The notes under the pieces: generated by a model
What the model was told of the DNA's origin: nothing
Seen by the model: the letters and a program-made list of their open reading frames with translations, nothing else
Databases searched by the model: none
Program-made: the position numbers and the translations under genes
Source: Brachyspira innocens ATCC 29796
GTDB lineage: Bacteria > Spirochaetota > Brachyspiria > Brachyspirales > Brachyspiraceae
DNA: 64,000 nt
Assembly (NCBI RefSeq): GCF_000384655.1
Contig: NZ_ARQI01000126.1
Location: 1 to 64,000 of the forward strand
Direction of reading: 5' to 3'
Part shown: piece by piece, positions 1-64,000 of the stretch
How the letters are laid out: each line of letters starts with the position of its first letter
Numbering within the stretch: position 1 is the first letter of the stretch

Positions 1-95
1 GTGTTGTGTTGTGTTGTGTTGTGTTGTGTTGTGTTGTGTTGTGTTGTGTTGTGTTGTGTTGTGTTGTGTTGTGTTGTGTTGTGTTGTGTTGTGTT
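1..95. repeat. GTGTT pentanucleotide tandem repeat, 19 units
   Basis: Nineteen uninterrupted GTGTT units run from the first base of the window to position 95, so the array may extend beyond the window. It lies 64 bases past the stop codon of the minus-strand glycosyltransferase and is not in any gene seen here. One strand is all G and T, the other all A and C. Its function is unknown. Length change by slippage is likely for such a perfect array, and an assembly artefact at a contig edge is possible. Confidence 0.95.
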
Positions 96-159
96 TCATA
101 TAAAAACCTTTTAAAAGCCTTTATTCATATTAACTTCTTTATAAAAAAAGTCAATATAT

Positions 160-1071
160 TTATCTTCCTGTAAGTCCTGCTTTTTTAAGTAGATATCTTC
201 TTACTTTGTCACGAAGTTTGAATGTAGGTATCCACCAAACTATTTTATCTATTTCTTTTCTTTTGGCATTATTTTCTTTATAAGTTTGATTTCCGCCTGC
301 TTCTATCCATATTTTATTATTCTCTTCCCAATATTTATTGTATGTACCACGCCAAAATTTTTGAGGACCTATAGCATGTATTATATGTGCTTTATCAGCA
401 TTCTCTGATTTTGGGAAACAGCAGAATGTTTCTCCTGCATCTGTTATGTTTATATCAAATTCCTGACATATTAAATTTAATATTACCAAGTCATTTGTTA
501 TATATTCTTCTGTTTTCTTATAGCACCATTCTGTAATATTTTCATAGTTTCTTATTCTATCTGATATTATTATATTTCCATCATAAAATGAATTGCAGTC
601 AATATTATATTTAGTTTTTTCTAGTAATGGTATAGTTTGATTTGTTTGTGCCGAATTACGTATTGATATTGTTGATATTGTTGCATATAGCTCAGAATCT
701 AAATTTATCAAATGAGAAATATCTTTTTGTATAACTATATCTGTATCTGTATAGAAAACTTTTTGATAATTGTCAAGTAAATTGAAAGCCTCAAAACGTG
801 CATAAGCAAATACACTAAAATTGTTCAATTCTTTTAAATCCATCATTTTCTTTGAGAATGGTGATTGATATATTTTTATAATTATTCTTTGGAATATTTT
901 TTTAAGGGCATTTTCATCATTAGGCTCTAATTTATCTGTGTAAAATATGATATCATATTCTTCATCTTTTAAGTTTTGAAACAAGTATTTTTTAGCACCT
1001 ATTATAACATTTCCAGCTGCAAATGCTTCATTTCCTGTAGAGCATAGAAGCAGAGCTATTTTCTTTTTCAT
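160..1071 (-). CDS. GT8-like glycosyltransferase
   Basis: A 303-residue protein probably transferring a sugar from a nucleotide sugar to a surface glycan. It begins with a short hydrophobic strand and has an FYTDTD stretch with a DxD motif at residues 109-111, the usual metal and nucleotide-sugar site of GT8/GT-A enzymes. HAIGPQKFW near the C-terminus resembles the conserved His-Gly/Pro-K-W ending of GT8 proteins. There is no signal peptide or clear membrane segment, so it is probably cytoplasmic. It is transcribed alone, away from galT. The donor and acceptor cannot be told from sequence. The fold is fairly sure, the exact role is not. Confidence 0.75.
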   Translation of the reverse strand: MKKKIALLLCSTGNEAFAAGNVIIGAKKYLFQNLKDEEYDIIFYTDKLEPNDENALKKIFQRIIIKIYQSPFSKKMMDLKELNNFSVFAYARFEAFNLLDNYQKVFYTDTDIVIQKDISHLINLDSELYATISTISIRNSAQTNQTIPLLEKTKYNIDCNSFYDGNIIISDRIRNYENITEWCYKKTEEYITNDLVILNLICQEFDINITDAGETFCCFPKSENADKAHIIHAIGPQKFWRGTYNKYWEENNKIWIEAGGNQTYKENNAKRKEIDKIVWWIPTFKLRDKVRRYLLKKAGLTGR

Positions 1072-1167
1072 AATTTTTTATCCATATTTTATTGTTATAT
1101 TTATAATACAGTATAAAAGCAAAAAAGTAAATAATTTTATATTTTTAAATTATAGATGTTTTATGTA

Positions 1168-1195
1168 TTGTTTATTATCAAAAAAGGTATATAAT
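1168..1195 (+). promoter_or_regulatory. Candidate promoter for galT
   Basis: TTGTTT at 1168-1173, a 16-base spacer and a perfect TATAAT at 1190-1195 fit a sigma-70-type promoter about 75 bases before galT. The region is AT-rich, so the -35 box is only suggestive. Confidence 0.5.
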
Positions 1196-1270
1196 ACATC
1201 TATATTAAAAAATGAAATAATGATATTAACAAATATCAATGAATATAATTAATAAATAGGAGAAATAAAT

Positions 1271-2245
1271 ATGGCAGAATTGCGTTACAACCCATTACTT
1301 GGAGATTATGTTATGATAGCTAGTCATAGGCAGGCACGTCCGCAGATGCCTAAAGATTATTGTCCGTTTTGTCCTGGAAGCGGAAAAGTTCCAGATAATT
1401 ATGATGTTTATAAATATGATAATGACTTTCCTGCCTTATCATTTGAACCTCCTTATCCAGATGAAGTAGATAACGGTAAAATGTTTAAAACAGCACCTTC
1501 TATAGGTAAATGCGAAGTTATTTTGTATTCTCCAGACCATAATACTACTTTACCTGAACTTCCTGTTGAGCATATTGTCAAATTGGTGGCTTTATGGCAG
1601 GAAAGAATGAAAGCTATAGCTGAAAATAAAAAAATAAAATATATCATGCCTTTTGAAAATAAAGGAGAAGTTGTAGGTGTTACTATGCCGCATCCTCATG
1701 GTCAGATATACGGCTACAGCTGGATACCTTTAAGAATCAAAAGAAAAATAGAAATGGCTTCCAGTTATTATAATACAAACTGCAGAAATCTTTTTATGGA
1801 TATGATGGAACAGGAATTAGAAGATAATAGAAGAATAGTTTTTGAAAATGATCATTTCATATGTTTTTTGCCTTTTGCTACAGAATATCCTTATGGTATA
1901 ATGATAATGCCTAAAAAGAAAACACTTTCAATAACTGATTTTGATAAAGAAGAGAGTTTATCGCTTGCAGATGCCTTAAAAAAGGCCACTTCTACACTAG
2001 ATCTGTTATTTGATATGAAGTTTCCATATATGATGTGTATGTACAGTGCACCAGTAAATGACGGATTTAATTATAATGATATATGGAATTATCATATAGA
2101 GTTTTTCCCTCCTATGAGAAGCAAAGAAAAACAAAAATTTAATGCTTCTTCAGAAACAGGTGCTTGGGCTCCCTGCAATCCTACAAGCCCCGAAGAGATG
2201 GCAGCTCAGTTAAGAACTGCATATATTAGATATATGGGAATGTAG
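1271..2245 (+). CDS. galT: Galactose-1-phosphate uridylyltransferase
   Basis: Leloir-pathway enzyme exchanging UMP between UDP-glucose and galactose-1-phosphate. The 324-residue protein has CPFC at residues 31-34 (probable zinc ligands), FENKG at 129-133 and the diagnostic HPHGQ at 141-145, whose second His is the one uridylylated in this family. The length fits the compact GalT class. AATAGGAGAAATAAAT gives a good ribosome site before the ATG. The next gene starts directly after its stop codon, so the two are co-transcribed and probably translationally coupled. No galK or galE is nearby. The link to a glycosyltransferase suggests it supplies UDP-galactose for surface glycans as well as sugar use. 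Confidence 0.93.
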   Translation: MAELRYNPLLGDYVMIASHRQARPQMPKDYCPFCPGSGKVPDNYDVYKYDNDFPALSFEPPYPDEVDNGKMFKTAPSIGKCEVILYSPDHNTTLPELPVEHIVKLVALWQERMKAIAENKKIKYIMPFENKGEVVGVTMPHPHGQIYGYSWIPLRIKRKIEMASSYYNTNCRNLFMDMMEQELEDNRRIVFENDHFICFLPFATEYPYGIMIMPKKKTLSITDFDKEESLSLADALKKATSTLDLLFDMKFPYMMCMYSAPVNDGFNYNDIWNYHIEFFPPMRSKEKQKFNASSETGAWAPCNPTSPEEMAAQLRTAYIRYMGM

Positions 2246-3241
2246 GTGCCGTTAAAAATTACAGTTGTCATTCCTCATAGGATTGGTGAAAATATAGAAA
2301 AAACATTAGCAGGGGTGTATCATTCTAATTACCCTAAGGAAGATATCGAAATTTTTCAGGCTGAGGGTACGCATCCTACTGTTCAGAGAAATGAGTGTAT
2401 TAAGCAGTCTTTAGGTGATATAGTATACTTTATAGATAATGATTCTATAGTAAGTGCTGATAATATGAAAGAGGCAAGTATTATATTTGAGAATGATGAA
2501 AAAGTTGCTATAGTGGGAGGGCCTGCGGTTCATAAAGCAAACTCTTTGGTTGAAATATATATAGATAAATGTATGTGTTCTTATTATGCGGTCGGACCTA
2601 TAGCTAATAGATATAGAGTTAATAATACTGATATAAAAGAGGGTACAGACCGAGATGTTATTCTTTGCAATCTATTTATAAGACGTAATGTATTATTTGA
2701 GGCTGGACTTTTTGATGAGAGCTTGTATCCGAATGAAGAAAATGCTTTGATAGATAAAATACTTTCTCTTGGTTATAAACTAATATATAATCCAAAGATA
2801 ATAGTAGAAAGACCTCCAAGAGCGAATTTAAAATTGTATATAAAAATGCTTCTTAATTATGGCAGAGGAAGACTGGAACAGCTTTTTAGAGATTTTAACA
2901 GTAAAAATTTAATATTTACTTTGCCAGCCTTGTTTTCGGCTTATATAGTTTTATGTCCGATAATTTTTGCTGTATATAGTATTTTTCAAGTAAACATAAT
3001 GAAATTTTATTTTCTTCCATTATATGTTTACATAATATTGACTGTATTTGCAGGTATTATATATGCTTTTAATGATAAGGGATTTATCTATAAAATAATT
3101 GGAATTTTTATATATCCTTTTATGTTTTTTATAACACATTTCTTTTACGGATTTGGTTTTTTTTACGGCATTTTAAGGATTGTAACGAAATTTAGAAGAA
3201 TTGCTAAATTTTCTGTAAAAAAATATAAATCTTTCGGATAA
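2246..3241 (+). CDS. GT2-family membrane glycosyltransferase
   Basis: A 331-residue protein with an N-terminal GT-A domain: a VVIPHRI start, FIDNDS with the DND metal site at residues 64-66, and an acceptor-region Glu in LYPNEENA near 162-167. After residue 220 come about three hydrophobic segments, so the catalytic domain is anchored in the inner membrane. The start is GTG immediately after the galT stop; no separate ribosome site is obvious, which implies translational coupling. The galT link suggests a galactose-containing glycan or glycolipid. Substrate not resolvable. Confidence 0.85.
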   Translation: MPLKITVVIPHRIGENIEKTLAGVYHSNYPKEDIEIFQAEGTHPTVQRNECIKQSLGDIVYFIDNDSIVSADNMKEASIIFENDEKVAIVGGPAVHKANSLVEIYIDKCMCSYYAVGPIANRYRVNNTDIKEGTDRDVILCNLFIRRNVLFEAGLFDESLYPNEENALIDKILSLGYKLIYNPKIIVERPPRANLKLYIKMLLNYGRGRLEQLFRDFNSKNLIFTLPALFSAYIVLCPIIFAVYSIFQVNIMKFYFLPLYVYIILTVFAGIIYAFNDKGFIYKIIGIFIYPFMFFITHFFYGFGFFYGILRIVTKFRRIAKFSVKKYKSFG

Positions 3242-3340
3242 ATTTGTAATTTTTTTCAATATACAAGATATTTTCATATTGTAAAAATTATAAAAATGTA
3301 TAATCTTTAACAAATAAATTTTTTAGGTTTGTTAAAAATA

Positions 3341-3829
3341 ATGAATATTAAATATATATTATTAATTTTTGCTGTATTTACAAGCAACTTGTTTTGTATG
3401 TATAACTTCAATGACAATGGAAATCTTATTCCATTAAAGATGATAAGGTTAAATAATTATGTTACCGATATCAATAATATATCTTTTGAAGACTATTCTC
3501 TTAATTTAAGTATTTTGAGTTTTCCTATGCTTAGCAGTTTTTTAATAGCCGAAAAGAAACTGCCTATATTAAGTATTTTCCTAGAGCTTTATCAGTTTAT
3601 GGGCTATACTAAGGAAGTAGCTTCTCATGTAAGTCATTTAGTTTTTTTTACTACATTAAAGACTATAGAGTATTTCTTTGTACAAGGTAGTAAAGATGTG
3701 TCAGTTTCATTCTCATACTCATCAACAATGAATGTTAATTATAATTCTATGTTTAGAGATTTATCTGCTTCATATTCGGATCGCTCTTCAAGTACAAGTA
3801 TATTATTGTCTGTTAATTTTTATATATAA
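3341..3829 (+). CDS. Secreted small protein, unknown function
   Basis: About 162 residues from the ATG at 3341. A TTG at 3329 in the same frame is too close to the TAGG at 3324-3327 to use it. The N-terminus is a basic residue followed by a hydrophobic run ending near Cys, typical of a signal peptide, possibly a lipoprotein one (NLFCM). The rest alternates polar and hydrophobic residues and ends in an aromatic/hydrophobic strand (SVNFYI), suggesting beta structure or an outer-membrane location. I do not recognise the family. It is probably a single-gene transcript between the GT2 gene and cmk. Confidence 0.6.
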   Translation: MNIKYILLIFAVFTSNLFCMYNFNDNGNLIPLKMIRLNNYVTDINNISFEDYSLNLSILSFPMLSSFLIAEKKLPILSIFLELYQFMGYTKEVASHVSHLVFFTTLKTIEYFFVQGSKDVSVSFSYSSTMNVNYNSMFRDLSASYSDRSSSTSILLSVNFYI

Positions 3830-3904
3830 TATTAATAGTATATATTATTTATTAGAAAATGTTTAAAAATTATAATAAAGTTTGCTTTTTATTAAAATAA
3901 ATAT

Positions 3905-3933
3905 TTGCAAATTATAATTATTTATGATATATT
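3905..3933 (+). promoter_or_regulatory. Candidate promoter for cmk-rpsA
   Basis: TTGCAA (3905-3910), a 17-base spacer and TATATT (3928-3933) lie 35 bases before the cmk GTG start. Confidence 0.45.
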
Positions 3934-3968
3934 GTATAGAAAATTATTTTAATTAAAAAAGGTTATAT

Positions 3969-4640
3969 GTGTCAGATATACATGAAATAATTACTCTTGA
4001 TGGTCCTTCTGGGGCAGGTAAAAGTACTATAGCAAAATTAACAGCAAAGAAATTGTCTTTTAAATATTTAGACACAGGTGCTATGTACCGAGCTGTAACC
4101 TTATATATGATTAAACATAATATTAATACAGATAGTAATGATGAAGTCATATCCGCTCTTAATAATTTAAATATTAGTTTTGATAATGCTGGAAGAATAT
4201 ATTTAGATAATGAAGATGTAACAGAAGAGATAAGAAGTTCTGAAGTAGTTAATTTAGTATCCAAAGTATCATCTATCAGTGTTGTAAGGCAAAATATGGT
4301 ATCTCTACAGAGAAAAATAGCTGAAGGTGGTAATTATGTGGTAGATGGCAGAGATATAGGCAGCGTAGTTTTTCCTAATGCTAAATATAAGTTTTATATG
4401 GACGCTTCTTTAGATGAAAGAGCAAGACGCAGATACAATGAAGAATTATCCAAAGGTAAAACACTTACTTATGAAGAGGTTAGGGAAAGTATAAGAAAAA
4501 GAGATGAGTTTGACTCAAATAGAAAAGATAGTCCGCTTGTGGTTCCAGATAATGCATATATTATTGATACTACGAGTATGACTATAGATGAAGTTGCAGA
4601 AAAAATCACAAATGTGATTTTAAATAAACAATCTAATTAA
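3969..4640 (+). CDS. cmk: Cytidylate kinase
   Basis: Phosphorylates CMP and dCMP with ATP. The 223-residue protein has the Walker A loop GPSGAGKS at residues 12-19, the YLDTGAMYRA nucleotide-binding segment near 35-44 and VVDGRDIGSVVFP near 123-135, all hallmarks of CMP kinase. The start is GTG, preceded by AAAAAAGG. It is followed 49 bases later by rpsA, the classical cmk-rpsA order of many bacteria, so the two are almost certainly one transcript. The length matches the family (about 220). Confidence 0.95.
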   Translation: MSDIHEIITLDGPSGAGKSTIAKLTAKKLSFKYLDTGAMYRAVTLYMIKHNINTDSNDEVISALNNLNISFDNAGRIYLDNEDVTEEIRSSEVVNLVSKVSSISVVRQNMVSLQRKIAEGGNYVVDGRDIGSVVFPNAKYKFYMDASLDERARRRYNEELSKGKTLTYEEVRESIRKRDEFDSNRKDSPLVVPDNAYIIDTTSMTIDEVAEKITNVILNKQSN

Positions 4641-4689
4641 CAGTTGGATATATTTTTAACCTGTGAAAGTGCAGGAGGGAGAAGGAACA

Positions 4690-6354
4690 ATGGAAGATAA
4701 TAAAAATCTATCAAATGATGAAATTGAATTTCGTAAGGCTTTAGAAGGAAGTGATAATACTTCTTTGAGCCGAGGAAAAATCATTAAAGGCAAAGTAGTT
4801 CAATTTGACGATACAGACGTTTTTATAGATTTTGAATCTAAATCTGAAGGTAAAATTAAGAGAAATGAATTTGATAAAGAACCTATTATTGGTGAAGAAA
4901 TAGAAGCTATTGTTTCAGGGGAAGATGATAAAGGTTATGTTATTTTATCTAAAAGCGAAATAGATAAGAGAAAATCTCAAGAATTAATAGATAATGCTGT
5001 TAAAAATAATAGTACAGTTACAGGTGTTGTTAAAGAGGTTATTAAAGGCGGATTTAAAGTATCTATAATGGGACATCAGGCTTTTTGTCCGTTTTCTCAA
5101 ATAGATATAGCCAGAGGAATTAAAGAAACTGATTATATAGGCAATGAGTATGAGTTTAGAGTAATTAAGAAAAACGGCAGAGATGTTGTAGTATCTAGAA
5201 GAGCTTTATTAGAAGAAACTCAAAATGCAAGTATAGAAAGTTTCTTAAATAATCTTAAAGAAAATGATATTATTAATGGTAAAGTAAAAAATATAGAAAG
5301 ATTCGGTGCTTTTATAGAAATTACACCAGGATTTGACGGTTTCCTTGCTATACCTAATATGTCTTGGGATAAAGTTATTAATCCTAAATCTATAATATCC
5401 AAAGGCGAAGAGAGAATGTTTAAAGTTCTCCATATTGACAAAGAAAATAAAAAAGTTGATTTGGGTATTAAGCAGCTTGATGAAGATCCTTGGGGTAAAT
5501 TTGTTGAGCAGTACCATATAGGCGATGTTATTCAGGGTGAAGTTACTAATGTTAAAAAATTCGGTGCTTTTGTTAAAGTTGCTGACGGTATAGAAGGTTT
5601 AGTGCATATTTCTGATTTAAGCTGGAATACACATGTTAATAATCCTAATGATTTCGTTAAAAAAGGTGCTTTCTTAGAATGTAAAATACTTGATATGAAT
5701 GCAGCTGAAAGAAAACTTACTTTGGGATTAAAACAAGTAAAAGAAAATCCTTGGGATACTGTTGAAAAGGATTTCCCTGTAAAATCAAGTGTAAAATGTA
5801 AAGTAAAAAGAATAATCAAAAACTTTGCTGTATTTGAACTTCCTAACGGACTAGAAGGAATATGTGATATAAGCGATTTTGATTGGAGAAATAATATAGT
5901 TAATATGAAAGACTATGTTAAAGAGGGCGAAGATGTTAATATGGTTATCATGTCTATAGACAGAGATAAACAAAGAATCAAATTAAGCTATAAGCATACT
6001 AAAGAGAGTCCTTGGAGATTATTTGAAAAAGCTCATCCTCAAGGTTCTATAGTTGATGGTACTGTTAAGGCTATAGTTGATTCTGGTGCTATTGTTTCTT
6101 TGGAAGATGATTTGGAAGGATATATGCATGTTTCTCAGGTTGAAATTCCTAAAGGAAGTACTTTAGAAGAAGTTGTTAAAGTTGGTGAAACTTATCCTTT
6201 TGTTGTAAGAGAAGTTAATCAAAGTAAAAGAAGAATATCGCTTTCAAGAAGAGAGTATATGGAAGCTCAAAACAAAAAAGAAACTCAAAATTATATCTCT
6301 AAAGCAGAACCTACTTCTTTGACTTATAACCCTTTTGATAATATAAATAATTAA
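4690..6354 (+). CDS. rpsA: 30S ribosomal protein S1, six S1 domains
   Basis: RNA-binding ribosomal protein that helps mRNA onto the 30S subunit. The ATG at 4690 follows AGGAGG (4673-4678) and GAAGGA, so an in-frame GTG at 4663 is rejected, leaving 554 residues. Six S1 domains follow one another, roughly at residues 28-97, 108-175, 188-262, 272-350, 360-436 and 445-520. Domains 3-6 carry the FGAF/ISDL and repeated PW (DPW, NPW, SPW) linker signatures. The first two domains are the most divergent, as in other S1 proteins, where they bind the ribosome. A strong terminator follows. Confidence 0.95.
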   Translation: MEDNKNLSNDEIEFRKALEGSDNTSLSRGKIIKGKVVQFDDTDVFIDFESKSEGKIKRNEFDKEPIIGEEIEAIVSGEDDKGYVILSKSEIDKRKSQELIDNAVKNNSTVTGVVKEVIKGGFKVSIMGHQAFCPFSQIDIARGIKETDYIGNEYEFRVIKKNGRDVVVSRRALLEETQNASIESFLNNLKENDIINGKVKNIERFGAFIEITPGFDGFLAIPNMSWDKVINPKSIISKGEERMFKVLHIDKENKKVDLGIKQLDEDPWGKFVEQYHIGDVIQGEVTNVKKFGAFVKVADGIEGLVHISDLSWNTHVNNPNDFVKKGAFLECKILDMNAAERKLTLGLKQVKENPWDTVEKDFPVKSSVKCKVKRIIKNFAVFELPNGLEGICDISDFDWRNNIVNMKDYVKEGEDVNMVIMSIDRDKQRIKLSYKHTKESPWRLFEKAHPQGSIVDGTVKAIVDSGAIVSLEDDLEGYMHVSQVEIPKGSTLEEVVKVGETYPFVVREVNQSKRRISLSRREYMEAQNKKETQNYISKAEPTSLTYNPFDNINN

Positions 6355-6383
6355 AACAGAAGTTAAATAAAAAATAAATTATA

Positions 6384-6430
6384 AAATCCTAATATTATAA
6401 TAGTTTTATTATGATGTTAGGATTTTTTAT
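6384..6430 (+). terminator. Rho-independent terminator after rpsA
   Basis: AAATCCTAA at 6384-6392 pairs with TTAGGATTT at 6417-6425, directly followed by a T-run. The loop is AT-rich and itself partly self-complementary. Confidence 0.75.
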
Positions 6431-6470
6431 TACATTTTTTGTTTTAAACATGTTTTTAATATTATCTAAT

Positions 6471-6509
6471 TTGATGCAATATTGACATCAATGTTTTTTT
6501 ATATATAAT
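6471..6509 (+). promoter_or_regulatory. Promoter with overlapping inverted repeat before glycolipid synthase
   Basis: TTGACA (6482-6487), 16 bases and TATAAT (6504-6509) form a near-consensus promoter. TTGATG-N9-CATCAA at 6471-6491 overlaps its -35 box and looks like an operator, with an inner CAATATTG palindrome. The cognate regulator is unknown. Confidence 0.6.
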
Positions 6510-6563
6510 TATTATAAAAATGCTTAATTTCATTTTGCATAATTTTTTATAAAGGGCTAAGTT

Positions 6564-7691
6564 ATGAAAAGACTGCTTATCATATCATCAGAATACACAG
6601 GTCATGGACATAAAAGTGTTCATACAGCAATAGTGCAGGGTTTTGAAAAATTGTATAAAGATAAAATAGAATGCAAAGTTATTAACGGATTTAAATTAGG
6701 TGATTTGGAGCTTATGGCTACAGAGAGACTTTATAATGTATGCATAAAGTATTTTCCAAATATGTGGGGTAAGTTTTTTAATCTTTCTAATAATGACAGT
6801 GCTTCTGTTAATAAAAAGATATCTAGAAAAATAAAACGAAGATTTTTAAAAAGAATAGAACAATATAATCCAGATTTAATTTTAAGTGTGCATCCTTTGT
6901 TTAATGGAAGCGTTCTTAATCTTTTACAAAAATATAAGCCAGAATTAAAATTATATACTTTAATAACAGATATAGTAAGTGTAACACATATATGGCTCGA
7001 TAATAGAGTAAGCAAAGTAATAAGTCCTTCTATAGAAGCTACAAATTTTATTGTAGAAAATGGTATAGATAAAGATAAGGTTATGACTTTTGGTATACCT
7101 ACAAGAATTAATTTTGATTCTCCTTGTAAAACTATAGAAGAAGTTAGAGCAGCAACAAATTTAAATGGTAAGTTAAGAGTACTTTTATTAAATAATTCAG
7201 AAAGATCTAAAAGAATATATTATATAATAAGAAAACTGCATGAAAAATATGACTGTGATGTTACAGTTGTATGCGGAAGAAATAAAAATAATTATAGAAG
7301 AGTGAAATACAGATTAAGAAATTACAAAAAAGAAGTAAAATTAATAGGATACTCAAGAGAATTATTTAAATTATTTCATGAGAATGATATTTTAATTACA
7401 AGATGCGGTTCTTTGTCTGTAGTTGAAGGTATAAATTGTTTGATACCAATAGTGTCTATGGGGGCATTAAAAGGTCAGGAGGAAGGTACTCCTATATATT
7501 TGGAAGAAAATGGTTTAGGATATAATACTGTTTCTACTGATGATATATTTAATAAAATAGATTATCTTCTTGAAAATGGAAGAGAAAATCTTCTTAAAAC
7601 CAGAGAAAATCAGTTTAATTATTACGGAAGAGATGCAAGAGAAAAAACAGTTAATTTCATTGCTAAAGAACTTCTTAAAGATGAAAAATAA
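6564..7691 (+). CDS. Processive diacylglycerol glucosyltransferase-like enzyme (MGDG synthase/UgtP family)
   Basis: A GT28-type enzyme expected to transfer glucose or galactose from a UDP-sugar to diacylglycerol, making membrane glycolipids at the inner leaflet. The 375-residue protein has the N-terminal SSEYTGHGHKS motif (Gly-His-Gly-His at 13-16) typical of MGDG synthase/UgtP, a middle region with LITDIVSVTHIWLD, and a C-terminal donor-binding half with ITRCGSLSVVEG and a Glu-rich EEGTP stretch. Length fits UgtP (about 380). There is no signal peptide. It is followed 29 bases later by an unknown protein, probably co-transcribed. Sugar specificity is open. Confidence 0.85.
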   Translation: MKRLLIISSEYTGHGHKSVHTAIVQGFEKLYKDKIECKVINGFKLGDLELMATERLYNVCIKYFPNMWGKFFNLSNNDSASVNKKISRKIKRRFLKRIEQYNPDLILSVHPLFNGSVLNLLQKYKPELKLYTLITDIVSVTHIWLDNRVSKVISPSIEATNFIVENGIDKDKVMTFGIPTRINFDSPCKTIEEVRAATNLNGKLRVLLLNNSERSKRIYYIIRKLHEKYDCDVTVVCGRNKNNYRRVKYRLRNYKKEVKLIGYSRELFKLFHENDILITRCGSLSVVEGINCLIPIVSMGALKGQEEGTPIYLEENGLGYNTVSTDDIFNKIDYLLENGRENLLKTRENQFNYYGRDAREKTVNFIAKELLKDEK

Positions 7692-7720
7692 TATTATTTA
7701 AAATTATAAAAGGAAATAAA

Positions 7721-8185
7721 TTGATTAGTAATAAGAAGATGAAAGAATTACTTTCAGATATAGATTTATCTAATATAGAATTAAAAAATTATTATTCTGT
7801 ATTTGAAAGGGTAAATTCTAACAATGAAAAGTATTGGGTTATAAGCAATGAATCAGACTGCAGTATGTGCTGTGTTGTTTCTAAAGAAATAAATCTAACA
7901 AATTTTGAATGGGATAATAATGAAATATATATAGCAAACAGCAGAGATATAAAGCAGGTTTTAAATTTATCTTTAAAAATGTTTATGTCTTTGAAAAAGA
8001 TTCTTGAAGAAAATTATCCTTATCAGGTATTTGATTTGATACTATCTATATCTGAGAATAATACTCTTCCAAGTGCTAACATAAAGTTTTATGCTTTAAG
8101 AGATGGTTTTAGAATAATTGATATTGAAAATATTGAAAATTATAAATCAGATGCTGTTTTAATAGAAACTGTTAATAATAATTAA
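7721..8185 (+). CDS. Hypothetical protein, 154 residues
   Basis: Probably real: AAAGGA lies seven bases before a TTG start, coding bias matches its neighbours, and it follows the glycolipid synthase closely. The protein is acidic and soluble, with no membrane segment. It contains a CSMCCVV cluster near residues 47-53 and a long amphipathic stretch around 85-105. I cannot assign a family. An operon partner role to the glycolipid enzyme is only a guess from spacing. Confidence 0.6.
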   Translation: MISNKKMKELLSDIDLSNIELKNYYSVFERVNSNNEKYWVISNESDCSMCCVVSKEINLTNFEWDNNEIYIANSRDIKQVLNLSLKMFMSLKKILEENYPYQVFDLILSISENNTLPSANIKFYALRDGFRIIDIENIENYKSDAVLIETVNNN

Positions 8186-8297
8186 ATATATTGCTTTTCA
8201 AAATGAATAATTGCCATAATTTTTTATTTAAATCATTTTCATAAACAATTGTTAAAATACTATATAGTAATGTATATTGAAAAATTAATAAATGCAC

Positions 8298-8326
8298 TTG
8301 ATATTTATTTGGCAAAATGTTATAAT
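8298..8326 (+). promoter_or_regulatory. Strong candidate promoter for BFD/NifU/NifS genes
   Basis: TTGATA (8298-8303), exactly 17 bases, TATAAT (8321-8326). It lies 97 bases before the BFD start. The leader holds no other recognisable element. Confidence 0.7.
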
Positions 8327-8422
8327 TATCTAACTTTGAAGGTTATAAAATAGATTAATGTGAATGTTCATATTTTTCTATTTTCTATAATAAATTGCAA
8401 ATTAGATAATAGGAGAATCAAA

Positions 8423-8599
8423 ATGGCAGATAAAACAATATGTTTCTGTATGGCAGTAACTGAGAGTCAGATTAGAGATGCTATCAAATCAAAAAAATTA
8501 AAAACAGTAGAACAAGTTTCTGAAGCTACTAAAGCAGGTACAGGCTGCGGCGGCTGTCAGGAAGCTATTAAACAAATCTTAAATGAAATGAATAAATAA
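8423..8599 (+). CDS. Stand-alone BFD-like [2Fe-2S] protein
   Basis: A 58-residue protein consisting of a single Fer2_BFD domain: Cys7-x-Cys9 and Cys42-x2-Cys45 (GTGCGGC) are the four cluster ligands. AGGAGAATCAAA precedes the ATG at 8423, so a longer in-frame GTG at 8360 without a ribosome site is rejected. It closely resembles the middle domain of the NifU encoded next (shared KLKTVE, TKAG-GCG-C and ILNE segments), so it may have arisen by duplication of that module. A role in holding or passing [2Fe-2S] clusters, or in binding a bacterioferritin-like partner, is inferred. Confidence 0.85.
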   Translation: MADKTICFCMAVTESQIRDAIKSKKLKTVEQVSEATKAGTGCGGCQEAIKQILNEMNK

Positions 8600-8697
8600 A
8601 TTTCTAAAAAATAAAAAAATTATATTTATTTTATATCCCAATTATAAATTAATATATTTTATGTATATTAATAATTAACTTAGATGGAGGTAGGAAC

Positions 8698-9531
8698 ATG
8701 TGGGAATATACAGATAAAGTAAGAGATCATTTTATTAATCCTAGAAATGTAGGAGAAATAGAAAATCCAGATGCAGAGGCTATGACTGGAAGTATAGTCT
8801 GCGGCGATGCATTGAAATTAACATTAAAAATAGACAAAGACACCGATAAAATATTGGATGCCAAATTCAAAACTTTCGGCTGTGCTTCGGCTATAGCAAG
8901 CAGCAGTATTCTAACAGAGATGATTAAAGGAAAAACTCTTGATGAAGCTGCTAAAATTACAAATAAAGATATAGCTATGGAGCTTGGCGGACTTCCAGAA
9001 GAGAAAATGCACTGTTCTGTTATGGGAATGGAAACTTTGGAGAAAGCTATTAATAATTATAGAGGAATTGATACCAAAGAAGATGAACATGACGAGGGTG
9101 CTATTATTTGTAAATGTTTTGGTATAACGGATACAAAAATAAAAAGAGCTATAAGAGAAAATAAATTAAAAACTGTAGAGGAAATAACTTTTTATACTAA
9201 AGCAGGCGGCGGATGCGGAGCTTGTAAGGTTAAACTTGAAGATATCTTAAATGAAGAGCTTGCTGAGATGGAAAGAGAAGCTAAAAATGCCCCTCTTACT
9301 ACAGTACAAAAAGTAAAAAAAATAGAAGAGGCTTTGGAAAGAGTTATTAATCCTATGCTTAAAATGGATGGCGGAAGCTGCAGACTTGTAGATGTTGACG
9401 GCAATAAAGTAATGATAGAGTTTAAAGGTGCTTGTTCTTCTTGTGCTTCTTCTAAAAATACTTTAAAAGGTTTTGTTGAGCCTAAATTGCAGGAACTAGT
9501 TTCTAAAGATTTGGAAGTTGTAGGCGTTTGA
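8698..9531 (+). CDS. nifU: Three-domain Fe-S scaffold NifU
   Basis: Scaffold on which clusters are built with sulfur from NifS. The 277-residue protein has an N-terminal IscU-like domain with Cys35, Cys62 and Cys106; a central BFD [2Fe-2S] domain with Cys138-x-Cys140 and Cys173-x2-Cys176; and a C-terminal Nfu domain with CSSC at 246-249 in the MDGGSCRL...GACSSC context. All expected ligands are present. GGAGG stands 8 bases before the ATG. nifS follows with only a ribosome site between. No nitrogenase genes are nearby, so this is the housekeeping NIF-type system seen in anaerobes. Confidence 0.93.
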   Translation: MWEYTDKVRDHFINPRNVGEIENPDAEAMTGSIVCGDALKLTLKIDKDTDKILDAKFKTFGCASAIASSSILTEMIKGKTLDEAAKITNKDIAMELGGLPEEKMHCSVMGMETLEKAINNYRGIDTKEDEHDEGAIICKCFGITDTKIKRAIRENKLKTVEEITFYTKAGGGCGACKVKLEDILNEELAEMEREAKNAPLTTVQKVKKIEEALERVINPMLKMDGGSCRLVDVDGNKVMIEFKGACSSCASSKNTLKGFVEPKLQELVSKDLEVVGV

Positions 9532-9546
9532 TTGGAGGGTATATAT

Positions 9547-10713
9547 ATGTCAGATAAAAAAATAATATATTTAGATAATAATGCTACAACTAGAGTATAT
9601 GAAGAAGTATTAGAAGCTATGCTCCCTTATTTTAAAGATCAGTATTTTAATCCTTCTAGTATGTACACACCTGCTGGTGCTGTACATAAAGAAATGGAGA
9701 GAGCAAGAGGAGAAGTTGCTGATTTCTTAGGCTGCGAGCCTATTGAAGTATGTTTTGTATCATGCGGAAGCGAAGGTGATAATATGGCTATTAGAGGAAC
9801 TATAGAAGCGTATCCTACTAAAAATCATATTATTACTACAAAAGTTGAACACCCTGCTGTTATAGAGACTTGCAAATCTTTAGAACGTCATGGATACAGA
9901 GTTACTTATCTTTCAGTAGATAATGATGGAAATATAGATATTAATGAATTAAAAAGTGCTATTAACGAAAACACTGCAATAGTATCTATAATGTATGCCA
10001 ATAATGAAACAGGTGTAATTTTTCCTATAAAAGAGATTGGAGAGATAGTAAAAAATGCAGGTGCAGTATTTCATGTGGATGCTGTTCAGGCTGCTGGAAA
10101 ACTTCCTCTTAATATGAAAAATGAGCCTTATATTGATATGCTTACCATAGCAGGGCACAAAATACATGCTCCTAAAGGTATAGGTGCTTTGTATATAAAG
10201 AATGGTACTAAATTAAGAACTGTTCAGACAGGCGGGCATCAGGAGAGAGGACGCCGTGCAGGTACTGAAAATGTGCCTTATATTATTGGTTTAGGTAAAG
10301 CTGCTTCTATGGTTAAAGCTGAGCTTCCAAGATTTATTGAACATACTTCTAAACTTAGAGATGCTTTAGAGGCAGAAGTTTCTAAAAGAATAACTGATAT
10401 AAAAATCAACGGAAAAGGTGCTAATAGAGTAAGCAATACTGCTAATATAAGTTTTAAAAACATAGAAGGTGAGGCAGTACTTCTTTTATTGGACGGATAT
10501 GGTATTTGTACTTCAAGCGGAAGTGCATGTTCTTCTGGTACATTAGAGCCTTCTCCAGTACTTCAGGCTATGGGAGTACCTTTTGAGTATGCTCATAGTT
10601 CTACAAGATTTTCTATGTCTTTGGATAATACTATGGAAGAGATGATGTATACCGCTGATGCTATAGAAAAAATAGTTGCTAGACTTAGAGATATATCACC
10701 TTATAAAGATTAA
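9547..10713 (+). CDS. nifS: Cysteine desulfurase NifS
   Basis: PLP enzyme that takes sulfur from cysteine and gives it to NifU. Using the ATG at 9547 gives 388 residues; TTGGAGGG at 9532-9539, just after the nifU stop, is its ribosome site rather than a start. Key parts: HVDAVQAAG near 176, the PLP lysine in TIAGHK (about 205), the GGHQERGRRAGTEN loop, and the catalytic Cys (about 328) in SGSACSSG. The short catalytic loop matches the NifS/IscS class. It forms a tight nifUS operon closed by a terminator. Confidence 0.95.
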   Translation: MSDKKIIYLDNNATTRVYEEVLEAMLPYFKDQYFNPSSMYTPAGAVHKEMERARGEVADFLGCEPIEVCFVSCGSEGDNMAIRGTIEAYPTKNHIITTKVEHPAVIETCKSLERHGYRVTYLSVDNDGNIDINELKSAINENTAIVSIMYANNETGVIFPIKEIGEIVKNAGAVFHVDAVQAAGKLPLNMKNEPYIDMLTIAGHKIHAPKGIGALYIKNGTKLRTVQTGGHQERGRRAGTENVPYIIGLGKAASMVKAELPRFIEHTSKLRDALEAEVSKRITDIKINGKGANRVSNTANISFKNIEGEAVLLLLDGYGICTSSGSACSSGTLEPSPVLQAMGVPFEYAHSSTRFSMSLDNTMEEMMYTADAIEKIVARLRDISPYKD

Positions 10714-10735
10714 GATTTTATATTGAAATTAAATA

Positions 10736-10772
10736 TAAGCCTATTATAATTATTATAATAGGCTTTATTTTT
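10736..10772 (+). terminator. Rho-independent terminator after nifS
   Basis: AAGCCTATTATA pairs with TATAATAGGCTT around a short loop, followed by a T-rich stretch. It closes the BFD-nifU-nifS operon. Confidence 0.85.
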
Positions 10773-10774
10773 TA

Positions 10775-11115
10775 TATATACATAAACAAATACAGTTGTC
10801 AAAAAATTAATTTTTTAAATTTAAAATATACCTGCACCCCACTTATTTTGCTGCCCGCTATGCGTGCTATAGGCAAGGCTCCCACTAGGTGGTGACCCAT
10901 ACGAAGTACGCCTCACTCTGCGTGCCGTAGTCAGGCAAGAAGCAGGCACAGCCCGCCGCTCTGCGTGCCGACGAAGTCCACCTGTGGTATCGGCAGCGAA
11001 GGACTGCATACTTGTATATTAAAATAATAACTAACATGTAAAATATTGTTTTATAATTTATAAATTACGAAAATTTTATATATAATCTTATCAAGCACTT
11101 TTAAAACAAGTCTAT
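10775..11115 (-). repeat. Dispersed GC-core repeat, copy A (long core)
   Basis: The gap between nifS and the HPr gene holds an element of about 340 bp with AT-rich arms and a GC-rich core (about 10840-11010). Its high-coordinate end, ending at 11115, is a close copy of the AGACTTGTTTCAAAA end of copies B, C and E in reverse; the low end matches their TTTTGACAAATTATA-type end. The core is longer than in the other copies and contains repeated CTCTGCGTGCCG segments. An open frame at 10821-11009 is judged spurious. It is probably a small non-autonomous mobile element or a structured RNA repeat. Confidence 0.8.
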
Positions 11116-11123
11116 TATTAAAA

Positions 11124-11393
11124 TCAAAAATTTATTCTGAAAAAATTATATATATTTTCTTTGGCTTTATTTTCTAAAATTTCATCATTGCCTTCTATTG
11201 ATACCGTAACTTCATCACCTATTTTTAAATTGAGCTGCATTATTCCTATTATCTTTTTTACATCTTTTTTATTTTTTTTACTGTCGCTTATAATAACACT
11301 GCATTTACTGTCTTTTGCTATTTTGGCAAGGTCACTTAAAGGTCTTGCATGTATATTATTAATATTTTTGATAGTATAATTGAAGCTAATCAT
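11124..11393 (-). CDS. HPr-like PTS phosphocarrier without the Ser46 site
   Basis: Small phosphoryl carrier between Enzyme I and the PTS EIIA proteins. The ATG at 11393 has AAGGG ten bases upstream and gives 89 residues with His15 in IHARP, the exact HPr position; an in-frame ATG at 11411 inside the regulator gene is less likely. Where HPr kinase substrates have Ser46 before IMGVM, this protein has Lys before IIGIM, so regulation by HPr kinase at that site is not expected. It lies directly after the PRD regulator with overlapping ends, so it seems a dedicated HPr of this sugar locus. Confidence 0.88.
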   Translation of the reverse strand: MISFNYTIKNINNIHARPLSDLAKIAKDSKCSVIISDSKKNKKDVKKIIGIMQLNLKIGDEVTVSIEGNDEILENKAKENIYNFFRINF

Positions 11394-11397
11394 TTTA

Positions 11398-13272
11398 TTA
11401 TTTCCCTTCATTATTTTTTAGTAGATACATTAAATTGTCAAATGTTTTATTTTCTATCAGTTTCATAACGCTTTCTTCATTAAGCAGAAAATCTACAGTA
11501 TACTGATAAAATTTCTGTAAATTATCATCTTTCTTATTTGATATTGAAACTAAAAATATAACCTGAACATTATTTTTGTACCATATAATAGGCTTTTCCA
11601 GTACGGCTACATATACAAAAGTTTTTTCTGTTAGAATATCAAAAGGATGAGGTATAGCTACCAAATTCCCGAAATCTGTTTCTGATAAATCTTCTCTTTT
11701 CATAACAGAGTCATAAAAATTATCAGGTATATCTATATATTTCTTTATATTAATGCATATATTTTTTATTATTTCATCTCTGCTGTTTCCTTTAATATCC
11801 AACGAGAATAGGTCTTTATTATAATAATCATTCAGGAAGTCATTTTTTGATAATTCTAAAGCATTTTTTACATTGATAATATCACTATTTTCCAAAAATA
11901 ATCCTATTTGCACAATAGGAAGCGGAACTCTAAAATTAATAGGTACTGTTGAAAATATATAATTAACCTTTGAAAAATCAAAATCTTTAAGCATTATTAA
12001 ATCAGTAGTATAGATATTATCTATATAATCAGCAAACTCTTTTTTATATTTGCACATTAGAAGTTTTGAAGTTGTTTTTCCGCTTCCGCAAACTATTAAT
12101 ATATTTATTTTATTTTTTTCTTCATTGCTATTTTCTTCCAAAGCTATTTGAAATAGTAAAGCTAAATATCCTATTTCGTCATCGGAAATTTCTTTTTTAT
12201 AATAACTTTTCAAAACTGTATTTGCTTCAGAAGCTATTAAATACGAAAGGCCGTAATTACTTTTTATATCGCATAGCATAGGATTTTTTTGTAATACATT
12301 ATATCTTATTCTTATATCAAGCGGTATCATATGATGATTTAGTAAAAGCCTTAAATTAAGATTGTTTCTTAAATCTATTTTTAAATTGCTGTATACTAAA
12401 TCAAGCATTTTCTGAACTATATTATCAAGTTTATTTTGTATTATAAAATTGGAATTTTCTGAAGATGTCAATAAACTTTTTGAAGCTATATGTATTGCTA
12501 TAAATATTTTTTCTGCTTCATTAAATTTTATACTTGTTTCTTTTTCTAATATTTCTGCCAATTTATTTGCTAATTTTAATTCTTCTTCTTTTATATCTTT
12601 TAAAATATTTTTATCATAGCAGTTAATAACTTTATTTCTTTTTATTCTTTCTATAGAAACTAATATATATAATATAAAGTTTTCCAAATTTATTTCAGAT
12701 AATTTAATATCATTATCTTTAATAAAATCTATTACCAATTTTTCTATTGATTTATTAATATATTTTTCATCATGAATATATTGTTTCAAATAATAGTCTA
12801 TAATACAGTTTCTAATATCAAATTCATTCCCTATAATTCTTATTCCATAATTAGGTCTTCTTTCTATTTTTATATTATAATATTTAATATTATCTTCTAT
12901 AATTTTTAAAGTATTTGTCAATGTTGTTTTAGATATATCAAGAGCTTCGCTTAAAGTATCAGATTTTATATATTCATCATTATTGTTAATTAAATATTCA
13001 AAAATATATTTTACTCTGTATTCAAAATCATTAACTGTATTAAAATTAATAGCCTTAATATCTTTATTATTATCATCACATAAAAGAGTATATCCGTATC
13101 TTGGTTTTGATATTATTTTTACTCCAGTTTTTTCAAGATCATTATTTAATTCCTGTATTTTTATCCGTATAGTTTTTTCGCTTACATTTAATTCTTTTGC
13201 CAATTTTTCAGCTGTTATATAGGATTCAGCAGATAAAATAGATAATATTTCTTTAATATATTTATTTTTCAT
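11398..13272 (-). CDS. LicR/MtlR-type PRD transcriptional activator with EIIB and EIIA domains
   Basis: DNA-binding regulator of a PTS operon. The 624-residue protein reads as: HTH at about 1-60, second HTH-like segment 85-145, PRD1 about 175-270, PRD2 about 285-385, a EIIB-like domain with Cys395 in VCGSGKT, and a type-2 EIIA domain with His542 in AIPHPF. PRD2 keeps a His pair (LNHHM, 313-314), but the usual His of EIGYLALxF is Phe, and the first PRD1 His seems missing. It is divergent from the cellobiose-type PTS operon, its likely target. Family members act as activators tuned by phosphorylation. Confidence 0.88.
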   Translation of the reverse strand: MKNKYIKEILSILSAESYITAEKLAKELNVSEKTIRIKIQELNNDLEKTGVKIISKPRYGYTLLCDDNNKDIKAINFNTVNDFEYRVKYIFEYLINNNDEYIKSDTLSEALDISKTTLTNTLKIIEDNIKYYNIKIERRPNYGIRIIGNEFDIRNCIIDYYLKQYIHDEKYINKSIEKLVIDFIKDNDIKLSEINLENFILYILVSIERIKRNKVINCYDKNILKDIKEEELKLANKLAEILEKETSIKFNEAEKIFIAIHIASKSLLTSSENSNFIIQNKLDNIVQKMLDLVYSNLKIDLRNNLNLRLLLNHHMIPLDIRIRYNVLQKNPMLCDIKSNYGLSYLIASEANTVLKSYYKKEISDDEIGYLALLFQIALEENSNEEKNKINILIVCGSGKTTSKLLMCKYKKEFADYIDNIYTTDLIMLKDFDFSKVNYIFSTVPINFRVPLPIVQIGLFLENSDIINVKNALELSKNDFLNDYYNKDLFSLDIKGNSRDEIIKNICINIKKYIDIPDNFYDSVMKREDLSETDFGNLVAIPHPFDILTEKTFVYVAVLEKPIIWYKNNVQVIFLVSISNKKDDNLQKFYQYTVDFLLNEESVMKLIENKTFDNLMYLLKNNEGK

Positions 13273-13399
13273 GTAAATATTATATATTATAACGAAATAA
13301 AAAACAAAAAAATACCAGATTAATATAGTAGTTTTATTGTTTGAGTTATTATAAAAAAGTGATAAGCTAATAAAAAATAAAAAAGAGAGGTTTAAAATT

Positions 13400-13708
13400 A
13401 TGACAAAAATTTTATTATTATGTTCAGCAGGAATGTCAACAAGTATGGTTGTAAAAAAAATGAAAGAAGCAGCTGCTAAAAGAAATATAGACGTAGAAAT
13501 AGAAGCAGTAGCTACAGCAAGATTTTATGAATTATTAGACAGTTATGATGTATTTTTACTTGGACCGCAGGTAAAATTCCAAAAAGCAGAGTTCCAAGCT
13601 AAAGCTAAAGAAAAAAATAAACCATTGGATGTTATAGATTTCAAAGATTACGGCACTATGAACGGTGACAAAATATTAGATTTTGCTTTAAACTTAAAAG
13701 TTCAATAA
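13400..13708 (+). CDS. PTS lactose/cellobiose-family EIIB
   Basis: Cytoplasmic phosphotransfer component that passes phosphate to the incoming sugar. The 102-residue protein has the phospho-Cys loop LLCSAGMSTS with Cys8 and the LLGPQVKFQ segment, as in LicB/CelA. GAGAGG precedes the ATG. It is first in an operon with a MupG-like protein, EIIC, a GH1 enzyme and EIIA; the genes share direction and small gaps. Expression is presumably set by the divergent PRD regulator. The 127-base gap to that regulator has to hold both promoters. Confidence 0.93.
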   Translation: MTKILLLCSAGMSTSMVVKKMKEAAAKRNIDVEIEAVATARFYELLDSYDVFLLGPQVKFQKAEFQAKAKEKNKPLDVIDFKDYGTMNGDKILDFALNLKVQ

Positions 13709-13766
13709 TATTTATAGGGTTAATTTATAAATTTGTAATAGGATTATTTATTATAGGATTATTTTT

Positions 13767-14849
13767 ATGAGAGAATTAGGTATTTCTGTTTATCCTTTTC
13801 ATTCTAAAATGGAGGATAATAAGTCTTATATAGATTTAGCTTCAAAATATGGCTTTACCAGATGTTTTATGTGTTTATTATCGGTAGAGCATTCTAAAGA
13901 TGAAATTATGAAAGAGTTTTCAGAAATCATAAATTATGCTAAAGACAGAGGCATAAATACTACTTTAGATATATCTCCAGCTGTATTTAAGCATTTAGGT
14001 ATTTCATATGAGGAGCTTGATTTTTTTCATAAGCTAGGAGCTTGGGCTATAAGGCTTGATTTGGGATATAGCGGAAACGAAGAGAGTTTAATGACCTATA
14101 ATGATTATAATTTAAAAATAGAGATTAATATGAGTAATTCTACATCATATTTAGATACTATAATGAATTATTATCCGAACAGAGAAAATCTTATAGGCTG
14201 CTATAATTTCTATCCTCATGCCTATAGCGGACTTGATAAAAAACTGTTTATTGAAAGTATGAATCGTTTTAAAAAACATTCTATAAAATCATCAGCTTTT
14301 GTTAATGCTAAAGAGGCTAGTTTCGGACCTTGGCCTGTAGATGATGGCATATGTACTTTAGAAGAGCATAGAAATCTTCCTATAGAAATTCAGGCTATGG
14401 AATTATTCTTTTTAGGTGCTGATGCTGTGTTTATTGCTAATTGTTATGCTAATGAAGAGACTTTTAAAAAACTTGCTTGTTTGGATAAAAGACTTATCAC
14501 TCTAAAAGCAAAATTATTAGATAATATTCCAGAAACAGAGAGAAAAATAATTCTTGAAGAGATGCATCAAAACAGAGCGGATACAAGCAGTTATTTTATT
14601 AGGTCATCAAATCCTAGAGTGAAATACAAAGGAAATAATTTTAAAATATTTAATCCTATTACAGACATTAAACGCGGAGATATACTTATTGATTCTTCTG
14701 AATATGGAACTTATGCTGGAGAACTTCAGATAGCATTAAAAGATATGAAAAATACTGGAAGAACCAATGTTGTAGGTAAAATAGATGAAGATTATTTATT
14801 TTTATTAGATTATATAAACATGGCTCAGAGATTTAAAATAACTCAATAA
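13767..14849 (+). CDS. MupG/DUF871-family TIM-barrel protein (possible 6-phospho-N-acetylmuramidase)
   Basis: A 360-residue protein whose N-terminus (ELGISVYP), SxxM/FMCLLS and LDISP segments, and C-terminal GELQIAL stretch match the DUF871 family. One characterised member, MupG of Staphylococcus, splits MurNAc-6-phosphate-GlcNAc. The N-terminal two thirds should be the beta/alpha barrel and the last 110 residues a small second domain. It sits between EIIB and EIIC of a cellobiose-type PTS, a common place for this family. Whether it acts on a muropeptide-derived disaccharide or another 6-phospho-glycoside is not shown by the sequence. Confidence 0.82.
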   Translation: MRELGISVYPFHSKMEDNKSYIDLASKYGFTRCFMCLLSVEHSKDEIMKEFSEIINYAKDRGINTTLDISPAVFKHLGISYEELDFFHKLGAWAIRLDLGYSGNEESLMTYNDYNLKIEINMSNSTSYLDTIMNYYPNRENLIGCYNFYPHAYSGLDKKLFIESMNRFKKHSIKSSAFVNAKEASFGPWPVDDGICTLEEHRNLPIEIQAMELFFLGADAVFIANCYANEETFKKLACLDKRLITLKAKLLDNIPETERKIILEEMHQNRADTSSYFIRSSNPRVKYKGNNFKIFNPITDIKRGDILIDSSEYGTYAGELQIALKDMKNTGRTNVVGKIDEDYLFLLDYINMAQRFKITQ

Positions 14850-14977
14850 TCTTTTGCTATACAAATACCAAATTACAGCTGTGTAATTATATTAATTATC
14901 ATATATGCAGGTGTAGTGTAAATAATATTTATTAAATAATTAAAATAATATAAAAATAATAGAATGGAGAGTAGATC

Positions 14978-16315
14978 ATGAATGATAAATTAATGGCATT
15001 TATAGAAAGCAAGCTTCTTCCTATAGCTTCAAAAATAGCAGGCAATAGATATTTAAATGCAATAAGAGATGGATTTGTATTTGCTATGCCTTTTTTAATA
15101 GTGGGATCTTTTATACTTTTGATATTGAATTTACCTTTTACAGATAAGAGTAATTTTTTATATATGGAATGGTATACTAATTTGATGAATTCTTTTAAAG
15201 GCGATTTGGTTCAGCCTTTTTATGTAAGTATGGGCATAATGTCATTATTTGTAGCTTATGGTATAGGCTATTCATTATCAGGACATTATCAGCTTAATTC
15301 TATTACTGGAGGATTTTTATCATTATTTAGTTTTTTATTGGTATCTGCAAAAGTAGAATATGCTCCTATAGCAGAGGCTGTATCAAAATCATTTTTAGTT
15401 GATGCTGACAGTTCTATACCTGTTATGGACGTTAGATTTATGGACGCTAAAGGTTTATTTGTAGCTATAATTTTTGGTATTATATCTATAGAAATATTCA
15501 GATTTTTGGTAAATAAAAAACTTATTATAAGACTTCCAGAATCAGTACCCCCTGCCATAGCAAAGTCTTTTGAACTTTTAATACCAGTAGTTGTGGTTAT
15601 AGTAATATTTCAAGCTATTAATATTATTATACAGAAAAGTTTAATGATGATGATACCAGAATTGGTAATGAAAATATTTGAACCATTGCTTAAAGTATCA
15701 GATTCTCTTCCTTCTATAATAATTATTCTTCTTGTAATACATATATTATGGTTTGCAGGACTTCATGGTACTAATATAGTAGATGCTATAGTAAAAGCTA
15801 TTACATTATCAAATTTAGCAGTAAATCAGGCAGCACTTCAGGCTGGAGAGCCAGTAACAAAGATATTTGCAGGCGGATTTTTTGATTCATATGTATTTAT
15901 AGGCGGTGTAGGTACTACTTTAGGTTTGGCAATAGCTATGGTAAGAAGTAAAAATGAACATATAAAATCTATAGGAAAATTATCAATAGTTCCAGCTATA
16001 TTTAATATTAATGAACCTATTATGTTTGGAGCCCCTGTTGTAATGAATCCTATTCTTGTTATACCTTTTATATGTATTCCTATAATAAATGCCACTATAG
16101 CTTGGGTATTTACAAAATTAAATATTATAGGTCATATTGTATCATTAGTACCTTGGACAACTCCGGGACCATTGGCAGCATTGCTTGCTACTAATTTGAA
16201 TTTTGCTTCTATGATATTGAGTTTGGTATTAATATTTACATCATATTTGGCTTATATACCTTTCCTTAGAGCTTATGAGATATCATTAGAAAGAGAAGAA
16301 GCAAATAATAAATAA
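14978..16315 (+). CDS. PTS lactose/cellobiose-family EIIC permease
   Basis: Membrane channel that moves the disaccharide while it is phosphorylated. The 445-residue protein has about ten hydrophobic segments and the family marks NPPI-like NINEPIMFGAPVVMNP near 343-358 and WFAGLHGTNIVDA near 258-270. GGAGAG lies shortly before the ATG. The 128-base gap before it, inside the operon, contains a small hairpin-like ATTAC...GTAAT at about 14872-14887, but no clear terminator. The chitobiose/cellobiose/lactose choice cannot be made from sequence alone. Confidence 0.93.
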   Translation: MNDKLMAFIESKLLPIASKIAGNRYLNAIRDGFVFAMPFLIVGSFILLILNLPFTDKSNFLYMEWYTNLMNSFKGDLVQPFYVSMGIMSLFVAYGIGYSLSGHYQLNSITGGFLSLFSFLLVSAKVEYAPIAEAVSKSFLVDADSSIPVMDVRFMDAKGLFVAIIFGIISIEIFRFLVNKKLIIRLPESVPPAIAKSFELLIPVVVVIVIFQAINIIIQKSLMMMIPELVMKIFEPLLKVSDSLPSIIIILLVIHILWFAGLHGTNIVDAIVKAITLSNLAVNQAALQAGEPVTKIFAGGFFDSYVFIGGVGTTLGLAIAMVRSKNEHIKSIGKLSIVPAIFNINEPIMFGAPVVMNPILVIPFICIPIINATIAWVFTKLNIIGHIVSLVPWTTPGPLAALLATNLNFASMILSLVLIFTSYLAYIPFLRAYEISLEREEANNK

Positions 16316-16337
16316 AATTAATGAGGTTTTTAATAAT

Positions 16338-17723
16338 ATGAAACAATATAAATTCAGTGATAATTTTTTATTTGGAAGTTCTACTTCAGGACCTCAAAGC
16401 GAAGGTTTTTATAATAAGGCTAATAAAAATATATGGGATTATTGGTTTGAAATATCAAAAGAGAAATTCCATAATCAAGTAGGACCTGAATATACATCTA
16501 ACTTTTTTAGAGATTATAAAGATGATATAAAGTTAATAAAAGAAACAGGTCATAATGTTTTTAGAACTTCAATACAATGGAGCAGAATAGTAAAGGATTT
16601 TAATACTTTAGAATTAGATGAAACAGCTGCTGAGTTTTATGGTAATGTTATAGATGAGCTTATAAAAAATGATATAGAGCCTATAATATGTTTGTACCAT
16701 TTTGATATGCCTTTAAAACTTCAGGAAATAGGCGGATTTGAAAATAGAGAAGTAGTTGAGCTTTATGCAAGATATGCTGCTAAAATGTTTGAGATTTATG
16801 GAGATAAAGTTCATAAATGGTTTACTTTTAATGAGCCTATAGTTGTTGCTGAGGGCGGATATTTGTATAAATTCCATTATCCAGAAGTTGTATCATTTAA
16901 AAGAGCAGCTCAGGTTGTTTATAATATGAACTTGGCAAGTGCAAAGGCTGTAAAAGCTTTTAAAGAATCTGGAAAAAAAGGTGATATAGGTATAATACTT
17001 AATCTTACTCCTTCATATCCTAGAGATGAAAATAATAAAGAAGATTTAAAGGCTTCTCATATATGTGATTTGATTTTTAATAGAAGTTTTTTGGATCCAG
17101 CTGTTAAGGGTGAGTTTCCAGCTGATTTAATAGACTTTGTAAATGAAAATAATCTTACTCCTATATGTGAAGAAGGAGATAAAGATATATTAAGAGAAAA
17201 TACTATATCGCTTTTAGGAATAAATTATTATCAGCCTAGAAGAGTAAAGGCAAGAGAGAGTAAGTTTGAATCGGATATTTTAATGCCTGAAAATTTCTTT
17301 GAGCCTTATGAAATGCCTAACAGACTTATGAATCCTTACAGAGGCTGGGAAATATATTATAAAGGTATTTATGATATAGCTAAAAATATACAGGAAAACT
17401 ATTCTAATATAAAATGGCTTATAACCGAAAACGGTATGGGTGTGGAAAACGAAGAAAGATTTATAAAAAATGGTATTGTAGAAGATGATTACAGAATAGA
17501 GTTTGTAAGTGAGCATTTGAAATGGCTTCATAAGGGTATAGAAGAAGGTTCTAATTGTATAGGTTATTTGATGTGGACACCTATAGACTGCTGGTCTTGG
17601 CTTAATGCTTATAAAAACAGATACGGATTTATAAGGTTTGATTTAGAAAGCGGTAAAAAGACAATAAAAAAATCTGGCTATTGGTTTAAAGAGCTAGTGA
17701 AAAACAAAGGCTTTGAGGGATAA
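16338..17723 (+). CDS. GH1 6-phospho-beta-glucosidase-type enzyme
   Basis: Splits the phosphorylated beta-disaccharide delivered by the PTS. The 461-residue protein has the acid/base Glu166 in TFNEP and the nucleophile Glu364 in LITENG, the two hallmarks of GH1, and the HFDMP segment at 121-125. It lies 22 bases after EIIC. Specificity for 6-phospho sugars is inferred from the PTS context and the C-terminal YKNRYGF region, which is where phosphate-binding residues of this group occur. 6-phospho-beta-galactosidase activity is an alternative. Confidence 0.9.
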   Translation: MKQYKFSDNFLFGSSTSGPQSEGFYNKANKNIWDYWFEISKEKFHNQVGPEYTSNFFRDYKDDIKLIKETGHNVFRTSIQWSRIVKDFNTLELDETAAEFYGNVIDELIKNDIEPIICLYHFDMPLKLQEIGGFENREVVELYARYAAKMFEIYGDKVHKWFTFNEPIVVAEGGYLYKFHYPEVVSFKRAAQVVYNMNLASAKAVKAFKESGKKGDIGIILNLTPSYPRDENNKEDLKASHICDLIFNRSFLDPAVKGEFPADLIDFVNENNLTPICEEGDKDILRENTISLLGINYYQPRRVKARESKFESDILMPENFFEPYEMPNRLMNPYRGWEIYYKGIYDIAKNIQENYSNIKWLITENGMGVENEERFIKNGIVEDDYRIEFVSEHLKWLHKGIEEGSNCIGYLMWTPIDCWSWLNAYKNRYGFIRFDLESGKKTIKKSGYWFKELVKNKGFEG

Positions 17724-17817
17724 AATATTATATCAATTAAAATTATAAAAAATGTTTATTAATATTTGCTTGATAATATAAAAAATAAAAATAATTTATA
17801 TTTAGGAGGCTATAGTT

Positions 17818-18147
17818 ATGACTGAAGAGCAAGAAAAATTTATGGAGGAGAATGTATTTCCTATTATTAGTTTGGCTGGTGAGAGTAAGAGTTTAGCTTA
17901 TGAGGCTTTAAGACTTGCTAAAGAAAAAAAATTTGATGAGGCAGCTCAAAAAATGAAAGAGGCTGATGAGATAATATTAAAATCTCATGAGTTTCAGACT
18001 AATTTAATAACTAGAGAAGCAGACGGTGAAAAAATAGAAATTACTATGCTTTTTGTTCATGCACAGGATCATTTGATGACTGCTATGAGCGAGAAAAATC
18101 TTATAAAAGAAATGATAAGTATATTAGAAGTAAATCATAATAAATAA
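17818..18147 (+). CDS. PTS lactose/cellobiose-family EIIA
   Basis: Phosphate carrier between HPr and EIIB. The 109-residue all-helical protein has His81 in the FVHAQDHLM motif, the phosphorylated His of this family, and the early LAGESKSLAYEAL helix. AGGAGG stands nine bases before the ATG. It is the last gene of the PTS operon and is followed by a strong terminator. IIA, IIB and IIC are all separate proteins here, as in lic/cel systems. Confidence 0.93.
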   Translation: MTEEQEKFMEENVFPIISLAGESKSLAYEALRLAKEKKFDEAAQKMKEADEIILKSHEFQTNLITREADGEKIEITMLFVHAQDHLMTAMSEKNLIKEMISILEVNHNK

Positions 18148-18171
18148 CATATATTTTAAACCATTCAATAA

Positions 18172-18205
18172 AGGGACTTAAAATTTCTTTTAAGTCCCTA
18201 AAACC
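18172..18205 (+). terminator. Terminator of the PTS operon
   Basis: AGGGACTTAAAA pairs with TTTTAAGTCCCT around a few bases. The downstream side has only a modest T content; the stem may serve both the EIIA gene and the convergent gene ending at 18236. Confidence 0.75.
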
Positions 18206-18235
18206 TTATTTTCATAAAGCAAATCTCCTTTTTAT

Positions 18236-18616
18236 TTATGCTAATATGTTTCCTTTATGGCTTATGCATAAATCTAATGAGTTGCTTAATTTTATTCTGT
18301 AAAAATTTATTCTTTTGTTTATTTCAAATATATAAGCACTTTTATATTTTTTCATAACGTTTTTTACTCTGCCTGCTATATTTTTTGGCAGTATATTTTC
18401 TCTTATTATATTGTCATCACTGCTTATGTAATTCCATTCTCCGTTTTTATCAAAATTAATATAAGTTCCGTTTGATAATTTTATTTCATATTCATCTTTT
18501 ATTTTATCAATATATACTATTTTTGCTTTATTAAAATTAGCAGCTATAAATCTTTTAGCATTTTCAGGTAATTTACTTGGTGTTATTTTTATAAAAAGGT
18601 TTAATGTATTAGTCAT
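18236..18616 (-). CDS. PepSY-like (DUF2874-type) protein
   Basis: A 126-residue protein with two repeats of a beta-rich unit: LPENAKRFIAANF...YEIKLSNGTYINFDKNGEW and ILPKNIAGRVKNVMKKY...YRIKLSNSLDL. This is the pattern of PepSY-like/DUF2874 domains, which in other bacteria are mostly periplasmic and of unknown role. No signal peptide is present, so this one may be cytoplasmic, or its true start may be different. GGAGAA stands before the ATG. It is single, convergent with the PTS operon. Confidence 0.75.
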   Translation of the reverse strand: MTNTLNLFIKITPSKLPENAKRFIAANFNKAKIVYIDKIKDEYEIKLSNGTYINFDKNGEWNYISSDDNIIRENILPKNIAGRVKNVMKKYKSAYIFEINKRINFYRIKLSNSLDLCISHKGNILA

Positions 18617-18923
18617 AGTTATTCTCCTTTTGGGTATTGTAAAATCTCTTTACATTTATATTATAACAAATTGTAAATTTTAGGCAATATAATTTTACAA
18701 ATATTTTACATTATTTTTACAATATTCGGCTATTTTAATAATATTATTATACATATAATACATATATTCTCATTATTGTAAAATTAATGTAAAGTTTATA
18801 TTATGTAGTAATAAAATAATAGATTACTACAAACATAAATAAATTACTTCTTGCAGTCTTTTGCAAAATATGATATCCTACTTAATTATTTTTTAATTAA
18901 TTATTTTTATTGGAAACATAGAC
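18617..18923. other. 307-base gap with folC promoter
   Basis: AT-rich spacer between divergent genes. The only supported element is a candidate promoter for folC: TTGCAG (18851-18856), 17 bases, TATCCT (18874-18879). No RNA gene or ORF is seen. Confidence 0.5.
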
Positions 18924-20234
18924 ATGAAAAACATAAATGAGGCTTTGGATTATATATATTCTTTTATGGGAAAAAAGACTCTTCATAAAAACAATCTTAA
19001 TCACATAAACAATGTAAAAGAAATATTAAAATTATTAGGATATAAACAGGTATTTAAAGTAATACATATAACAGGTACAAAGGGTAAAGGTTCAACTACA
19101 TTAACATTGTCAAAAATGCTTTCTTCTTTGGGATATAAAGCTGGAGCATTTACTTCCCCGCATATAGTTAATGAGAGAGAGAGAATATCCATAAATGAAA
19201 ATTGGATTAGTGAAGAAGATTTTATTAATATTACATTAAAGATAAAGAATATTATAGAGAGTGATGAGATATACAATAATATAACAGTATTTGAAATTTT
19301 TACCATAATGGGACTATATTATTTTTATATAAATGCAGTTGATTATGCCTGCATAGAAGTAGGTATAGGAGGAAAATTAGACTGTACTAATATAGTAAAC
19401 TCATCTGTAAGTATTTTAACTTCTATATCATACGATCATATGGAGATATTAGGCTACACCATAGAAGAGATAACGGCTCAAAAGGCTGGAATAATAAAGC
19501 CAAACACTTCTGTTGTATCAGCATTTCAAGAGGACAATTCTATAAAAATAATAAGAGATATAGCAAAAGAAAATAATTGTAATCTATATGTTTTTAAAGA
19601 GGATTTTTCTGCCGATATAATATTAAACAGCAATGAAAAACTAGAGTTTATTTATAGAGAAAAAGACAAAGAGTATAATTTTTCAACTACGCTTCTTGGA
19701 GAACATCAGGCGGAAAATATATCGCTTTCTTTTAAGGCATTGAATATACTTCTTAAGGCTGATAATAACTATAATGAAAAAAATATTAATAAAGCAATTA
19801 ATTCATTAAAAGAGTTTCATATAAATGCACGCCTTACATTTATGCATAGAAATCCAGATATAATAGTAGACGGTGCTCACAATGCAAAATCATTAGAAAG
19901 AGTATTAAATACAATATATCAATGGTATGATGATGTCATAATACTGTTTGCTCCTTTAAGTCAGAAAGATATAAAAAATATGTCTGATATATTAAAACGA
20001 TATGATTCGGAAATAATATTAAGCTCTCCAGACAACATAGCATATAAAGAAACTGATAGTTTAAAAACTTATCAATATTTAAAAGATAAACCTAATGTAA
20101 AGCATATAGCAAATTTTCATGATGCTATTGATAATATAAAATCAATTAATAAAAGTAATAAACCAGTACTTGTAATAGGTTCATTATATGCAGCAAGTGA
20201 ATTTATTAATTTATATAAAAATACTGATATATAA
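18924..20234 (+). CDS. folC: Folylpolyglutamate/dihydrofolate synthase
   Basis: Adds glutamate to dihydropteroate and/or to folates, keeping folate in the cell. The 436-residue protein has the P-loop HITGTKGKGST near residues 48-58, TSPHIVNERERI near 78-89, the ATP/Mg site CIEVGIGGKLDCTN near 142-155, SYDHMEILG near 168-176 and the C-terminal VDGAHNAKS near 314-322. Length fits FolC. It has its own promoter, and no accC or other usual partner adjoins. Confidence 0.93.
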   Translation: MKNINEALDYIYSFMGKKTLHKNNLNHINNVKEILKLLGYKQVFKVIHITGTKGKGSTTLTLSKMLSSLGYKAGAFTSPHIVNERERISINENWISEEDFINITLKIKNIIESDEIYNNITVFEIFTIMGLYYFYINAVDYACIEVGIGGKLDCTNIVNSSVSILTSISYDHMEILGYTIEEITAQKAGIIKPNTSVVSAFQEDNSIKIIRDIAKENNCNLYVFKEDFSADIILNSNEKLEFIYREKDKEYNFSTTLLGEHQAENISLSFKALNILLKADNNYNEKNINKAINSLKEFHINARLTFMHRNPDIIVDGAHNAKSLERVLNTIYQWYDDVIILFAPLSQKDIKNMSDILKRYDSEIILSSPDNIAYKETDSLKTYQYLKDKPNVKHIANFHDAIDNIKSINKSNKPVLVIGSLYAASEFINLYKNTDI

Positions 20235-20242
20235 AATATATT

Positions 20243-20490
20243 AGACTTGTTTCAAAACTACTTGACAAGATTATATGTAAAATTTTGCTGATTTATAAAT
20301 TATTAAAATAATGTTTTAAATGTTGTATAATTTATCGTTTTAGTATATAAATATGCAGTCCTTTTGCTTCTTTGGGTCACCACCGAGTAGGTGCCTAGGC
20401 GGCAAAAGAAGTGGGGTGCGGGGCAAAGCCCTGCAAATATTTTAAATTTAAAAAATTAATTTTGACAAATTATACTTGTTTAGGTATATA
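20243..20490 (+). repeat. Dispersed GC-core repeat, copy B
   Basis: Fills the folC to secreted-protein gap. The left end is AGACTTGTTTCAAAA, then CTTGACAAGATTATATG. The core at about 20353-20435 contains TGCAGTCC, GGGTCACCACC, GGCAAAAGAAGTGGGG and the hairpin GGGGCAAAGCCC. The right end is TTTTGACAAATTATACTTG followed by TTTAGGTATATA. It is nearly the reverse complement of copy C over its left arm and core. Confidence 0.85.
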
Positions 20491-20542
20491 TAAATAAAAT
20501 TATTAAATAACAAAAAAAATATTAAACTGACTGCATTAATTT

Positions 20543-21235
20543 TTAAATTCTATTTCTAATATCGTAATAATCATTATTTTTACCAAATCCTATAGTAGGT
20601 AAATGCAGTCCAATCTGAACACCTAGATCAACAGAAGCTAATTTTCCGCTATATTTATATCCTTCTCCTAATAAAGCTAAGTTATCTTTTATCTGATAGT
20701 ATGGTATGTCAAAATTAACATAGAATGATAAACTTACTAAAAAGAAATTTACACCAGTATAAAGTTTTACATAAGGTATAACTAGATTATTAAATCTTGA
20801 TGATAAAGCCTTGTAATCCAATAATGTATAATTGTTTCCTATTGAATATTTTCCAGATAAAGGAAATTTAACACCGCCTCCTATACCTATTTGGAATATT
20901 GAAGGCATCCATTCAAGACTAAGTCCAGTAATAATACTATCAAATTCATGTGTAAAGTCTTGAAATTGAAATGTATCTCTATACCAGCCGAAATCTACTC
21001 CTAATACTACATAATGTAATTTGTTTATTGTAAAATATATTGATGGCTGAAATATAACGCCTACTTCAAATGCAGATTCTGCCTGTTCTGTTAAATAGTC
21101 CGATAAGATACCAGTTTGATAAAAACTAGGACGGCTTCCAGCTAATGGAACATACAAACTCATTACGAAATTATGAGAATATGCTAATGCTGATGTTGTT
21201 ATAAATATAGTTATTAGTATAATACTTTTTTTCAT
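20543..21235 (-). CDS. Secreted barrel-like protein, tandem family member 1
   Basis: A 230-residue protein with a classic signal peptide (MKKSIILITIFITTSALAYS) and a mature part made of alternating strands, with GWYRDTF, GIGGGVKFP, RFNN..IPY.KLYTG and YVNFDIPYYQIKDNL blocks shared by the three neighbours. It is likely an outer-membrane or periplasmic beta-barrel-like protein; the function is unknown. It is the most diverged member: it lacks the GLGLYIPLGGSIPSLYQN segment in exact form (LYVPLAGSRPSFYQT). Its own promoter (TTGACT at 21405-21410 on the minus strand) lies near the end of member 2. Confidence 0.8.
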   Translation of the reverse strand: MKKSIILITIFITTSALAYSHNFVMSLYVPLAGSRPSFYQTGILSDYLTEQAESAFEVGVIFQPSIYFTINKLHYVVLGVDFGWYRDTFQFQDFTHEFDSIITGLSLEWMPSIFQIGIGGGVKFPLSGKYSIGNNYTLLDYKALSSRFNNLVIPYVKLYTGVNFFLVSLSFYVNFDIPYYQIKDNLALLGEGYKYSGKLASVDLGVQIGLHLPTIGFGKNNDYYDIRNRI

Positions 21236-21381
21236 ATTCCTTCCTCAAATGCTAATAAAATTGTCATACAATATAGAATATTTATTTTTTAAAAAATGTT
21301 GGATTAATAAAAGAATAAATTGAAAATCAAAATAAATTACTGTTTAAATATTGCATAAATTAATTTCACAAAACTTTTCAA

Positions 21382-21410
21382 TTAATATGATTTCTCTAAT
21401 GAAGAGTCAA
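21382..21410 (-). promoter_or_regulatory. Promoter of tandem family member 1
   Basis: Read on the minus strand: TTGACT (21410-21405), 17 bases, TATTAA (21387-21382). The TTGACT box is conserved before all four family members, followed by a leader of roughly 140 bases. Confidence 0.5.
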
Positions 21411-21418
21411 ACTATATA

Positions 21419-22105
21419 TTATATTCCATTATCTCCAAATTCAAATATATCTAAATGTAAACCTATTTGAGCCCCTATATCAACAGAAGCTAATTTTCCG
21501 CTATATTTATATCCTTCACCTAATGATGATAAGTTATCTTTTATCTGATAATATGGTATGTCAAAATTAACATAGAATGATAAACTTAAAACAACCAAAT
21601 TTATACCTGTATAAAGTCTTATATATGGTATGATTGTATTGTTAAATCTGCTGTATAAATCGCCTCCGCTTAATTTTGTACCATTGTTATTTTCCAAGTA
21701 TGAGCCTGAAAGAGGAAATTTAACACCGCCTCCTATACCTAATTGGAATATTAAAGGACGCCATTCTAAATTAATTCCAGTCATAATACTGTCAAATTGA
21801 TGTGTAAAGTTTTGTGAAGCAGTTTGAAATTGAAAAGTATCTCTATACCAGCCAAAATCTAATCCCAAAGATATATAATTGTAGCTTATTGCACTCATTT
21901 TAAAATTAACTCTAGGCTGAAATATTACTCCCATTTCAAATGCTGATTTTGGACTTAATGATGAAGTTGTATTTAAATTATCGTTTTGATATAGACTAGG
22001 AATACTTCCTCCTAATGGAATATAAAGACCTAAACCTAAAGAGTGAGAGTAGGCTAATGCCGATGTCATCACAAGTAAGCTAATTAGTATAATAATTTTT
22101 TTCAT
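21419..22105 (-). CDS. Secreted barrel-like protein, tandem family member 2
   Basis: A 228-residue paralogue with signal peptide (MKKIIILISLLVMTSALAYS) and the same ordered blocks: GLYIPLGGSIPSLYQN, SAFEMGVIFQPRV, GWYRDTFQFQ, GIGGGVKFPLSG, IPYIRLYTGINL and NFDIPYYQIKDNL. It is closest to member 1 in its C-terminal half (YKYSGKLASVD) and to member 4 at its N-terminus, so segments may have been exchanged. The role is unknown. A 257-bp repeat element (copy C) has inserted between this gene and its conserved upstream promoter, lengthening the leader to nearly 400 bases. Confidence 0.85.
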   Translation of the reverse strand: MKKIIILISLLVMTSALAYSHSLGLGLYIPLGGSIPSLYQNDNLNTTSSLSPKSAFEMGVIFQPRVNFKMSAISYNYISLGLDFGWYRDTFQFQTASQNFTHQFDSIMTGINLEWRPLIFQLGIGGGVKFPLSGSYLENNNGTKLSGGDLYSRFNNTIIPYIRLYTGINLVVLSLSFYVNFDIPYYQIKDNLSSLGEGYKYSGKLASVDIGAQIGLHLDIFEFGDNGI

Positions 22106-22194
22106 ATTTTTGCCTTAAAACAAATAAAATTTTTTAATAATTTAGAATAATTCTTTTGAAAAAATTGGAGTTAATAAATGACTTTTTAAATATT

Positions 22195-22451
22195 AGACTT
22201 GTTTCAAAACTAATTTTATTTATTAATTGTGGGGACTAGCCCCCACTTCTTTTGCCGCCTAGGCACCTACTCGGTGGTGACCCATACGAAGTACGCCTGC
22301 GGCGAGAAGCAGGCACAGCCCGCAGACGCGAAGGACTGCATATTTATATACTTAAATAATAAGTTATACAACATTTAAAACATTATTTTAATAATTTATA
22401 AATTAGCAAAATTTCACATATAATCTTGTCAAGTACTTTTGAAACAAGTCT
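22195..22451 (-). mobile_element. Dispersed GC-core repeat, copy C: MITE-like, intact ends and target duplication
   Basis: A 257-bp element with 15-bp perfect terminal inverted repeats (AGACTTGTTTCAAAA at 22195-22209, its complement at 22437-22451). It is flanked by ATT on both sides (22192-22194, 22452-22454). The equivalent place in the next tandem unit (about 23461-23472) reads TTTAAATATTGCAT without the element, so this is a clean insertion with a 3-bp duplication. The core has GGGGACTAGCCCCC, CCTAGGCACCTACTCGG and a CTGCGGCGAG...CTGCG region. It encodes no protein, so any mobility would need a transposase from elsewhere. Confidence 0.88.
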
Positions 22452-22494
22452 ATTGCATATATTAATTCCATAAAACTTTTATAAACCTAGTATC

Positions 22495-22522
22495 AGTATA
22501 AAGTTTTTGATATAAAAGTCAA
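22495..22522 (-). promoter_or_regulatory. Promoter of tandem family member 2, separated by the inserted element
   Basis: Read on the minus strand: TTGACT (22522-22517), 16 bases, TATACT (22500-22495). The same sequence stands before member 3. Transcripts from here must cross copy C before reaching the coding region. Confidence 0.6.
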
Positions 22523-22652
22523 TATAAAAGTATATGATTTTTATTATAGCCTATGTTTGTATTTATGGTTTTTGGAAATTATTCTTTTATAATTAAAGTA
22601 TATGTATATATGAAAACATTTTCTATTATTATGTTTTTTGATAAAGATTTAA

Positions 22653-23357
22653 TTATATAAATATAAGTTCTTCTCTTTCATTTTTTCCAAATTGGAATAT
22701 ATCTAAATGTATGCCAAACTGAACACCTATATCAATAGAAAATAACTTACCTGGATATTTATATCCTTCACCCAATGAAGATAAATTATCTTTTATTTGC
22801 ATATTTGATATATCGAAATTAGCATATAATGATAAACTTAGAACAAGCAAATTTATACCTGTATAAAGTCTTATATAAGGTATTAGAGGGTTTTTAAATC
22901 TTGCTGAAACATTTCCTCCATTTAATGCTGTATCATTGTCCCCAATCCAATATTTACCTGTAAAAGGAAATTTAACACCGCCTCCTATACCTACTTGGAA
23001 TATTAAAGGACGCCATTCAAAATTAATTCCAGTCATAAGACTGTCAAATTCATGTGTAAAATCTTGATAATCATATTGAAATTTGAATGTATCTCTATAC
23101 CAGCCTACATCTAAACCTATAGAAATATGATGAATGCCTTTTTTATCTGCCTGAAAACTAACTCTAGGCTGAAATATAACACCTATCTAGAATGCACTAT
23201 GCGGAGATAATGTTATATTTGGATTAGCATTATCATTTTGATAAAGGCTAGGAATACTTCCTCCTAATGGAATATAAAGTCCTAATCCTAAAGAGTTGGA
23301 GTATGCTATAGTTGTTGTCATTATAAATATGGTGATTAGTATAATACTTTTTTTCAT
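22653..23357 (-). pseudogene. Tandem family member 3, broken by one in-frame TAG
   Basis: The frame from the ATG at 23357 (MKKSIILITIFIMTTTIAYS, a signal peptide) to the stop at 22653 is continuous, about 234 codons, except for TAG at 23189-23187. At that place the paralogues have the Glu of SAFEVG/SAFEMG, so one base change (GAG to TAG) explains it. Downstream the family blocks go on in the same frame (IGVIFQPRV, GWYRDTFKFQ, GIGGGVKFPFTG, NFDISNMQIKDNL). No other lesion is seen. It may be a recent pseudogene, a switchable allele or a sequencing error. An internal ATG at 23036 is unlikely to make a secreted product. Confidence 0.85.
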
Positions 23358-23369
23358 ATTTTTCCTCAA

Positions 23370-23690
23370 AACCGATAAAATTGTGTGAGATAGGATAATT
23401 TAGAATATTTATTTTTAAAAAATTCTGATTTAATGAATTGAAAATACAAATAAATGACTGTTTAAATATTGCATAAATTAATTCCATAAAACTTTTATAA
23501 ACCTAGTATCAGTATAAAGCTTTTGATATAAAAGTCAATATAAAATATATAGTTATACCATATATTGGTATTTATAATTTTTTAAACTTTATCTTTTTAT
23601 AATGAAAGTATTAAAAATGTGGATATATAAAAATATACCCCCAAAAATTTTTTTCAATTATACTTGATTTATGTAATAAAATTTAATCTA
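23370..23690. other. 321-base gap between family members 3 and 4
   Basis: Contains the conserved upstream unit of member 3. On the minus strand TTGACT (23538-23533), 16 bases and TATACT (23516-23511) form its promoter, followed by a leader of about 150 bases that includes the empty site matching the copy C insertion. No gene is seen. Confidence 0.6.
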
Positions 23691-24368
23691 TTAATTATTT
23701 TCTCCAAAATTAAATATATCGAAATGCAGCCCTATTTGAGCACCTATATCAACAGAACCTAATTTTCCAGGATAACTATATCCTTTGCCTAATGAATCTA
23801 AGTTATCTTTTATCTGCATAGTTGGTATATCAAAATTAACATATAATGCTAAACTTACAAGAGTTAAATCTATACCTGTATAAAGTCTTACATAAGGTAT
23901 AACAGGATTATTAAATCTTGCTGAGAAACTTCCTCCGCTTAATGCTATCTTATTATTTCCTTCCTTATATTTACCTGTAAAAGGAAATTTAACACCGCCG
24001 CCTATGCCTAATACAAATAGAGAAGGACTCCATCTAAAATTAATACCTGTCATAACAGTATCAAATTCATGTGTAAAGTTTTGCGAATCAGTTTGAAATT
24101 TAAATGTATCTCTATACCAACCTATATCTACACCTATAGATACATCATTATAATCATTTACGTCAAAAGTAACTCTAGGATTAAATATAACTCCAACTTC
24201 AAATGCTGATTTTGGACTTAATGATGAAGTTGGATTTAGATTATCGTTTTGATATAGGCTAGGAATACTTCCTCCTAATGGAATATAAAGACCTAAACCT
24301 AAAGAGTGAGAGTAGGCTAATGCCGATGTCATCAGGAATAAACTGATTAGTATAATGTTTTTTTTCAT
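23691..24368 (-). CDS. Secreted barrel-like protein, tandem family member 4
   Basis: A 225-residue paralogue with signal peptide (MKKNIILISLFLMTSALAYS) and all the family blocks: GLYIPLGGSIPSLYQN, SAFEVGVIFNPRV, GWYRDTFKFQ, GIGGGVKFPFTGKY, IPYVRLYTGIDL and NFDIPTMQIKDNL. The C-terminal half is closest to member 3. Like the others it ends in an aromatic-rich strand region (GLHFDIFNFGENN), fitting an outer-membrane protein, but this is inferred. A promoter-like TTGACT (24585-24580) and TATTAT (24562-24557), 17 bases apart, lie upstream on the minus strand. SD-like AAGGAGAT precedes the ATG. Confidence 0.83.
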   Translation of the reverse strand: MKKNIILISLFLMTSALAYSHSLGLGLYIPLGGSIPSLYQNDNLNPTSSLSPKSAFEVGVIFNPRVTFDVNDYNDVSIGVDIGWYRDTFKFQTDSQNFTHEFDTVMTGINFRWSPSLFVLGIGGGVKFPFTGKYKEGNNKIALSGGSFSARFNNPVIPYVRLYTGIDLTLVSLALYVNFDIPTMQIKDNLDSLGKGYSYPGKLGSVDIGAQIGLHFDIFNFGENN

Positions 24369-24605
24369 ATTTTATCTCCTTAATATTTATAAAAGATGTT
24401 TATGGAATATGATAGAAACATGAAATAATTTAGAATATTGACTTTGGATAAAAAAGTGAAAGAATAAACGAATGTTTTTGAAAATATAGAATTATTAAAA
24501 TAGAAATTTATATATTGCATAAATTAATCCACTGAAACTTTCATAAACCTTGTTTAATAATAAATGTTTTATATATAAAAGTCAATATGAAAATATAAAT
24601 TTTTG

Positions 24606-25868
24606 TTATACTATACCTTGGTACTTATCTATAATAGAAAGAGTCTTTTTAGAAGCCCCGTTATTTTGTATAAGCAAATTATACGCTTTTTCTGCCAGAT
24701 TATTTCTAAGCTCTTCATTCTCATATGCTTCCTGTATGATATCTGCTAGTTTTTCTTTATCCCCACAAGTAAATACAGCCTCTTTCATATACTCGTAAAT
24801 TTCTATAAAGTTATACATATACTTTCCAACTATAACAGCCTTTTTAAAATAAATTGCTTCCAGTATATTGTGTCCGCCCATAGTACCCATAAATGTTCCG
24901 CCCATTATAACCAAGTCAGAAAGTTTATACCAATTTAATAATTCTCCTATAGTGTTTATAATTATTCCGTCTTCTGAACTTTTTTCATAATCGGTATAAA
25001 GAGGCAAGTCGTAATTTAATCTTTCTGCGAGTTTTTGTATATCTTCTCCTCTGTTAATATCTCTTGGAACTATTACAATATATACTTTATCTTTTAGATT
25101 TAGTTTATCTATTGCTTTTAATATTAATTCTTCTTCTCCTGCATGTGTGCTTCCAGCTGTTATTACGAATTTATTTACAGGTATAGTGTTTTCTAGATCA
25201 TCTATCTTTTTTTCGTCTGCATGATATGTTATGTCGTATTTTAAATTTCCTGTAACCGTTATAAGTCCTTCAGGCATTCCTATTGTAATCATGTTTTCTT
25301 TATCTATGCTGCTTTGTGCCAAAATTTTTGTGTACATATTAAAATATGGTTTAAAAAAGAATTTAAAATTTTTATATCCTTTTAATTCTTTTTTGCCTAT
25401 CCTTCCGTTAATCATATATAATGGTATAAGTTTTTTATGAAGAGTGTATATAAGAGTAGGCCATATTTCTATCTCTGCTATCATAACATATTCTGGAGAT
25501 ATTAAATTAATAAGTTTATTAATCATATGAGGATAATCTAGAGTAAGATAAAAAAGCTCTACTTTATCACCATAATTTTTTCTTGCTATATCATATCCCC
25601 CTACAGTAGTAGTAGACAAATAAACATTATATCCTCTTTCTATTAAAGTAAATACTATCTCTCTTACTGCTACTATTTCTCCTACACTTACAGCATGTAT
25701 CCAAACAGCATTTTTATTATTTTCTTTAGGATATATAAACCCCAGTCTCGATAAAGCACCTTTTCTAATAGGCTTATTAAATATCATCATAATAAAAAAT
25801 GATATAAATATAAAAGGATATAGGATATATCCAAAAATAGTATATATGCACATTAAAATTTTCTGCAT
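24606..25868 (-). CDS. waaA: Kdo transferase-like glycosyltransferase (WaaA/KdtA family)
   Basis: Inner-membrane enzyme that adds Kdo from CMP-Kdo to lipid A precursors. The 420-residue protein has an N-terminal membrane anchor (residues 1-32), the VWIHAVSVGE motif near 53-62, AEIEIWP near 130-136 and a C-terminal donor site with GGTF and GGHNILE. The family length is about 420. Oddity: where many WaaA proteins read G-E-R-x-G with the presumed catalytic Glu, this one reads A-L-S-R-L-G near residue 40, so activity should not be assumed. The small membrane protein upstream is 30 bases away and probably in the same transcript. Confidence 0.85.
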   Translation of the reverse strand: MQKILMCIYTIFGYILYPFIFISFFIMMIFNKPIRKGALSRLGFIYPKENNKNAVWIHAVSVGEIVAVREIVFTLIERGYNVYLSTTTVGGYDIARKNYGDKVELFYLTLDYPHMINKLINLISPEYVMIAEIEIWPTLIYTLHKKLIPLYMINGRIGKKELKGYKNFKFFFKPYFNMYTKILAQSSIDKENMITIGMPEGLITVTGNLKYDITYHADEKKIDDLENTIPVNKFVITAGSTHAGEEELILKAIDKLNLKDKVYIVIVPRDINRGEDIQKLAERLNYDLPLYTDYEKSSEDGIIINTIGELLNWYKLSDLVIMGGTFMGTMGGHNILEAIYFKKAVIVGKYMYNFIEIYEYMKEAVFTCGDKEKLADIIQEAYENEELRNNLAEKAYNLLIQNNGASKKTLSIIDKYQGIV

Positions 25869-25898
25869 TAAAAAAACCTATTAATTAAAAAATGTTAA

Positions 25899-26189
25899 TT
25901 AAAAAATAGCAATAATTGTTAATATAATAATAACCATATACATAAAAAAAGAAATTAAGGCTTTTACAACAGCATGCTGCTTTCTAGTACCCCATTCGCA
26001 TCTGAAAGATACAATGATAAATAAAGCAAATAATAATATTTCTATAGCATTAATTATAATAAAAATGGCACTATATATACCTGTTTTTATATTATTATGC
26101 TCTATAATATAAAAAGCTGCTATAGGAAAAAGCATAAGTATAGAGGCATTAACTAATTTATGTATTAAAATATATTTATTAATATTCAT
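25899..26189 (-). CDS. Small three-segment membrane protein
   Basis: A 96-residue protein with hydrophobic segments at about 13-28, 35-62 and 74-96, separated by a short basic loop (RCEWGTRKQHAVVK). It is probably an inner-membrane protein. I recognise no family. It precedes waaA by 30 bases on the same strand, which suggests a shared transcript, but nothing else supports a role in lipid A synthesis. Confidence 0.65.
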   Translation of the reverse strand: MNINKYILIHKLVNASILMLFPIAAFYIIEHNNIKTGIYSAIFIIINAIEILLFALFIIVSFRCEWGTRKQHAVVKALISFFMYMVIIILTIIAIF

Positions 26190-26339
26190 AACATAGATTA
26201 TACTAAATAAATATATTATGTCAATTAATTGCTAAATCAATTTTAATAATTTTTTAAGTAAAATATTAGTATGTTTGAAATGATTTATAATATATCAAGA
26301 TATTTAAATAATAATTCTTATAATTTTATATTACTTTGT

Positions 26340-26753
26340 TTATAAACTTTTATAAATATCTTTTAAAGTAGTTTTTTTAAGTTCTTTTTCCATAGCATTT
26401 TGAATATTATCCAGTTTTGGCTGAAGTATTTCATTAATTTTACTTCCCACAGGACATTTTTTATTTGGGTTTTCATGAAAGCTGAAAAGTTTTCCTTCAT
26501 CTAGGCTTTCTACAGCATTAAATATATCAAGTAATGTAATATTTTCTGTTTTTTTATTCAGACTTATTCCTCCAGTTCCTCTTTTTACAGTGATAATATT
26601 TGCTTTTTGAAGCTGTATTAATATATTTCTTATAATAACAGGATTAACTTGAACACTTTCTGATATAAAATTTGATGTTATCTTTTCATCTTTAAACTCT
26701 AATATGCAAAGCAATGTATGAACCGCTATTGTAAATCTTGAACTAATCTTCAT
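26340..26753 (-). CDS. Rrf2-family regulator (YwnA-like)
   Basis: DNA-binding regulator of 137 residues. The N-terminal winged helix reads KISSRFTIAVHTLLCILEF, then ITSNFISESVQVNPVIIRNILIQLQKANII and the wing RGTGGISL, the Rrf2 pattern. Only one Cys (in NKKCPVG) lies in the region where Fe-S members have three, so it is unlikely to hold a cluster and resembles YwnA/YwgB-type members. It is divergent from the macrodomain/SirTM operon. Four perfect TTGTAA-N9-TTACAA sites in the two nearby promoters are its likely operators, as B. subtilis ywnA is likewise linked to ywnB. Confidence 0.88.
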   Translation of the reverse strand: MKISSRFTIAVHTLLCILEFKDEKITSNFISESVQVNPVIIRNILIQLQKANIITVKRGTGGISLNKKTENITLLDIFNAVESLDEGKLFSFHENPNKKCPVGSKINEILQPKLDNIQNAMEKELKKTTLKDIYKSL

Positions 26754-26840
26754 TAAATTATCCTTAAAATTATTAAAAATTATAATATATTTATTTTCTT
26801 AATGCAAACAAAAAAATTAAATAAAGAAATTTAAATTTTG

Positions 26841-26899
26841 TTGTAATACTTGACATTACAATTGTAGTATAGTATTATTGTAATGATTATAGTTACAAT
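26841..26899 (+). promoter_or_regulatory. Promoter with two Rrf2-type operators, macrodomain-SirTM operon
   Basis: TTGACA (26850-26855), 17 bases, TATTAT (26873-26878) form a near-consensus promoter. Operator 1, TTGTAA-N9-TTACAA, occupies 26841-26861 and covers the -35 box; operator 2, the same consensus, occupies 26878-26898 just past the -10 box. Binding at either would block RNA polymerase, so repression by the adjacent Rrf2 protein is inferred. Confidence 0.85.
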
Positions 26900-26910
26900 A
26901 AGGATAAACA

Positions 26911-27684
26911 ATGAATAAATTATTATTTTTAATAGATTATCTTATTAAAGAAGGTAATTATGAATATAATAAAGAATTAGAAAATGCATTAAAAGAAAAT
27001 AATGAAGAAGTACTGTATAACTATTTCAGATATTTAATGAATATAAGACTTCCAAACAATATAAGCGAAGAATATCTTAAAATAGAAGATGAATATTTAC
27101 AAGAGAGATTAAAAAATAAAATAATAACAAATATAGAAGATATAAAACCTATAAGAGATAATTTATATTTATGGCAGGGAGACATAACAACATTAAATAT
27201 AGATGCTGTAGTTAATGCTGCCAATTCTTCTATGCTTGGCTGTTTTATTCCGCTTCATAAATGCATAGATAATGCCATACATAGTGCTTCTGGTACTAGA
27301 TTAAGATTATGCCTAAATAACATAATGAAAGGAAAAACTGAGGATACTGGAAAATGTATAATAACTAAAGCATTTAATTTACCAAGTAAATATATACTTC
27401 ATACAGTAGGACCTATAATACAGAATAGTGTTTCAAAAAAAGATGAAGAGCTTTTATATAACTGTTATAAATCATGCTTAGAAACTGCAAAAGACAATAA
27501 TATAAAAAGCATAGCATTTTGCTGTATATCTACAGGAGAGTTTAAGTTTCCAAACAAGGAGGCTTCTCAGATAGCGGTAAATGCTGTAAAAGATTTTTTA
27601 AATAATAGTAAATATGATATAAAGATATTATTTAATGTATTTAAAGATTTGGATTATGAACTTTATTATAATATTTTAAAATAA
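26911..27684 (+). CDS. Zinc-containing macrodomain ADP-ribosyl hydrolase (SirTM partner)
   Basis: Expected to remove ADP-ribose put on a protein by the sirtuin encoded next. The 257-residue protein has an N-terminal helical part of about 80 residues, then a macrodomain: QGDITTLNIDAVVNAAN at 89-105, the zinc signature GCFIPLHKCID at 110-120 (Cys111, His116, Cys118 as likely ligands), HTVGP at 164-168 and ISTGEFKFP at 206-214. This signature marks the Zn-macro class found with SirTM. AAGGAT precedes the ATG. Its stop is 15 bases from the sirtuin start. The substrate is not shown by sequence. Confidence 0.9.
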   Translation: MNKLLFLIDYLIKEGNYEYNKELENALKENNEEVLYNYFRYLMNIRLPNNISEEYLKIEDEYLQERLKNKIITNIEDIKPIRDNLYLWQGDITTLNIDAVVNAANSSMLGCFIPLHKCIDNAIHSASGTRLRLCLNNIMKGKTEDTGKCIITKAFNLPSKYILHTVGPIIQNSVSKKDEELLYNCYKSCLETAKDNNIKSIAFCCISTGEFKFPNKEASQIAVNAVKDFLNNSKYDIKILFNVFKDLDYELYYNILK

Positions 27685-27699
27685 TTAGGAGAATCATAA

Positions 27700-28542
27700 A
27701 TGAATGAGCAATTAGAATTAATAAAAAAATTAAAATCAAGTATAGAAAAATCAGATTATATATTAATAGGGGCAGGAGCAGGACTTTCTGTTTCTGCAGG
27801 ATTTTCTTATGACGGTGAGAGATTCGATAAATATTTTAGTGAATATAAAGATAGATACGGTTTAACTGACATGTATAGTGCAGGATTTTATAATTATCCT
27901 ACTTTTGAAGATTTTTGGGGATATTTTTCGCTTCTTGTGTATGTTAATAGATATGATATACCAGCAGATGAAACTCATTTAAATCTATTAGAAATAATAA
28001 AAAATAAGAATTATTTTGTTATAACAACAAATGTTGACGGAAGATTTGAAGAGGCAAAATTTGATAAAGAAAAATTATTTAAAGTTCAAGGAGACTATTC
28101 TCTTTTTCAATGTTCTCTTCCATGCAGAAATGAAACTTTTTATAATGAAAAACAAATAAGAGAAATGGTAAAGTCAAGAAAAGATTTGAAAATACCAAAA
28201 GAACTTATACCAAAATGTCCTCATTGCAGCAGAAATATGTCAATGAACTTAAGATGCGATAATACTTTTGTGCAAGATGATAATTGGTATCATTCTATGG
28301 ATAGATATAAAAAATTCTTAAATGAAGCAGAAAATAAAAATATATTATTTTTAGAATTAGGGGTAGGTTATAATACACCTGCTATAATAAAATATTCTTT
28401 CTGGGATATGGCTTTAAAAAATGAAAACTCAATTTATGCATCTGTAAATTTAAATGATTCATATGCACCTGATAATTTGAAAGAACGCTCTATATGTATA
28501 GATGATGATATATCTAAAGTTTTAAAATATATAAAAAGTTAA
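27700..28542 (+). CDS. SirTM-class ADP-ribosylating sirtuin
   Basis: NAD+-dependent enzyme, by family a protein ADP-ribosyltransferase rather than a deacylase. The 280-residue protein has the Rossmann NAD loop GAGAGLSVSAGFSYDGERF at 24-42, TDMYSAGFY at 56-64, TTNVDGRF at 109-116 and KVQGDYSLFQCS at 128-139. Gln130 stands where classical sirtuins have the catalytic His, as in SirTM. Four zinc Cys are at 138, 142, 173 and 176. AGGAGAATCATAA precedes the ATG. In known loci SirTM modifies a lipoylated GcvH-like carrier; no such carrier or lipoate ligase is in this window, so the target here is open. Confidence 0.9.
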   Translation: MNEQLELIKKLKSSIEKSDYILIGAGAGLSVSAGFSYDGERFDKYFSEYKDRYGLTDMYSAGFYNYPTFEDFWGYFSLLVYVNRYDIPADETHLNLLEIIKNKNYFVITTNVDGRFEEAKFDKEKLFKVQGDYSLFQCSLPCRNETFYNEKQIREMVKSRKDLKIPKELIPKCPHCSRNMSMNLRCDNTFVQDDNWYHSMDRYKKFLNEAENKNILFLELGVGYNTPAIIKYSFWDMALKNENSIYASVNLNDSYAPDNLKERSICIDDDISKVLKYIKS

Positions 28543-28551
28543 AAATTTTAG

Positions 28552-28612
28552 TTGTAATATTTGACATTACAACTAAATCATGTTATTATAATTGTAACAA
28601 TAGCTATTACAA
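28552..28612 (+). promoter_or_regulatory. Promoter with two Rrf2-type operators, ywnB-like gene
   Basis: TTGACA (28561-28566), 17 bases, TATTAT (28584-28589). Operators TTGTAA-N9-TTACAA at 28552-28572, over the -35 box, and at 28592-28612, just past the -10 box. The layout copies that of the macrodomain-SirTM promoter, so both units should answer to the same regulator. Confidence 0.85.
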
Positions 28613-28658
28613 CTCTTTAATTTAAAGAAAATATTTTATATAAAAAAGGAGAATTAAA

Positions 28659-29288
28659 ATGAAAATTGCAATAATAGCAGCAAACGGAAGAGCCGGAAAA
28701 TTAATCATGAATGAGGCATTAGAAAGAGGGCTAGATGTTACAGCCATAGTAAGAGATAAAACAAAAATAAATAATTCAAAAGCAAAAGTTATAGAAAAAG
28801 ATTTATTCGATTTGACAAAAGATGATTTGAAAGAATTTGATACTGTTGTAAGTGCATTCGGAGTATGGGAAGAAAAAGAACTCAATAAGCATTCGTCTGC
28901 AATGGAGCATTTATGTAATATACTTGCAAATACAAACATAAGACTTATGGTAGTTGGAGGAGCTGGAAGTTTATATATAGATAGCGGCAAAAAATTAATG
29001 GATAGTGAAACTTTTCCTGATATATTCAAACCTCTTGCAAAAAGTATGTCAAAATCATTTGATATATTAAAAAATAAAAAAGATGTTTTATGGACTTATG
29101 TATCTCCTTCTGCTGATTTCCAAGCTGATGGAGAAAAAACAGGACAATACAATATAGGATTTGATGAATTACTTTTTAATTCAAAAGGTGAAAGTTCTAT
29201 TAGTTATGCTGATTATGCTGTAGCTTTTGTTGATGAGATACAAAATAAAAAACATTTAAATCAAAGAATAACATTCTGTTGTAAATAA
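28659..29288 (+). CDS. NAD(P)-binding Rossmann protein, YwnB-like
   Basis: A 209-residue atypical SDR/NmrA-type protein. The N-terminus has the dinucleotide loop AANGRAGKLI (residues 8-17) and ends the second strand with IVRDKTK; DTVVSAFG near 65-72 and VVGGAGSLY near 96-104 follow the pattern of NAD(P)-binding epimerase-like proteins. There is no catalytic YxxxK motif in the usual place. AAGGAG stands before the ATG. In B. subtilis the relative ywnB is next to the Rrf2 gene ywnA. It may reduce a reactive compound or sense NADPH. A terminator follows. Confidence 0.85.
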   Translation: MKIAIIAANGRAGKLIMNEALERGLDVTAIVRDKTKINNSKAKVIEKDLFDLTKDDLKEFDTVVSAFGVWEEKELNKHSSAMEHLCNILANTNIRLMVVGGAGSLYIDSGKKLMDSETFPDIFKPLAKSMSKSFDILKNKKDVLWTYVSPSADFQADGEKTGQYNIGFDELLFNSKGESSISYADYAVAFVDEIQNKKHLNQRITFCCK

Positions 29289-29303
29289 CAATTATTAAAA
29301 AAT

Positions 29304-29346
29304 ATAGAAGTTAATAGTATATTATTTTTTATCTATTAACTTCTAT
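29304..29346. terminator. Bidirectional terminator between convergent genes
   Basis: ATAGAAGTTAATAG (29304-29317) pairs with CTATTAACTTCTAT (29333-29346) around an AT-rich loop containing a T-run. It serves the ywnB-like gene and probably the convergent flavodoxin gene. Confidence 0.75.
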
Positions 29347-29372
29347 GAATAATAAATATTTTAATTTTTATA

Positions 29373-30737
29373 TTATTTAATATTTTTCACATTGGCATTA
29401 TTAATAATCTTTTTATAAGGCATTAAAATATATTCATTCATTTTGTCTTTCATTTTCTTTTGTATTGAAGGAATTGATATTAAAGCACCTACTAATTTCA
29501 TCTGCAGCATTTTCATTCTTTGTTTTTGAGGGAAGTCATAGATATGATGTTTTTTATAGTATTTATGATCTTCTTTCATAAGTCCCTGCATTATGTATAT
29601 CAAGTCCCTGAATATCTTCATTCCTCCTACACCATAAAAGTTTTTAGGACGAGTGCATTTATTATCCATAGCATATTTCATTATAGATGATAACTTTGAA
29701 AGTTCATTGCAGGCATCATCATTATAATCATATGCAATATGAGTGAGAAAATTACCTCCCACTTCAGAACGTGATTCTATAAGTGTTTGCAAATTATATT
29801 CTCTTTCATAATCCCCACTTATTATATATCCTATAGGCATACCTTCTGTAACAGTTCTATGCCCATTGCAGAATTGCCTGTCATCATAAATTTTAAAACT
29901 CGAATGCGTATAATGATTTTCTATTGTAAAAGCATATATAATCGAATCGGCCTTCTGTATTTCATTTCTCAAAAAATCATCAAATCCATCTTTATAAACA
30001 CATTTGCCAGTAATAGCACAGCCGAAACAACCAAGACAGCCTCCATGAAAATTGTATTCTCTTATATTTATTTCTCTAGTTTTATAAGGAAATACTGACT
30101 TAAAATCTTCAATCATATTTCTTAAACTTTCATCATTATTGGTACAGTTAGTTAGTATTAAAACATCTTTTGAATTATCTTTTTCTTTTGAATTGTTAGT
30201 ATATTTTCTCTTATATATAATTTTTTCTTTTCTATCTGATATATCTGAATTAATATTTAAATTATTCTCTATACAAAAAATTAAATAATTAAAAAAGTTT
30301 ATAGCATCTTCCTGACCTTCTTTTTTCATGAGGTCTTCCATGTCAGCAGAAAGCCCTCTTATATATTTTAATCCTAAATCTAAACAATTTTCTTCCATAA
30401 ACTTATGTGCTGTAATATCATAAAAATGCTTTGAAGTAGAAAACTGCGTTGCAAATTTATTTTTTATGTTAATATTATTTTCTTTTAATAATTCTATAAA
30501 TCTATGCAGCTGATATGGTACTAAAAAAGTGTATACAGGATAAGAAAATATAATTAGATCTGTTTTTTCAAGTTCTTCTTTTATCTCGTTAAAGTTTTTT
30601 TCATAATATTTTATTTTTTGCCCAACGTTTAAAAATGAAAATTTATGCTCTGTAAATAGTTTTTCTAAAAATAATAAAGTTTGTAAAGTTATGCTGTTAT
30701 TGCCTTTGGGGCTTCCATTTATAACTAGAATGTTCAT
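29373..30737 (-). CDS. Protein with two flavodoxin-like domains
   Basis: A 454-residue protein. The first half is a flavodoxin/FMN-reductase fold: NILVINGSPKGNNSIT at 2-17 is the FMN phosphate loop and IIFSYPVYTFLVPYQL near 82-97 the second flavin loop. The second half begins KDVLILTNCTNNDESLRN near 190 and carries GGCLGCFGCAITGKCVYKDGF near 233-253, the Cys-rich segment of NAD(P)H-dependent oxidoreductases, some of which bind Fe-S clusters there. Its own phosphate loop looks degraded. A fused two-domain electron-transfer protein is inferred; a gene duplication with divergence is the simplest history. The electron donor and acceptor are unknown. Confidence 0.75.
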   Translation of the reverse strand: MNILVINGSPKGNNSITLQTLLFLEKLFTEHKFSFLNVGQKIKYYEKNFNEIKEELEKTDLIIFSYPVYTFLVPYQLHRFIELLKENNINIKNKFATQFSTSKHFYDITAHKFMEENCLDLGLKYIRGLSADMEDLMKKEGQEDAINFFNYLIFCIENNLNINSDISDRKEKIIYKRKYTNNSKEKDNSKDVLILTNCTNNDESLRNMIEDFKSVFPYKTREINIREYNFHGGCLGCFGCAITGKCVYKDGFDDFLRNEIQKADSIIYAFTIENHYTHSSFKIYDDRQFCNGHRTVTEGMPIGYIISGDYEREYNLQTLIESRSEVGGNFLTHIAYDYNDDACNELSKLSSIMKYAMDNKCTRPKNFYGVGGMKIFRDLIYIMQGLMKEDHKYYKKHHIYDFPQKQRMKMLQMKLVGALISIPSIQKKMKDKMNEYILMPYKKIINNANVKNIK

Positions 30738-31058
30738 TTTTTAGTCCTTTAATTAATAATACTATTATATTTAATAATAATAAAAGCTCAATATAAAAAT
30801 TAAAATATAATTTATTAAAGATATTTGTCTGATAATAAAGTTTTTATATGCTTAAGTTTTACATAAAATCATTCATATGTTATACACTTTATGATACTTA
30901 ATCCTATACATTTAGCATGTCATACAGAATGCTTTATTTCAAATTAGACCATATTAAATAAATATATTTTAGGATTAATTTTTTGTTAAAATATTTATAT
31001 TTTTTTAAAATAGTATTATAATAGTATACTTCTATTATTTAATAAGGTTTTTATTTTT
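30738..31058. other. 321-base gap between divergent genes
   Basis: Very AT-rich spacer between the divergent flavodoxin and antiporter genes. I see no RNA gene, ORF or repeat copy. It presumably holds both promoters; a TATTATAAT box at about 31014-31022 could serve the antiporter gene. Confidence 0.4.
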
Positions 31059-32654
31059 ATGAATTTTTCAATATTATTATCATCTATAATAATTATTCTT
31101 TGTATAATTGTAAGTAAAATTTCTACAAAAGTAGGAGTTCCTTCTCTTTTGCTTTTCCTTGTTTTGGGAATGATATTCGGTACAGACGGAGTTTTAAAAA
31201 TACGTTTTGATGATTATAAAATAGCAGAACAGCTTTGTACTATAACATTGATATTCATTATGTTTTACGGAGGATTTGGTACTAATTGGAAAGCGGCAAA
31301 ACCTGTTGCAAGCAAGGCATTTTTGCTTTCATTTATAGGTACTTTTATCACGTCCATGGTTACTGGGGTATTATGCTACTTTGTACTTAAATTCGGACTT
31401 TTTGAAAGTTTTTTAATAGGCTCTGTTATAGGTTCTACGGATGCAGCTTCGGTATTCTCTATATTACGTTCAAGAAGTCTTAACCTTAAAGACGGTTTAG
31501 CTTCATTGCTTGAGCTTGAGAGCGGAAGTAACGACCCTATGTCATATATGCTTACTGTTATATTTTTGGGGCTTTTAGGAAAAACATTAACTAGTCCGTT
31601 ATCTATTATATACATGGTTTTTGCTCAGATAGTTTTTGCTTTGGCAGTGGCAGCTTTGGTATCATTTATGGCCTATAATATGCTTAGGAGATTCAAATTC
31701 CCAGTTAATGGCCTTGATACAATATTTGTACTTGCTGTGGCATTGCTTTCATATTCTCTTTCTTCTATAATAGGCGGAAACGGATATTTAACTGTTTATA
31801 TAGTTGGAATAGTGCTTGGAAACAGCAGCATCAAAAATAAAGTTACTTTGGTTCATTTCTTTGACGGAGTTACTGGACTTATGCAGATGGTTCTTTTCTT
31901 CTTGTTAGGACTTTTATCTTTTCCTTCAAGAATATTTAATGTGGCACCTACTGCTATATATGTAGCACTTTTTGTAACTTTTGTGGCAAGACCTATAGCC
32001 GTATTTGCTATACTAACTCCTTTTAAGGTATCATTAAAAAAACAATTGCTTGTTATGTGGGCTGGACTTAGAGGTGCTGCTTCGATAGTATTTGCTATAT
32101 TTGTAATAGTTAATAATAATTCTATAAGTTATGATATATTTCACATAGTATTTTTTCTAGCTATAATATCGGTATTATTTCAAGGTACACTGCTTCCTAT
32201 TATAGCCAAAAAGCTGGATTTGGTTGATTCCGATGAAAATGTACTTAAAACTTTCAACGACTTTGTTGATGATTCTGATATGGAGCTTATACAGATAACA
32301 ATACCGCCGCATCATCATTGGGTTGGAAGACCTATAATGGAGATAGAGCTTCCAGAGGATTCTATTATTGTAACTATAGAGAGGGGAAATACAACTATTA
32401 TACCTAATGGAAAAACTGTTATTGAGGCTGGAGATGTTGTTATACTTAATGCTAAAAGAACTAAGTATTATGATATAAGTTTAAGAGAGATACATATAAA
32501 TCTTCATCATCCTTGGAGAGATAAGGAATTGAAAGATTTAAATTTACCTAAAAATAATTTGATAGTTATGATAAAAAGAGATGGCGGAACTGTTATACCA
32601 AGAGGAAATACTGTGATAAGAGATAAAGATATTGTATTATTAAGAGATGTATGA
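31059..32654 (+). CDS. Monovalent cation/proton antiporter, CvrA (NhaP2) type with RCK-C domains
   Basis: Membrane exchanger of K+ or Na+ for H+ (CPA1 family). The 531-residue protein has about 12-13 hydrophobic segments in residues 1-385, with GSTDAASVF near 126-134 and ELESGSNDPMSY near 152-163, the ion-binding residues of CPA1 antiporters. The tail (about 400-531) has two TrkA-C/RCK-C-like repeats: HHHWVGRPIMEIELPEDSIIV and HHPWRDKELKDLNLPKNNLIV. These tails bind nucleotide ligands in relatives. It is a single gene with a strong terminator. Confidence 0.9.
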   Translation: MNFSILLSSIIIILCIIVSKISTKVGVPSLLLFLVLGMIFGTDGVLKIRFDDYKIAEQLCTITLIFIMFYGGFGTNWKAAKPVASKAFLLSFIGTFITSMVTGVLCYFVLKFGLFESFLIGSVIGSTDAASVFSILRSRSLNLKDGLASLLELESGSNDPMSYMLTVIFLGLLGKTLTSPLSIIYMVFAQIVFALAVAALVSFMAYNMLRRFKFPVNGLDTIFVLAVALLSYSLSSIIGGNGYLTVYIVGIVLGNSSIKNKVTLVHFFDGVTGLMQMVLFFLLGLLSFPSRIFNVAPTAIYVALFVTFVARPIAVFAILTPFKVSLKKQLLVMWAGLRGAASIVFAIFVIVNNNSISYDIFHIVFFLAIISVLFQGTLLPIIAKKLDLVDSDENVLKTFNDFVDDSDMELIQITIPPHHHWVGRPIMEIELPEDSIIVTIERGNTTIIPNGKTVIEAGDVVILNAKRTKYYDISLREIHINLHHPWRDKELKDLNLPKNNLIVMIKRDGGTVIPRGNTVIRDKDIVLLRDV

Positions 32655-32729
32655 TATTTTGACATTTATTTTTTACCATATCTTTTATAAATGGTTATAA
32701 TAAATAAGTATTTTTCATAAATAATCTCC

Positions 32730-32778
32730 CACTTTTATTTAGCTTTACCCTTTTAAAGCTAAATAAAAGTGACTTTTT
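32730..32778 (+). terminator. Strong terminator after the antiporter gene
   Basis: A 17-bp perfect stem, CACTTTTATTTAGCTTT (32730-32746) with its complement at 32755-32771, followed by a T-rich stretch. Confidence 0.88.
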
Positions 32779-32797
32779 ATTTCTATCCGCATTATAA

Positions 32798-32826
32798 TTG
32801 ACTTTTTTACATTTTGTTAGTATACT
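32798..32826 (+). promoter_or_regulatory. Promoter of the methyltransferase gene
   Basis: TTGACT (32798-32803), exactly 17 bases, TATACT (32821-32826). Transcription would start near 32833, leaving a leader of about 25 bases to the ATG at 32857. Confidence 0.65.
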
Positions 32827-32856
32827 CAAAATAAATATTTATTGGATACCTTGTTT

Positions 32857-33945
32857 ATGTTAGATGATTTTTATACAGATGATATAAAAGCTATAGATGC
32901 CAGATTTGAAGCTCAGAAAATAGCTTTTGCACCTATAGTATTTCAAGCAGCAAAATGTATGATAGATTTTAATATATTAAATATTATAGAAAATAGCGGT
33001 GAAAATGGAATAACTGAAGAAGATATATTAAAAAATACAAGTTTATCTCCTTATGCTCTTTCAGTTTTGCTTGAATTAAGTTTGGGTCTTTGTCTGATAA
33101 AAATAGTTAAAAATTCTAATCCTTATAAATATGTTTTGGGTAAAATAGGTTTTTTCCTTATCAATGATAATCTTACAAAGGTAAATATTAATTTTGTTAA
33201 TGATATATGTTATAACGGCATGTTTTATTTAAAAGACAGTCTTATAAATTCCAAACCAGAAGGACTAAAAGTTTTTGGAAATTATGAAACCATATATAAA
33301 GGACTTTCATCAATACCTGAAAAAAGTAGAAAGAGTTGGATAGATTTTGATAATTATTATTCTGATAATTGCTATTATAGTTCTCTTCCTATCATATTTG
33401 AGAAAAAAAGAAAAAATATAATGGATATAGGCACTAATACAGCAAAATTTTCTATATCAGCACTTAAATATGATAATGATGTAAAATGTTCATTAATAGA
33501 TTTAGAAGGACAGATAGAGCTTGCCAAAAAAAATATAGAAGATAATCATTTTTCAGATAGGGTAGAGTATTTCCCTATGAATATATTAGGCAATGAAACC
33601 CTGCTTCCTTATAACTGCGATGTGGTATGGATGAGTCAGTTTTTGGATTGTTTTTCTATAGAGCAGATTAAGTTTATAATGAGAAAAGTAAAATCTGTAT
33701 CAGATAAAGATACAGACATATTTATTTTAGAGCCGCTTTGGGATAAGCAGCAGCATTTATCTGCAGCTTTTTCTATACAGGCAACTTCCTTATATTTTAC
33801 AGCAATTGCTAACGGAAGCAGTAAAATGTATCCGTATAAACTTCTGAAAGACACAATAGAAGAAGAGGGATTTAAACTTGTAAATGAATATCATAGAATA
33901 GGAAATACATATCATTCGCTTCTTAATTTTAAAATTTTAGTATAA
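32857..33945 (+). CDS. SAM-dependent methyltransferase with winged-helix N-domain
   Basis: About 362 residues from ATG 32857. A TTG at 32842 is only about nine bases from the predicted transcription start, so it is less likely; neither has a clear ribosome site. The N-terminal part (IVFQAAKCMIDFNILNIIE, ITEEDILKNTSLSPYALSVLLELS) is the winged-helix dimer domain of O-methyltransferase-type enzymes. The SAM site follows in IMDIGTNTAKFSISAL, then DVVWMSQFLDCFS, with EPLWDKQ in the usual strand-5/6 region. The substrate is unknown. Its end overlaps the convergent GGDEF gene by 17 bases. Confidence 0.82.
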   Translation: MLDDFYTDDIKAIDARFEAQKIAFAPIVFQAAKCMIDFNILNIIENSGENGITEEDILKNTSLSPYALSVLLELSLGLCLIKIVKNSNPYKYVLGKIGFFLINDNLTKVNINFVNDICYNGMFYLKDSLINSKPEGLKVFGNYETIYKGLSSIPEKSRKSWIDFDNYYSDNCYYSSLPIIFEKKRKNIMDIGTNTAKFSISALKYDNDVKCSLIDLEGQIELAKKNIEDNHFSDRVEYFPMNILGNETLLPYNCDVVWMSQFLDCFSIEQIKFIMRKVKSVSDKDTDIFILEPLWDKQQHLSAAFSIQATSLYFTAIANGSSKMYPYKLLKDTIEEEGFKLVNEYHRIGNTYHSLLNFKILV

Positions 33946-34756
33946 CGGATTTGTTTCTTCCAGTTTCTTTGGCATTATATAATGATTGATCTGCCTGATG
34001 TATAAAAGTTCTTAAACTTATATTTCCTTCTTTTACAGCACCGCCTAAAGAAGCAGTAGCTTTCAGTGAATATTCATCAGTAGAGAAATCGCTTTCCATT
34101 AGATTTATTCTTATTTTTTCCATAGCATTATAAAGTTCATCTCTTTTATTTATATCAAAAACCACAATAAACTCTTCTCCGCCGTATCTTCCAAGCACAG
34201 ATTTATGTACAATACTTTTTAATGCTTCCTTCATCACTTTTGAGGCATTCTTTAATACATGATCGCCTATATTATGTCCGTAGCTGTCATTATAATGTTT
34301 GAATTTATCCAAGTCTATTATTACAATAGAATATATATGTCCGCTAATTTCTTTTTCCTCAAGATATTTTAGTATATATCCTCTATTATAGAGACCAGTA
34401 AGTTTATCTCTGTTTGCCAAAAATGATAACTTTTCACTGTAAAGTATTATAGATAAGTAATTTATTAATATTTCAATTTTTTCTTTATCTTTTGTGCTAT
34501 TAATTAGTATAAAGCCGAAATTATTTCCTCTTGCAAATAATTTATATTTTTTATTATTATCTTTATTATCTATTACAGATTTATTTGCAGATACATACCA
34601 TAAATTAGCTTCATCGTTACCTTCTTTATAAAAATAAACAGCAAAACTTTCTATTACATTTTTTGAGCTAGCCTCAAATGTTTTTATTATTCCGTCTACA
34701 GAGAAAGGCTCTGGTATTTCATTTAACGTATTAATAATTTTTATAATGTCATTCAT
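33929..34756 (-). CDS. Diguanylate cyclase (GGDEF-domain protein)
   Basis: Makes cyclic di-GMP from GTP. The 275-residue protein has an N-terminal half of about 110 residues resembling a GAF/PAS-like sensor without a membrane segment. The GGDEF domain follows: DKLTGLYNRGYIL near 119-131, VIIDLDKFKHYNDSYGHNIGDHVL near 150-173, and the active loop RYGGEEF near 197-203. The Gly-Gly-Glu-Glu-Phe form is catalytically competent in other proteins. No inhibitory RxxD site is obvious five residues upstream of GGEEF. The stimulus is unknown. Confidence 0.92.
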   Translation of the reverse strand: MNDIIKIINTLNEIPEPFSVDGIIKTFEASSKNVIESFAVYFYKEGNDEANLWYVSANKSVIDNKDNNKKYKLFARGNNFGFILINSTKDKEKIEILINYLSIILYSEKLSFLANRDKLTGLYNRGYILKYLEEKEISGHIYSIVIIDLDKFKHYNDSYGHNIGDHVLKNASKVMKEALKSIVHKSVLGRYGGEEFIVVFDINKRDELYNAMEKIRINLMESDFSTDEYSLKATASLGGAVKEGNISLRTFIHQADQSLYNAKETGRNKSVILKF

Positions 34757-34824
34757 AATGATGTATTATACTCAAATAGATATAATTGTAAATAGTAATA
34801 TATATAAAAAATATTAAAAAATAA

Positions 34825-34856
34825 AAAAGGACTCATAAAAATGAATCCTTTTTATA
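34825..34856 (-). terminator. Terminator after the M23 peptidase gene
   Basis: AAAAGGACTCAT with ATGAATCCTTTT form a stem with one mismatch around AAAA, with a T-run on the minus-strand side. Confidence 0.7.
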
Positions 34857-34880
34857 TGTATATTTTTAATAATTATATTA

Positions 34881-36119
34881 TTATCTTCTTCCTCTTAAAA
34901 ACTTCTTAATAGGTATAAAGTCAGCAGGATTCAAAGCTACACCATTTCTTCTAACTTCAAAGTGTAAATGGCTTCCAGTAGATCTTCCAGTGCTTCCCAT
35001 TCTTCCTATCATAACACCAACGCCTACATTTGCTCCTGCTTTTGTAGTTATAGAATTAAGGTGTCCGTAATATGTAGTGTATCCTTTATCATGTCTTACT
35101 ATTACCAAATTTCCGTATCCGCCGCTGTATCCTGCAAATATAACTTTACCTTTTCTTGCGGCATATACTGGTGTATTTAGTCTTCCTGGTATATCAACAC
35201 CCATATGTTTAGTTCTTACTCCAGTAATAGGGTGTACTCTGTATCCGAATACGCTGCTTATTCTAGTTATAGTTGTAGGAAGACTGAACATCTGTCCGAA
35301 TTTATCTATTCTTTCATCTAAAGTATATTTAGCACCAGGTAGGAATATATCGTCTCCTTCTTCTATATTTGAAGCATCAGATATTTTATTGAAAGTAAGT
35401 ACTCTTTTTAATGAAACATCATATCTTTCTGTAACATCTTCTATGGATTCGCCTTTTTTCATAGTATATAATAGACCATTTCTGTTAGGCACTATGATTT
35501 TTTGTCCAGGTCTTAATCTATTTGCATTGCTTATTTTATTAACACTCACTAAAGTATCCAAATTAGCACCTATTTTTCTTGATATAACAGTGAGATTATC
35601 TCCTTCTTCTATTATATACTCATCATATTTCATTCCTATAGTTCCGTCTCCTACCAATGTATTATCAGAAGTTATAGTATTATAAAATATATCTGTGGCA
35701 TTTTCTATTGTTACAGCAGAAGTTACAGTTGGAACATCAGATAAACTAGATTCAGGGCTGCTGGATAATTGTTCAGGCGACATTTCATCTAATACTTTAT
35801 TATATGCTACATTAGAAGGCAGTTTATCCTTTGGAAGTATTGCTGCATTAGAAGTCTGACGCATATTCATTATTAAGAAATTGGCAAGAAATAGAAATAG
35901 TGAAAATGATACAACAGTTAATACGAATTTCTTAATTAAACTTGAAAACATTTTGTTTGGTTTATTTTCATTATACCTTGTAGAATGTACAAAAGTGGTT
36001 CTTATTCTAGGCGAATTATTTTGAAATTTTGACTTGATACCTTCGAGTATATTTTCTATATGCAGAAATATACCTTTGCTTTTTCTGATTTTTGTGTACT
36101 TAAATTTGTTATTTTTCAT
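34881..36119 (-). CDS. LysM/M23 peptidoglycan endopeptidase
   Basis: Cell-wall hydrolase. The 412-residue protein has a cytoplasmic tail of about 68 residues, one membrane segment near 69-88 (VLTVVSFSLFLFLANFLIMN), two LysM domains (about 171-212 and 218-260), and a C-terminal M23 domain: FGYRVHPITG near 292-301, HMGVDIPG near 306-313 and HLHFE near 383-387. These contain the zinc ligands (H..D and HxH) of lysostaphin-type enzymes, so activity is expected. It is anchored in the inner membrane facing the periplasm. It may act in cell division or elongation; context gives no more. Confidence 0.92.
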   Translation of the reverse strand: MKNNKFKYTKIRKSKGIFLHIENILEGIKSKFQNNSPRIRTTFVHSTRYNENKPNKMFSSLIKKFVLTVVSFSLFLFLANFLIMNMRQTSNAAILPKDKLPSNVAYNKVLDEMSPEQLSSSPESSLSDVPTVTSAVTIENATDIFYNTITSDNTLVGDGTIGMKYDEYIIEEGDNLTVISRKIGANLDTLVSVNKISNANRLRPGQKIIVPNRNGLLYTMKKGESIEDVTERYDVSLKRVLTFNKISDASNIEEGDDIFLPGAKYTLDERIDKFGQMFSLPTTITRISSVFGYRVHPITGVRTKHMGVDIPGRLNTPVYAARKGKVIFAGYSGGYGNLVIVRHDKGYTTYYGHLNSITTKAGANVGVGVMIGRMGSTGRSTGSHLHFEVRRNGVALNPADFIPIKKFLRGRR

Positions 36120-36234
36120 GTCTCTGTTAAATTAATACTAAATGTTTTTATTAAGAAATAATTTCTTCTAATATACAAACATTTTTTAGTATTGTCAATA
36201 GTTTAATATTCTTTTTTTAAATTTAGTTTCTTAC

Positions 36235-36888
36235 TTATAATACATAATCGGCAATTTCTTTAAATGAATTTAAATAATAATCATTATTATTTAAATTTAT
36301 CAAAATATTTTTATCAGTTATACCATACAATGCCAATATGCATTTTATTTTGGAATTAACAGCAAATTTATAATCAGGCACACCATCTCCAACCATAATA
36401 GTTTCATCTTCTTTCAAATTATAATCATTTTTTATACCATACCATATATTAACATCAGGTTTCCTGTACGGATAAACACCATCTCCTATCAAAGACTTAA
36501 AAAATTTGATTATATTTAATTTTTCTGTTGTTTTTTTAACCATTTTATTTGGCTTATTGCTTATTATAAACATATTAATACTATGTTTGTATAATAGCTC
36601 TAATGTATCATAAACTCCGCTGTATAATTTGGTATTATCAACACAATGCTCTTCATAATATTTCATATAAAAGCTGTATACTTCCTCTTCAATATTTTCA
36701 TTATTATTGTATTTATTTATAGCACGTTTTATAAGTACTCTAGCACCATTGCCCACAAATTTATGGGCATCTTCAATTGTGATGTTTTTTAAGTTAAAAT
36801 GTGTAAGCGTTGTATTTACGCAATGGTAAATATCATCTATAGAATCTACTAAAGTACCGTCCAAATCGAATATTATATTTTTAATCAT
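36235..36888 (-). CDS. HAD phosphatase, phosphoglycolate phosphatase-like
   Basis: A 217-residue HAD-IA hydrolase. Motif 1 is FDLDGTLVDS (residues 6-15, nucleophile Asp7), motif 2 ISNKP near 114-118, motif 3 the Lys in YRKPDVNIW near 140-148, and motif 4 MVGDGVPDYKFA near 166-177. The helical cap between motifs 1 and 2 fits Gph/PgmB relatives. It lies 17 bases downstream of def on the same strand and is probably co-transcribed. The substrate cannot be told. Confidence 0.85.
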   Translation of the reverse strand: MIKNIIFDLDGTLVDSIDDIYHCVNTTLTHFNLKNITIEDAHKFVGNGARVLIKRAINKYNNNENIEEEVYSFYMKYYEEHCVDNTKLYSGVYDTLELLYKHSINMFIISNKPNKMVKKTTEKLNIIKFFKSLIGDGVYPYRKPDVNIWYGIKNDYNLKEDETIMVGDGVPDYKFAVNSKIKCILALYGITDKNILINLNNNDYYLNSFKEIADYVL

Positions 36889-36905
36889 TTTTTGTCCGTT
36901 TTTAA

Positions 36906-37475
36906 TTAATTGTTAGTATTTTGTAGTTTTTCCCTGTTTTGTACTTTTTTTATTCCTCTTACAGTATTATTTCTAAGTTCTTTTAATTCTCTTTTTAATC
37001 TTCTTTTTTGATATGATTCCAATCTATCTATAAATGATATTCCATTTGTATGATCTATTTCATGCTGAAGTACTTTTGCTATATATCCTTCGGCTTCAAG
37101 TATTTGTTCATTTCCTTCTTTATCTAAATATTTTACTTTTATCTCTTTATATCTTGCCACATCATCTCTTATTTCTGGAAATGATAAACAACCTTCTTCT
37201 AATATTTCTTTTTCTTCTCCATGCCATATTATTTCTGGGTTTATAAGTGCTAGTTTGAAGTCTGGTTTTGTTTCATCATCAAAATCAGGTACTGATATAA
37301 CTATAAGTCTTTTTAATACTCCTATTTGAACAGCTGCAAGTCCTACACCTCTCTCTTTATACATAGTTTCAAACATATCATCTATTAATGCAAGTATTTC
37401 ATCATCTATTTTTTCTATTTTTTCTGATACCTGCTGAAGTCTTTCATCTCCATATATAACTAACTCTCTAAGCAT
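36906..37475 (-). CDS. def: Peptide deformylase
   Basis: Removes the formyl group from new proteins. The 189-residue protein has all three metal-site motifs: GVGLAAVQIG near 45-54, EEGCLSFP near 94-101 and QHEIDHTNG near 138-146, with Cys and two His binding the metal and Glu catalytic. There is a C-terminal extension of about 30 basic residues. GGAGAAAA precedes the ATG. It is upstream of the HAD phosphatase gene in a two-gene unit; fmt, its usual partner, is not here. Confidence 0.95.
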   Translation of the reverse strand: MLRELVIYGDERLQQVSEKIEKIDDEILALIDDMFETMYKERGVGLAAVQIGVLKRLIVISVPDFDDETKPDFKLALINPEIIWHGEEKEILEEGCLSFPEIRDDVARYKEIKVKYLDKEGNEQILEAEGYIAKVLQHEIDHTNGISFIDRLESYQKRRLKRELKELRNNTVRGIKKVQNREKLQNTNN

Positions 37476-37651
37476 ATTTTTATTTTCTCCTAAAAAATTA
37501 TCTGTAAAAATTATATATTTATTATTATAAAGTAATACTCATTATCAATTAATATTAAATTTCCTATATAATATTAAATTTTTTGCTTATAGTCAAGACA
37601 TTTTTTATATTAGGTTTACATAATTTTTTTGTATAAATTGATTAAATTCCT

Positions 37652-37680
37652 TTGACAAATGATTATTTTGTAGTAGAATA
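37652..37680 (+). promoter_or_regulatory. Promoter nearly touching the start of the HAD-IB gene
   Basis: Perfect TTGACA (37652-37657), 16 bases, TAGAAT (37674-37679). Transcription would begin around 37685-37688, within a few bases of the ATG at 37689 or the second ATG at 37692, so the mRNA may be leaderless. Confidence 0.6.
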
Positions 37681-37688
37681 ACATTATT

Positions 37689-38348
37689 ATGATGAAAGTG
37701 GCATATTTTGATTTGGATAAAACTATCTTAAAAAAAGATTCAATAGTTCCTTTTATGAAATTCTATTTAAGAAAGAATCCTTCTAGTTTCATATATTATA
37801 TAGCTTTGCTTCCTTATTTTATTTTATTTTGTCTAAAAATAATAAATAATGAGAGTGTAAAGTATAGAATAGCACATATATTTAGAAATATAGATATAGA
37901 GTTTGGAAATAAAATAGGAAAAGAGTTTGCAGATACTGTAGTGCCATCTCTTTATTATAGGGACGCTTTGGAAGAAATAAAGAAATTAAAAAGCAAAGGC
38001 TATACACTGGTTTTAGTTACAGCTAGTTTTGAGATTTACGCTAAATATATAGCAGAAAATTTGGGGTTTGATAGATGTATGGGTACTGAACTTTGGACTT
38101 TTAGAGGAAAGTATACTGGTTATATGTACGGAAGAAACTGCTATGGTACTGCTAAAAGATACAGGCTATTTACAGAGCATTTTTTTCCTAAACATAAAGA
38201 TAAAAATATAGCATACAGCGACTCTATAAGTGATTTACCTCTTTTTGAATTTGCCGACACTAAAATATGCGTTAATCCTGATAAAAGATTAAAAGAGCAT
38301 GCTTTAAATAACAAAAATAAAGGCTTTATTATAGTTAATTGGAGATAA
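37689..38348 (+). CDS. HAD-IB phosphatase (SerB-like)
   Basis: A 219-residue hydrolase: motif 1 YFDLDKTIL (Asp8 nucleophile, Asp10 acid/base), motif 2 LVTASFEIYA near 114-123, and motif 4 AYSDSISDLPLFE near 177-189, the HAD-IB pattern of phosphoserine phosphatase-like and CicA-type enzymes. A hydrophobic stretch at about 34-52 (FIYYIALLPYFILFCLKI) could attach it to the membrane. The TPR gene begins four bases after its stop, so they are translated from one transcript. A phospholipid or small phosphomonoester substrate is possible. Confidence 0.83.
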   Translation: MMKVAYFDLDKTILKKDSIVPFMKFYLRKNPSSFIYYIALLPYFILFCLKIINNESVKYRIAHIFRNIDIEFGNKIGKEFADTVVPSLYYRDALEEIKKLKSKGYTLVLVTASFEIYAKYIAENLGFDRCMGTELWTFRGKYTGYMYGRNCYGTAKRYRLFTEHFFPKHKDKNIAYSDSISDLPLFEFADTKICVNPDKRLKEHALNNKNKGFIIVNWR

Positions 38349-38352
38349 AATT

Positions 38353-39429
38353 ATGTTAGCTAGTGAAAGTGTAAATAATATTAATGTGGATGATGATATC
38401 AAAGAGGTTATAAAAGAAAGTAATGATATTGTTATAGAAAAGATAAACAATTTAATAGACATAAATAATATTTCTTATGCTAAAAAACTAGCTTTAGAAT
38501 TAATAAAAAAAGATAATAAATATAAATATGGATATTTGGTTTTAGCAGATATATACTACGAAGAAAATGATTTTAATGCTGTAATAGAATTAATGGATAA
38601 TGGGCTTAGTTTTATAAAAGATGATAAGGATTTGCTTGAAAATAAGATTGAAGCACTTATAAATACTTATCAATATGATAAAGCTAAAGATGTAATAGAA
38701 AAACTTATATCTATTGGAGATATTAATTCTAGTATTTACGGTCAGTATGGGATTATATTATCAATGGAAGGAAAGCATAATGAAGCTATAGAAAAGTATA
38801 AAAAGGCTGTATCTATAGATAATGATGATGTTTTATCTATGATTAATATGTCGGTAGCATACAGAGCTATGTATAAATACGATGAAGCTTTTGATATTTT
38901 AGAAAGAGCATTAACTATAAATAAAAATGATGTTAATATTATAAACAGAATTAATAATATTAAATATTTAATAGATAATTCTAAATTTGATATAGATAAA
39001 TTCACATCAATTGAAGCAAATCCAGACAGATTTCATTTGCTTGTACCAGAGAATTTTAATGCATATATAGAGGGTTCCTTACTAAAAATAGAAAGCCCAG
39101 ACAATAGAATATCAATTATAATAAGTTACAGCAATGAAAAATATGATGAAAAGGCTATAAAAGAGTTATTTGACAGCTTTAGAGATAGAAGAGGGGAGCT
39201 TTATTCTATTATTAAGCCAATATCTATAAAAAACAGAGAAAATTATAATGATTTATTTGCAGAGTTCGTTTTTACATCAAAGATAAATAAAAATGACTTT
39301 TTTAATGCTATAGCTGTAGTAAGTAAAGGAAATGAATCTATAATACTTACAATTTCCTCTACTGTTACTATAAGCAATAGTTTAATATCATTTGCATACG
39401 ATGTTATGAATAGTTTATATTTTAAATGA
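38353..39429 (+). CDS. TPR-repeat protein
   Basis: A 358-residue protein with four to five TPR-like units between about residues 40 and 205 (for example YGYLVLADIYYEENDFNAVIEL and SIYGQYGIILSMEGKHNEAI). The C-terminal 140 residues form a separate beta-rich domain with no family I recognise. There is no signal peptide. TPR domains bind other proteins; partner unknown. It is tightly coupled to the HAD-IB gene. Confidence 0.8.
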   Translation: MLASESVNNINVDDDIKEVIKESNDIVIEKINNLIDINNISYAKKLALELIKKDNKYKYGYLVLADIYYEENDFNAVIELMDNGLSFIKDDKDLLENKIEALINTYQYDKAKDVIEKLISIGDINSSIYGQYGIILSMEGKHNEAIEKYKKAVSIDNDDVLSMINMSVAYRAMYKYDEAFDILERALTINKNDVNIINRINNIKYLIDNSKFDIDKFTSIEANPDRFHLLVPENFNAYIEGSLLKIESPDNRISIIISYSNEKYDEKAIKELFDSFRDRRGELYSIIKPISIKNRENYNDLFAEFVFTSKINKNDFFNAIAVVSKGNESIILTISSTVTISNSLISFAYDVMNSLYFK

Positions 39430-39443
39430 TTTTTTGGTATTAT

Positions 39444-39884
39444 TTAAAAATCAATATCTTTATTTTGTATATTGCTTAATAATTTTTCTACTAATAATAC
39501 CAAAGTTTCTTTTTCTTTAGATGACATATTGTGAAACATTATTTCATTATTTTTTTTAATATCTTCAAATACAATTTCTTTAACCTTTTTGCTTTTAGGA
39601 GTTAAATATATTTCTTTATATCTTTTATCTTCACTGCTTATTTTTCTTTTTATAAATCCTTTTTTTTCCAATCTGTATAGAGTTCCAGCTATTGTAGGAT
39701 TACTTAAACCTAAAAAATTTTCTATATCTCTTTGATTAATAATTTTCTGCTCATTATGATAAAGAAACATTAATATATCCATTTGTGAAGATGTTAATTT
39801 ATGTTTATCCAAAAATTTATTGAATCTGTTATCTAAAGCAGTATGAAGTTCTTTTATTAATTTTCCTATAAACACATCTTCCAT
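39444..39884 (-). CDS. MarR-family transcriptional regulator
   Basis: About 146 residues from the ATG at 39884, which has AGAGG ten bases upstream; a TTG further up, at 39905, is disfavoured. The winged helix reads LTSSQMDILMFLYHNEQKIINQRDIENFLGLSNPTIAGTLYRLEKKGFI, with the wing KRKISSEDKRYKEI, characteristic of MarR proteins. MarR dimers usually repress a neighbouring gene, often in response to small molecules; no divergent gene adjoins here, so its target is unclear. It is convergent with the TPR gene, 14 bases apart. Confidence 0.9.
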   Translation of the reverse strand: MEDVFIGKLIKELHTALDNRFNKFLDKHKLTSSQMDILMFLYHNEQKIINQRDIENFLGLSNPTIAGTLYRLEKKGFIKRKISSEDKRYKEIYLTPKSKKVKEIVFEDIKKNNEIMFHNMSSKEKETLVLLVEKLLSNIQNKDIDF

Positions 39885-40089
39885 ATAAATATTACCTCTG
39901 TACAAATTGTATTATAATAATATAATATATGAATTTTTATACAAAAAACAAGAATATAAAAATAATTTAATATAACTGTTGTAATTTTGTATTTTTAATA
40001 TTAACTGTATTAAAATGAAAAATTGCAACAGCTTTAATAGTTTTACACTTATACTTTAGCGAATCATATTCTATGCTTGTCAATGATAT

Positions 40090-40172
40090 TAAGGTTATTT
40101 TGGCGAAGACGCACAAATATCAAAATTAAAAAAACTAGTTTTTTAAAAAACTATATTTATTTAGGTATATAA
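40090..40172 (+). repeat. Possible decayed copy of the dispersed repeat
   Basis: A short GC-containing piece (GGCGAAGACGC) followed by AAAACTAG...TATTTATTTAGGTATATA, which matches the right end of copy B over TTTAGGTATATA. The rest of the core is missing. Confidence 0.35.
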
Positions 40173-40177
40173 TAAAA

Positions 40178-41248
40178 CTATTTGTATATTTCATAAAAAT
40201 TGTCGTATTCTATATCATTTTCTTTTAATATATTAGTTAATTTATCTTTTAAATGTATTTCGCTTTCCCAAGACATTCCGCATCCTGCAGATATTTCGCT
40301 AGGTATTGATATTATTTTGCCAAGAAGCTCATTCGTTTCTGACATAATATTTTTAAATGATTTTTCGGCTCTCATAACATCTGTTGTGGTATTAAAAGTT
40401 ATTATTAATCTTTTATCTTTGATTTCTTCTTTTTTTTCTGTATTTGAAGAGTTTTGTTTTATTTTATTTTTATTAGATGCATTTTTTTCAAAACCAATGA
40501 TAGCAGCTCCTATAGCACCTGCATATTGTCCTCTGCTGTCTGTAATAACTTTTCCGCCTAATGTTTTTTCTAAAGTTTTTATTAAATAATCAAATACACA
40601 TAATCCTCCAGTAAGGAAGTATGTATCATCTTTAAACTTTCCGCAAAGAGATGCTACTTTATTTGCAACAGAGTTTACTATTGCATATGCTATTTCATTT
40701 TTTTGTTTTCCGCTTGCTTTAAGACTTATAACTTCTGTTTCTGCAAATACTGTACACATAGAGCTTATAACAACATCAGTATCATTACATTTTTCTGCCT
40801 CTTCAAGAAGAGTAGGTATAGAACAGCCCAAAGAGTTTGCCATTAATTCTATAAATCTTCCAGTACCAGCAGAGCATTTATCATTCATAATAAAATTGTC
40901 TACTTTACCATTTTTTATGCTTATTATTTTTGTATCCTGTCCGCCTATATCAATTAAAGTTCCGTTTAAATTATTGAATAAAAAATTAGCACCTTTGGCA
41001 TGACAAGTAATTTCAGTTACAGTTTTATTTGCATATTCTATTGATACTCTTCCATAACCTGTACCTGTAAAATATGAGTTTTCTTTATTTATATTTTTTT
41101 CTTTAAGCATTTCTAATATTTTTGAAGCCGCTTCTACACCAGACCAGCCTGTAGGAATCATAAATAATTCTGTCAAATCATTTTTTTCATCATCAAAAAC
41201 TGCCACCTTTGAAGCAGTTGAGCCTATATCTATACCAATATAATACAT
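40178..41248 (-). CDS. 2-hydroxyacyl-CoA dehydratase/double-cubane activase ATPase (YjiL/HgdC-like)
   Basis: ATP-driven electron injector that reduces the partner dehydratase-like protein. The 356-residue ASKHA-fold protein has YIGIDIGSTASKVAVF at 3-18, IDIGGQDTK at 99-107, Cys125 in NDKCSAGTGRF and Cys165 in SSMCTVFAETE, the two Cys that bind the [4Fe-4S] cluster between the subunits of the dimer, and GGLCVFDYL for the second phosphate loop. The last ~80 residues (after about 275) are an extra domain like that of YjiL. It lies downstream of the two YjiM-like genes and the class V enzyme. Confidence 0.9.
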   Translation of the reverse strand: MYYIGIDIGSTASKVAVFDDEKNDLTELFMIPTGWSGVEAASKILEMLKEKNINKENSYFTGTGYGRVSIEYANKTVTEITCHAKGANFLFNNLNGTLIDIGGQDTKIISIKNGKVDNFIMNDKCSAGTGRFIELMANSLGCSIPTLLEEAEKCNDTDVVISSMCTVFAETEVISLKASGKQKNEIAYAIVNSVANKVASLCGKFKDDTYFLTGGLCVFDYLIKTLEKTLGGKVITDSRGQYAGAIGAAIIGFEKNASNKNKIKQNSSNTEKKEEIKDKRLIITFNTTTDVMRAEKSFKNIMSETNELLGKIISIPSEISAGCGMSWESEIHLKDKLTNILKENDIEYDNFYEIYK

Positions 41249-41302
41249 TTTATTTTTCCTTTATATTTTATTTATCATTTATTAATATTTTTATTAAAAA
41301 GT

Positions 41303-42448
41303 TTAAAAACGCCTGCTTATTTCTTTTACAGCATTAATACCTTTTTCTATTTCTTCTATTGTATTAAAGTAAGAAAAACTAAATCTTACAATACCCTGAT
41401 TAACAGTATTAAGAGAAGTATGCATAAGAGGTGCACAATGTCCTCCAGACCTAGTAGCTATATCGTATTCAGATGAAAGTATATCAGATATTTTAGCAGA
41501 ATCAATATCTGCAATATTTAAAGATACTATTGATGTTCTTTTATCAGTGTCATAATTACCGTAAAACTTTATATTTTCTATATTTTTTATCTCATCATAA
41601 AAATATTTTGCTAATTGTCTTTCATGATTTCTTATTTTTTCTACGCCCTCTTCTTCTATAAACTTTAATGCAGCATTAAGTCCCGCTATAGAATGACTAT
41701 TTAAAGTACCTGCTTCAAGTCTTACTGGCATATTTTCAGGCTGAGTTTTTGAATAAGTTTTAATTCCAGAACCACCAGTTTTTAGAGGTTTTATATCTAT
41801 GCCTTTTTTTATACATAGCCCGCCAGTTCCCTGAGGTCCCATAAGCCCCTTATGACCAGTGAAGCATACAATATCAATATTACTTTTTTTCATATCTATA
41901 TCTATACTTCCTGCACTTTGAGAAGCATCCAATATAAAAAGTATATTATGTTTTTTGCATAAACTGCCTATAAAATCTATATCCAAAACATCGCCTATAA
42001 CATTAGAGGCATGAGTACATATAATTGCTTTTGTATTTTGTTTTATATTTTTTTCTATATCATTATAATTTATTTGGCCTTTGATATCAGCATTTATTAT
42101 TGTAAGTTCAGTCCCAAGTTCCTGCATTTCATAAAGAGGTCTCAAAACGCTGTTATGTTCTAATGATGTTGTTATAATATGAGTATCTTTATGATTTTGT
42201 ATTATACCTTTAATTGCAGTATTTAATGCTTCTGTAGAATTACTTGTAAATGCTGTATAGTTTGGAGTGTATCCGTTAAAAAGTTTTACAATTCTTTCTC
42301 TTGTTTCAAGTATTATTCTCTCGCTGCTTAATGATGCTTCATAAGAACCTCTTGATGCATTAGCAAAACTATTTATAGCTTCAAAAACCGCTTTTGCAAC
42401 AGTATCAGGTTTTTTTAATGTGGTTGCAGCATTATCAAAATAAATCAT
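41303..42448 (-). CDS. Class V aminotransferase / cysteine desulfurase-like PLP enzyme
   Basis: A 381-residue PLP enzyme. DNAATTLKKP at 5-14, LEHNSVLRP at 96-104, LDASQSAG at 173-180 and the Schiff-base Lys200 in FTGHK are the fold's marks. ATRSGGHCAP in the C-terminal part holds the catalytic-type Cys of group II (SufS/CsdA) desulfurases. It belongs to the subgroup of cysteine desulfurase relatives often found near selenium or 2-hydroxyacyl-CoA dehydratase-like genes. Here it sits between the activase and the YjiM-like genes, 117 bases from the latter, so it might supply sulfur for their clusters; this is inference. Confidence 0.87.
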   Translation of the reverse strand: MIYFDNAATTLKKPDTVAKAVFEAINSFANASRGSYEASLSSERIILETRERIVKLFNGYTPNYTAFTSNSTEALNTAIKGIIQNHKDTHIITTSLEHNSVLRPLYEMQELGTELTIINADIKGQINYNDIEKNIKQNTKAIICTHASNVIGDVLDIDFIGSLCKKHNILFILDASQSAGSIDIDMKKSNIDIVCFTGHKGLMGPQGTGGLCIKKGIDIKPLKTGGSGIKTYSKTQPENMPVRLEAGTLNSHSIAGLNAALKFIEEEGVEKIRNHERQLAKYFYDEIKNIENIKFYGNYDTDKRTSIVSLNIADIDSAKISDILSSEYDIATRSGGHCAPLMHTSLNTVNQGIVRFSFSYFNTIEEIEKGINAVKEISRRF

Positions 42449-42565
42449 AAAAGTATCCGATAGATTTTTTATTCTAGGTAAACTAATATATTAATTAATA
42501 CTAGTTTACCTATTTTAAAAAATGTTTTTTATTATTTAATATTATTTAAATGTTTAATAATATAA

Positions 42566-43717
42566 TCAAAGCATTTCAACAAACGCTTCTAATCTAGTTC
42601 TTAATTGAGGAGCATCGCTGTTTGAGTAGTTAGTTTCTATAGCCAAATATGATTTTCCTAATCCTTCTACTGTCCTTCTTACTTTTTCAGTTTCTATAGC
42701 ATATGTGTGGCATGCTGTAAGTGTAACATCTACAACACCGTCAACTTTATAGTCTTCTATATACTGTTTTATTCTCTCCATTCTGCCGTCATTAGGAGTC
42801 ATAATAGAACAAGGTATATTTATGTATCTTTCTGCTATAGCTTCTATAGGGTCTTTATTTTCTTCATCAACAAGCATTTCAAAGTTTTTAGTACCCACAC
42901 AGTTTTCAATACATACAACACTTCCGCCAATTTCTTCTATCTGTTTTATTACTTTATCAACAACGCCTCCAGTAGGGCAGCCTGTTATAAGTATTCTAGG
43001 AGTATCTTTGGTAAAAGGAGTTTCGCCTTTATCATATCTTTCTTTCATATTTTGTGTAGTTTTTCTGATTTCTTCAAAGAATTCTTTTTTATCAAATTTG
43101 AAATTAGAAGAGTTCATAACATCATGCATTTCAGTTCCTTTAACAGGAGAAGGTACTAATTTTGCAAGCGAGAAAAATTCTTTCATAACATTTCTCTCTT
43201 CATTACATAATTTTATAGCGTCTTTCAATTTTTCTTCTGTTATTTCTACATTAAACTTTTCTTCTAATTTTTTTATAAGTTCTTTTATTTCATTTTTCCA
43301 AAGTTCAAAGGAATAGCTGTTTCTTGTATGAGGCAGCTGCATAACATGAGTATCTTTTACCTCTCCCAAAAGTTCATACATTTTCTTTTTACCATCACAG
43401 GTAGTTTCTCCAACTATTAAATCAGAAAAATACATATAAGGACATTTATCTGTAATAGCAAATCCGTAACTTGATTTTATAAGAGGACATAAATTTTTAG
43501 GCAGACGTTTTTCTGCTTCAGGTATAGTCTCTTCGCTTGTAGAGCATAATGATACGCTTAAAGCATCAGCAGCATATATTATTTCTCTAGGCGTATAAGT
43601 ACAGAAAATACCTACTACATTTCTTCCTTTGTCTTTTTCAGCTTTCATAGTAAGAAAGCCTTTTTTGCGTGCATCTGCAAATGTTTCAAAAATTTCTGGT
43701 AAATTGTTGTTAGACAT
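42566..43717 (-). CDS. Double-cubane-cluster/2-hydroxyacyl-CoA dehydratase-like protein, copy 2 (YjiM-like)
   Basis: A 383-residue protein colinear with E. coli YjiM: LPEIFETFADARKKGFL at the start, FCTYTPREI with Cys39, SLCST with Cys58, NLCPLIKSSYGF with Cys77, KCPY with Cys92, GETTCDGKKKMYE with Cys107, GCPTGG, ENCVG and ACHTYA later. The number and spacing of Cys fit the family in which double-cubane [8Fe-9S] clusters reduce small molecules. Substrate unknown. It follows an equally long paralogue by 204 bases. A true 2-hydroxyacyl-CoA dehydratase would need two different subunits; these two are too alike for that. Confidence 0.88.
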   Translation of the reverse strand: MSNNNLPEIFETFADARKKGFLTMKAEKDKGRNVVGIFCTYTPREIIYAADALSVSLCSTSEETIPEAEKRLPKNLCPLIKSSYGFAITDKCPYMYFSDLIVGETTCDGKKKMYELLGEVKDTHVMQLPHTRNSYSFELWKNEIKELIKKLEEKFNVEITEEKLKDAIKLCNEERNVMKEFFSLAKLVPSPVKGTEMHDVMNSSNFKFDKKEFFEEIRKTTQNMKERYDKGETPFTKDTPRILITGCPTGGVVDKVIKQIEEIGGSVVCIENCVGTKNFEMLVDEENKDPIEAIAERYINIPCSIMTPNDGRMERIKQYIEDYKVDGVVDVTLTACHTYAIETEKVRRTVEGLGKSYLAIETNYSNSDAPQLRTRLEAFVEML

Positions 43718-43921
43718 ATTATTACTCCCTAAATATATTTGTTTATAAAAATAGAAATGGATTCTATATCCTATAGAATTAAAAGATTATAATGTATGTT
43801 TTGTATATTTATTGGATAGGTAAGAAATGGCTACTATCAATTTGTTTACAGCAAAATCAGTAATCATAATTAAAATTATAATCAAAATAACTTTGTTTGT
43901 CAATTAAAATATACAAATAAT

Positions 43922-45076
43922 TTATAACATTTCAACAAATGCTTCTAATCTAGTTCTTAACTGAGGAGCATCGCTGTTTGAGTAGTTAGTTTCTATCTGA
44001 AGGTATGATTTTCCTAGTTCTTCTGTAGCTCTTCTTACTTTTTCCGTTTCTACAGCATAGGTGTGGCATGCTGTAAGTGTAACATCTACAACACCATCTA
44101 TTTTATATTCGTCTATATATTGTTTTATTCTGTTTATTCTTTCATCATTAGGCGTCATTACAGAGCATGGTATATTTAAGTATCTCTCTGCTATAGCTTC
44201 TATAGTATCTTTATTTTCTTCATCAACAAGCATTTCAAAACTTTTTGTACCCACACAATTTTCAAAACATACTACGCTTGCACCTGCTTCTTCTATTTGC
44301 TTTATTATTTTTTCAACAAGTCCTCCAGTAGGGCAGCCTGTTATTAAAATTCTAGGAGTATTTTCATCAAAAGGATATTCTCCGTTATTGTATTTTTCTT
44401 TTAAATTGTCTACTAGTTTTTTTATTTCTTTTACATAAAGTTTTCTGTCAAATTTATAATTAGATGACTGCAAAGCTTCATGCATTTCACTTCCTTTAAT
44501 AGGGGAGGGTACTAATTTTCCCAAATCAAAAAACTCTTTTATTATTTTTCTCTCTTCATTGCATGATTTTATTGCTTCTCTTAATTTTTCTTCTGTAATT
44601 TTTATATTAAATTTTTCTTCCAATCTTTTTATAAGTTCTTTTATCTCATTTTTCCAAATTTCTAATGATAACTTATTTTGAGAATGCGGAAGCTGCATAA
44701 TATGAGTATCTTTTATTTCACCTAAAAGCTCATACATTTTCTTTTTACCGTCACAGGTAGTCTCGCCTATTATAATATCAGAAAAATACATATAAGGGCA
44801 TTTATCACTAATAGCAAATCCGTAGCTTGATTTTATTAGCGGACATAAATTTTTAGGCAGATACTTTTCGGCTTCAGGTATAGTTTCATCATTTGTAGAG
44901 CATAATGATACGCTTATAGCATCAGCAGCATATATTACTTCTTTAGGGGTATATGTACAGAATGTTCCTACTACTTTTCTTCCTTTATCTTTTTCTTCTT
45001 TCATAGTAAGAAAGCCTTTTTTGCGGGCATCTGCAAATGTTTCAAAAATTTCTGGTAAATCGTTATTATTAGACAT
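43922..45076 (-). CDS. Double-cubane-cluster/2-hydroxyacyl-CoA dehydratase-like protein, copy 1 (YjiM-like)
   Basis: A 384-residue paralogue of the next gene, alike over its whole length (clearly above half identical by eye), with every family Cys kept: FCTYTPKEV, SLCST, NLCPLIKSSYGF, KCPY, GETTCDGKKKMYE, GCPTGG, ENCVG and ACHTYA. Differences cluster around residues 125-245. The gap between the copies is AT-rich and may hold a promoter, so they could be expressed separately. It is the first gene of the cluster that ends with the activase. Confidence 0.88.
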   Translation of the reverse strand: MSNNNDLPEIFETFADARKKGFLTMKEEKDKGRKVVGTFCTYTPKEVIYAADAISVSLCSTNDETIPEAEKYLPKNLCPLIKSSYGFAISDKCPYMYFSDIIIGETTCDGKKKMYELLGEIKDTHIMQLPHSQNKLSLEIWKNEIKELIKRLEEKFNIKITEEKLREAIKSCNEERKIIKEFFDLGKLVPSPIKGSEMHEALQSSNYKFDRKLYVKEIKKLVDNLKEKYNNGEYPFDENTPRILITGCPTGGLVEKIIKQIEEAGASVVCFENCVGTKSFEMLVDEENKDTIEAIAERYLNIPCSVMTPNDERINRIKQYIDEYKIDGVVDVTLTACHTYAVETEKVRRATEELGKSYLQIETNYSNSDAPQLRTRLEAFVEML

Positions 45077-45238
45077 AATTATATCCTTTAAAATAAAATT
45101 AAAAATTAATTATTATTCTATATACTATAGAAAGAATATATTATGTCTGGTATATTTTTTTGATAAATAACCTACAGCAGCTATTATTTTTGATTTAGAA
45201 AAATTGCTTATCATTATATAATTACTTTATAATTATTT

Positions 45239-46324
45239 TTAGTATCTCCAAATTCCCCATACATCTATACCGCCTGCGAATGCATTATTAATTTCAAAGT
45301 CAGTACTTTTTCTCATGATTCCCTGACCTTCAGCATATGCAGTAAGACCGAATGTGAGGTTTTCTATAAGCGTCATTCTCATTTCACCTTCTATACCATA
45401 ATGCATATTATAATGCCCGTCTGTTTTAAATATATTTCCTTCAAACATAAGTCTAGGCATAATATAGGCATAAAAAGCACCAAGTTTTGTTTCAAATTTG
45501 GCAGGTACTAATACATAGAATCTCATACTGTCAGTGGCACGTTTCCCATCATCATCATATAAATAATTGTTTAAAGCATCTTCAGCATATCCAGCATCTA
45601 TTGTAGCCCATCTGGCTCCTATACCATAGTAAAATGCTACCTTTAAAGGCATGCTTATCTGTACTGGGAAATTATCAAATCTTGTAAGCATAATATTTCC
45701 GTATAAAGAACCTCCTATAACCATAGGTGCTATATTAGTTCCTGTTACAGTAGTATTTGTAACTGAAGATAATTGAATACCATAATGAAGAGATATTGTA
45801 AACTCATCTAATAATCCGCCTCTGAACATAAAACTAAATTTCGGAGTTGTACTTATAGATACTTTTCCGCCGTAATAGTTCTTATCTCCGAAAGAAAATG
45901 ATATAGGAAGAGAGAGCCTGTATCTGTCATTAGCAAGTCCGAATGAAAATGAATGGCTGTGAGCGATAGGTCTGTTTTTATCTGTAAGATCATTATATAA
46001 ATTAAACTGATATCCGAAAGCAAACATTCCGTAACTTAAACCGACAAATGCTTTAGGCAGAAATGCTAATTTTCTTTTTCCGTCCTGATCTCTGTAGCTG
46101 TTATCAACTATATGTGATAAATCTAATATAGATACTCCCAATTTTAAAGGCGTATTGCTGTTCATAAGCGGAGCAAAATCGTATATTGTACTCACCCTAT
46201 CAGAACCGAATCTTGTTGATGTTACTCCTTCTATCAAATTATGCATATTGTCTTTGTCTACTATATCATCTATAGCAAATGCAAAAGAACTCAGTAATAA
46301 CAGCATAAATACAATTTTTTTCAT
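45239..46324 (-). CDS. Outer-membrane barrel-like protein
   Basis: About 361 residues. The ATG at 46324 has GTGGAG nine bases upstream and begins a clean signal peptide (MKKIVFMLLLLSSFAFA); an in-frame ATG at 46342 is rejected. The mature part is rich in alternating aromatic/polar strands (YGMFAFGYQFNLY, RYRLSLPISFSFG, FTISLHYGIQL, FPVQISMPLKVAFYYG) and ends GGIDVWGIWRY, with a terminal aromatic residue, as outer-membrane barrels do. No family recognised. It is probably a spirochaete-specific porin-like protein; single gene. Confidence 0.75.
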   Translation of the reverse strand: MKKIVFMLLLLSSFAFAIDDIVDKDNMHNLIEGVTSTRFGSDRVSTIYDFAPLMNSNTPLKLGVSILDLSHIVDNSYRDQDGKRKLAFLPKAFVGLSYGMFAFGYQFNLYNDLTDKNRPIAHSHSFSFGLANDRYRLSLPISFSFGDKNYYGGKVSISTTPKFSFMFRGGLLDEFTISLHYGIQLSSVTNTTVTGTNIAPMVIGGSLYGNIMLTRFDNFPVQISMPLKVAFYYGIGARWATIDAGYAEDALNNYLYDDDGKRATDSMRFYVLVPAKFETKLGAFYAYIMPRLMFEGNIFKTDGHYNMHYGIEGEMRMTLIENLTFGLTAYAEGQGIMRKSTDFEINNAFAGGIDVWGIWRY

Positions 46325-46535
46325 TTTTTCTCCACTTATCATATTTTATGTTCTTAAAAACAGATATTATTCAATAATGTAATAGTTTTACAATTTTTTT
46401 ATAATATTATCCAATAGTGTATAGCAGAAATCTTATTTTTTCAAGTACCGATTTTATATAAAATATAGTTATATAGACTATTAAATTAAATGCTGTTTTC
46501 TTCCGATATATTTCTAAATATATGAGTATTTAGTT

Positions 46536-47438
46536 ATGATAAGAGATTTTATTTATTTTGTAGTTATTATTTTATCCAAAACTATAATAGACTTATTCAG
46601 ATTATTTGGAAGCATTATAATATTCGGATTTATACTGTATGTTCTATCATCTGTAACAAGAAGAATATTTGCTAAAACATTAGGCTCTAAAACAGAAGTT
46701 TATATAACAGGGTGGATAGGAACGCCTATACATGAGCTTTCTCATGCTTTATTCTGTATTATTTTCAGACATAAAATAAATGATATAAAACTTTTTAATA
46801 GTAAGTCGGATACTATAGGATATGTTCTTCATAGTTACGATTCAAGAAGCTGGTATCAGCAGATGGGTAATTTTTTTATAGGTGTTGCCCCAATTATAAT
46901 TGGCACTTTTATAGTATATTTGCTTTTTATGCTATTGGCTCCAGAACTTAAAAATAATATATTTGAAATGCCTAATTTAAAATATAAGCAGATGTTTAAT
47001 TCAGAAATTTTATCTATCATATATTATAGTGTTTCTAATATATTTATTTATACATACAATATTTTTATGAATATAATAAGAAATTTTGCTATTTATTCTC
47101 CTTTTAAAAGTATAACATTTTGGATATTTTTGTATTTATCTATTTCTATAGCTTCTCATATGGAATTAAGTCCTGCCGATATTTCACATGCTTGGAAGGG
47201 TATTATTGTTATATTTGCATTGTCTTTGATTATAAATACGTTTTTGATTTTAATAAAAGTATTTTTGAAATTAGAAATTCCAGATTCTGTTTATATTTTT
47301 ATAAATAGAATACTTGAAACTTATAATATGCTTTTAATATTTTCAGCTATAATATCATTATTTAATTTTATAATATCATATATCATTTTGACACCTATTA
47401 ATCTTATAAGAAATGGAAAATTAATTAACCCTTTTTAA
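46536..47438 (+). CDS. Multi-pass membrane protein with HExxH motif
   Basis: A 300-residue protein with about seven hydrophobic segments. GTPIHELSHALF, with His66-Glu67-x2-His70, follows the first segment and forms an HExxH zinc-protease motif in the membrane, as in site-2-protease-like proteins. An NPDG-type Asp motif of M50 enzymes is not clear, although DIKLFNSKSDTIGYV follows the motif at about the place where M50-like proteins have a beta insert. Either an intramembrane metalloprotease or a relative using the motif for another purpose. Single gene. Confidence 0.7.
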   Translation: MIRDFIYFVVIILSKTIIDLFRLFGSIIIFGFILYVLSSVTRRIFAKTLGSKTEVYITGWIGTPIHELSHALFCIIFRHKINDIKLFNSKSDTIGYVLHSYDSRSWYQQMGNFFIGVAPIIIGTFIVYLLFMLLAPELKNNIFEMPNLKYKQMFNSEILSIIYYSVSNIFIYTYNIFMNIIRNFAIYSPFKSITFWIFLYLSISIASHMELSPADISHAWKGIIVIFALSLIINTFLILIKVFLKLEIPDSVYIFINRILETYNMLLIFSAIISLFNFIISYIILTPINLIRNGKLINPF

Positions 47439-47448
47439 TAGGGTATAT

Positions 47449-47795
47449 ACTGAAAATTTTTAAGTTTGTCAATTTTTTTTATTGTTCTTTTTCCCGCCTT
47501 AGCTCTGCGGGCTTCGCCAAAAGAACCTTATATCCTCGACAAGCTCGGATACGCTTCGCGAAAGTGCAAGTATAAAAATAATACTAAATAGTACTAATTT
47601 ATGTTTTACATGTAGAATAAATTACTAAATTCAGACTGAAATTTAGCCTTTCGCGACTGCGGGCTGTGCCTGCTTCTTTGTGGCAATCCACAGGACTTCC
47701 TACGGTCGCAAAAGAAGTGGGGGTTCGGGGGCTAGTCCCCGAAAATAATAAAAACATAAAAACTAATTTTGACAAATTATATTTGTTTTATATAT
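47449..47795 (+). repeat. Dispersed GC-core repeat, copy D (second end type)
   Basis: Fills most of the 454-base gap before csrA. The left end ACTGAAAATTTTTAAG then TTTGTCAATTTTTTT is shared with copy G, not with copies B, C and E. The right end is TTTTGACAAATTATATTTG. There are two GC-rich parts, about 47490-47570 and 47647-47745, separated by an AT-rich piece; the second has CTGCGGGCTGTGCCTGCTTCT (one shared module), GCAAAAGAAGTGGGGG and the hairpin GGGGGCTAGTCCCC. Confidence 0.8.
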
Positions 47796-47892
47796 TGAAT
47801 TAATTATAACAATATATTTTATATGAAGAAAACTACAGATATAAATATAAAAAATTAATTATGAAATAAGTTTATTGTATGATAAATAAAAG

Positions 47893-48144
47893 TTATTTTT
47901 TGTTATTTCCGAATTTATTTTTAACAAAATTACTTAATATATTTAATTTATCAGCTGTAGCCTCTTTAGAAGCTTCTAAGTTTTGGCTTTCTATTTCTTC
48001 ATAAACTTCTTTTCTGAATATTTTTACATTTTTAGGGGCATTAATTCCTAATTTTATTTGATCGCCTCTTATATCTACCAGCATTATTTCTATATTGTCG
48101 CCTATGACTATGCTTTGATTGATTTTCCTAGAAAGTACAAGCAT
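47893..48144 (-). CDS. csrA: Carbon storage regulator CsrA
   Basis: RNA-binding translational regulator, which binds GGA motifs. From the ATG at 48144 (AAAGGAG eight bases upstream, inside the end of fliW) it has 83 residues, starting [20 protein letters not shown]. It keeps the L4/R6 and [17 protein letters not shown] segments that form the RNA-contacting edges. A start at 48171 is rejected. The tail of about 25 residues after the core is longer than in E. coli CsrA. It is in the flgL-fliW-csrA unit, where FliW protein sequesters CsrA and flagellin frees it. Confidence 0.95.
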
Positions 48145-48145
48145 A

Positions 48146-48604
48146 TTATGAACTCCTTTCTGAAGAATCATTATCTTCTAATAGGATAGAGTGTCTGGTA
48201 GTGTATTTATCTCCAGAAACAGTGCATTGTTTAGCTTTATGATTTCTTATATTAAAAACTACAGGTGCTACTAAGTTAGCACTCATAGTTTTTAAATCAC
48301 TGTTTGGAATGCTGACTATTGTAAGAAGATATAAATCCTCTTTATTTTCTATACCTAAATATTTTATGTCATCATCATGAACATCAGGTTCGTAATTTTT
48401 GAATACTAAGAATGGATCTATAAGTATAAAGCATACATTTTTATCATCTTTAGACTGAAGTATCTTAAAAGTCCCCTCTTCGTCCATATTAACGAGATAG
48501 AACTCATCATAATCTTCAAATGCTAGTATAGTACCATTAAGATGATATAATGAGTTATCAGAAACCTCTATTTTTCCTAATATCCTAGATTCTATTTCTG
48601 GCAT
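48146..48604 (-). CDS. fliW: Flagellar assembly factor FliW
   Basis: Binds CsrA and flagellin, linking flagellin level to its translation. The 152-residue protein has the FliW core: [54 protein letters not shown] and [11 protein letters not shown]-like [19 protein letters not shown]. The C-terminal Leu-Leu-Glu-Asp tail goes beyond the core. Its stop is one base from the csrA start, so csrA is translationally coupled. It lies 71 bases after flgL. Confidence 0.93.
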
Positions 48605-48675
48605 AAAATAATTTCCTTTTATACTTTCTTTAATAAAGAATAAACTTTTACAATTGTAAGCATTTTATATTTTAA

Positions 48676-49929
48676 TTATCTTAAATAATCCATCAAAGTT
48701 CTTCCCAATAATCTTCCAGCTGTTTGAAGTGAAGCATTATGAGCGTACTGCCACATATTGAAGTTTATTATTTCTTCAGCATAGTCAATATTTTCATTTT
48801 TAGCCAAAGCCTCTTCAATAGCTAATTTTTGATCTTCAAAGCTAGTATATCCCATATCAAGTCTTGTTACTTTAGATGAAGCATTAGCCTGAACAGTAGC
48901 AACATTATCTAATGAACTGTCAATATAACCTAAAGCCTCACTTCCTATAGCTCTTACATCATCATTAAGCATAGCATCTCTTAAGTATATTAAACTTTCA
49001 AATACACTTTTTCCTGTTACCAAAGCACTAGGTTCATAGTTATTTTCTGGGGTATTAGCAGCTCCCACTCTTACCAAGCCTATATCCTGTAAAACAGTAC
49101 CGCCTGCCAAATCCTGTAATAATATTTTATGAGGTGTTCCTGTTTTTAATTGTATAACTTTTTGTCCGCCTTTTAAATCTCCAATACTTGCACTTACATT
49201 GCCGTTAGCATCATTTATTCTTTGAACAATGGCTTCTATATTATCACCTTGTTTAATATTAATAACCATATCATCTATCATAATATCTTGATTTTCAGCA
49301 ACTACATAAGTAGAAGCATCAGTTGTAGATATTATTTCCATATCAGTACCCCAAAATGCATAATTACCAGGTGTAGCAACATTTATAAGCTGACCATTTT
49401 CTATTTCTCTGTTTTGAGGATTTCCATCGCCTTCATACATAACTGATTTTATGATAGAGCGTCCTGCTTTTTCATCATGTCCGTAAAATGCTCTGAACGG
49501 TGCAGTCTTTATACTTGTACCAGAAAATACAAATTCGCCTTTGCTTTGAGTTTTTGATATATCGTATATTCTTTCTATCATCTCCTCAACTTCCATAGCC
49601 ATTTTTGCTCTGTCATCAGCACCGTATGTACTGTTTGCTCCCTGTACTGCTAAATCTCTAGCTCTGTTTAATGCTTCTGTTATTGCTGACATAGAATCAT
49701 GTGCTACGCTTAATCTTTCTTTACCGTCAACTATATTATTCTGATATCTGTCTACTGATGACATTCTAGTTTTATAGTATATAGAATTGATAGTGGCAGT
49801 AACATTCTGGTGAGGGTACTGAACCCTTTGACCAGTAGATAATCTAGTCTGAGAAGCTTCCATCTCGCTGTAGTTTCTTTTTATTGTACTAACTGTTCTA
49901 TTAAATTGGGCTTGTTCAGTAACTCTCAT
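48676..49929 (-). CDS. flgL: Flagellar hook-associated protein 3 (hook-filament junction)
   Basis: Joins the hook to the periplasmic flagellar filament. The 417-residue protein begins MRVTEQAQFNRTVSTIKRNYSEMEASQTRLSTGQRV, with the flagellin-like N-terminal helices, and ends YAEEIINFNMWQYAHNASLQTAGRLLGRTLMDYLR, the matching C-terminal helix. The middle is variable. AGGAGATATAAATT stands before the ATG. It is first in a flgL-fliW-csrA transcript. The usual partner flgK is not upstream; the next gene is a divergent division protein. Confidence 0.93.
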   Translation of the reverse strand: MRVTEQAQFNRTVSTIKRNYSEMEASQTRLSTGQRVQYPHQNVTATINSIYYKTRMSSVDRYQNNIVDGKERLSVAHDSMSAITEALNRARDLAVQGANSTYGADDRAKMAMEVEEMIERIYDISKTQSKGEFVFSGTSIKTAPFRAFYGHDEKAGRSIIKSVMYEGDGNPQNREIENGQLINVATPGNYAFWGTDMEIISTTDASTYVVAENQDIMIDDMVINIKQGDNIEAIVQRINDANGNVSASIGDLKGGQKVIQLKTGTPHKILLQDLAGGTVLQDIGLVRVGAANTPENNYEPSALVTGKSVFESLIYLRDAMLNDDVRAIGSEALGYIDSSLDNVATVQANASSKVTRLDMGYTSFEDQKLAIEEALAKNENIDYAEEIINFNMWQYAHNASLQTAGRLLGRTLMDYLR

Positions 49930-50253
49930 AATTTATATCTCCTGTTTTTATATAGAAGTGATTATATCGTTTCTATTCTCGTAATAATTATAAATTCTTT
50001 TATTATTTTTTTATGATATAGTTTTTTGTATACCAGTTTGTATTCTTTATTTATTATCGGAAACTGCAATTATAAAAAATATTATGATTATTAAAAATTG
50101 TATTATTAGATTATGATGACTAATTAATGAAAATTATTTATATAATATTATTATGCATAGTAAAAACATAAAACCGCCTATTGTATAAAAACTATATTAA
50201 TTTTAATAGACTACTTCCCGATAATAATTTGTATCTTAATAAGGTTATAGTTT
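49930..50253. other. 324-base gap between flgL and the FtsB-like gene
   Basis: AT-rich spacer between divergent genes. On the plus strand TAAT, 15 bases, CCCGATAA (50198-50201 and 50217-50224) resembles a flagellar sigma-28 promoter. On the minus strand TCCGATAA (50061-50054) resembles only the -10 part. No gene seen. Confidence 0.4.
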
Positions 50254-50748
50254 ATGTATTTTAATGTAAGAATAAGTTCTAAAATATTTTATTGTATCAT
50301 ATTAGCAGGTATTGCTTTTACGGTATATGTATTTGTTTTTAGTTCTAAAGGTTTTCTTACATTAGATGCTCAAAAAGTTCTTATAGAGAATAAAAAAGAG
50401 AAAGTGGAAGAACTTAATAGAAGAAAAAGCCAAATTTCTAATAATATAGTTAGATTAAAAACAGATAGAGAATATATTTTATCATATGCCAAAACTTTCG
50501 GTTATTTAGACGGCACTAAAAATGAAAAAATTATTAAGATAATAAAAGATGAAGAGGACGCATCAGACTCCTCTGTTTCAGACAATAATATTAAAAAATC
50601 ATATGACAATGATAATTATATTAATATAAAAGGTGCTTTAATACTTGCATTAATGATTGTATTATGCTTTATATTTTATTTAATACTTTTAAATAAGAAC
50701 ATACTTCCAAAACTAAAAAGAAAAAAAGCTGCTTTTTATAAAGGGTGA
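50254..50748 (+). CDS. FtsB/DivIC-like coiled-coil membrane protein
   Basis: A 164-residue protein with a membrane segment at about 13-32, a coiled coil at about 44-78 (ENKKEKVEELNRRKSQISNN...), and the YILSYAKTFGYL segment after it, the layout of septum initiator proteins FtsB/DivIC. Unusually, an acidic Ser/Asp-rich linker leads to a second membrane segment at about 128-146 and a basic tail. This C-terminal membrane helix is not standard for FtsB. A role in cell division is inferred from the N-terminal half. It overlaps the convergent gene by 13 bases. Confidence 0.7.
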   Translation: MYFNVRISSKIFYCIILAGIAFTVYVFVFSSKGFLTLDAQKVLIENKKEKVEELNRRKSQISNNIVRLKTDREYILSYAKTFGYLDGTKNEKIIKIIKDEEDASDSSVSDNNIKKSYDNDNYINIKGALILALMIVLCFIFYLILLNKNILPKLKRKKAAFYKG

Positions 50749-51332
50749 CTTAAAGAAAATACAAATCCTGCATCTTTATAGAAAGGTTCATAATAAGGCA
50801 TAAAATTAAAACTAAATCCCTCATTTTTCTTTTTACCATAAACTCTTTGATAACTGTCATAAGCAACTGCAGCCCCGCAAAATACAGCAGCTGTTATTTC
50901 AAATATTGTAGCCGATATCCATAGACTTTTGTACCTGTTCCTTCCAGTGGTAGAAGGGGCAACATTGGCAGTTTCTAAAGAATCTAATCCAAATACCAAA
51001 TATGTTGCATATGTATATGAGAAAAATGCTGTAAGTAAAAATGTAACTTCTGTATATCTGAAAGGATTGCTTTTATATGGTTCATCTATCATAACGGGAG
51101 AACTGCTTACGCCTTTTTGATTTATAATTTTATCGCCTTCCATTGTGAATATAGAATTAATACTGTTAGTATCAATATTATATTCAGACTTTAATTGTTC
51201 ATTAGTTTCTGTTATTTCTTTTTTTGCTGTATTATCATTGGTATTATATTCCTTTGAAATGTCAGAAAAATAAAAAGCTCCGAAGAATGTGTTTGAAATA
51301 ATAAGCAGTATAGTAATAATTTTTATTCCCAT
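50736..51332 (-). CDS. Membrane protein encoded after the CsgG-domain gene
   Basis: A 198-residue protein with a signal peptide or first membrane segment (1-20), a polar region with EITETNEQLKSEYNID, then two hydrophobic segments at about 95-117 and 141-162, and an aromatic-rich C-terminus. This resembles DUF5683-type proteins that occur next to secreted or outer-membrane genes, but I am not sure. Its start codon overlaps the last base of the upstream CsgG-type gene, so the two are translationally coupled and probably act together. Confidence 0.7.
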   Translation of the reverse strand: MGIKIITILLIISNTFFGAFYFSDISKEYNTNDNTAKKEITETNEQLKSEYNIDTNSINSIFTMEGDKIINQKGVSSSPVMIDEPYKSNPFRYTEVTFLLTAFFSYTYATYLVFGLDSLETANVAPSTTGRNRYKSLWISATIFEITAAVFCGAAVAYDSYQRVYGKKKNEGFSFNFMPYYEPFYKDAGFVFSLSHPL

Positions 51333-52804
51333 TATAGTAACAAATATGCTCCTAGTGTAAATTCTAATCCCGTAAGATTAACCGTTTTGATTTTTTCAGG
51401 CAAAGTAACTTCCGTCTTATCGCTAAATACACCTAAGTTTATAGGATTGGTGTAAAATCTGTATCCAACTCCTAAATTAACACCTATAGTATCGGTAATA
51501 TTATATTGTATTGAAGCTATAGCCCCTATACCAAACATAATATCTCTTGAATCTATTTTAGCACCATTTTTAAGATAAGTATAGTTGTCTATAAAATAAT
51601 TTCCGCCGTAAACTTCTCCTATAGTTGTAAAAGATATGCCCATACCAACATATGGTGTAATAACCAATCTCAAAACTTCCTGATATAAATTTATATTAAT
51701 ATCAAAATTAAATCTAGTATCTACAGCATAACTAGACTTAAAAAAATCACCAAATAATAATCCGATACTAATATTTGGAGAAAATCTAATACCGTTATAT
51801 CCAATTTTTAAATGAAGCCCCAAAGCATATTTATTTTCATTTAATGATATTTTTAATTTTCCGTTACTTGGTCTTACTGTACTTTCATATGTAGTGTTAA
51901 AAGCGTTAATATTATATGAAGCATAATTTAATGATATGCCAGCTATAAAATCTCCTATAATAGTTTCTCTTGCAATATCACCTGCCTGTATATTTCTTCC
52001 TCTCGATATTTTTAATACCGAATAATCACTTCCTAACTCTTTTACTCTTAAAGTTCCTTTATAATCATATCCTCCGTTTATAACATTTCCAGAAGGTAAA
52101 GTTATATTATCTTTTTTTGAATATACTTTAAATCTAGTTTTTGAATCAATTCCCTGATTTCGCCCTGCTAATATTATAACATCTTTTCCAATAATATCAG
52201 ATATTGTCAATGTTATCTTAAATATCTCTCTCATTTTATCTTCTACTTTAGCCGCCAAATCATTGCAGGCATCATTAATAGCAGTTTTTCTCAAAGAATA
52301 TGAAGGATATGAAGTAGTAGAGTAGTAGCTTATTCCCTGAAGTTTTGAAGAATACATAATTTTAGTAGTCTCTACATCAACTATCTGAAGCACCATTTCT
52401 ACTTGTCCGTAAATACTTCCGCTTCCAGTATCGCTGTCATAATTATAACTTACATCAGCATTTACTATATTTCCTTTTATAGCTTTTGAATATCCGTATA
52501 TCTTTCCCACTTCAATAACCTGACTTTCTGTTATGCCTGTTAATTGAAGCTCCATTTCTTTTAGGTATTTATCTAAATTTTTCCTGTCTACAATATTAAA
52601 TCTATTCATTTTGGTTAATGAATCTTCTATTAACGCTGTTATCTGTTTGCCTAAGCCTTGAGAATATCCGCTTGAACTATCTTCTATTTCAAAAACGGCA
52701 ATATTTTCTTTAGTATAAGTTTCACCTATTTCTCTATTCATTTGCTGTGAGAATAATGAAAATGAACATATAAGAAAAAATACAGTAAATATAATCTTTT
52801 TCAT
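51332..52804 (-). CDS. CsgG-domain protein with C-terminal barrel-like region
   Basis: A 490-residue secreted protein: signal peptide (MKKIIFTVFFLICSFSLFS), then a CsgG-like domain at about 30-200 (ENIAVFEIEDSS, ALIEDSLTKMNRFNIVDRKNLDKYLKEME, GITESQVIEVGKIYGYSKAIKG), a strand-rich linker domain (210-285), then about 200 residues of alternating strands ending in GLEFTLGAYLLL, like an outer-membrane barrel. There is no lipobox Cys at the signal-peptide end, unlike E. coli CsgG. No curli subunit gene is nearby. Such proteins in spirochaetes may form or gate an outer-membrane pore; this is inferred. Confidence 0.8.
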   Translation of the reverse strand: MKKIIFTVFFLICSFSLFSQQMNREIGETYTKENIAVFEIEDSSSGYSQGLGKQITALIEDSLTKMNRFNIVDRKNLDKYLKEMELQLTGITESQVIEVGKIYGYSKAIKGNIVNADVSYNYDSDTGSGSIYGQVEMVLQIVDVETTKIMYSSKLQGISYYSTTSYPSYSLRKTAINDACNDLAAKVEDKMREIFKITLTISDIIGKDVIILAGRNQGIDSKTRFKVYSKKDNITLPSGNVINGGYDYKGTLRVKELGSDYSVLKISRGRNIQAGDIARETIIGDFIAGISLNYASYNINAFNTTYESTVRPSNGKLKISLNENKYALGLHLKIGYNGIRFSPNISIGLLFGDFFKSSYAVDTRFNFDININLYQEVLRLVITPYVGMGISFTTIGEVYGGNYFIDNYTYLKNGAKIDSRDIMFGIGAIASIQYNITDTIGVNLGVGYRFYTNPINLGVFSDKTEVTLPEKIKTVNLTGLEFTLGAYLLL

Positions 52805-53100
52805 TAATATGTATATCCTTTAATACAATTTTTGTAAACCTCTTTAAAATAATATATTATAAACTAAAAAAGTCAAATTTATATGATATACTTATTTACA
52901 ATGATTAAATATTAATATTTGTTATATTTTTGTTATATTATTATGCATAAATTGATTTGAACATTGAATTATAAAATAACTGTGAATAATATAAAAAATA
53001 ATAATTAATTATCAATAAGCACTATATTTAATTTTTATTGATAAATTATTAAAAAGAATATATATTATAGTAATGATTTTATTTTAATGGAGTATAAATT

Positions 53101-53532
53101 ATGAATGAAAATACTATAAAATACAGCTCAGCTGGAAATTTGGTTTCTTTTAATATGGACAAATCATATAAAATATCTAATTTTAATATAGATGAGAGCC
53201 TTCTTTCAAAAGACCAAAAAGAATTATTGGAAGAGATGATAGTTTCAAGTATTAATGAGGCTTCTCATAAAGTAAAAGAATTAAATAAAAAATTAGATGA
53301 AGAAGAAGATAATAGTATAGAAGAAAAACCTAAACATGCTAATCCTTTTAATATGAATTGGGGAGATATGGGTCAAATGTTTAATGATATCAGTAAAATG
53401 ACATCTGTAGAATATAAAGACGGTAAATTAAATATATCTTTAGATTCAATAACACCAGATATGATTTCAAAAATGAATGATATGATGAATAAGATGAATG
53501 ATAAAGACGATGAAAATAATAATAAGGAATAA
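53101..53532 (+). CDS. YbaB/EbfC-like nucleoid-associated protein, variant
   Basis: Its place directly before recR and the segment LVSFNMDKSYKISNF-NIDESLLSKDQKELLEE-MIVSSINEASHKVKEL match YbaB/EbfC, a dimeric DNA-binding protein. The 143-residue protein is unusual in two ways: the long N-terminal helix of YbaB is missing, and a C-terminal extension of about 70 residues (HANPFNMNWGDMGQMFND, MISKMNDMMNKMND) rich in Met, Asn and Asp is added. GGAGTATAAATT precedes the ATG. It is five bases from recR, so both act from one transcript. DNA binding is inferred only. Confidence 0.75.
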   Translation: MNENTIKYSSAGNLVSFNMDKSYKISNFNIDESLLSKDQKELLEEMIVSSINEASHKVKELNKKLDEEEDNSIEEKPKHANPFNMNWGDMGQMFNDISKMTSVEYKDGKLNISLDSITPDMISKMNDMMNKMNDKDDENNNKE

Positions 53533-53537
53533 TCAAT

Positions 53538-54143
53538 TTGAATAATATACAGTCATTGGATAAACTTACTCAAATTATATCAAGGCTTCCGGGAATAGGG
53601 GGCAGAACCGCTATGCGTCTTGCTTTATATTTATTTGACTGCGATGAAGAGTATTTAAAAGAGTTTGCAGATACATTATATACGCTTCATGACAATATAA
53701 AATTATGCAGTAAATGCTATAGTTTGAGTGATAATGATATTTGTTATATATGTTCTAATGATAAAAGAGAGCATAATAAAATATGTGTTGTAGAGACTTA
53801 TCCAGATATGCTTGCAATAGAAAAAACAGAAGAGTATAACGGAGTGTATCATGTATTAGGCGGTCTTATAGCACCTCTTAAAGGTATAGGTATAAGTGAT
53901 ATAAGAATAAAAGAACTTATTGAGAGAGTTAATACTGAAAATATTGATGAAATAATGATAGCTTTCAGTGCCTCATTAGAAGCAGATACCACTGCTGGAT
54001 ATATATTCAAATTATTAAAAGATAATAATTATACAGGCAGAGTGACAAGAATTACTTATGGAATATCTTTATCAAGTGATATAGAAAATGCCGATTCTAG
54101 GTCTTTGGCTAGAAGTATTTTAGACAGAGTGGAAATGAGTTAA
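53538..54143 (+). CDS. recR: Recombination protein RecR
   Basis: Part of RecFOR, which loads RecA onto gapped DNA. The 201-residue protein has the HhH region RLPGIGGRTAMRLALYL near 14-30, a Cys4 zinc finger (CSKCYSLSDNDICYIC, near 57-72), the TOPRIM start VVETYPDMLAIEKT near 83-96 and the Walker B-like EADTTAGYI near 147-155. The start is TTG, with AAGGA ten bases upstream. It follows the YbaB-like gene, as dnaX-ybaB-recR does elsewhere; dnaX is not here. Confidence 0.95.
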   Translation: MNNIQSLDKLTQIISRLPGIGGRTAMRLALYLFDCDEEYLKEFADTLYTLHDNIKLCSKCYSLSDNDICYICSNDKREHNKICVVETYPDMLAIEKTEEYNGVYHVLGGLIAPLKGIGISDIRIKELIERVNTENIDEIMIAFSASLEADTTAGYIFKLLKDNNYTGRVTRITYGISLSSDIENADSRSLARSILDRVEMS

Positions 54144-54155
54144 TAATAATAAAAT

Positions 54156-54402
54156 AGACTTGTTTCAAAAGTACTTGACAAATAATTTTAATAGTTTATT
54201 ATTTTATGCTAATTTATATAATATTAATTATTATATAAATTATATGTTTTATATGTTGTGTAATTTGTTGTTTTAGTATATAAATATGCAGTCCTTTTGC
54301 TTCTTTGGGTCACCAAAAGAAGTGGGGTGCGGGGCAAAGCCCTGCAAATATTTTTAATTAAAAAAATTAATTTTTGACAAATTATAATTGTTTAAGTATA
54401 TA
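54156..54402 (+). repeat. Dispersed GC-core repeat, copy E
   Basis: The gap between recR and psuK begins the element with AGACTTGTTTCAAAA at 54156 and ends with TTTTGACAAATTATAATTG followed by TTTAAGTATATA. The core (about 54287-54350) is the shortest: TGCAGTCC, TTTTGCTTCTTTGGGTCACC, AAAAGAAGTGGGG and the GGGGCAAAGCCC hairpin, lacking the CCGAGTAGGTGCCTAGGCGG module of copy B. Same orientation as copy B. Confidence 0.85.
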
Positions 54403-54420
54403 TTAATATAAGGGCATTGA

Positions 54421-55368
54421 ATGGAAGATTATATATTATCTATTGGCGGGTCAAATATTGATATACAAGGCTTTTCTAAAGGAAGAATACTTTTAAAAGA
54501 ATCAAATCCGGGTAAGATAAATGTATGTGCAGGCGGAGTTGAAAGAAATATTGTTAATAATTTATCAAATATTGGGCTTAAAAATATAAAATTTGTTACT
54601 TCTATTGGCGATGATATTTTCGGAGATATTCTTTTTGATAATATAAAATCACTAGGAATAGATACTTCGTATATTGTAAGAAAAGGAAGCTCTACTTCAT
54701 ATATAGCTATTATGAATAATGATAAAGATATGGAGATAGCCGTATCAGATATGGATTCTCTTGATAAAAATATTGATATCAAATATTTAGAAAGTATTTA
54801 TCAAACAATAGAGAATGCAAAATTAATCACTATAGATGCCGTTATGGGAAGGGATATATTTGAGTATTTAATAAATAATTTTCCTAATAAAAAATTGATA
54901 AGCGATGCGGTATCGATAAAAAAGGCAGAGCATATAAAGGGGCTTGAAAATAATATTTATGCCTTAAAAATCAATTCAAATGAAGCGTCATTTCTGCTTG
55001 ACAGAGATATAAACACTATAGATGAAGGAAAAGAAGCTGTAAAAATATTTCTTGATAGGGGAGTTAAGGAGATATACATAACATTTGGGGCTTTAGGAAT
55101 ATGTTACGGTATAAACAAAGATTATAAAGCGTATCATTTAGAAGCTCCAAAGGTTAATATTGTTAATGCTTCTGGTGCTGGAGATGCTTTTATGGCTGGT
55201 ATTGCTTATTGCCTATTTCATAATTATAGTTTAGATTATAAGGTAAAATTTGCTGCTATTATGTCAATGCTTGCATTAGAGAGTGAATACACTGTTAATG
55301 ATAATATAACTTTGTATACAGTAGAAAAAAGAATAAAAGATATATTTGGTACAAGTATTAATAATTAA
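54421..55368 (+). CDS. psuK: PfkB-family kinase, probable pseudouridine kinase
   Basis: Phosphorylates pseudouridine to the 5'-phosphate, inferred from its pairing with psuG. The 315-residue ribokinase-fold protein has the N-terminal GGSNIDIQGF and GGVERNIVNNLSNIG (residues 8-50) of PfkB proteins, and the C-terminal catalytic signature NASGAGDAFMAGIAYC near 245-260 with the Asp base. AAGGGCATTGA precedes the ATG. psuG starts 23 bases after its stop. Its promoter would lie in or beside the right end of repeat copy E. Confidence 0.88.
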   Translation: MEDYILSIGGSNIDIQGFSKGRILLKESNPGKINVCAGGVERNIVNNLSNIGLKNIKFVTSIGDDIFGDILFDNIKSLGIDTSYIVRKGSSTSYIAIMNNDKDMEIAVSDMDSLDKNIDIKYLESIYQTIENAKLITIDAVMGRDIFEYLINNFPNKKLISDAVSIKKAEHIKGLENNIYALKINSNEASFLLDRDINTIDEGKEAVKIFLDRGVKEIYITFGALGICYGINKDYKAYHLEAPKVNIVNASGAGDAFMAGIAYCLFHNYSLDYKVKFAAIMSMLALESEYTVNDNITLYTVEKRIKDIFGTSINN

Positions 55369-55391
55369 TTATTAAAATAAAGGGGTATTTA

Positions 55392-56318
55392 ATGAATAAT
55401 TTAAATGAATTTTTAGATATTAGTGAAGAGGTAAAAGAGGCATTATATGAAAAGAGGGCAGTTGTTGCATTAGAAAGCACCATAATATCACATGGCATGC
55501 CTTATCCAGAAAATGTTGAAAGTGCTTTGAACTCTGAAAAAAATATACGTGATAATAATGCAGTTCCTGCCACAATAGCAATTATAAAAGGCAAAATAAA
55601 AGTAGGACTGAATAAAGAAGAACTTGAGTATATGGGTTCTAACAGCAGTATAGCAAAATCAAGCAGAAGAGATTTAGCAGCCATGCTAGCCTTAAAAAAA
55701 GATGGGGCCACTACTGTAACAACTACTATGATAGGAGCTTCTCTTGCAGGCATAAATGTTTTTGCCACTGGAGGTATAGGAGGTGTTCATAGATATGCTC
55801 AGGAGACTTTTGATATATCAGCAGATTTACAGGAATTAAGCAAAACAAATGTTGCTGTTGTATGTGCTGGAGCAAAATCTATACTGGATTTGGCACTTAC
55901 TATAGAATATCTTGAAACTTTCGGGGTTCCAGTGCTTGGGTATAAAACAGATAAATTTCCTGCATTTTATACTAGAGACAGCGGTTATAATGTTGATTAT
56001 AAAGTAGATACTGCCAAAGATATAGCTAATATTCTTAATACAAAATGGTCTTTAGGTTTAGAAGGCGGAGTATTGGTATGCAATCCTATACCTGAAGAAT
56101 ATGAAATGGATAAAGATTATATTAATAAAATAATAGATGATACTGTAAAAGAGGCTAAAGATAAAAAAATATCAGGAAAAGATGTAACTCCTTTTATACT
56201 TGCCAAACTTCATAGTGTAACAGAAAATAAAAGTTTGAAAGCTAATAAAGAGTTGGTTTATAATAATTGCAGAACAGCTGCTAATATTGCATATGAGTAT
56301 TCTAATTTGATTAGATAA
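55392..56318 (+). CDS. psuG: Pseudouridine-5'-phosphate glycosidase
   Basis: Splits pseudouridine-5'-phosphate into uracil and ribose-5-phosphate, completing pseudouridine salvage. The 308-residue protein has VALESTIISHGMPYPENVE near 25-43, TTVTTTMIGASLAGINVFATGGIGGVHR near 107-134 with the catalytic Lys region, and VVCAGAKSILDL near 155-166, all hallmarks of PsuG. Length equals the family's. AAAGGGG precedes the ATG. It forms a psuK-psuG operon. No pseudouridine transporter is adjacent. Confidence 0.93.
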   Translation: MNNLNEFLDISEEVKEALYEKRAVVALESTIISHGMPYPENVESALNSEKNIRDNNAVPATIAIIKGKIKVGLNKEELEYMGSNSSIAKSSRRDLAAMLALKKDGATTVTTTMIGASLAGINVFATGGIGGVHRYAQETFDISADLQELSKTNVAVVCAGAKSILDLALTIEYLETFGVPVLGYKTDKFPAFYTRDSGYNVDYKVDTAKDIANILNTKWSLGLEGGVLVCNPIPEEYEMDKDYINKIIDDTVKEAKDKKISGKDVTPFILAKLHSVTENKSLKANKELVYNNCRTAANIAYEYSNLIR

Positions 56319-56330
56319 TTTTATTTCAAA

Positions 56331-56458
56331 ATGCAGTTCTTTTGTTTTACAGTTTTATAATGCTTTAGGTATAATAAGAGAACTGCATATTAAATACCAG
56401 TTATAAATTAGCAGATTTCAAATTATTATAAATCATTACAAAAATAGTTTTTAAACAA
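56331..56458 (-). repeat. Inverted repeat after psuG, possible decayed repeat copy
   Basis: ATGCAGTTCT (56331-56340) pairs with AGAACTGCAT (56379-56388) around a 38-base loop. What follows, TTATAAATTAGCA...AAACAAGT, resembles the arm of copy C in the same orientation, so this may be a worn copy whose core was lost. No T-run follows the stem, so a terminator role is weak. Confidence 0.4.
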
Positions 56459-56463
56459 GTATA

Positions 56464-57393
56464 TTATAAATTTTCTATTTCTTCTATACTTAAGCCTGTA
56501 TTCTCGCTTATAATTTTTATATCTATACCTGCATTTTTGAAACTTTTAGCTATAGATATTTGCTGTTGCCTTTTACCTTGTTCTATGCCTTCTTCTCTAC
56601 CTTCTTCTCTACCTTCTTCTTTAGCTTTCTTTATATCTAACTCAATACTTTTATTGAAAAAATAAGTATCCACTTCACGCTTTTTGTACTTATCCATTAC
56701 TGGACTATCATTAATAAATGTACGGCATTTCTTTTCTACTTCCTCAAATATTGTATTTTCTTTCATTAAAATAGACATATCTTCCCCCTTGAAAAATTTT
56801 ACCCAAGAAATGAATTCTTTATGTATATTATCTAAACTTTCTATTGTAGAAATATTTTTTAAACTGAATTTAGGAAGTTCAATGAAATGCAATTGACAAT
56901 GCTCTGTTAGAATTTTATTATTGTTTAACTCTTTTAATACATAACAGCTATGAATTTTATCTTCATCTGTAAGTATAAAGTTTGTGATATTAATACTTAC
57001 AGTAGGTTTTAATTCATCATAAAAAGAACCTCTATTTAAACTAGAACTATAATTATAGGCCCAATAGTATAAAGCCCTTTTTATAAAATCTTCATTTCCT
57101 CTTGACTGTATTTCTATTAAAACGGTTATACCTGTTTCTGTTGTTGCTTTTATATCTACAATACTTTCTTTTTCATCGTAGTTTTCAGCTATATTAAATG
57201 GGTTTAATATTTCTATTTTATTAAAAGTTTCAAAGTTTAAATCTTTAAATACGGCATTAATAAAATTTAAAGCTATATTTTCATTACCTGTATGCGAAAA
57301 TAAGTAACGTATAAAATAGTCATTAATTCTATTTAAATTATTAACAGTAATAGGTTCATTTAATATCTGTTTTAATTTTTCTAAATCTTTCAT
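56464..57393 (-). CDS. Rpn-family recombination-promoting nuclease (PD-(D/E)XK)
   Basis: A 309-residue protein of the Rpn/PDDEXK_2 type: NDYFIRYLFSHTGNE near 24-38, and the nuclease core with Asp80 in IVDIKATT, Glu94-x-Gln96 in VLIEIQ, then the FIKRALYYWAYNY helix near 103-115. The C-terminus has a short repeat (EEGREEGREEGIEQGKRQQQ) typical of these proteins, encoded by two copies of a 12-base unit, then a helix. Rpn proteins cut DNA and raise recombination in E. coli; they are often linked to mobile DNA. Single gene, no neighbours of that kind. Confidence 0.85.
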   Translation of the reverse strand: MKDLEKLKQILNEPITVNNLNRINDYFIRYLFSHTGNENIALNFINAVFKDLNFETFNKIEILNPFNIAENYDEKESIVDIKATTETGITVLIEIQSRGNEDFIKRALYYWAYNYSSSLNRGSFYDELKPTVSINITNFILTDEDKIHSCYVLKELNNNKILTEHCQLHFIELPKFSLKNISTIESLDNIHKEFISWVKFFKGEDMSILMKENTIFEEVEKKCRTFINDSPVMDKYKKREVDTYFFNKSIELDIKKAKEEGREEGREEGIEQGKRQQQISIAKSFKNAGIDIKIISENTGLSIEEIENL

Positions 57394-57467
57394 AATATTT
57401 ATTATACAAAAAATAATTATAAAAGTAAAGTTTTATAAAACTGTTATTTATATAGTTAATAAAATAA

Positions 57468-57500
57468 AAGGCTGTCATTATTTAATGGCAGCCTTAATTA
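57468..57500 (-). terminator. Terminator after pnp
   Basis: AAGGCTGTCATT pairs with AATGGCAGCCTT around a short loop, with one G-T pair. On the minus strand the stem is followed by TTTTATTTTATT. Confidence 0.85.
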
Positions 57501-57514
57501 TCAATTAAAAATTA

Positions 57515-59665
57515 TTAAAATCTTTTTTTTCTGTCATGTTTATCATGCTTTCTTTCTTTTCTTGCATGCTCTTCTTCTACATAATCGGCAGGTTTTTCAA
57601 GCAAAGCTCTTCTGCTTAAAGAATATTTTCCGCCTTTTATATCTATGATTTTTACTTTTACTTCATCACCTATTTTTAATACCTCTTCAACATTCATAAC
57701 ATGTTTGTATGCTAATTCAGATATATGACAAAGTCCTTCAACTCCCGGAAGTATTTCTATAAAAGCTCCGAAATCTTTAATATCTTTTACAACTCCGTCA
57801 TATACTTCACCAACTTCTGGATCTTTAACATAAGAATTAATAAGTTTTATAGTTTTATCAAGAGTAGGTGTATCAGGGGCAAATATATTAACTATTCCGC
57901 TGTCTTGTATATCTACATCGCTTCCAGTTTCTTCTATTATTGCCTTAATATTTTTTCCTCCAGGTCCTATTAATATTCTTATTTTATCAGGATTAACTTC
58001 CATAGTTTTATATTTAGGAGCAAAATCAGATACTTCACCAGCATTTGATATTGTAGAATCAATTATATCAAGTATAAAATATCTTGCTTTTTTTGCCTGT
58101 TCCAATGCTTCTTTTAATATCTGAGTTGATATTCCAGTAAGTTTAATATCCAATTGGAAAGCTGTTATACCTTTGCGTGTTCCAGCCACTTTAAAGTCCA
58201 TATCACCTAAATGGTCTTCTACACCTTGTATGTCAGTAAGTATTTTATATCCATCTTTGTATGTAGCAAGTCCCATAGCAATACCAGCAACGCTTGCATT
58301 AAGAGGTACACCTGCAGATAATAAAGACATAGTAGAAGCACATATTGTAGCCATAGAAGAAGAACCATTACTTTCTAAAATTTCAGCAACAACTCTAACA
58401 GTATATGGGAATTTTTCTTTGGAAGGAAGTACAGCATTAAATGAACGTTCAGCCAAGTTACCATGACCAATTTCTCTTCTTCCTGGAGCTCCGTAGCGTC
58501 CTACTTCTCCTACAGAGAAAGGAGGGAAATTATAATGAAGCATAAAAGTTTTATTTTCTTTACCGTAAATATCGTCCATTAATTGAGCATCTTTTTCACT
58601 TCCCAATGTAACTATAGATAGACATTGAGTTTGACCGCGTGTGAAAAGAGCAGAACCATGTACTCTAGGTATTAGGTTAATCATAGTACTTATAGGTCTT
58701 ATTTCATCTAAAGCTCTTCCGTCTGGACGCATAGATTTTTCTACTATAGCCTCACGTACTATTTCTTCTTCTATAGTATGACATATGCCTTTAACCTGAG
58801 ATATTAATTTTTCATCTTCAGTTGTAGTTTTTATATACTCTTCTATTTCATTAAAAGCATTATCCATACTTTCATTTCTTTTAGTTTTATCAGGATTATA
58901 GTTGGCAGCTTCTATTTTTGCTCTTCCATATTCAGTAACAGTTTTTACTAAATCAGCATCATATTCAAACAATTCCTGTTCTATTTTCTGAGTACCGCAA
59001 AGAGAAGCCATTTCATTTTGCATATCTATATATTTCTGCATTTCTTTATGAGCCAACTCTATGGCACCAATGAATACTTCTTCAGAAACTTCTTTTGCTT
59101 CTCCTTCTATCATCAAAATAGCATCTTTACTTCCAGCTACAATAATATCTAATTCGCTTGAAGGAAGTTCGCTGTTTTTAGGATTTATTATATATTCTCC
59201 GTTTTTGTATCCTATTCTGACAGCGGCAACTGGTCCTCCAAAAGGTATCCAAGAAATAGTAAGTGCTGCAGATGAAGCTATTAAAGCTAAAGCATCAGTA
59301 GGCATATCAGTATCTACAGACAAGACAGTAGGTATTATTTGTACCTCATTTCTAAAACCTTCAGGAAAAAGAGGTCTTAAAGGTCTGTCTATAATACGTG
59401 ATATAAGTATTTCTTTATCTCTAGGTTTAGCTTCTCTTTTGAAGAAACCGCCTGGTATTTTACCGCCTGCATAATATTTTTCATTATAATTGACTGTTAG
59501 AGGGAAGAAATCAGACTCCAAATTAGGTTCTTTAGCTGCTACAACAGTTGCTAATATAGTAGTATTTCCTAATCGTAAAGTTACAGATCCATGAGCCTGT
59601 TTGGCTAGAAGCCCTGTTTCTAATATTAATTCCTCCCCGCAAAAAACACTCTTAACTGTGACCAT
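57515..59665 (-). CDS. pnp: Polyribonucleotide nucleotidyltransferase (PNPase)
   Basis: Phosphorolytic 3'-5' exoribonuclease of the RNA degradosome. The 716-residue protein has two RNase PH domains (early FFPLTVNYNEKYYAGGKIPGGFFKREA, second half ARPDGR-type MRPDGRALDEIRPIS, GSALFTRGQTQ, FMLHYNFPPFSVGE), a KH domain (RILIGPGGKNIKAII near 567-581) and a C-terminal S1 domain (GEVYDGVVKDIKDFGAFIEI near 622-641). It ends in a short Lys/Arg/His-rich tail. AAAGGAGTAGAAT precedes the ATG. It follows rpsO by 62 bases, the conserved rpsO-pnp order. Confidence 0.96.
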   Translation of the reverse strand: MVTVKSVFCGEELILETGLLAKQAHGSVTLRLGNTTILATVVAAKEPNLESDFFPLTVNYNEKYYAGGKIPGGFFKREAKPRDKEILISRIIDRPLRPLFPEGFRNEVQIIPTVLSVDTDMPTDALALIASSAALTISWIPFGGPVAAVRIGYKNGEYIINPKNSELPSSELDIIVAGSKDAILMIEGEAKEVSEEVFIGAIELAHKEMQKYIDMQNEMASLCGTQKIEQELFEYDADLVKTVTEYGRAKIEAANYNPDKTKRNESMDNAFNEIEEYIKTTTEDEKLISQVKGICHTIEEEIVREAIVEKSMRPDGRALDEIRPISTMINLIPRVHGSALFTRGQTQCLSIVTLGSEKDAQLMDDIYGKENKTFMLHYNFPPFSVGEVGRYGAPGRREIGHGNLAERSFNAVLPSKEKFPYTVRVVAEILESNGSSSMATICASTMSLLSAGVPLNASVAGIAMGLATYKDGYKILTDIQGVEDHLGDMDFKVAGTRKGITAFQLDIKLTGISTQILKEALEQAKKARYFILDIIDSTISNAGEVSDFAPKYKTMEVNPDKIRILIGPGGKNIKAIIEETGSDVDIQDSGIVNIFAPDTPTLDKTIKLINSYVKDPEVGEVYDGVVKDIKDFGAFIEILPGVEGLCHISELAYKHVMNVEEVLKIGDEVKVKIIDIKGGKYSLSRRALLEKPADYVEEEHARKERKHDKHDRKKRF

Positions 59666-59727
59666 ATTCTACTCCTTTATAGTCGAAACACACACCGAGA
59701 GGGGGCATTTAAATTTTTAACTTTAAA

Positions 59728-59997
59728 TTATTTTCTTAATTTTAATCTTTGTATAAGACTTTTATAGGCTTCTATATCAGTTTTTCTTAAATAGTTAAGA
59801 AGTTTTCTTCTTTTAGCAACCATTTTTAATAGACCCATTCTTGAGTGATTATCTTTTGTATGAGTCTGAAAATGACCTTTTAAATAAGTTATACGATTAG
59901 TTAAAAGTGCTACTTGTACTTCTGTAGAACCTGTATCATGTTCGTTTTTACCAAACTCTTTAATTATTTTTGCTTTTTCGTCTGCAGTGATAGACAT
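59728..59997 (-). CDS. rpsO: 30S ribosomal protein S15
   Basis: Early-assembling protein that binds 16S rRNA. The 89-residue protein has [52 protein letters not shown] and the RLKLRK end, all typical of S15. AAAAGGAG stands before the ATG. Its first 34 bases overlap the end of ribF, so it may be coupled to ribF translation. ribF-rpsO-pnp is a frequent gene order. Confidence 0.96.
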
Positions 59998-60899
59998 TGT
60001 TTTGTTCTCCTTTTGAAATATTTTCTTATCTTTTTTTCATCATTTTCTAATAATTTTTTTACTTCATCTATAGAATTAACTTTTATATTATCTCTTATAT
60101 ATTTGAGCAGCACAACAGTAATCTTTTTGCCATATATCATTTTTGAAAAATCTAATAAATGGCTTTCTACTCTAAGTTCTTTATTAATATTACTAACACC
60201 TATAAAGGTTAGGGCATGATATATTGTATCACCATTACCTATTTTTACAGTGGAGCTATATACACCCATTTTAGGTATAAATATAGTTTTAGGTATTTCC
60301 AAATTGGCAGTAGGGTAGCCTATTTTTCTTCCCAAAGCATTGCCATGAACTACTAAACCGCTCATAGAATACTCTCTGCCAAGCATTCTATTAACACTTG
60401 TCATGTCGCCGTTAGAAAGGGCTTCACGTATATTGGAGCTGGATATCTTATCTCCTTTATAATTGAGAAATTTTATAAAACTTACTCCTATACCGCATTC
60501 TTTGGAATATTTTTTTAAAAATTCACTGTCTCCCATTCTGTCTTTACCGAATGCAAAATCTGCTCCTACAGCAATATGTTTCATGCGGTAATATTCTATA
60601 AGTTTGTTAAAGAACTCTTTAGCCTCCATTGTATAAAATTCTGGTAAAAAGTCAATAACAATTATATAATTAATACCCAGTGCCTTTATAAAACTATTAT
60701 TTTCTTCTGTATTATATATAGATAAGTTTTTCTTTTTAATAACTATTGCTATTGATATTAGGTTATGTTTTTTAGCGTATTCAACAGTGTATTTAATAAG
60801 TTTCTTATGACCTTTATGTACGCTGTCAAATTTACCTATCGTTACAATACTATCTTTTTTTAGGTCTAATTTGGAGAAATCATAGATAATGTGATTCAT
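59964..60899 (-). CDS. ribF: Bifunctional riboflavin kinase / FAD synthetase
   Basis: Makes FMN and FAD. The 311-residue protein has an N-terminal FAD synthetase domain, [14 protein letters not shown] near 22-35 (the GxFDGxHxGH motif, with Ser for Gly), FNKLIEYY and [13 protein letters not shown] near 116-128, [13 protein letters not shown] near 153-165. The C-terminal riboflavin kinase domain follows with [12 protein letters not shown] near 189-200 and MGVYSS near 209-214. Length fits RibF. It overlaps rpsO by 34 bases. The membrane protein gene upstream ends one base before its start. Confidence 0.94.
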
Positions 60900-60900
60900 T

Positions 60901-61926
60901 TTAGTATTCTTTTTTTATCCTTAATTTGTATCGGTTTTTTTTATCATTATTGAGTATTCTTTTTAAGATTAATGATATTAGTATAATAAGTACTGATATT
61001 ACAAATAAATATATATTCATAGTCCAGTAATTCATATTACGCACTACAAATTCCAATAGATTATAATGTTCTATAGAGATTGCAAATATTATTTTTATTA
61101 CAGCATATATTACAAAAGCATTTAGTATATTATGATATATATATTGCCTTGAATTTAATGATAATCCAAGTATATAGAAAGAAAAAAACATAACAGCAAA
61201 ATTAACAAATAGAACCAGAATAGCATAAGGAGGTATATCGCTTAAAGTTACAATTTTTAAAAGTGCTGTTATAATAGGAAATACTTCAAATCCGAATATT
61301 ACATCTGCCATAAAATTTGATATATAATTATCTAAAGAATTTCTAGGAAATACAGTAGAAGTTTTTGTTGTTTTAGTTGTTCCTGATATTTCAGTAACTT
61401 CATGCAATGATATTTCTTTTTCTGTAAAATAAATATAATCGCTCAAATATAGCTTCCCTTGCGATGTATTATCTATGAATATAGCATTTTTATATGTATT
61501 ATCTAGTAATTTGTATCCCACTCTTATTAAATAATTATCAACCTTTGTTAAAAACCTTCCATTTTCATCTATGAATAGAGAACTTTTATCATTAAGTTCA
61601 TTTCTTAAATAGTCTATATTTTTATTAAATATAACTGTATAGGCTGGGTATATAGAGGCTACAGCAGCTATAACTATCATAGTGATTACTACAGAAACAT
61701 TTCCGACAAACTTATTTAAAGAACCTATTACTATCATAGCAGAAGTTGCTGCAACTATAGTAATGGCAAAGAAATAATGCTCCATCAAATTTTTTATTAA
61801 ATCGGCATTTATATTTTGATAGATATTATTTGTATCTAAAACCTTAAAAAAGTATATTACAAAATACAGTACAAAAAATATTATGAAAAATAATGCTAAT
61901 GTTATTAAATTTTTTATAATCTTCAT
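60901..61926 (-). CDS. Integral membrane protein, unknown function
   Basis: A 341-residue protein with about seven hydrophobic segments: two N-terminal (7-30, 51-100 as a pair), then an extracytoplasmic-type soluble part of about 110 residues (FNKNIDYLRNELN...NSLDNYI), then four more segments (205-330) and a basic tail. The layout resembles LptF/LptG-like permeases, but no family motif convinces me. It ends one base from ribF, so the two are co-transcribed. Confidence 0.7.
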   Translation of the reverse strand: MKIIKNLITLALFFIIFFVLYFVIYFFKVLDTNNIYQNINADLIKNLMEHYFFAITIVAATSAMIVIGSLNKFVGNVSVVITMIVIAAVASIYPAYTVIFNKNIDYLRNELNDKSSLFIDENGRFLTKVDNYLIRVGYKLLDNTYKNAIFIDNTSQGKLYLSDYIYFTEKEISLHEVTEISGTTKTTKTSTVFPRNSLDNYISNFMADVIFGFEVFPIITALLKIVTLSDIPPYAILVLFVNFAVMFFSFYILGLSLNSRQYIYHNILNAFVIYAVIKIIFAISIEHYNLLEFVVRNMNYWTMNIYLFVISVLIILISLILKRILNNDKKNRYKLRIKKEY

Positions 61927-61975
61927 GTTTAATATATTATACTACAATAAGAAAAATTCAAGTATAAAAATAAAA

Positions 61976-62353
61976 TTAAGCTGATTTAATATCAATTAAT
62001 ATACCAAAATTGTAGAAAGCATCGTTTATATTATTAAAAGATTCTATATAATGAGATAATTCCATTAAATTATAATCATTTTTTACCATTCCGCATATTC
62101 CAGACATAACCAAATCGCCTTTTTTATGAATTAAATCTTTCTTTAAATTGATAAAATATTCCCATATATCCTTTTCTATAAAAAGACATTTTGAAAGATC
62201 CAATATGATATTATTAATATTTTTTATTAGAAACTCTGAGAATAGTTCTTTTAATTGAGGCAAATGTTCATTGTAGATATTATTATACAGCGAAATAATA
62301 ATAACTGAATTATCTTTTAAAGAATAGCTAGTTTCCAATGAAATACTCATCAT
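61976..62353 (-). CDS. STAS-domain protein, anti-sigma-antagonist-like
   Basis: A 125-residue protein that is one STAS domain: VIIISLYNNIYNEHLPQLKELF at the start, INNIILDLSKCLFIEKDIWEYFINLKKDLIHKKGDLVMSG in the middle. At the usual phosphorylation site (DxSxxxxIDSSG), this protein reads SKCLFIEKDIW, with no Ser or Thr at the phospho-position, so control by a SpoIIAB-like kinase is not expected. Another in-frame ATG one codon later is possible. Single gene, context not informative. Confidence 0.75.
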   Translation of the reverse strand: MMSISLETSYSLKDNSVIIISLYNNIYNEHLPQLKELFSEFLIKNINNIILDLSKCLFIEKDIWEYFINLKKDLIHKKGDLVMSGICGMVKNDYNLMELSHYIESFNNINDAFYNFGILIDIKSA

Positions 62354-62442
62354 GGCTATACTTTAACAAATTTTTTATTTTTAGTCAATGAATTTTTTTG
62401 AAATTTCTTTTGTTATAAATTATAAATTTCTAAAATATAAGT

Positions 62443-63435
62443 TTATATAAAAGAATTATTTTCTTTTTTTAGTTTATCTCTTGTGCTTCTATACATTATT
62501 ATAGGTTTATCTCCTTGTATTAATTTTTCTTCTTTCATGCCCAAATAAGATTCTTTTTTAGACTGAGTTTTTACTACATTTTTATCTTGTTTTAGTACAA
62601 TATCTGAATATTTTCTGCCTATAAAGTTTATTATATTTTTTATAAAAGGAATATTCACTATTTTTTGATAGAATCTCATATATATAACTGTATTTTCATC
62701 GTCAACTGGTGCAAACACACCGAATATACGCATTTTTTCAAATATATAATTCTGCCAAGTATTTGGAAAATAAAAGTACAGAAAATATTTAAAATCTTCT
62801 TTTTTCATTTCCGATGCACTTAATGCTTTCTGTCCATTATCAGCAGCATTATTTACATAGAATTTTAATATATTATTATACTCATCTAGCTCTGCTAAAG
62901 GACCATTAACAACTGTTTTGTTTCCTCTTCCTATAGTGTTATGATGTACAAAAGATATATGCACAACATCAAGCTGATTTTCTATGCATCTTGTATAATG
63001 ATTATTCCATTCATCTCTAATAGCAGAATATGAGAATTTCTTGTCTTTCAAATCGTCTGGAAACATTATTCTTTCATTGATTTTGTCTTTATCACCATAC
63101 CAAAACCAAATAAATCCGTATAAATCTCTTACTTCATATCCTTCAACAAAAAAATTTTTATTAACTTCAGTATTTTTTCCATTGGCTGGAATCATTACTG
63201 TTTTTCCGCTTTTATCAAACTGAAATCCATGAAAAGGGCATGCTATGTTATCTGTGCATATTTTTCCATGAGATAAAGAAGCTCCTCTATGACAGCATTT
63301 ATCATCTATGCAGCATATATTGTTATTAGAATCCCGCCAAAATACTAGATTTTTATTTAATCTCTTAGCAAAAAGAGGTTTGTTTCTTTTTACTTCTTTT
63401 GAATCTAATACAGCATACCACATATTATATATCAT
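62443..63435 (-). CDS. Rieske non-heme iron oxygenase
   Basis: A 330-residue oxygenase alpha-subunit-like protein. The Rieske [2Fe-2S] ligands are Cys47-x-His49 and Cys66-x2-His69 (CPFHGF). The catalytic iron site appears as Asn153-x2-Asp156-x2-His159-x4-His164 (NQLDVVHISFVH), the usual bridging Asp and two His ligands. C-terminal part is about 150 residues with a hydrophobic stretch near 258-272. It resembles the pheophorbide/VanA-like branch. It is a surprise in an anaerobic gut spirochaete, since the class uses O2. No reductase adjoins. The substrate is unknown. Confidence 0.87.
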   Translation of the reverse strand: MIYNMWYAVLDSKEVKRNKPLFAKRLNKNLVFWRDSNNNICCIDDKCCHRGASLSHGKICTDNIACPFHGFQFDKSGKTVMIPANGKNTEVNKNFFVEGYEVRDLYGFIWFWYGDKDKINERIMFPDDLKDKKFSYSAIRDEWNNHYTRCIENQLDVVHISFVHHNTIGRGNKTVVNGPLAELDEYNNILKFYVNNAADNGQKALSASEMKKEDFKYFLYFYFPNTWQNYIFEKMRIFGVFAPVDDENTVIYMRFYQKIVNIPFIKNIINFIGRKYSDIVLKQDKNVVKTQSKKESYLGMKEEKLIQGDKPIIMYRSTRDKLKKENNSFI

Positions 63436-63653
63436 AGATGTATCCTTAATTTTTTTATATATTGTTAATTATATATTGTTATTTTAATAAATAAACACTT
63501 TATAAGATGATTTACAAAAATCATAACAAAAAATTTAAATTATTTATAAAATATTATAAGTATAACAATTTTGTATTTTTATACAGTTTATATTAAAAAT
63601 ATATGCATAATCTTATTTATAATATATTTTTATATATTGTTGTTTTAAATGTA
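63436..63653. other. AT-rich spacer before the last repeat copy
   Basis: Contains no recognised gene or RNA. It presumably carries the promoter of the Rieske oxygenase gene, with no box clear enough to name. Confidence 0.4.
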
Positions 63654-63656
63654 GTA

Positions 63657-63770
63657 TATACATGAATAAATATAGTTTGTCAAAAAATTAATTTTTTAAA
63701 TTTTTATATTTGCTGGGCTTTGCCAAAAGTTGAATAAAAAAATTGACAAACTTAAAAATTTTCAGTTTAT
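63657..63770 (-). repeat. Dispersed repeat, copy G (shortened core)
   Basis: Reverse orientation. Its high end AATTGACAAACTTAAAAATTTTCAGT is the complement of the left end of copy D, and its low end matches the right-end type (TTTGTCAAAAAATTAATTTTTT). The core is reduced to TTTGCTGGGCTTTGCCAAAAG, a small hairpin. Confidence 0.7.
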
Positions 63771-63869
63771 TTAGATTTAAAACATATATAGTCAAATAAT
63801 TAATGTTATATTAGAATTTATAAAAATTATCTGTCAATCATTTTTATAAAGTATATTAATACAAAAACT

Positions 63870-64000
63870 TTATAGATTTCTTAAATGAACTTTGCCGTTA
63901 TTATCTATAGTTTTATTTCCTTTTTTATACATTATGAAAAGATAATTAAAACCTCTTAAATAAAAATTATTTTCTATAGCTGCTATATGATAATTGCCTT
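63870..64000 (-). CDS. 3' end of an unknown gene, cut by the window edge
   Basis: An open minus-strand frame enters at the window edge and stops at TAA (63872-63870), giving about 42 C-terminal residues that include YHIAAIENNFYLRGFNYLF and end HLRNL. Codon use looks coding. No family can be assigned from this piece. Confidence 0.5.
   Translation of the reverse strand, partial: GNYHIAAIENNFYLRGFNYLFIMYKKGNKTIDNNGKVHLRNL

Follow-up and report, generated by a model that had tools for sequence, protein, structure and literature searches.

Element C, a short segment in the leader of a tandem-family gene, raises the question of what it is, whether it was inserted there and which transposase would have moved it. 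We addressed this in the window, the whole 64,000-nucleotide stretch of Brachyspira innocens ATCC 29796 DNA analysed here, and across the genus. The left junction reads ...TTTTTAAATATT followed by AGACTTGTTTCAAAA (22195-22209), and the right junction reads TTTTGAAACAAGTCT (22437-22451) followed by ATTGCATATATT..., so that the 257-bp length, 15-bp perfect inverted ends and flanking ATT triplets given in the initial annotation are correct to the base. When extended, the arms match at 91% over 22 nt. The open reading frame list contains no ORF of at least 60 aa within 22195-22451, and element C carries no transposase gene. Both strands are predicted to fold strongly (z -6.6 and -7.2), the minus-strand RNA reaching -84.7 kcal/mol (z -7.2). 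An Rfam search of element C returned nothing at gathering thresholds, and comparison with phage and plasmid collections gave no match. Element C combines the features of a MITE: it is short and gene-less, with inverted ends, a fixed-length duplication, dispersed copies, empty sites and a probable autonomous partner, the last being an IS of B. pilosicoli PC5538III-hc that lies outside the window's own genome and whose middle is unread. We conclude with high confidence that element C is a MITE of an IS5-family IS, belongs to the group that has AGACTTGTTTCAAAA-like ends and targets 5'-ANT-3', and was inserted at an ATT of the leader.

Table 1. Element C and surrounding features, in window coordinates.
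Feature	Position	Strand	Basis and remarks
MITE element C	22195-22451	n/a	257 bp, gene-less; sequence, BLAST, repeat-arm search, end-motif count
Left terminal inverted repeat AGACTTGTTTCAAAA	22195-22209	+	Sequence
Right terminal inverted repeat	22437-22451	-	Sequence; 15 bp, perfect partner of left end
Target duplication, left ATT	22192-22194		Sequence; lone ATT at empty sites; 3-bp duplication in family
Target duplication, right ATT	22452-22454		Sequence; lone ATT at empty sites; 3-bp duplication in family
Paralogous empty site TTTAAATATTGCAT	23461-23474		Sequence, junction listing; one ATT
Second paralogous empty site TTTAAATATTGCAT	21343-21356		Sequence, junction listing
Downstream gene, 228 aa, tandem family, outer-membrane-like	21419-22105	-	Weak OMP_b-brl match, in a paralogue only
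Promoter-like TTGACT-16-TATACT, upstream of element C	22495-22522	-	Consensus match; repeat in next unit, 23511-23538
Terminator-like hairpin, facing away from gene 21419-22105	22229-22246	+	Consensus match only
GC-rich hairpin module, 61% GC	22238-22311		Element positions 44-117; copies also outside the MITE family

The unfilled form of the site is found both within the window and in related genomes. Two paralogous empty sites lie upstream of neighbouring tandem-family genes, and one of them (23461-23474) is the adjacent tandem unit in which the initial annotation had recognised the same flanks joined at one ATT. Querying 26 Brachyspira genomes with the 3 kb that surround the insertion site yielded two close orthologous loci, in G009 and G015 (Brachyspira sp. 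G79), both empty. The G009 alignment joins query positions 3-795 to 1052-2982, meeting at a single ATT, and the G015 junction reads TTTAAATATGCAT, one T short. About 30 homologous leaders, represented by conserved right-flank copies at loci across the genus, read ...AAATA joined to TTGCATAAATTAATTCC, and only that of the window is filled. The flanks of element C are 91-92% identical to the empty G009 and G015 loci, which places the insertion after the split, unless the element was lost repeatedly. G005 carries a different MITE-family copy (L067, 1138-1420) in the leader region, ~20 bp off the corresponding point, and this copy is an independent event. The comparison with other Brachyspira that the initial annotation had proposed thus gives a locus that is empty in both close relatives, and presence varies between species.

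The family to which element C belongs is numerous in the genus. With at most one mismatch, the end motif is counted 121 times in the window's genome and its reversed control 2 times, and G006 (B. hampsonii 30446) holds 159 exact ends against 0 in the control; whole-element BLAST adds dozens more copies or part-copies in the window's genome. Within the window alone, the 15-mer at 3 mismatches is found 13 times where 7.4 are expected, which is not significant; the exact matches and genome-wide counts nevertheless show that the family is not a product of chance. From the fetched loci, 83 paired copies were gathered for analysis of duplications and arms. An exact 3-bp duplication flanks 58 of the 83, whereas 10,000 re-dealings of the right flanks averaged 32 and never exceeded 47, and each other length between 1 and 8 bp gives 0 to 4 exact flank matches; the remaining 25 paired copies have no exact duplication. 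The duplications are nearly always AAT or ATT. The left-flank bases are, in order, A (80/83), A or T (78/83) and T (82/83), and those of the right flank A (80/83), A or T (80/83) and T (77/83), which defines the target as A(A/T)T, within the broader ANT pattern. Universal presence of the element and a lack of duplications elsewhere had been named at the outset as outcomes that would count against mobility; we find instead duplications in 58 of 83 copies and differences between species.

Clustering of the arms revealed that nearly all elements consist of a constant arm, CTACTTGACAA..., and one of two other arms, and led us to reject free mixing of arms among the 83 elements. The IS-left-like arm is paired with an AT-only arm in 50/83 and with a GC-rich hairpin arm in 23/83, element C being of the GC-rich-arm type. 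The window also contains other family members, full or partial, at 10876-11113, 20243-20416 and 54156-54296, with an end at 974-988. One B. hampsonii locus (L209, G006:C4:385534-387099) has several MITE ends in a row and looks like adjacent or nested insertions.

PF01609 matches are few in the genus. One of them, in G011, stops 18 bp short of a perfect match to the end motif, and a protein search together with an end search found the same sequence at numerous contig edges: the assembly is interrupted inside a multicopy IS. The host of this IS is B. pilosicoli PC5538III-hc, which provides the transposase gene with a AGACTTGTTTCAAAA end that the initial annotation had suggested seeking. The C-terminal 142 aa of the transposase match NF033581 (IS5, E=5.5e-28) and PF01609 (E=1.2e-19, above cut-off); the NF033581 score of 98 bits falls short of the 140 set for whole proteins, as the protein was read only in part. 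The stop codon lies inside the terminal repeat, and the gene reads into the same ends. At the other side, the left 246 bp of the IS open a reading frame ending ...EELRKVYKGFNNGRPRKLSLETMLFITFIYFKQ, which we take to resemble an IS5 N-terminus. The IS junctions that were read comprise 14 distinct left and 13 distinct right ones, with two sequence variants per end. Their trinucleotides are AAT 8, ATT 4, AGT 1 and TAT 1 on the left and, on the same strand, AAT 9, ATT 3 and TAT 1 on the right, in close agreement. The probable parent element has a DDE transposase of IS5 type and the 3-bp ANT duplication of this IS5 group.

The left end of the IS, AGACTTGTTTCAAAAGTACTTGACAA, is identical to the first 26 nt of the 3' end of element C (22426-22451). 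Beyond this shared end IS and MITE have little in common, and mere shortening of this particular IS does not account for the MITE interior. Two remnants bridge IS and MITE: a decayed IS of 754 bp that retains its two ends, in G018 (L100), and a 357-bp chimera in G004 (L096), in which a MITE arm is fused to the right end of the IS and an ATT stands at each flank. IS5 relatives on plasmids of Spiroplasma ixodetis and Acinetobacter carry comparable ends and are flanked by duplicated ATT or AAT. Protein scans of the transposase fragment against genome and viral contigs gave no match, and thus no whole copy of the parent IS; no complete intact copy was obtained, as the assembly breaks inside it and the middle is unread. 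The 26-mer end occurs only in Brachyspira records among genome contigs and is absent from viral contigs. Four other PF01609 transposases of the genus (L088, L090, L092 and L093) were rejected as partners, having no matching ends. The longest-read IS5 copy (G011:C74) is truncated beside two integrase-like transposase genes that flank it (L089, 466-1392 and 2059-3009).

The window's own genome retains only a decayed transposase trace (C123:59438-59639), and profile and protein searches of this draft found no intact transposase; without an outside supply of transposase the copies are thus probably immobile, and an IS may be hidden in an assembly gap. The view that mobility of the family is credible accordingly holds for the family, given the 58 of 83 duplications, the species differences and the partner IS, whereas it is doubtful that the copies in this strain can still move, given only a decayed transposase trace.

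Precise loss of the element from neighbours and relatives, with no insertion here, would leave the same lone ATT, and the G015 junction, off by one T, fits such a history; it is nevertheless highly improbable, because independent precise losses would be needed in G009, G015 and the ~30 leaders, whereas insertion requires one event. An origin from another transposase family, such as a TA-target IS630/Tc1, with the IS5-like ends borrowed or coincidental, appears exceedingly improbable. A TA...TA reading of the flanks is obtained by shifting one base per end out of the element, and the MITE interior is unlike the IS interior; however, the empty site ...AAATATTGCAT suits a 3-bp ATT duplication and not TA, the TAT- and AGT-flanked IS junctions break a fixed TA rule, and the 26-nt identity with the IS end also stands against this origin.

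The strong folding of both strands, the position between a promoter-like site and a gene, and the occurrence of the GC-rich module outside the MITE would all suit hairpin repeats kept for a regulatory or RNA role (REP-like or leader RNA) and spread by recombination. Against such a role, the combination of exact inverted ends and 3-bp ANT duplications is a transposase signature, only one of ~30 homologous leaders is filled, no Rfam family is reached at gathering thresholds, and covariation is slight (-0.36 of -10.78 kcal/mol); we hold it to be very improbable as the explanation of element C, with a secondary effect on gene 21419-22105 being possible. For the IS5-type MITE, a full-length relative would supply the DDE transposase that acts on the inverted ends; the target would be cut with a 3-bp stagger, the element joined and the gaps repaired, which would duplicate the ATT. 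The ATT that received the insertion belongs to the conserved leader of a surface-protein-like gene of the tandem family, and the mover was presumably the B. pilosicoli-type transposase or one closely related to it that has since been lost.

Comparison with known systems places element C among bacterial IS5 derivatives. It shares with ANT-target IS5 ISs (NF033581) the AGACYT-like inverted ends, the 3-bp ANT duplication and, through its probable partner IS, a related DDE transposase, and differs from these ~0.9-1.1 kb elements in being 257 bp long and without a transposase gene. The ANT-target IS5 group is presumably the ISL2 group of ISfinder, whose target we assume to be the same. IS5 MITEs, short gene-less elements of this sort, are well known in other bacterial genera. 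Element C shares with them its IS-matching inverted ends, duplication, many copies and mostly intergenic location; it differs in its own genus and sequence and in having, as one arm, a GC-rich hairpin that also occurs away from the MITE family. Searches of the open-access literature returned no description of a MITE in Brachyspira or of the partner IS; the family is new for Brachyspira and of a known kind. Bacterial IS5 elements are reported to use a 5'-ANT-3' target, as does Pangu among the eukaryotic Pangu/PIF-Harbinger (Tourist-like) MITEs, which belong to the same wider transposase superfamily (PMC4482050); these eukaryotic MITEs are distant relatives only. As a numerous genus-wide family with ends, target and partner, the elements provide markers for Brachyspira strain comparison, and they identify some short unannotated intergenic sequence in Brachyspira as transposon-derived.

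The GC-rich hairpin module may be the one less ordinary part of element C. Its consensus has matches in 22/26 Brachyspira genomes. Among 28 distinct near-full copies, MITE ends bracket 10 and are missing from both sides of 15, several of the end-less copies being intergenic and, by eye, near a promoter-like TTGACA. A consensus fold exists, with slight covariation. Since the module is found both with and without MITE ends, it could be a mobile or shuffling unit of Brachyspira in its own right, passing between intergenic sites and IS5-type MITEs, a reading that we consider unlikely; if true, IS5-type MITEs would be vehicles for an independent hairpin element. The module sequence (22238-22311; L174-L190, L211-L240) also contains smaller recurring GC-rich blocks, in a very AT-rich genus.

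Element C lies between the promoter-like TTGACT-16-TATACT and the start codon at 22105. Promoter-like matches are not above those in shuffles, so this weak call relies on position and on repetition in the next unit. If transcription of 21419-22105 starts at the predicted promoter, its leader would gain 257 nt of strongly folded sequence. The family is a concrete source of promoter and leader changes in tandem surface-protein-like genes. A leader block, TTTAAATATTGCATAAATTAATTCCATAAAACTTTTATAAACC, recurs at 21340-21370, 22452-22540, 23460-23560 and ~24510-24560, upstream of tandem paralogues, and is found in most Brachyspira genomes; its conservation suggests a putative shared regulatory leader. 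The next paralogue (22653-23369, minus strand) carries an in-frame stop at ~23185-23187, giving two partial ORFs.

Follow-up and report, generated by a model that had tools for sequence, protein, structure and literature searches.

A SirTM-class sirtuin and a zinc-dependent macrodomain encoded side by side in Brachyspira innocens ATCC 29796, with no lipoyl carrier at the locus, raise the question of what such a pair modifies and when it is produced. To our knowledge, lipoylated GcvH-L is the only known SirTM target. The locus was analyzed within a 64,000-nucleotide stretch of the genome (hereafter the window), following up an initial annotation made from the sequence alone. The combined evidence makes it likely that the pair belongs to a SifR/YwnA-type thiol-switch regulon, in which it would form a lipoylation-independent, electrophile-induced module of reversible ADP-ribosylation.

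Locus organization and gene identities

Four intact open reading frames occupy positions 26340-29288, with the rrf2 gene divergent and the macrodomain, SirTM and YwnB-like genes on the plus strand (Table 1). This is the Zn-macrodomain and SirTM gene pair with a divergent Rrf2 regulator described in the initial annotation, and open reading frames, profiles, PDB matches and motifs agree on it. Only 15 bases separate the macrodomain stop codon (27684) from the SirTM start (27700). The intergenic stretches of the operon contain no small open reading frame of their own on the plus strand, and positions 20000-36000 gave no Rfam match to a structured RNA.

Table 1. Coordinates of the genes, regulatory elements and key residues of the locus
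Feature	Positions	Strand	Basis or remark
Rrf2-family repressor, YwnA/SifR/HypR type	26340..26753	-	PF02082, 111 bits; PDB 1ylf, 1xd7 (YwnA)
Codon Cys100 of Rrf2	26454..26456	-	Alignment to YwnA 'NPKCPVG'; counterpart of SifR C102, HypR Cys99
Operator O1, macro-sirTM promoter, TTGTAAT-N7-ATTACAA	26841..26861	.	Perfect palindrome, overlaps -35 box
Predicted sigma-A promoter before macro, TTGACA-N17-TATTAT	26850..26878	+	Sequence reading; conserved in relatives
Operator O2, macro-sirTM promoter, TTGTAATGATTATAGTTACAA	26878..26898	.	1 mismatch; begins within -10 box
Zn-dependent macrodomain, predicted protein ADP-ribosyl hydrolase ('eraser')	26911..27684	+	NF003163; PDB 8rsi, 5kiv, 8rsm
Zn-loop C111-X4-H116-X-C118 of macrodomain	27241..27264	+	Aligned to Spy C116/H121/C123 (numbering with D125)
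Class M sirtuin SirTM, predicted ADP-ribosyltransferase ('writer')	27700..28542	+	PDB 5a3a, E 7e-60; invariant columns with Spy
Codon Gln130 of SirTM, in place of sirtuin catalytic His	28087..28089	+	Alignment
Operator O1, ywnB promoter, TTGTAAT-N7-ATTACAA	28552..28572	.	Perfect palindrome, overlaps -35 box
Predicted sigma-A promoter of ywnB, TTGACA-N17-TATTAT	28561..28589	+	Sequence reading; conserved
Operator O2, ywnB promoter	28592..28612	.	Near-perfect copy, just past -10
YwnB-like reductase	28659..29288	+	PF13460; PDB 4r01 (pneumococcal YwnB), E 2e-61

The macrodomain protein matches the protein-ADP-ribose hydrolase family well above threshold (NCBIfam NF003163, 316 bits, cut-off 272), and its best PDB match is MorMacro (8rsi, E 5e-77). 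It has the features of a Zn-Macro protein: an N-terminal extension of ∼80 residues ahead of the macro core, the CX4HXC Zn-loop as defined in PMC11490716, an NAAN sequence just before this loop, and the D120/H124 dyad. The basic patch that contacts GcvH-L (R172/K175/R183 in Spy, R175/R176 in Sau) is missing from the aligned window protein (Spy GPRITKGHHVSPIRADLL, Sau GPQIRRLPVSKMNQDLL, window GPIIQNSVSKKDEELL). MorMacro, the closest solved macrodomain, itself comes from a minimal pair and is unable to demodify GcvH-L.

The best PDB match of the SirTM protein is SpySirTM (5a3a). Residues Q130-G131, N111/D113 and R185 align with Spy Gln137, Asn118/Asp120 and Arg192, in line with the annotated substitution of Gln130 for the catalytic His, and residues G221-P227 (GVGYNTP) fit the class M motif GVGx[NT]TP. 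The protein thus combines QG in place of HG, the active-site residues, the motif and linkage to a Zn-macrodomain, in accordance with the class M signature (QG for HG, Asn, Asp, Arg, GVGx[NT]TP) listed in PMC4518038. No Pfam sirtuin model matches SirTM and NCBIfam sirtuin matches fall far below cut-off, as expected because the class is divergent. From these residues we infer that SirTM is an ADP-ribosyltransferase; the pair itself is one more example of the known SirTM/Zn-Macro type.

Shared operators and the Rrf2 repressor

Both promoters of the locus carry a double operator. The two perfect palindromes have an expectation of 0 and were unmatched in any shuffle of the window; they are also the only perfect TTGTAAT-N7-ATTACAA copies in the 3.28-Mb genome. 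A search for the operator form TTGTAATNNTTGACATTACAA gave matches in the genomes of 12 Brachyspira, compared with 0 for reversed-pattern controls, and O2 of the macro-sirTM promoter is recognizable across Brachyspira SirTM loci, including one (L013) with a decayed O1. With up to 2 mismatches allowed, a search for further regulon members in the genome gave 156 operator matches against 167 for the reversed control, and no site beyond the two operator pairs stands out. Other Brachyspira have the operator upstream of genes for a flavodoxin/ferredoxin and for an NhaC-type antiporter, which points to a flexible regulon.

The palindrome equals the TGTAA-N9-TTACA type bound by SifR and HypR (PMC9218516 for SifR) and lies upstream of ywnB, as expected for a SifR/YwnA-type regulon. 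The shared operators link the pair to ywnB, in agreement with the YwnA/YwnB-type regulon of the initial annotation. The annotated position of the YwnB-like gene downstream of the pair also holds, but the gene is not a simple operon member, since it has its own promoter and its own operator copies.

The best PDB matches of the Rrf2 protein are 1ylf and YwnA (1xd7). Its only cysteines are Cys16 and Cys100, the latter within CPVG, and both are kept in 16/16 Brachyspira orthologues; some clostridial homologues have a counterpart of Cys16 as well. A cysteine in the CPV motif and no cluster ligands are the marks of the SifR/YwnA group, whose single-cysteine trait Cys100 fits, with Cys16 conserved besides. 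The score against the HypR equivalog NF041852 (65 bits) lies below its cut-off of 180. SifR is an Rrf2 quinone sensor of S. pneumoniae that reacts via the cysteine of its CPV motif, C102, and directly represses ywnB, a proven target that encodes an NAD(P)H quinone reductase (PMC9218516); the HypR switch is a Cys33-Cys99' disulfide (PMC10715087). By analogy with this cysteine chemistry, a repressor with C100 and C16 probably responds to a thiol oxidant or a quinone-like electrophile. With two conserved cysteines, the repressor may sense oxidants through a HypR-like disulfide instead of undergoing SifR-like monothiol alkylation. The Rrf2 protein is the predicted ligand of these operators, which a second YwnA-type paralogue in the genome (G000:C125, 45% identical) might share.

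Lipoylation genes are missing from the genome

The initial annotation had noted that carrier and loader are missing from the locus, and their absence extends to the 64-kb window and to the whole genome (3.28 Mb, 130 contigs, scored 100% complete). The genome-wide search for GcvH-L, LplA and LipM homologues that it proposed was run and found none: profiles returned no GCV_H match and no LplA/LipB/LipM domain in the whole genome, and control domains were detected in 13/14 genomes searched. The genome has three biotin/lipoyl domains, namely two biotin carriers (motif EAMKME, adjoining carboxyltransferase and decarboxylase subunits) and one RnfC/PduS-like protein; with all three accounted for, it encodes no lipoyl carrier. 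The finding named beforehand as one that would overturn the annotated reading, GcvH-L and LplA encoded at another site under this operator, was looked for and did not turn up. The GcvH-L and LplA2 genes that define the extended, lipoylation-coupled operon are therefore not part of this system.

The same pattern holds across the genus. GcvH was found in 0/13 SirTM-bearing Brachyspira, and no lipoate ligase fold in 18/19 Brachyspira tested, compared with its presence in 9/9 other genomes from the order and phylum. In the exception (G021), whose SirTM locus is the most divergent one, an LplA gene adjoins an operon for an E1/E2/E3 dehydrogenase. More broadly, a ligase was not found in 22/30 SirTM-bearing genomes tested, mostly clostridial MAGs that are possibly incomplete. 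In an organism with no GcvH, ligase/transferase or lipoyl domain, lipoylation-dependent modification of GcvH-L is impossible. The absent lipoylation genes thus make the different target proposed in the annotation a sound inference, and such a target would be encoded outside the operon.

The pair is a cassette within an existing regulon

SirTM is present in 13/25 Brachyspira and remains linked to the Zn-Macro gene in 13/13 loci, with ywnB downstream in 12 and rrf2 adjacent in 11; at one locus (L005), rrf2 lies away from the pair. In SirTM-less Brachyspira, rrf2, one double operator and ywnB are directly together, and in one of these genomes (G002) ywnB is directly followed by the flavodoxin-like gene that is also present in the window. 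The operator between rrf2 and ywnB in SirTM-less species indicates that the pair is a cassette placed into an existing SifR-like regulon. In the Rrf2 and YwnB trees, genomes with and without the cassette intermingle (e.g., G002 beside G016), which indicates that the cassette was repeatedly gained or lost at one site; the repeated promoters flanking it would provide a possible deletion route. The window SirTM is 94% identical to that of Brachyspira sp. G79, and the Brachyspira SirTMs form one clade among gut Bacillota sequences, in a sample with few other spirochaetes. Horizontal acquisition of the Brachyspira SirTM would fit these sequence data.

Related loci in other gut anaerobes

Outside the genus, two further lineages (L123/L139 and L128) have the genes for Rrf2, YwnB, Macro and SirTM together, all encoded on the same strand, with the gene order differing from that in Brachyspira. 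The same double operator adjoins the same Rrf2 class at three clostridial SirTM loci (L090, L102, L137) and also precedes a SirTM-containing gene run in L076. Operator matches in clostridial L092, L095 and L135 were rejected, as they lie away from the pair's promoters or have no second copy.

Neighborhood analysis of clostridial loci with at least 3.7 kb of upstream sequence available revealed both an ACGX-repeat peptide and a radical-SAM maturase in 17/53. Four of the radical-SAM proteins score 596-606 bits against TIGR04340 (cut-off 400), and the ACGX-repeat peptide scores 85 bits against TIGR04341 (cut-off 28). A nitroreductase and a PNPOx/ferredoxin protein are usually encoded between the ACGX genes and Zn-Macro/SirTM, and an HxlR (DUF24) regulator is often nearby. 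No TIGR04340 match above cut-off was found in Brachyspira, and no link between ACGX and SirTM in the open-access literature. A tentative, broader possibility is that gut anaerobes share a lipoate-free SirTM/Zn-Macro switch for thiol/electrophile stress, controlled by SifR-type or HxlR/DUF24 regulators and using a lineage-specific carrier, with an ADP-ribosylated ACGX peptide, rich in cysteine and modified by the radical-SAM protein, replacing lipoyl-GcvH-L as redox carrier in Clostridia and an unlinked protein doing so in Brachyspira.

Proposed function and alternative explanations

On the evidence of the sequence (genes, catalytic and metal motifs, operators, genome-wide missing lipoylation genes, recurrence), the pair is best read as a minimal writer and eraser of mono-ADP-ribose. 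Reduced Rrf2 would bind both palindromes at each promoter, over the -35 box and over the -10/start region, and so shut off the pair and ywnB together. Once quinones or related electrophiles/oxidants alkylate or oxidize Cys100, the repressor would leave the DNA, and the YwnB quinone reductase would then be made alongside a reversible ADP-ribosylation switch. The ADP-ribose would go onto a non-GcvH-L target encoded outside the operon.

Several other explanations share part of this evidence. Since SirTM and Macro are close homologues of the S. pyogenes/S. aureus proteins, the locus could belong to the known lipoylation-coupled system, with the genes for GcvH-L and LplA lying elsewhere in the genome. 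This has a negligible probability and is refuted for this genome unless the assembly (130 contigs, 100% complete) misses genes: neither GCV_H nor LplA/LipB/LipM is present, the biotin/lipoyl domains belong to the two biotin carriers and the RnfC/PduS-like protein, and there is no third perfect operator. YwnB could instead be the main target, with SirTM ADP-ribosylating this NAD(P)-binding protein and the macrodomain restoring it. The four genes co-occur in Brachyspira and, reordered, in L123/L139 and L128; however, pneumococcal YwnB functions without the pair (PMC9218516), YwnB and its operator persist in SirTM-less Brachyspira, and most clostridial SirTM loci have no YwnB, so that we consider this version unlikely.

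We give somewhat less weight still to a toxin-antitoxin-like or anti-phage module, in which SirTM would consume NAD or modify a vital target and the macrodomain would act as antidote. Sirtuins of other kinds act in phage defense, and the patchy distribution at a fixed site, in 13/25 Brachyspira, would also speak for such a module. However, there is no PADLOC match to a defense family, the control is by tight stress operators and not by toxin-antitoxin self-regulation, and SirTM occurs without Zn-Macro in ∼16/74 clostridial loci with room for it, an arrangement that a lethal writer should not tolerate. Finally, Rrf2 family membership and weak matches to NsrR/IscR models would allow an IscR/NsrR-like Fe-S sensor and a regulon answering to iron or NO in place of thiol stress. 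This is highly improbable, since the protein has only Cys16 and Cys100 and no three-cysteine cluster motif, its best matches are YwnA and HypR, and the operator is of the SifR/HypR type.

The significance of the locus lies in its host. In Brachyspira, a genus almost without protein lipoylation, the pair persists with its motifs intact and its stress operators tight, which rules out lipoyl-GcvH-L as the SirTM target there. The genus also offers a clean study system, in which SifR predicts the class of inducer, two promoters make up the regulon of this genome, and one site can be compared between close relatives that carry or lack the cassette there. The clostridial ACGX operons add an operon-encoded substrate candidate.

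Comparison with known systems

The initial annotation took GcvH-L and LplA to be part of known SirTM loci. The literature does not support this: according to PMC4518038 and PMC11490716, SirTM/Zn-Macro pairs that stand alone, with no GcvH-L/LplA, have been on record since 2015, with carriers among Clostridiaceae, Spirochaetaceae, Enterococcus faecalis, Treponema pedis and Methanobrevibacter oralis, and their targets were called open in 2024 (PMC11490716). Missing GcvH-L alone is therefore no mark of novelty, and the annotated idea of a new version of the system stands instead on SifR-type operator control and the absent lipoylation genes. These two features and the recurring regulator/operator partnership are what is new here.

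Like the minimal SirTM/Zn-Macro operons, the Brachyspira locus has adjacent genes, no GcvH-L/LplA and all catalytic motifs. The available text of the publications on minimal operons gives no regulator, whereas Brachyspira has SifR-type operators, ywnB and a genome without lipoylation genes. With the extended operon of S. aureus and S. pyogenes (GcvH-L, LplA2, OYE, LLM) it shares a homologous writer and eraser, an oxidoreductase partner and a link to redox stress, but it has no carrier or ligase, carries YwnB instead of OYE/LLM, and does not conserve the basic residues that contact GcvH-L. The ACGX-repeat system (TIGR04340/TIGR04341) of gut Clostridia has Zn-Macro and SirTM as the last genes of its operon and, in L102/L137, shares its operator and regulator with the Brachyspira locus; unlike these clostridial loci, Brachyspira has no ACGX system. 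The closest regulatory relatives are the S. pneumoniae SifR regulon and B. subtilis YwnAB (PMC9218516), with a CPV-Cys Rrf2, the TGTAA-N9-TTACA operator and a ywnB target, to which Brachyspira adds the ADP-ribosylation pair, a doubled operator at each promoter and the extra conserved Cys16.

SirTM operons in Clostridia

In the clostridial SirTM operons listed below, the first genes encode an ACGX-repeat peptide (TIGR04341) and the rSAM/SPASM protein that matures it (TIGR04340). Genes for a nitroreductase, a PNPOx/ferredoxin protein and the Zn-macrodomain usually come next. No paper linking this peptide/rSAM system with SirTM operons was found in the open-access literature. Among loci with at least 0.9 kb of upstream sequence, 16 SirTM genes lack a Zn-macrodomain within 2 kb, leaving the predicted writer with no eraser alongside; ACGX operons hold 4 of these 16.

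Loci and coordinates of the features discussed
Feature	Location	Genome or context
SirTM without Zn-macrodomain within 2 kb	L072, L076, L085, L097, L100, L104, L116, L117, L119, L124, L125, L133, L143, L145, L146, L148	
SirTM operons starting with ACGX peptide and maturase	L072, L073, L074, L075, L079, L087, L092, L094, L102, L104, L107, L108, L119, L120, L122, L127, L131, L137, L145	Clostridial
Flavodoxin/ferredoxin gene preceded by SifR-type operator	L051, L054, L066	Brachyspira without SirTM
NhaC-type antiporter gene preceded by SifR-type operator	L055, L064	Brachyspira without SirTM
YwnB	28659-29288	Window
Second YwnA-type Rrf2 paralog	G000:C125:33311-33700 (L035)	Window's own genome
Ordinary sirtuin-like ORF	L172:727-1476 (-)	Brachyspira G021
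Tandem paralogs	20543-24368 (-)	Window
Apparently broken tandem copy	about 22653-23369	Window

Variation within Brachyspira

In a comparison with loci L002-L005 and L038, the window YwnB is 89% identical to that of SirTM-less G005 and only 83% identical to those of SirTM-bearing close relatives, with which SirTM identity is 94-96%. That YwnB is nearer to G005 despite this high SirTM identity is a sign of recombination at the locus.

The tandem paralogs encode a ∼228-residue, secreted or outer-membrane-like protein. In G021, the sirtuin-like ORF lies ∼4.5 kb from the divergent SirTM/macrodomain pair.

The second Rrf2 paralog (45% identical) retains both cysteines, and no operator lies nearby. 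Because the operator precedes flavodoxin/ferredoxin or NhaC-type antiporter genes in SirTM-less Brachyspira, the SifR-like regulon differs among species of the genus.
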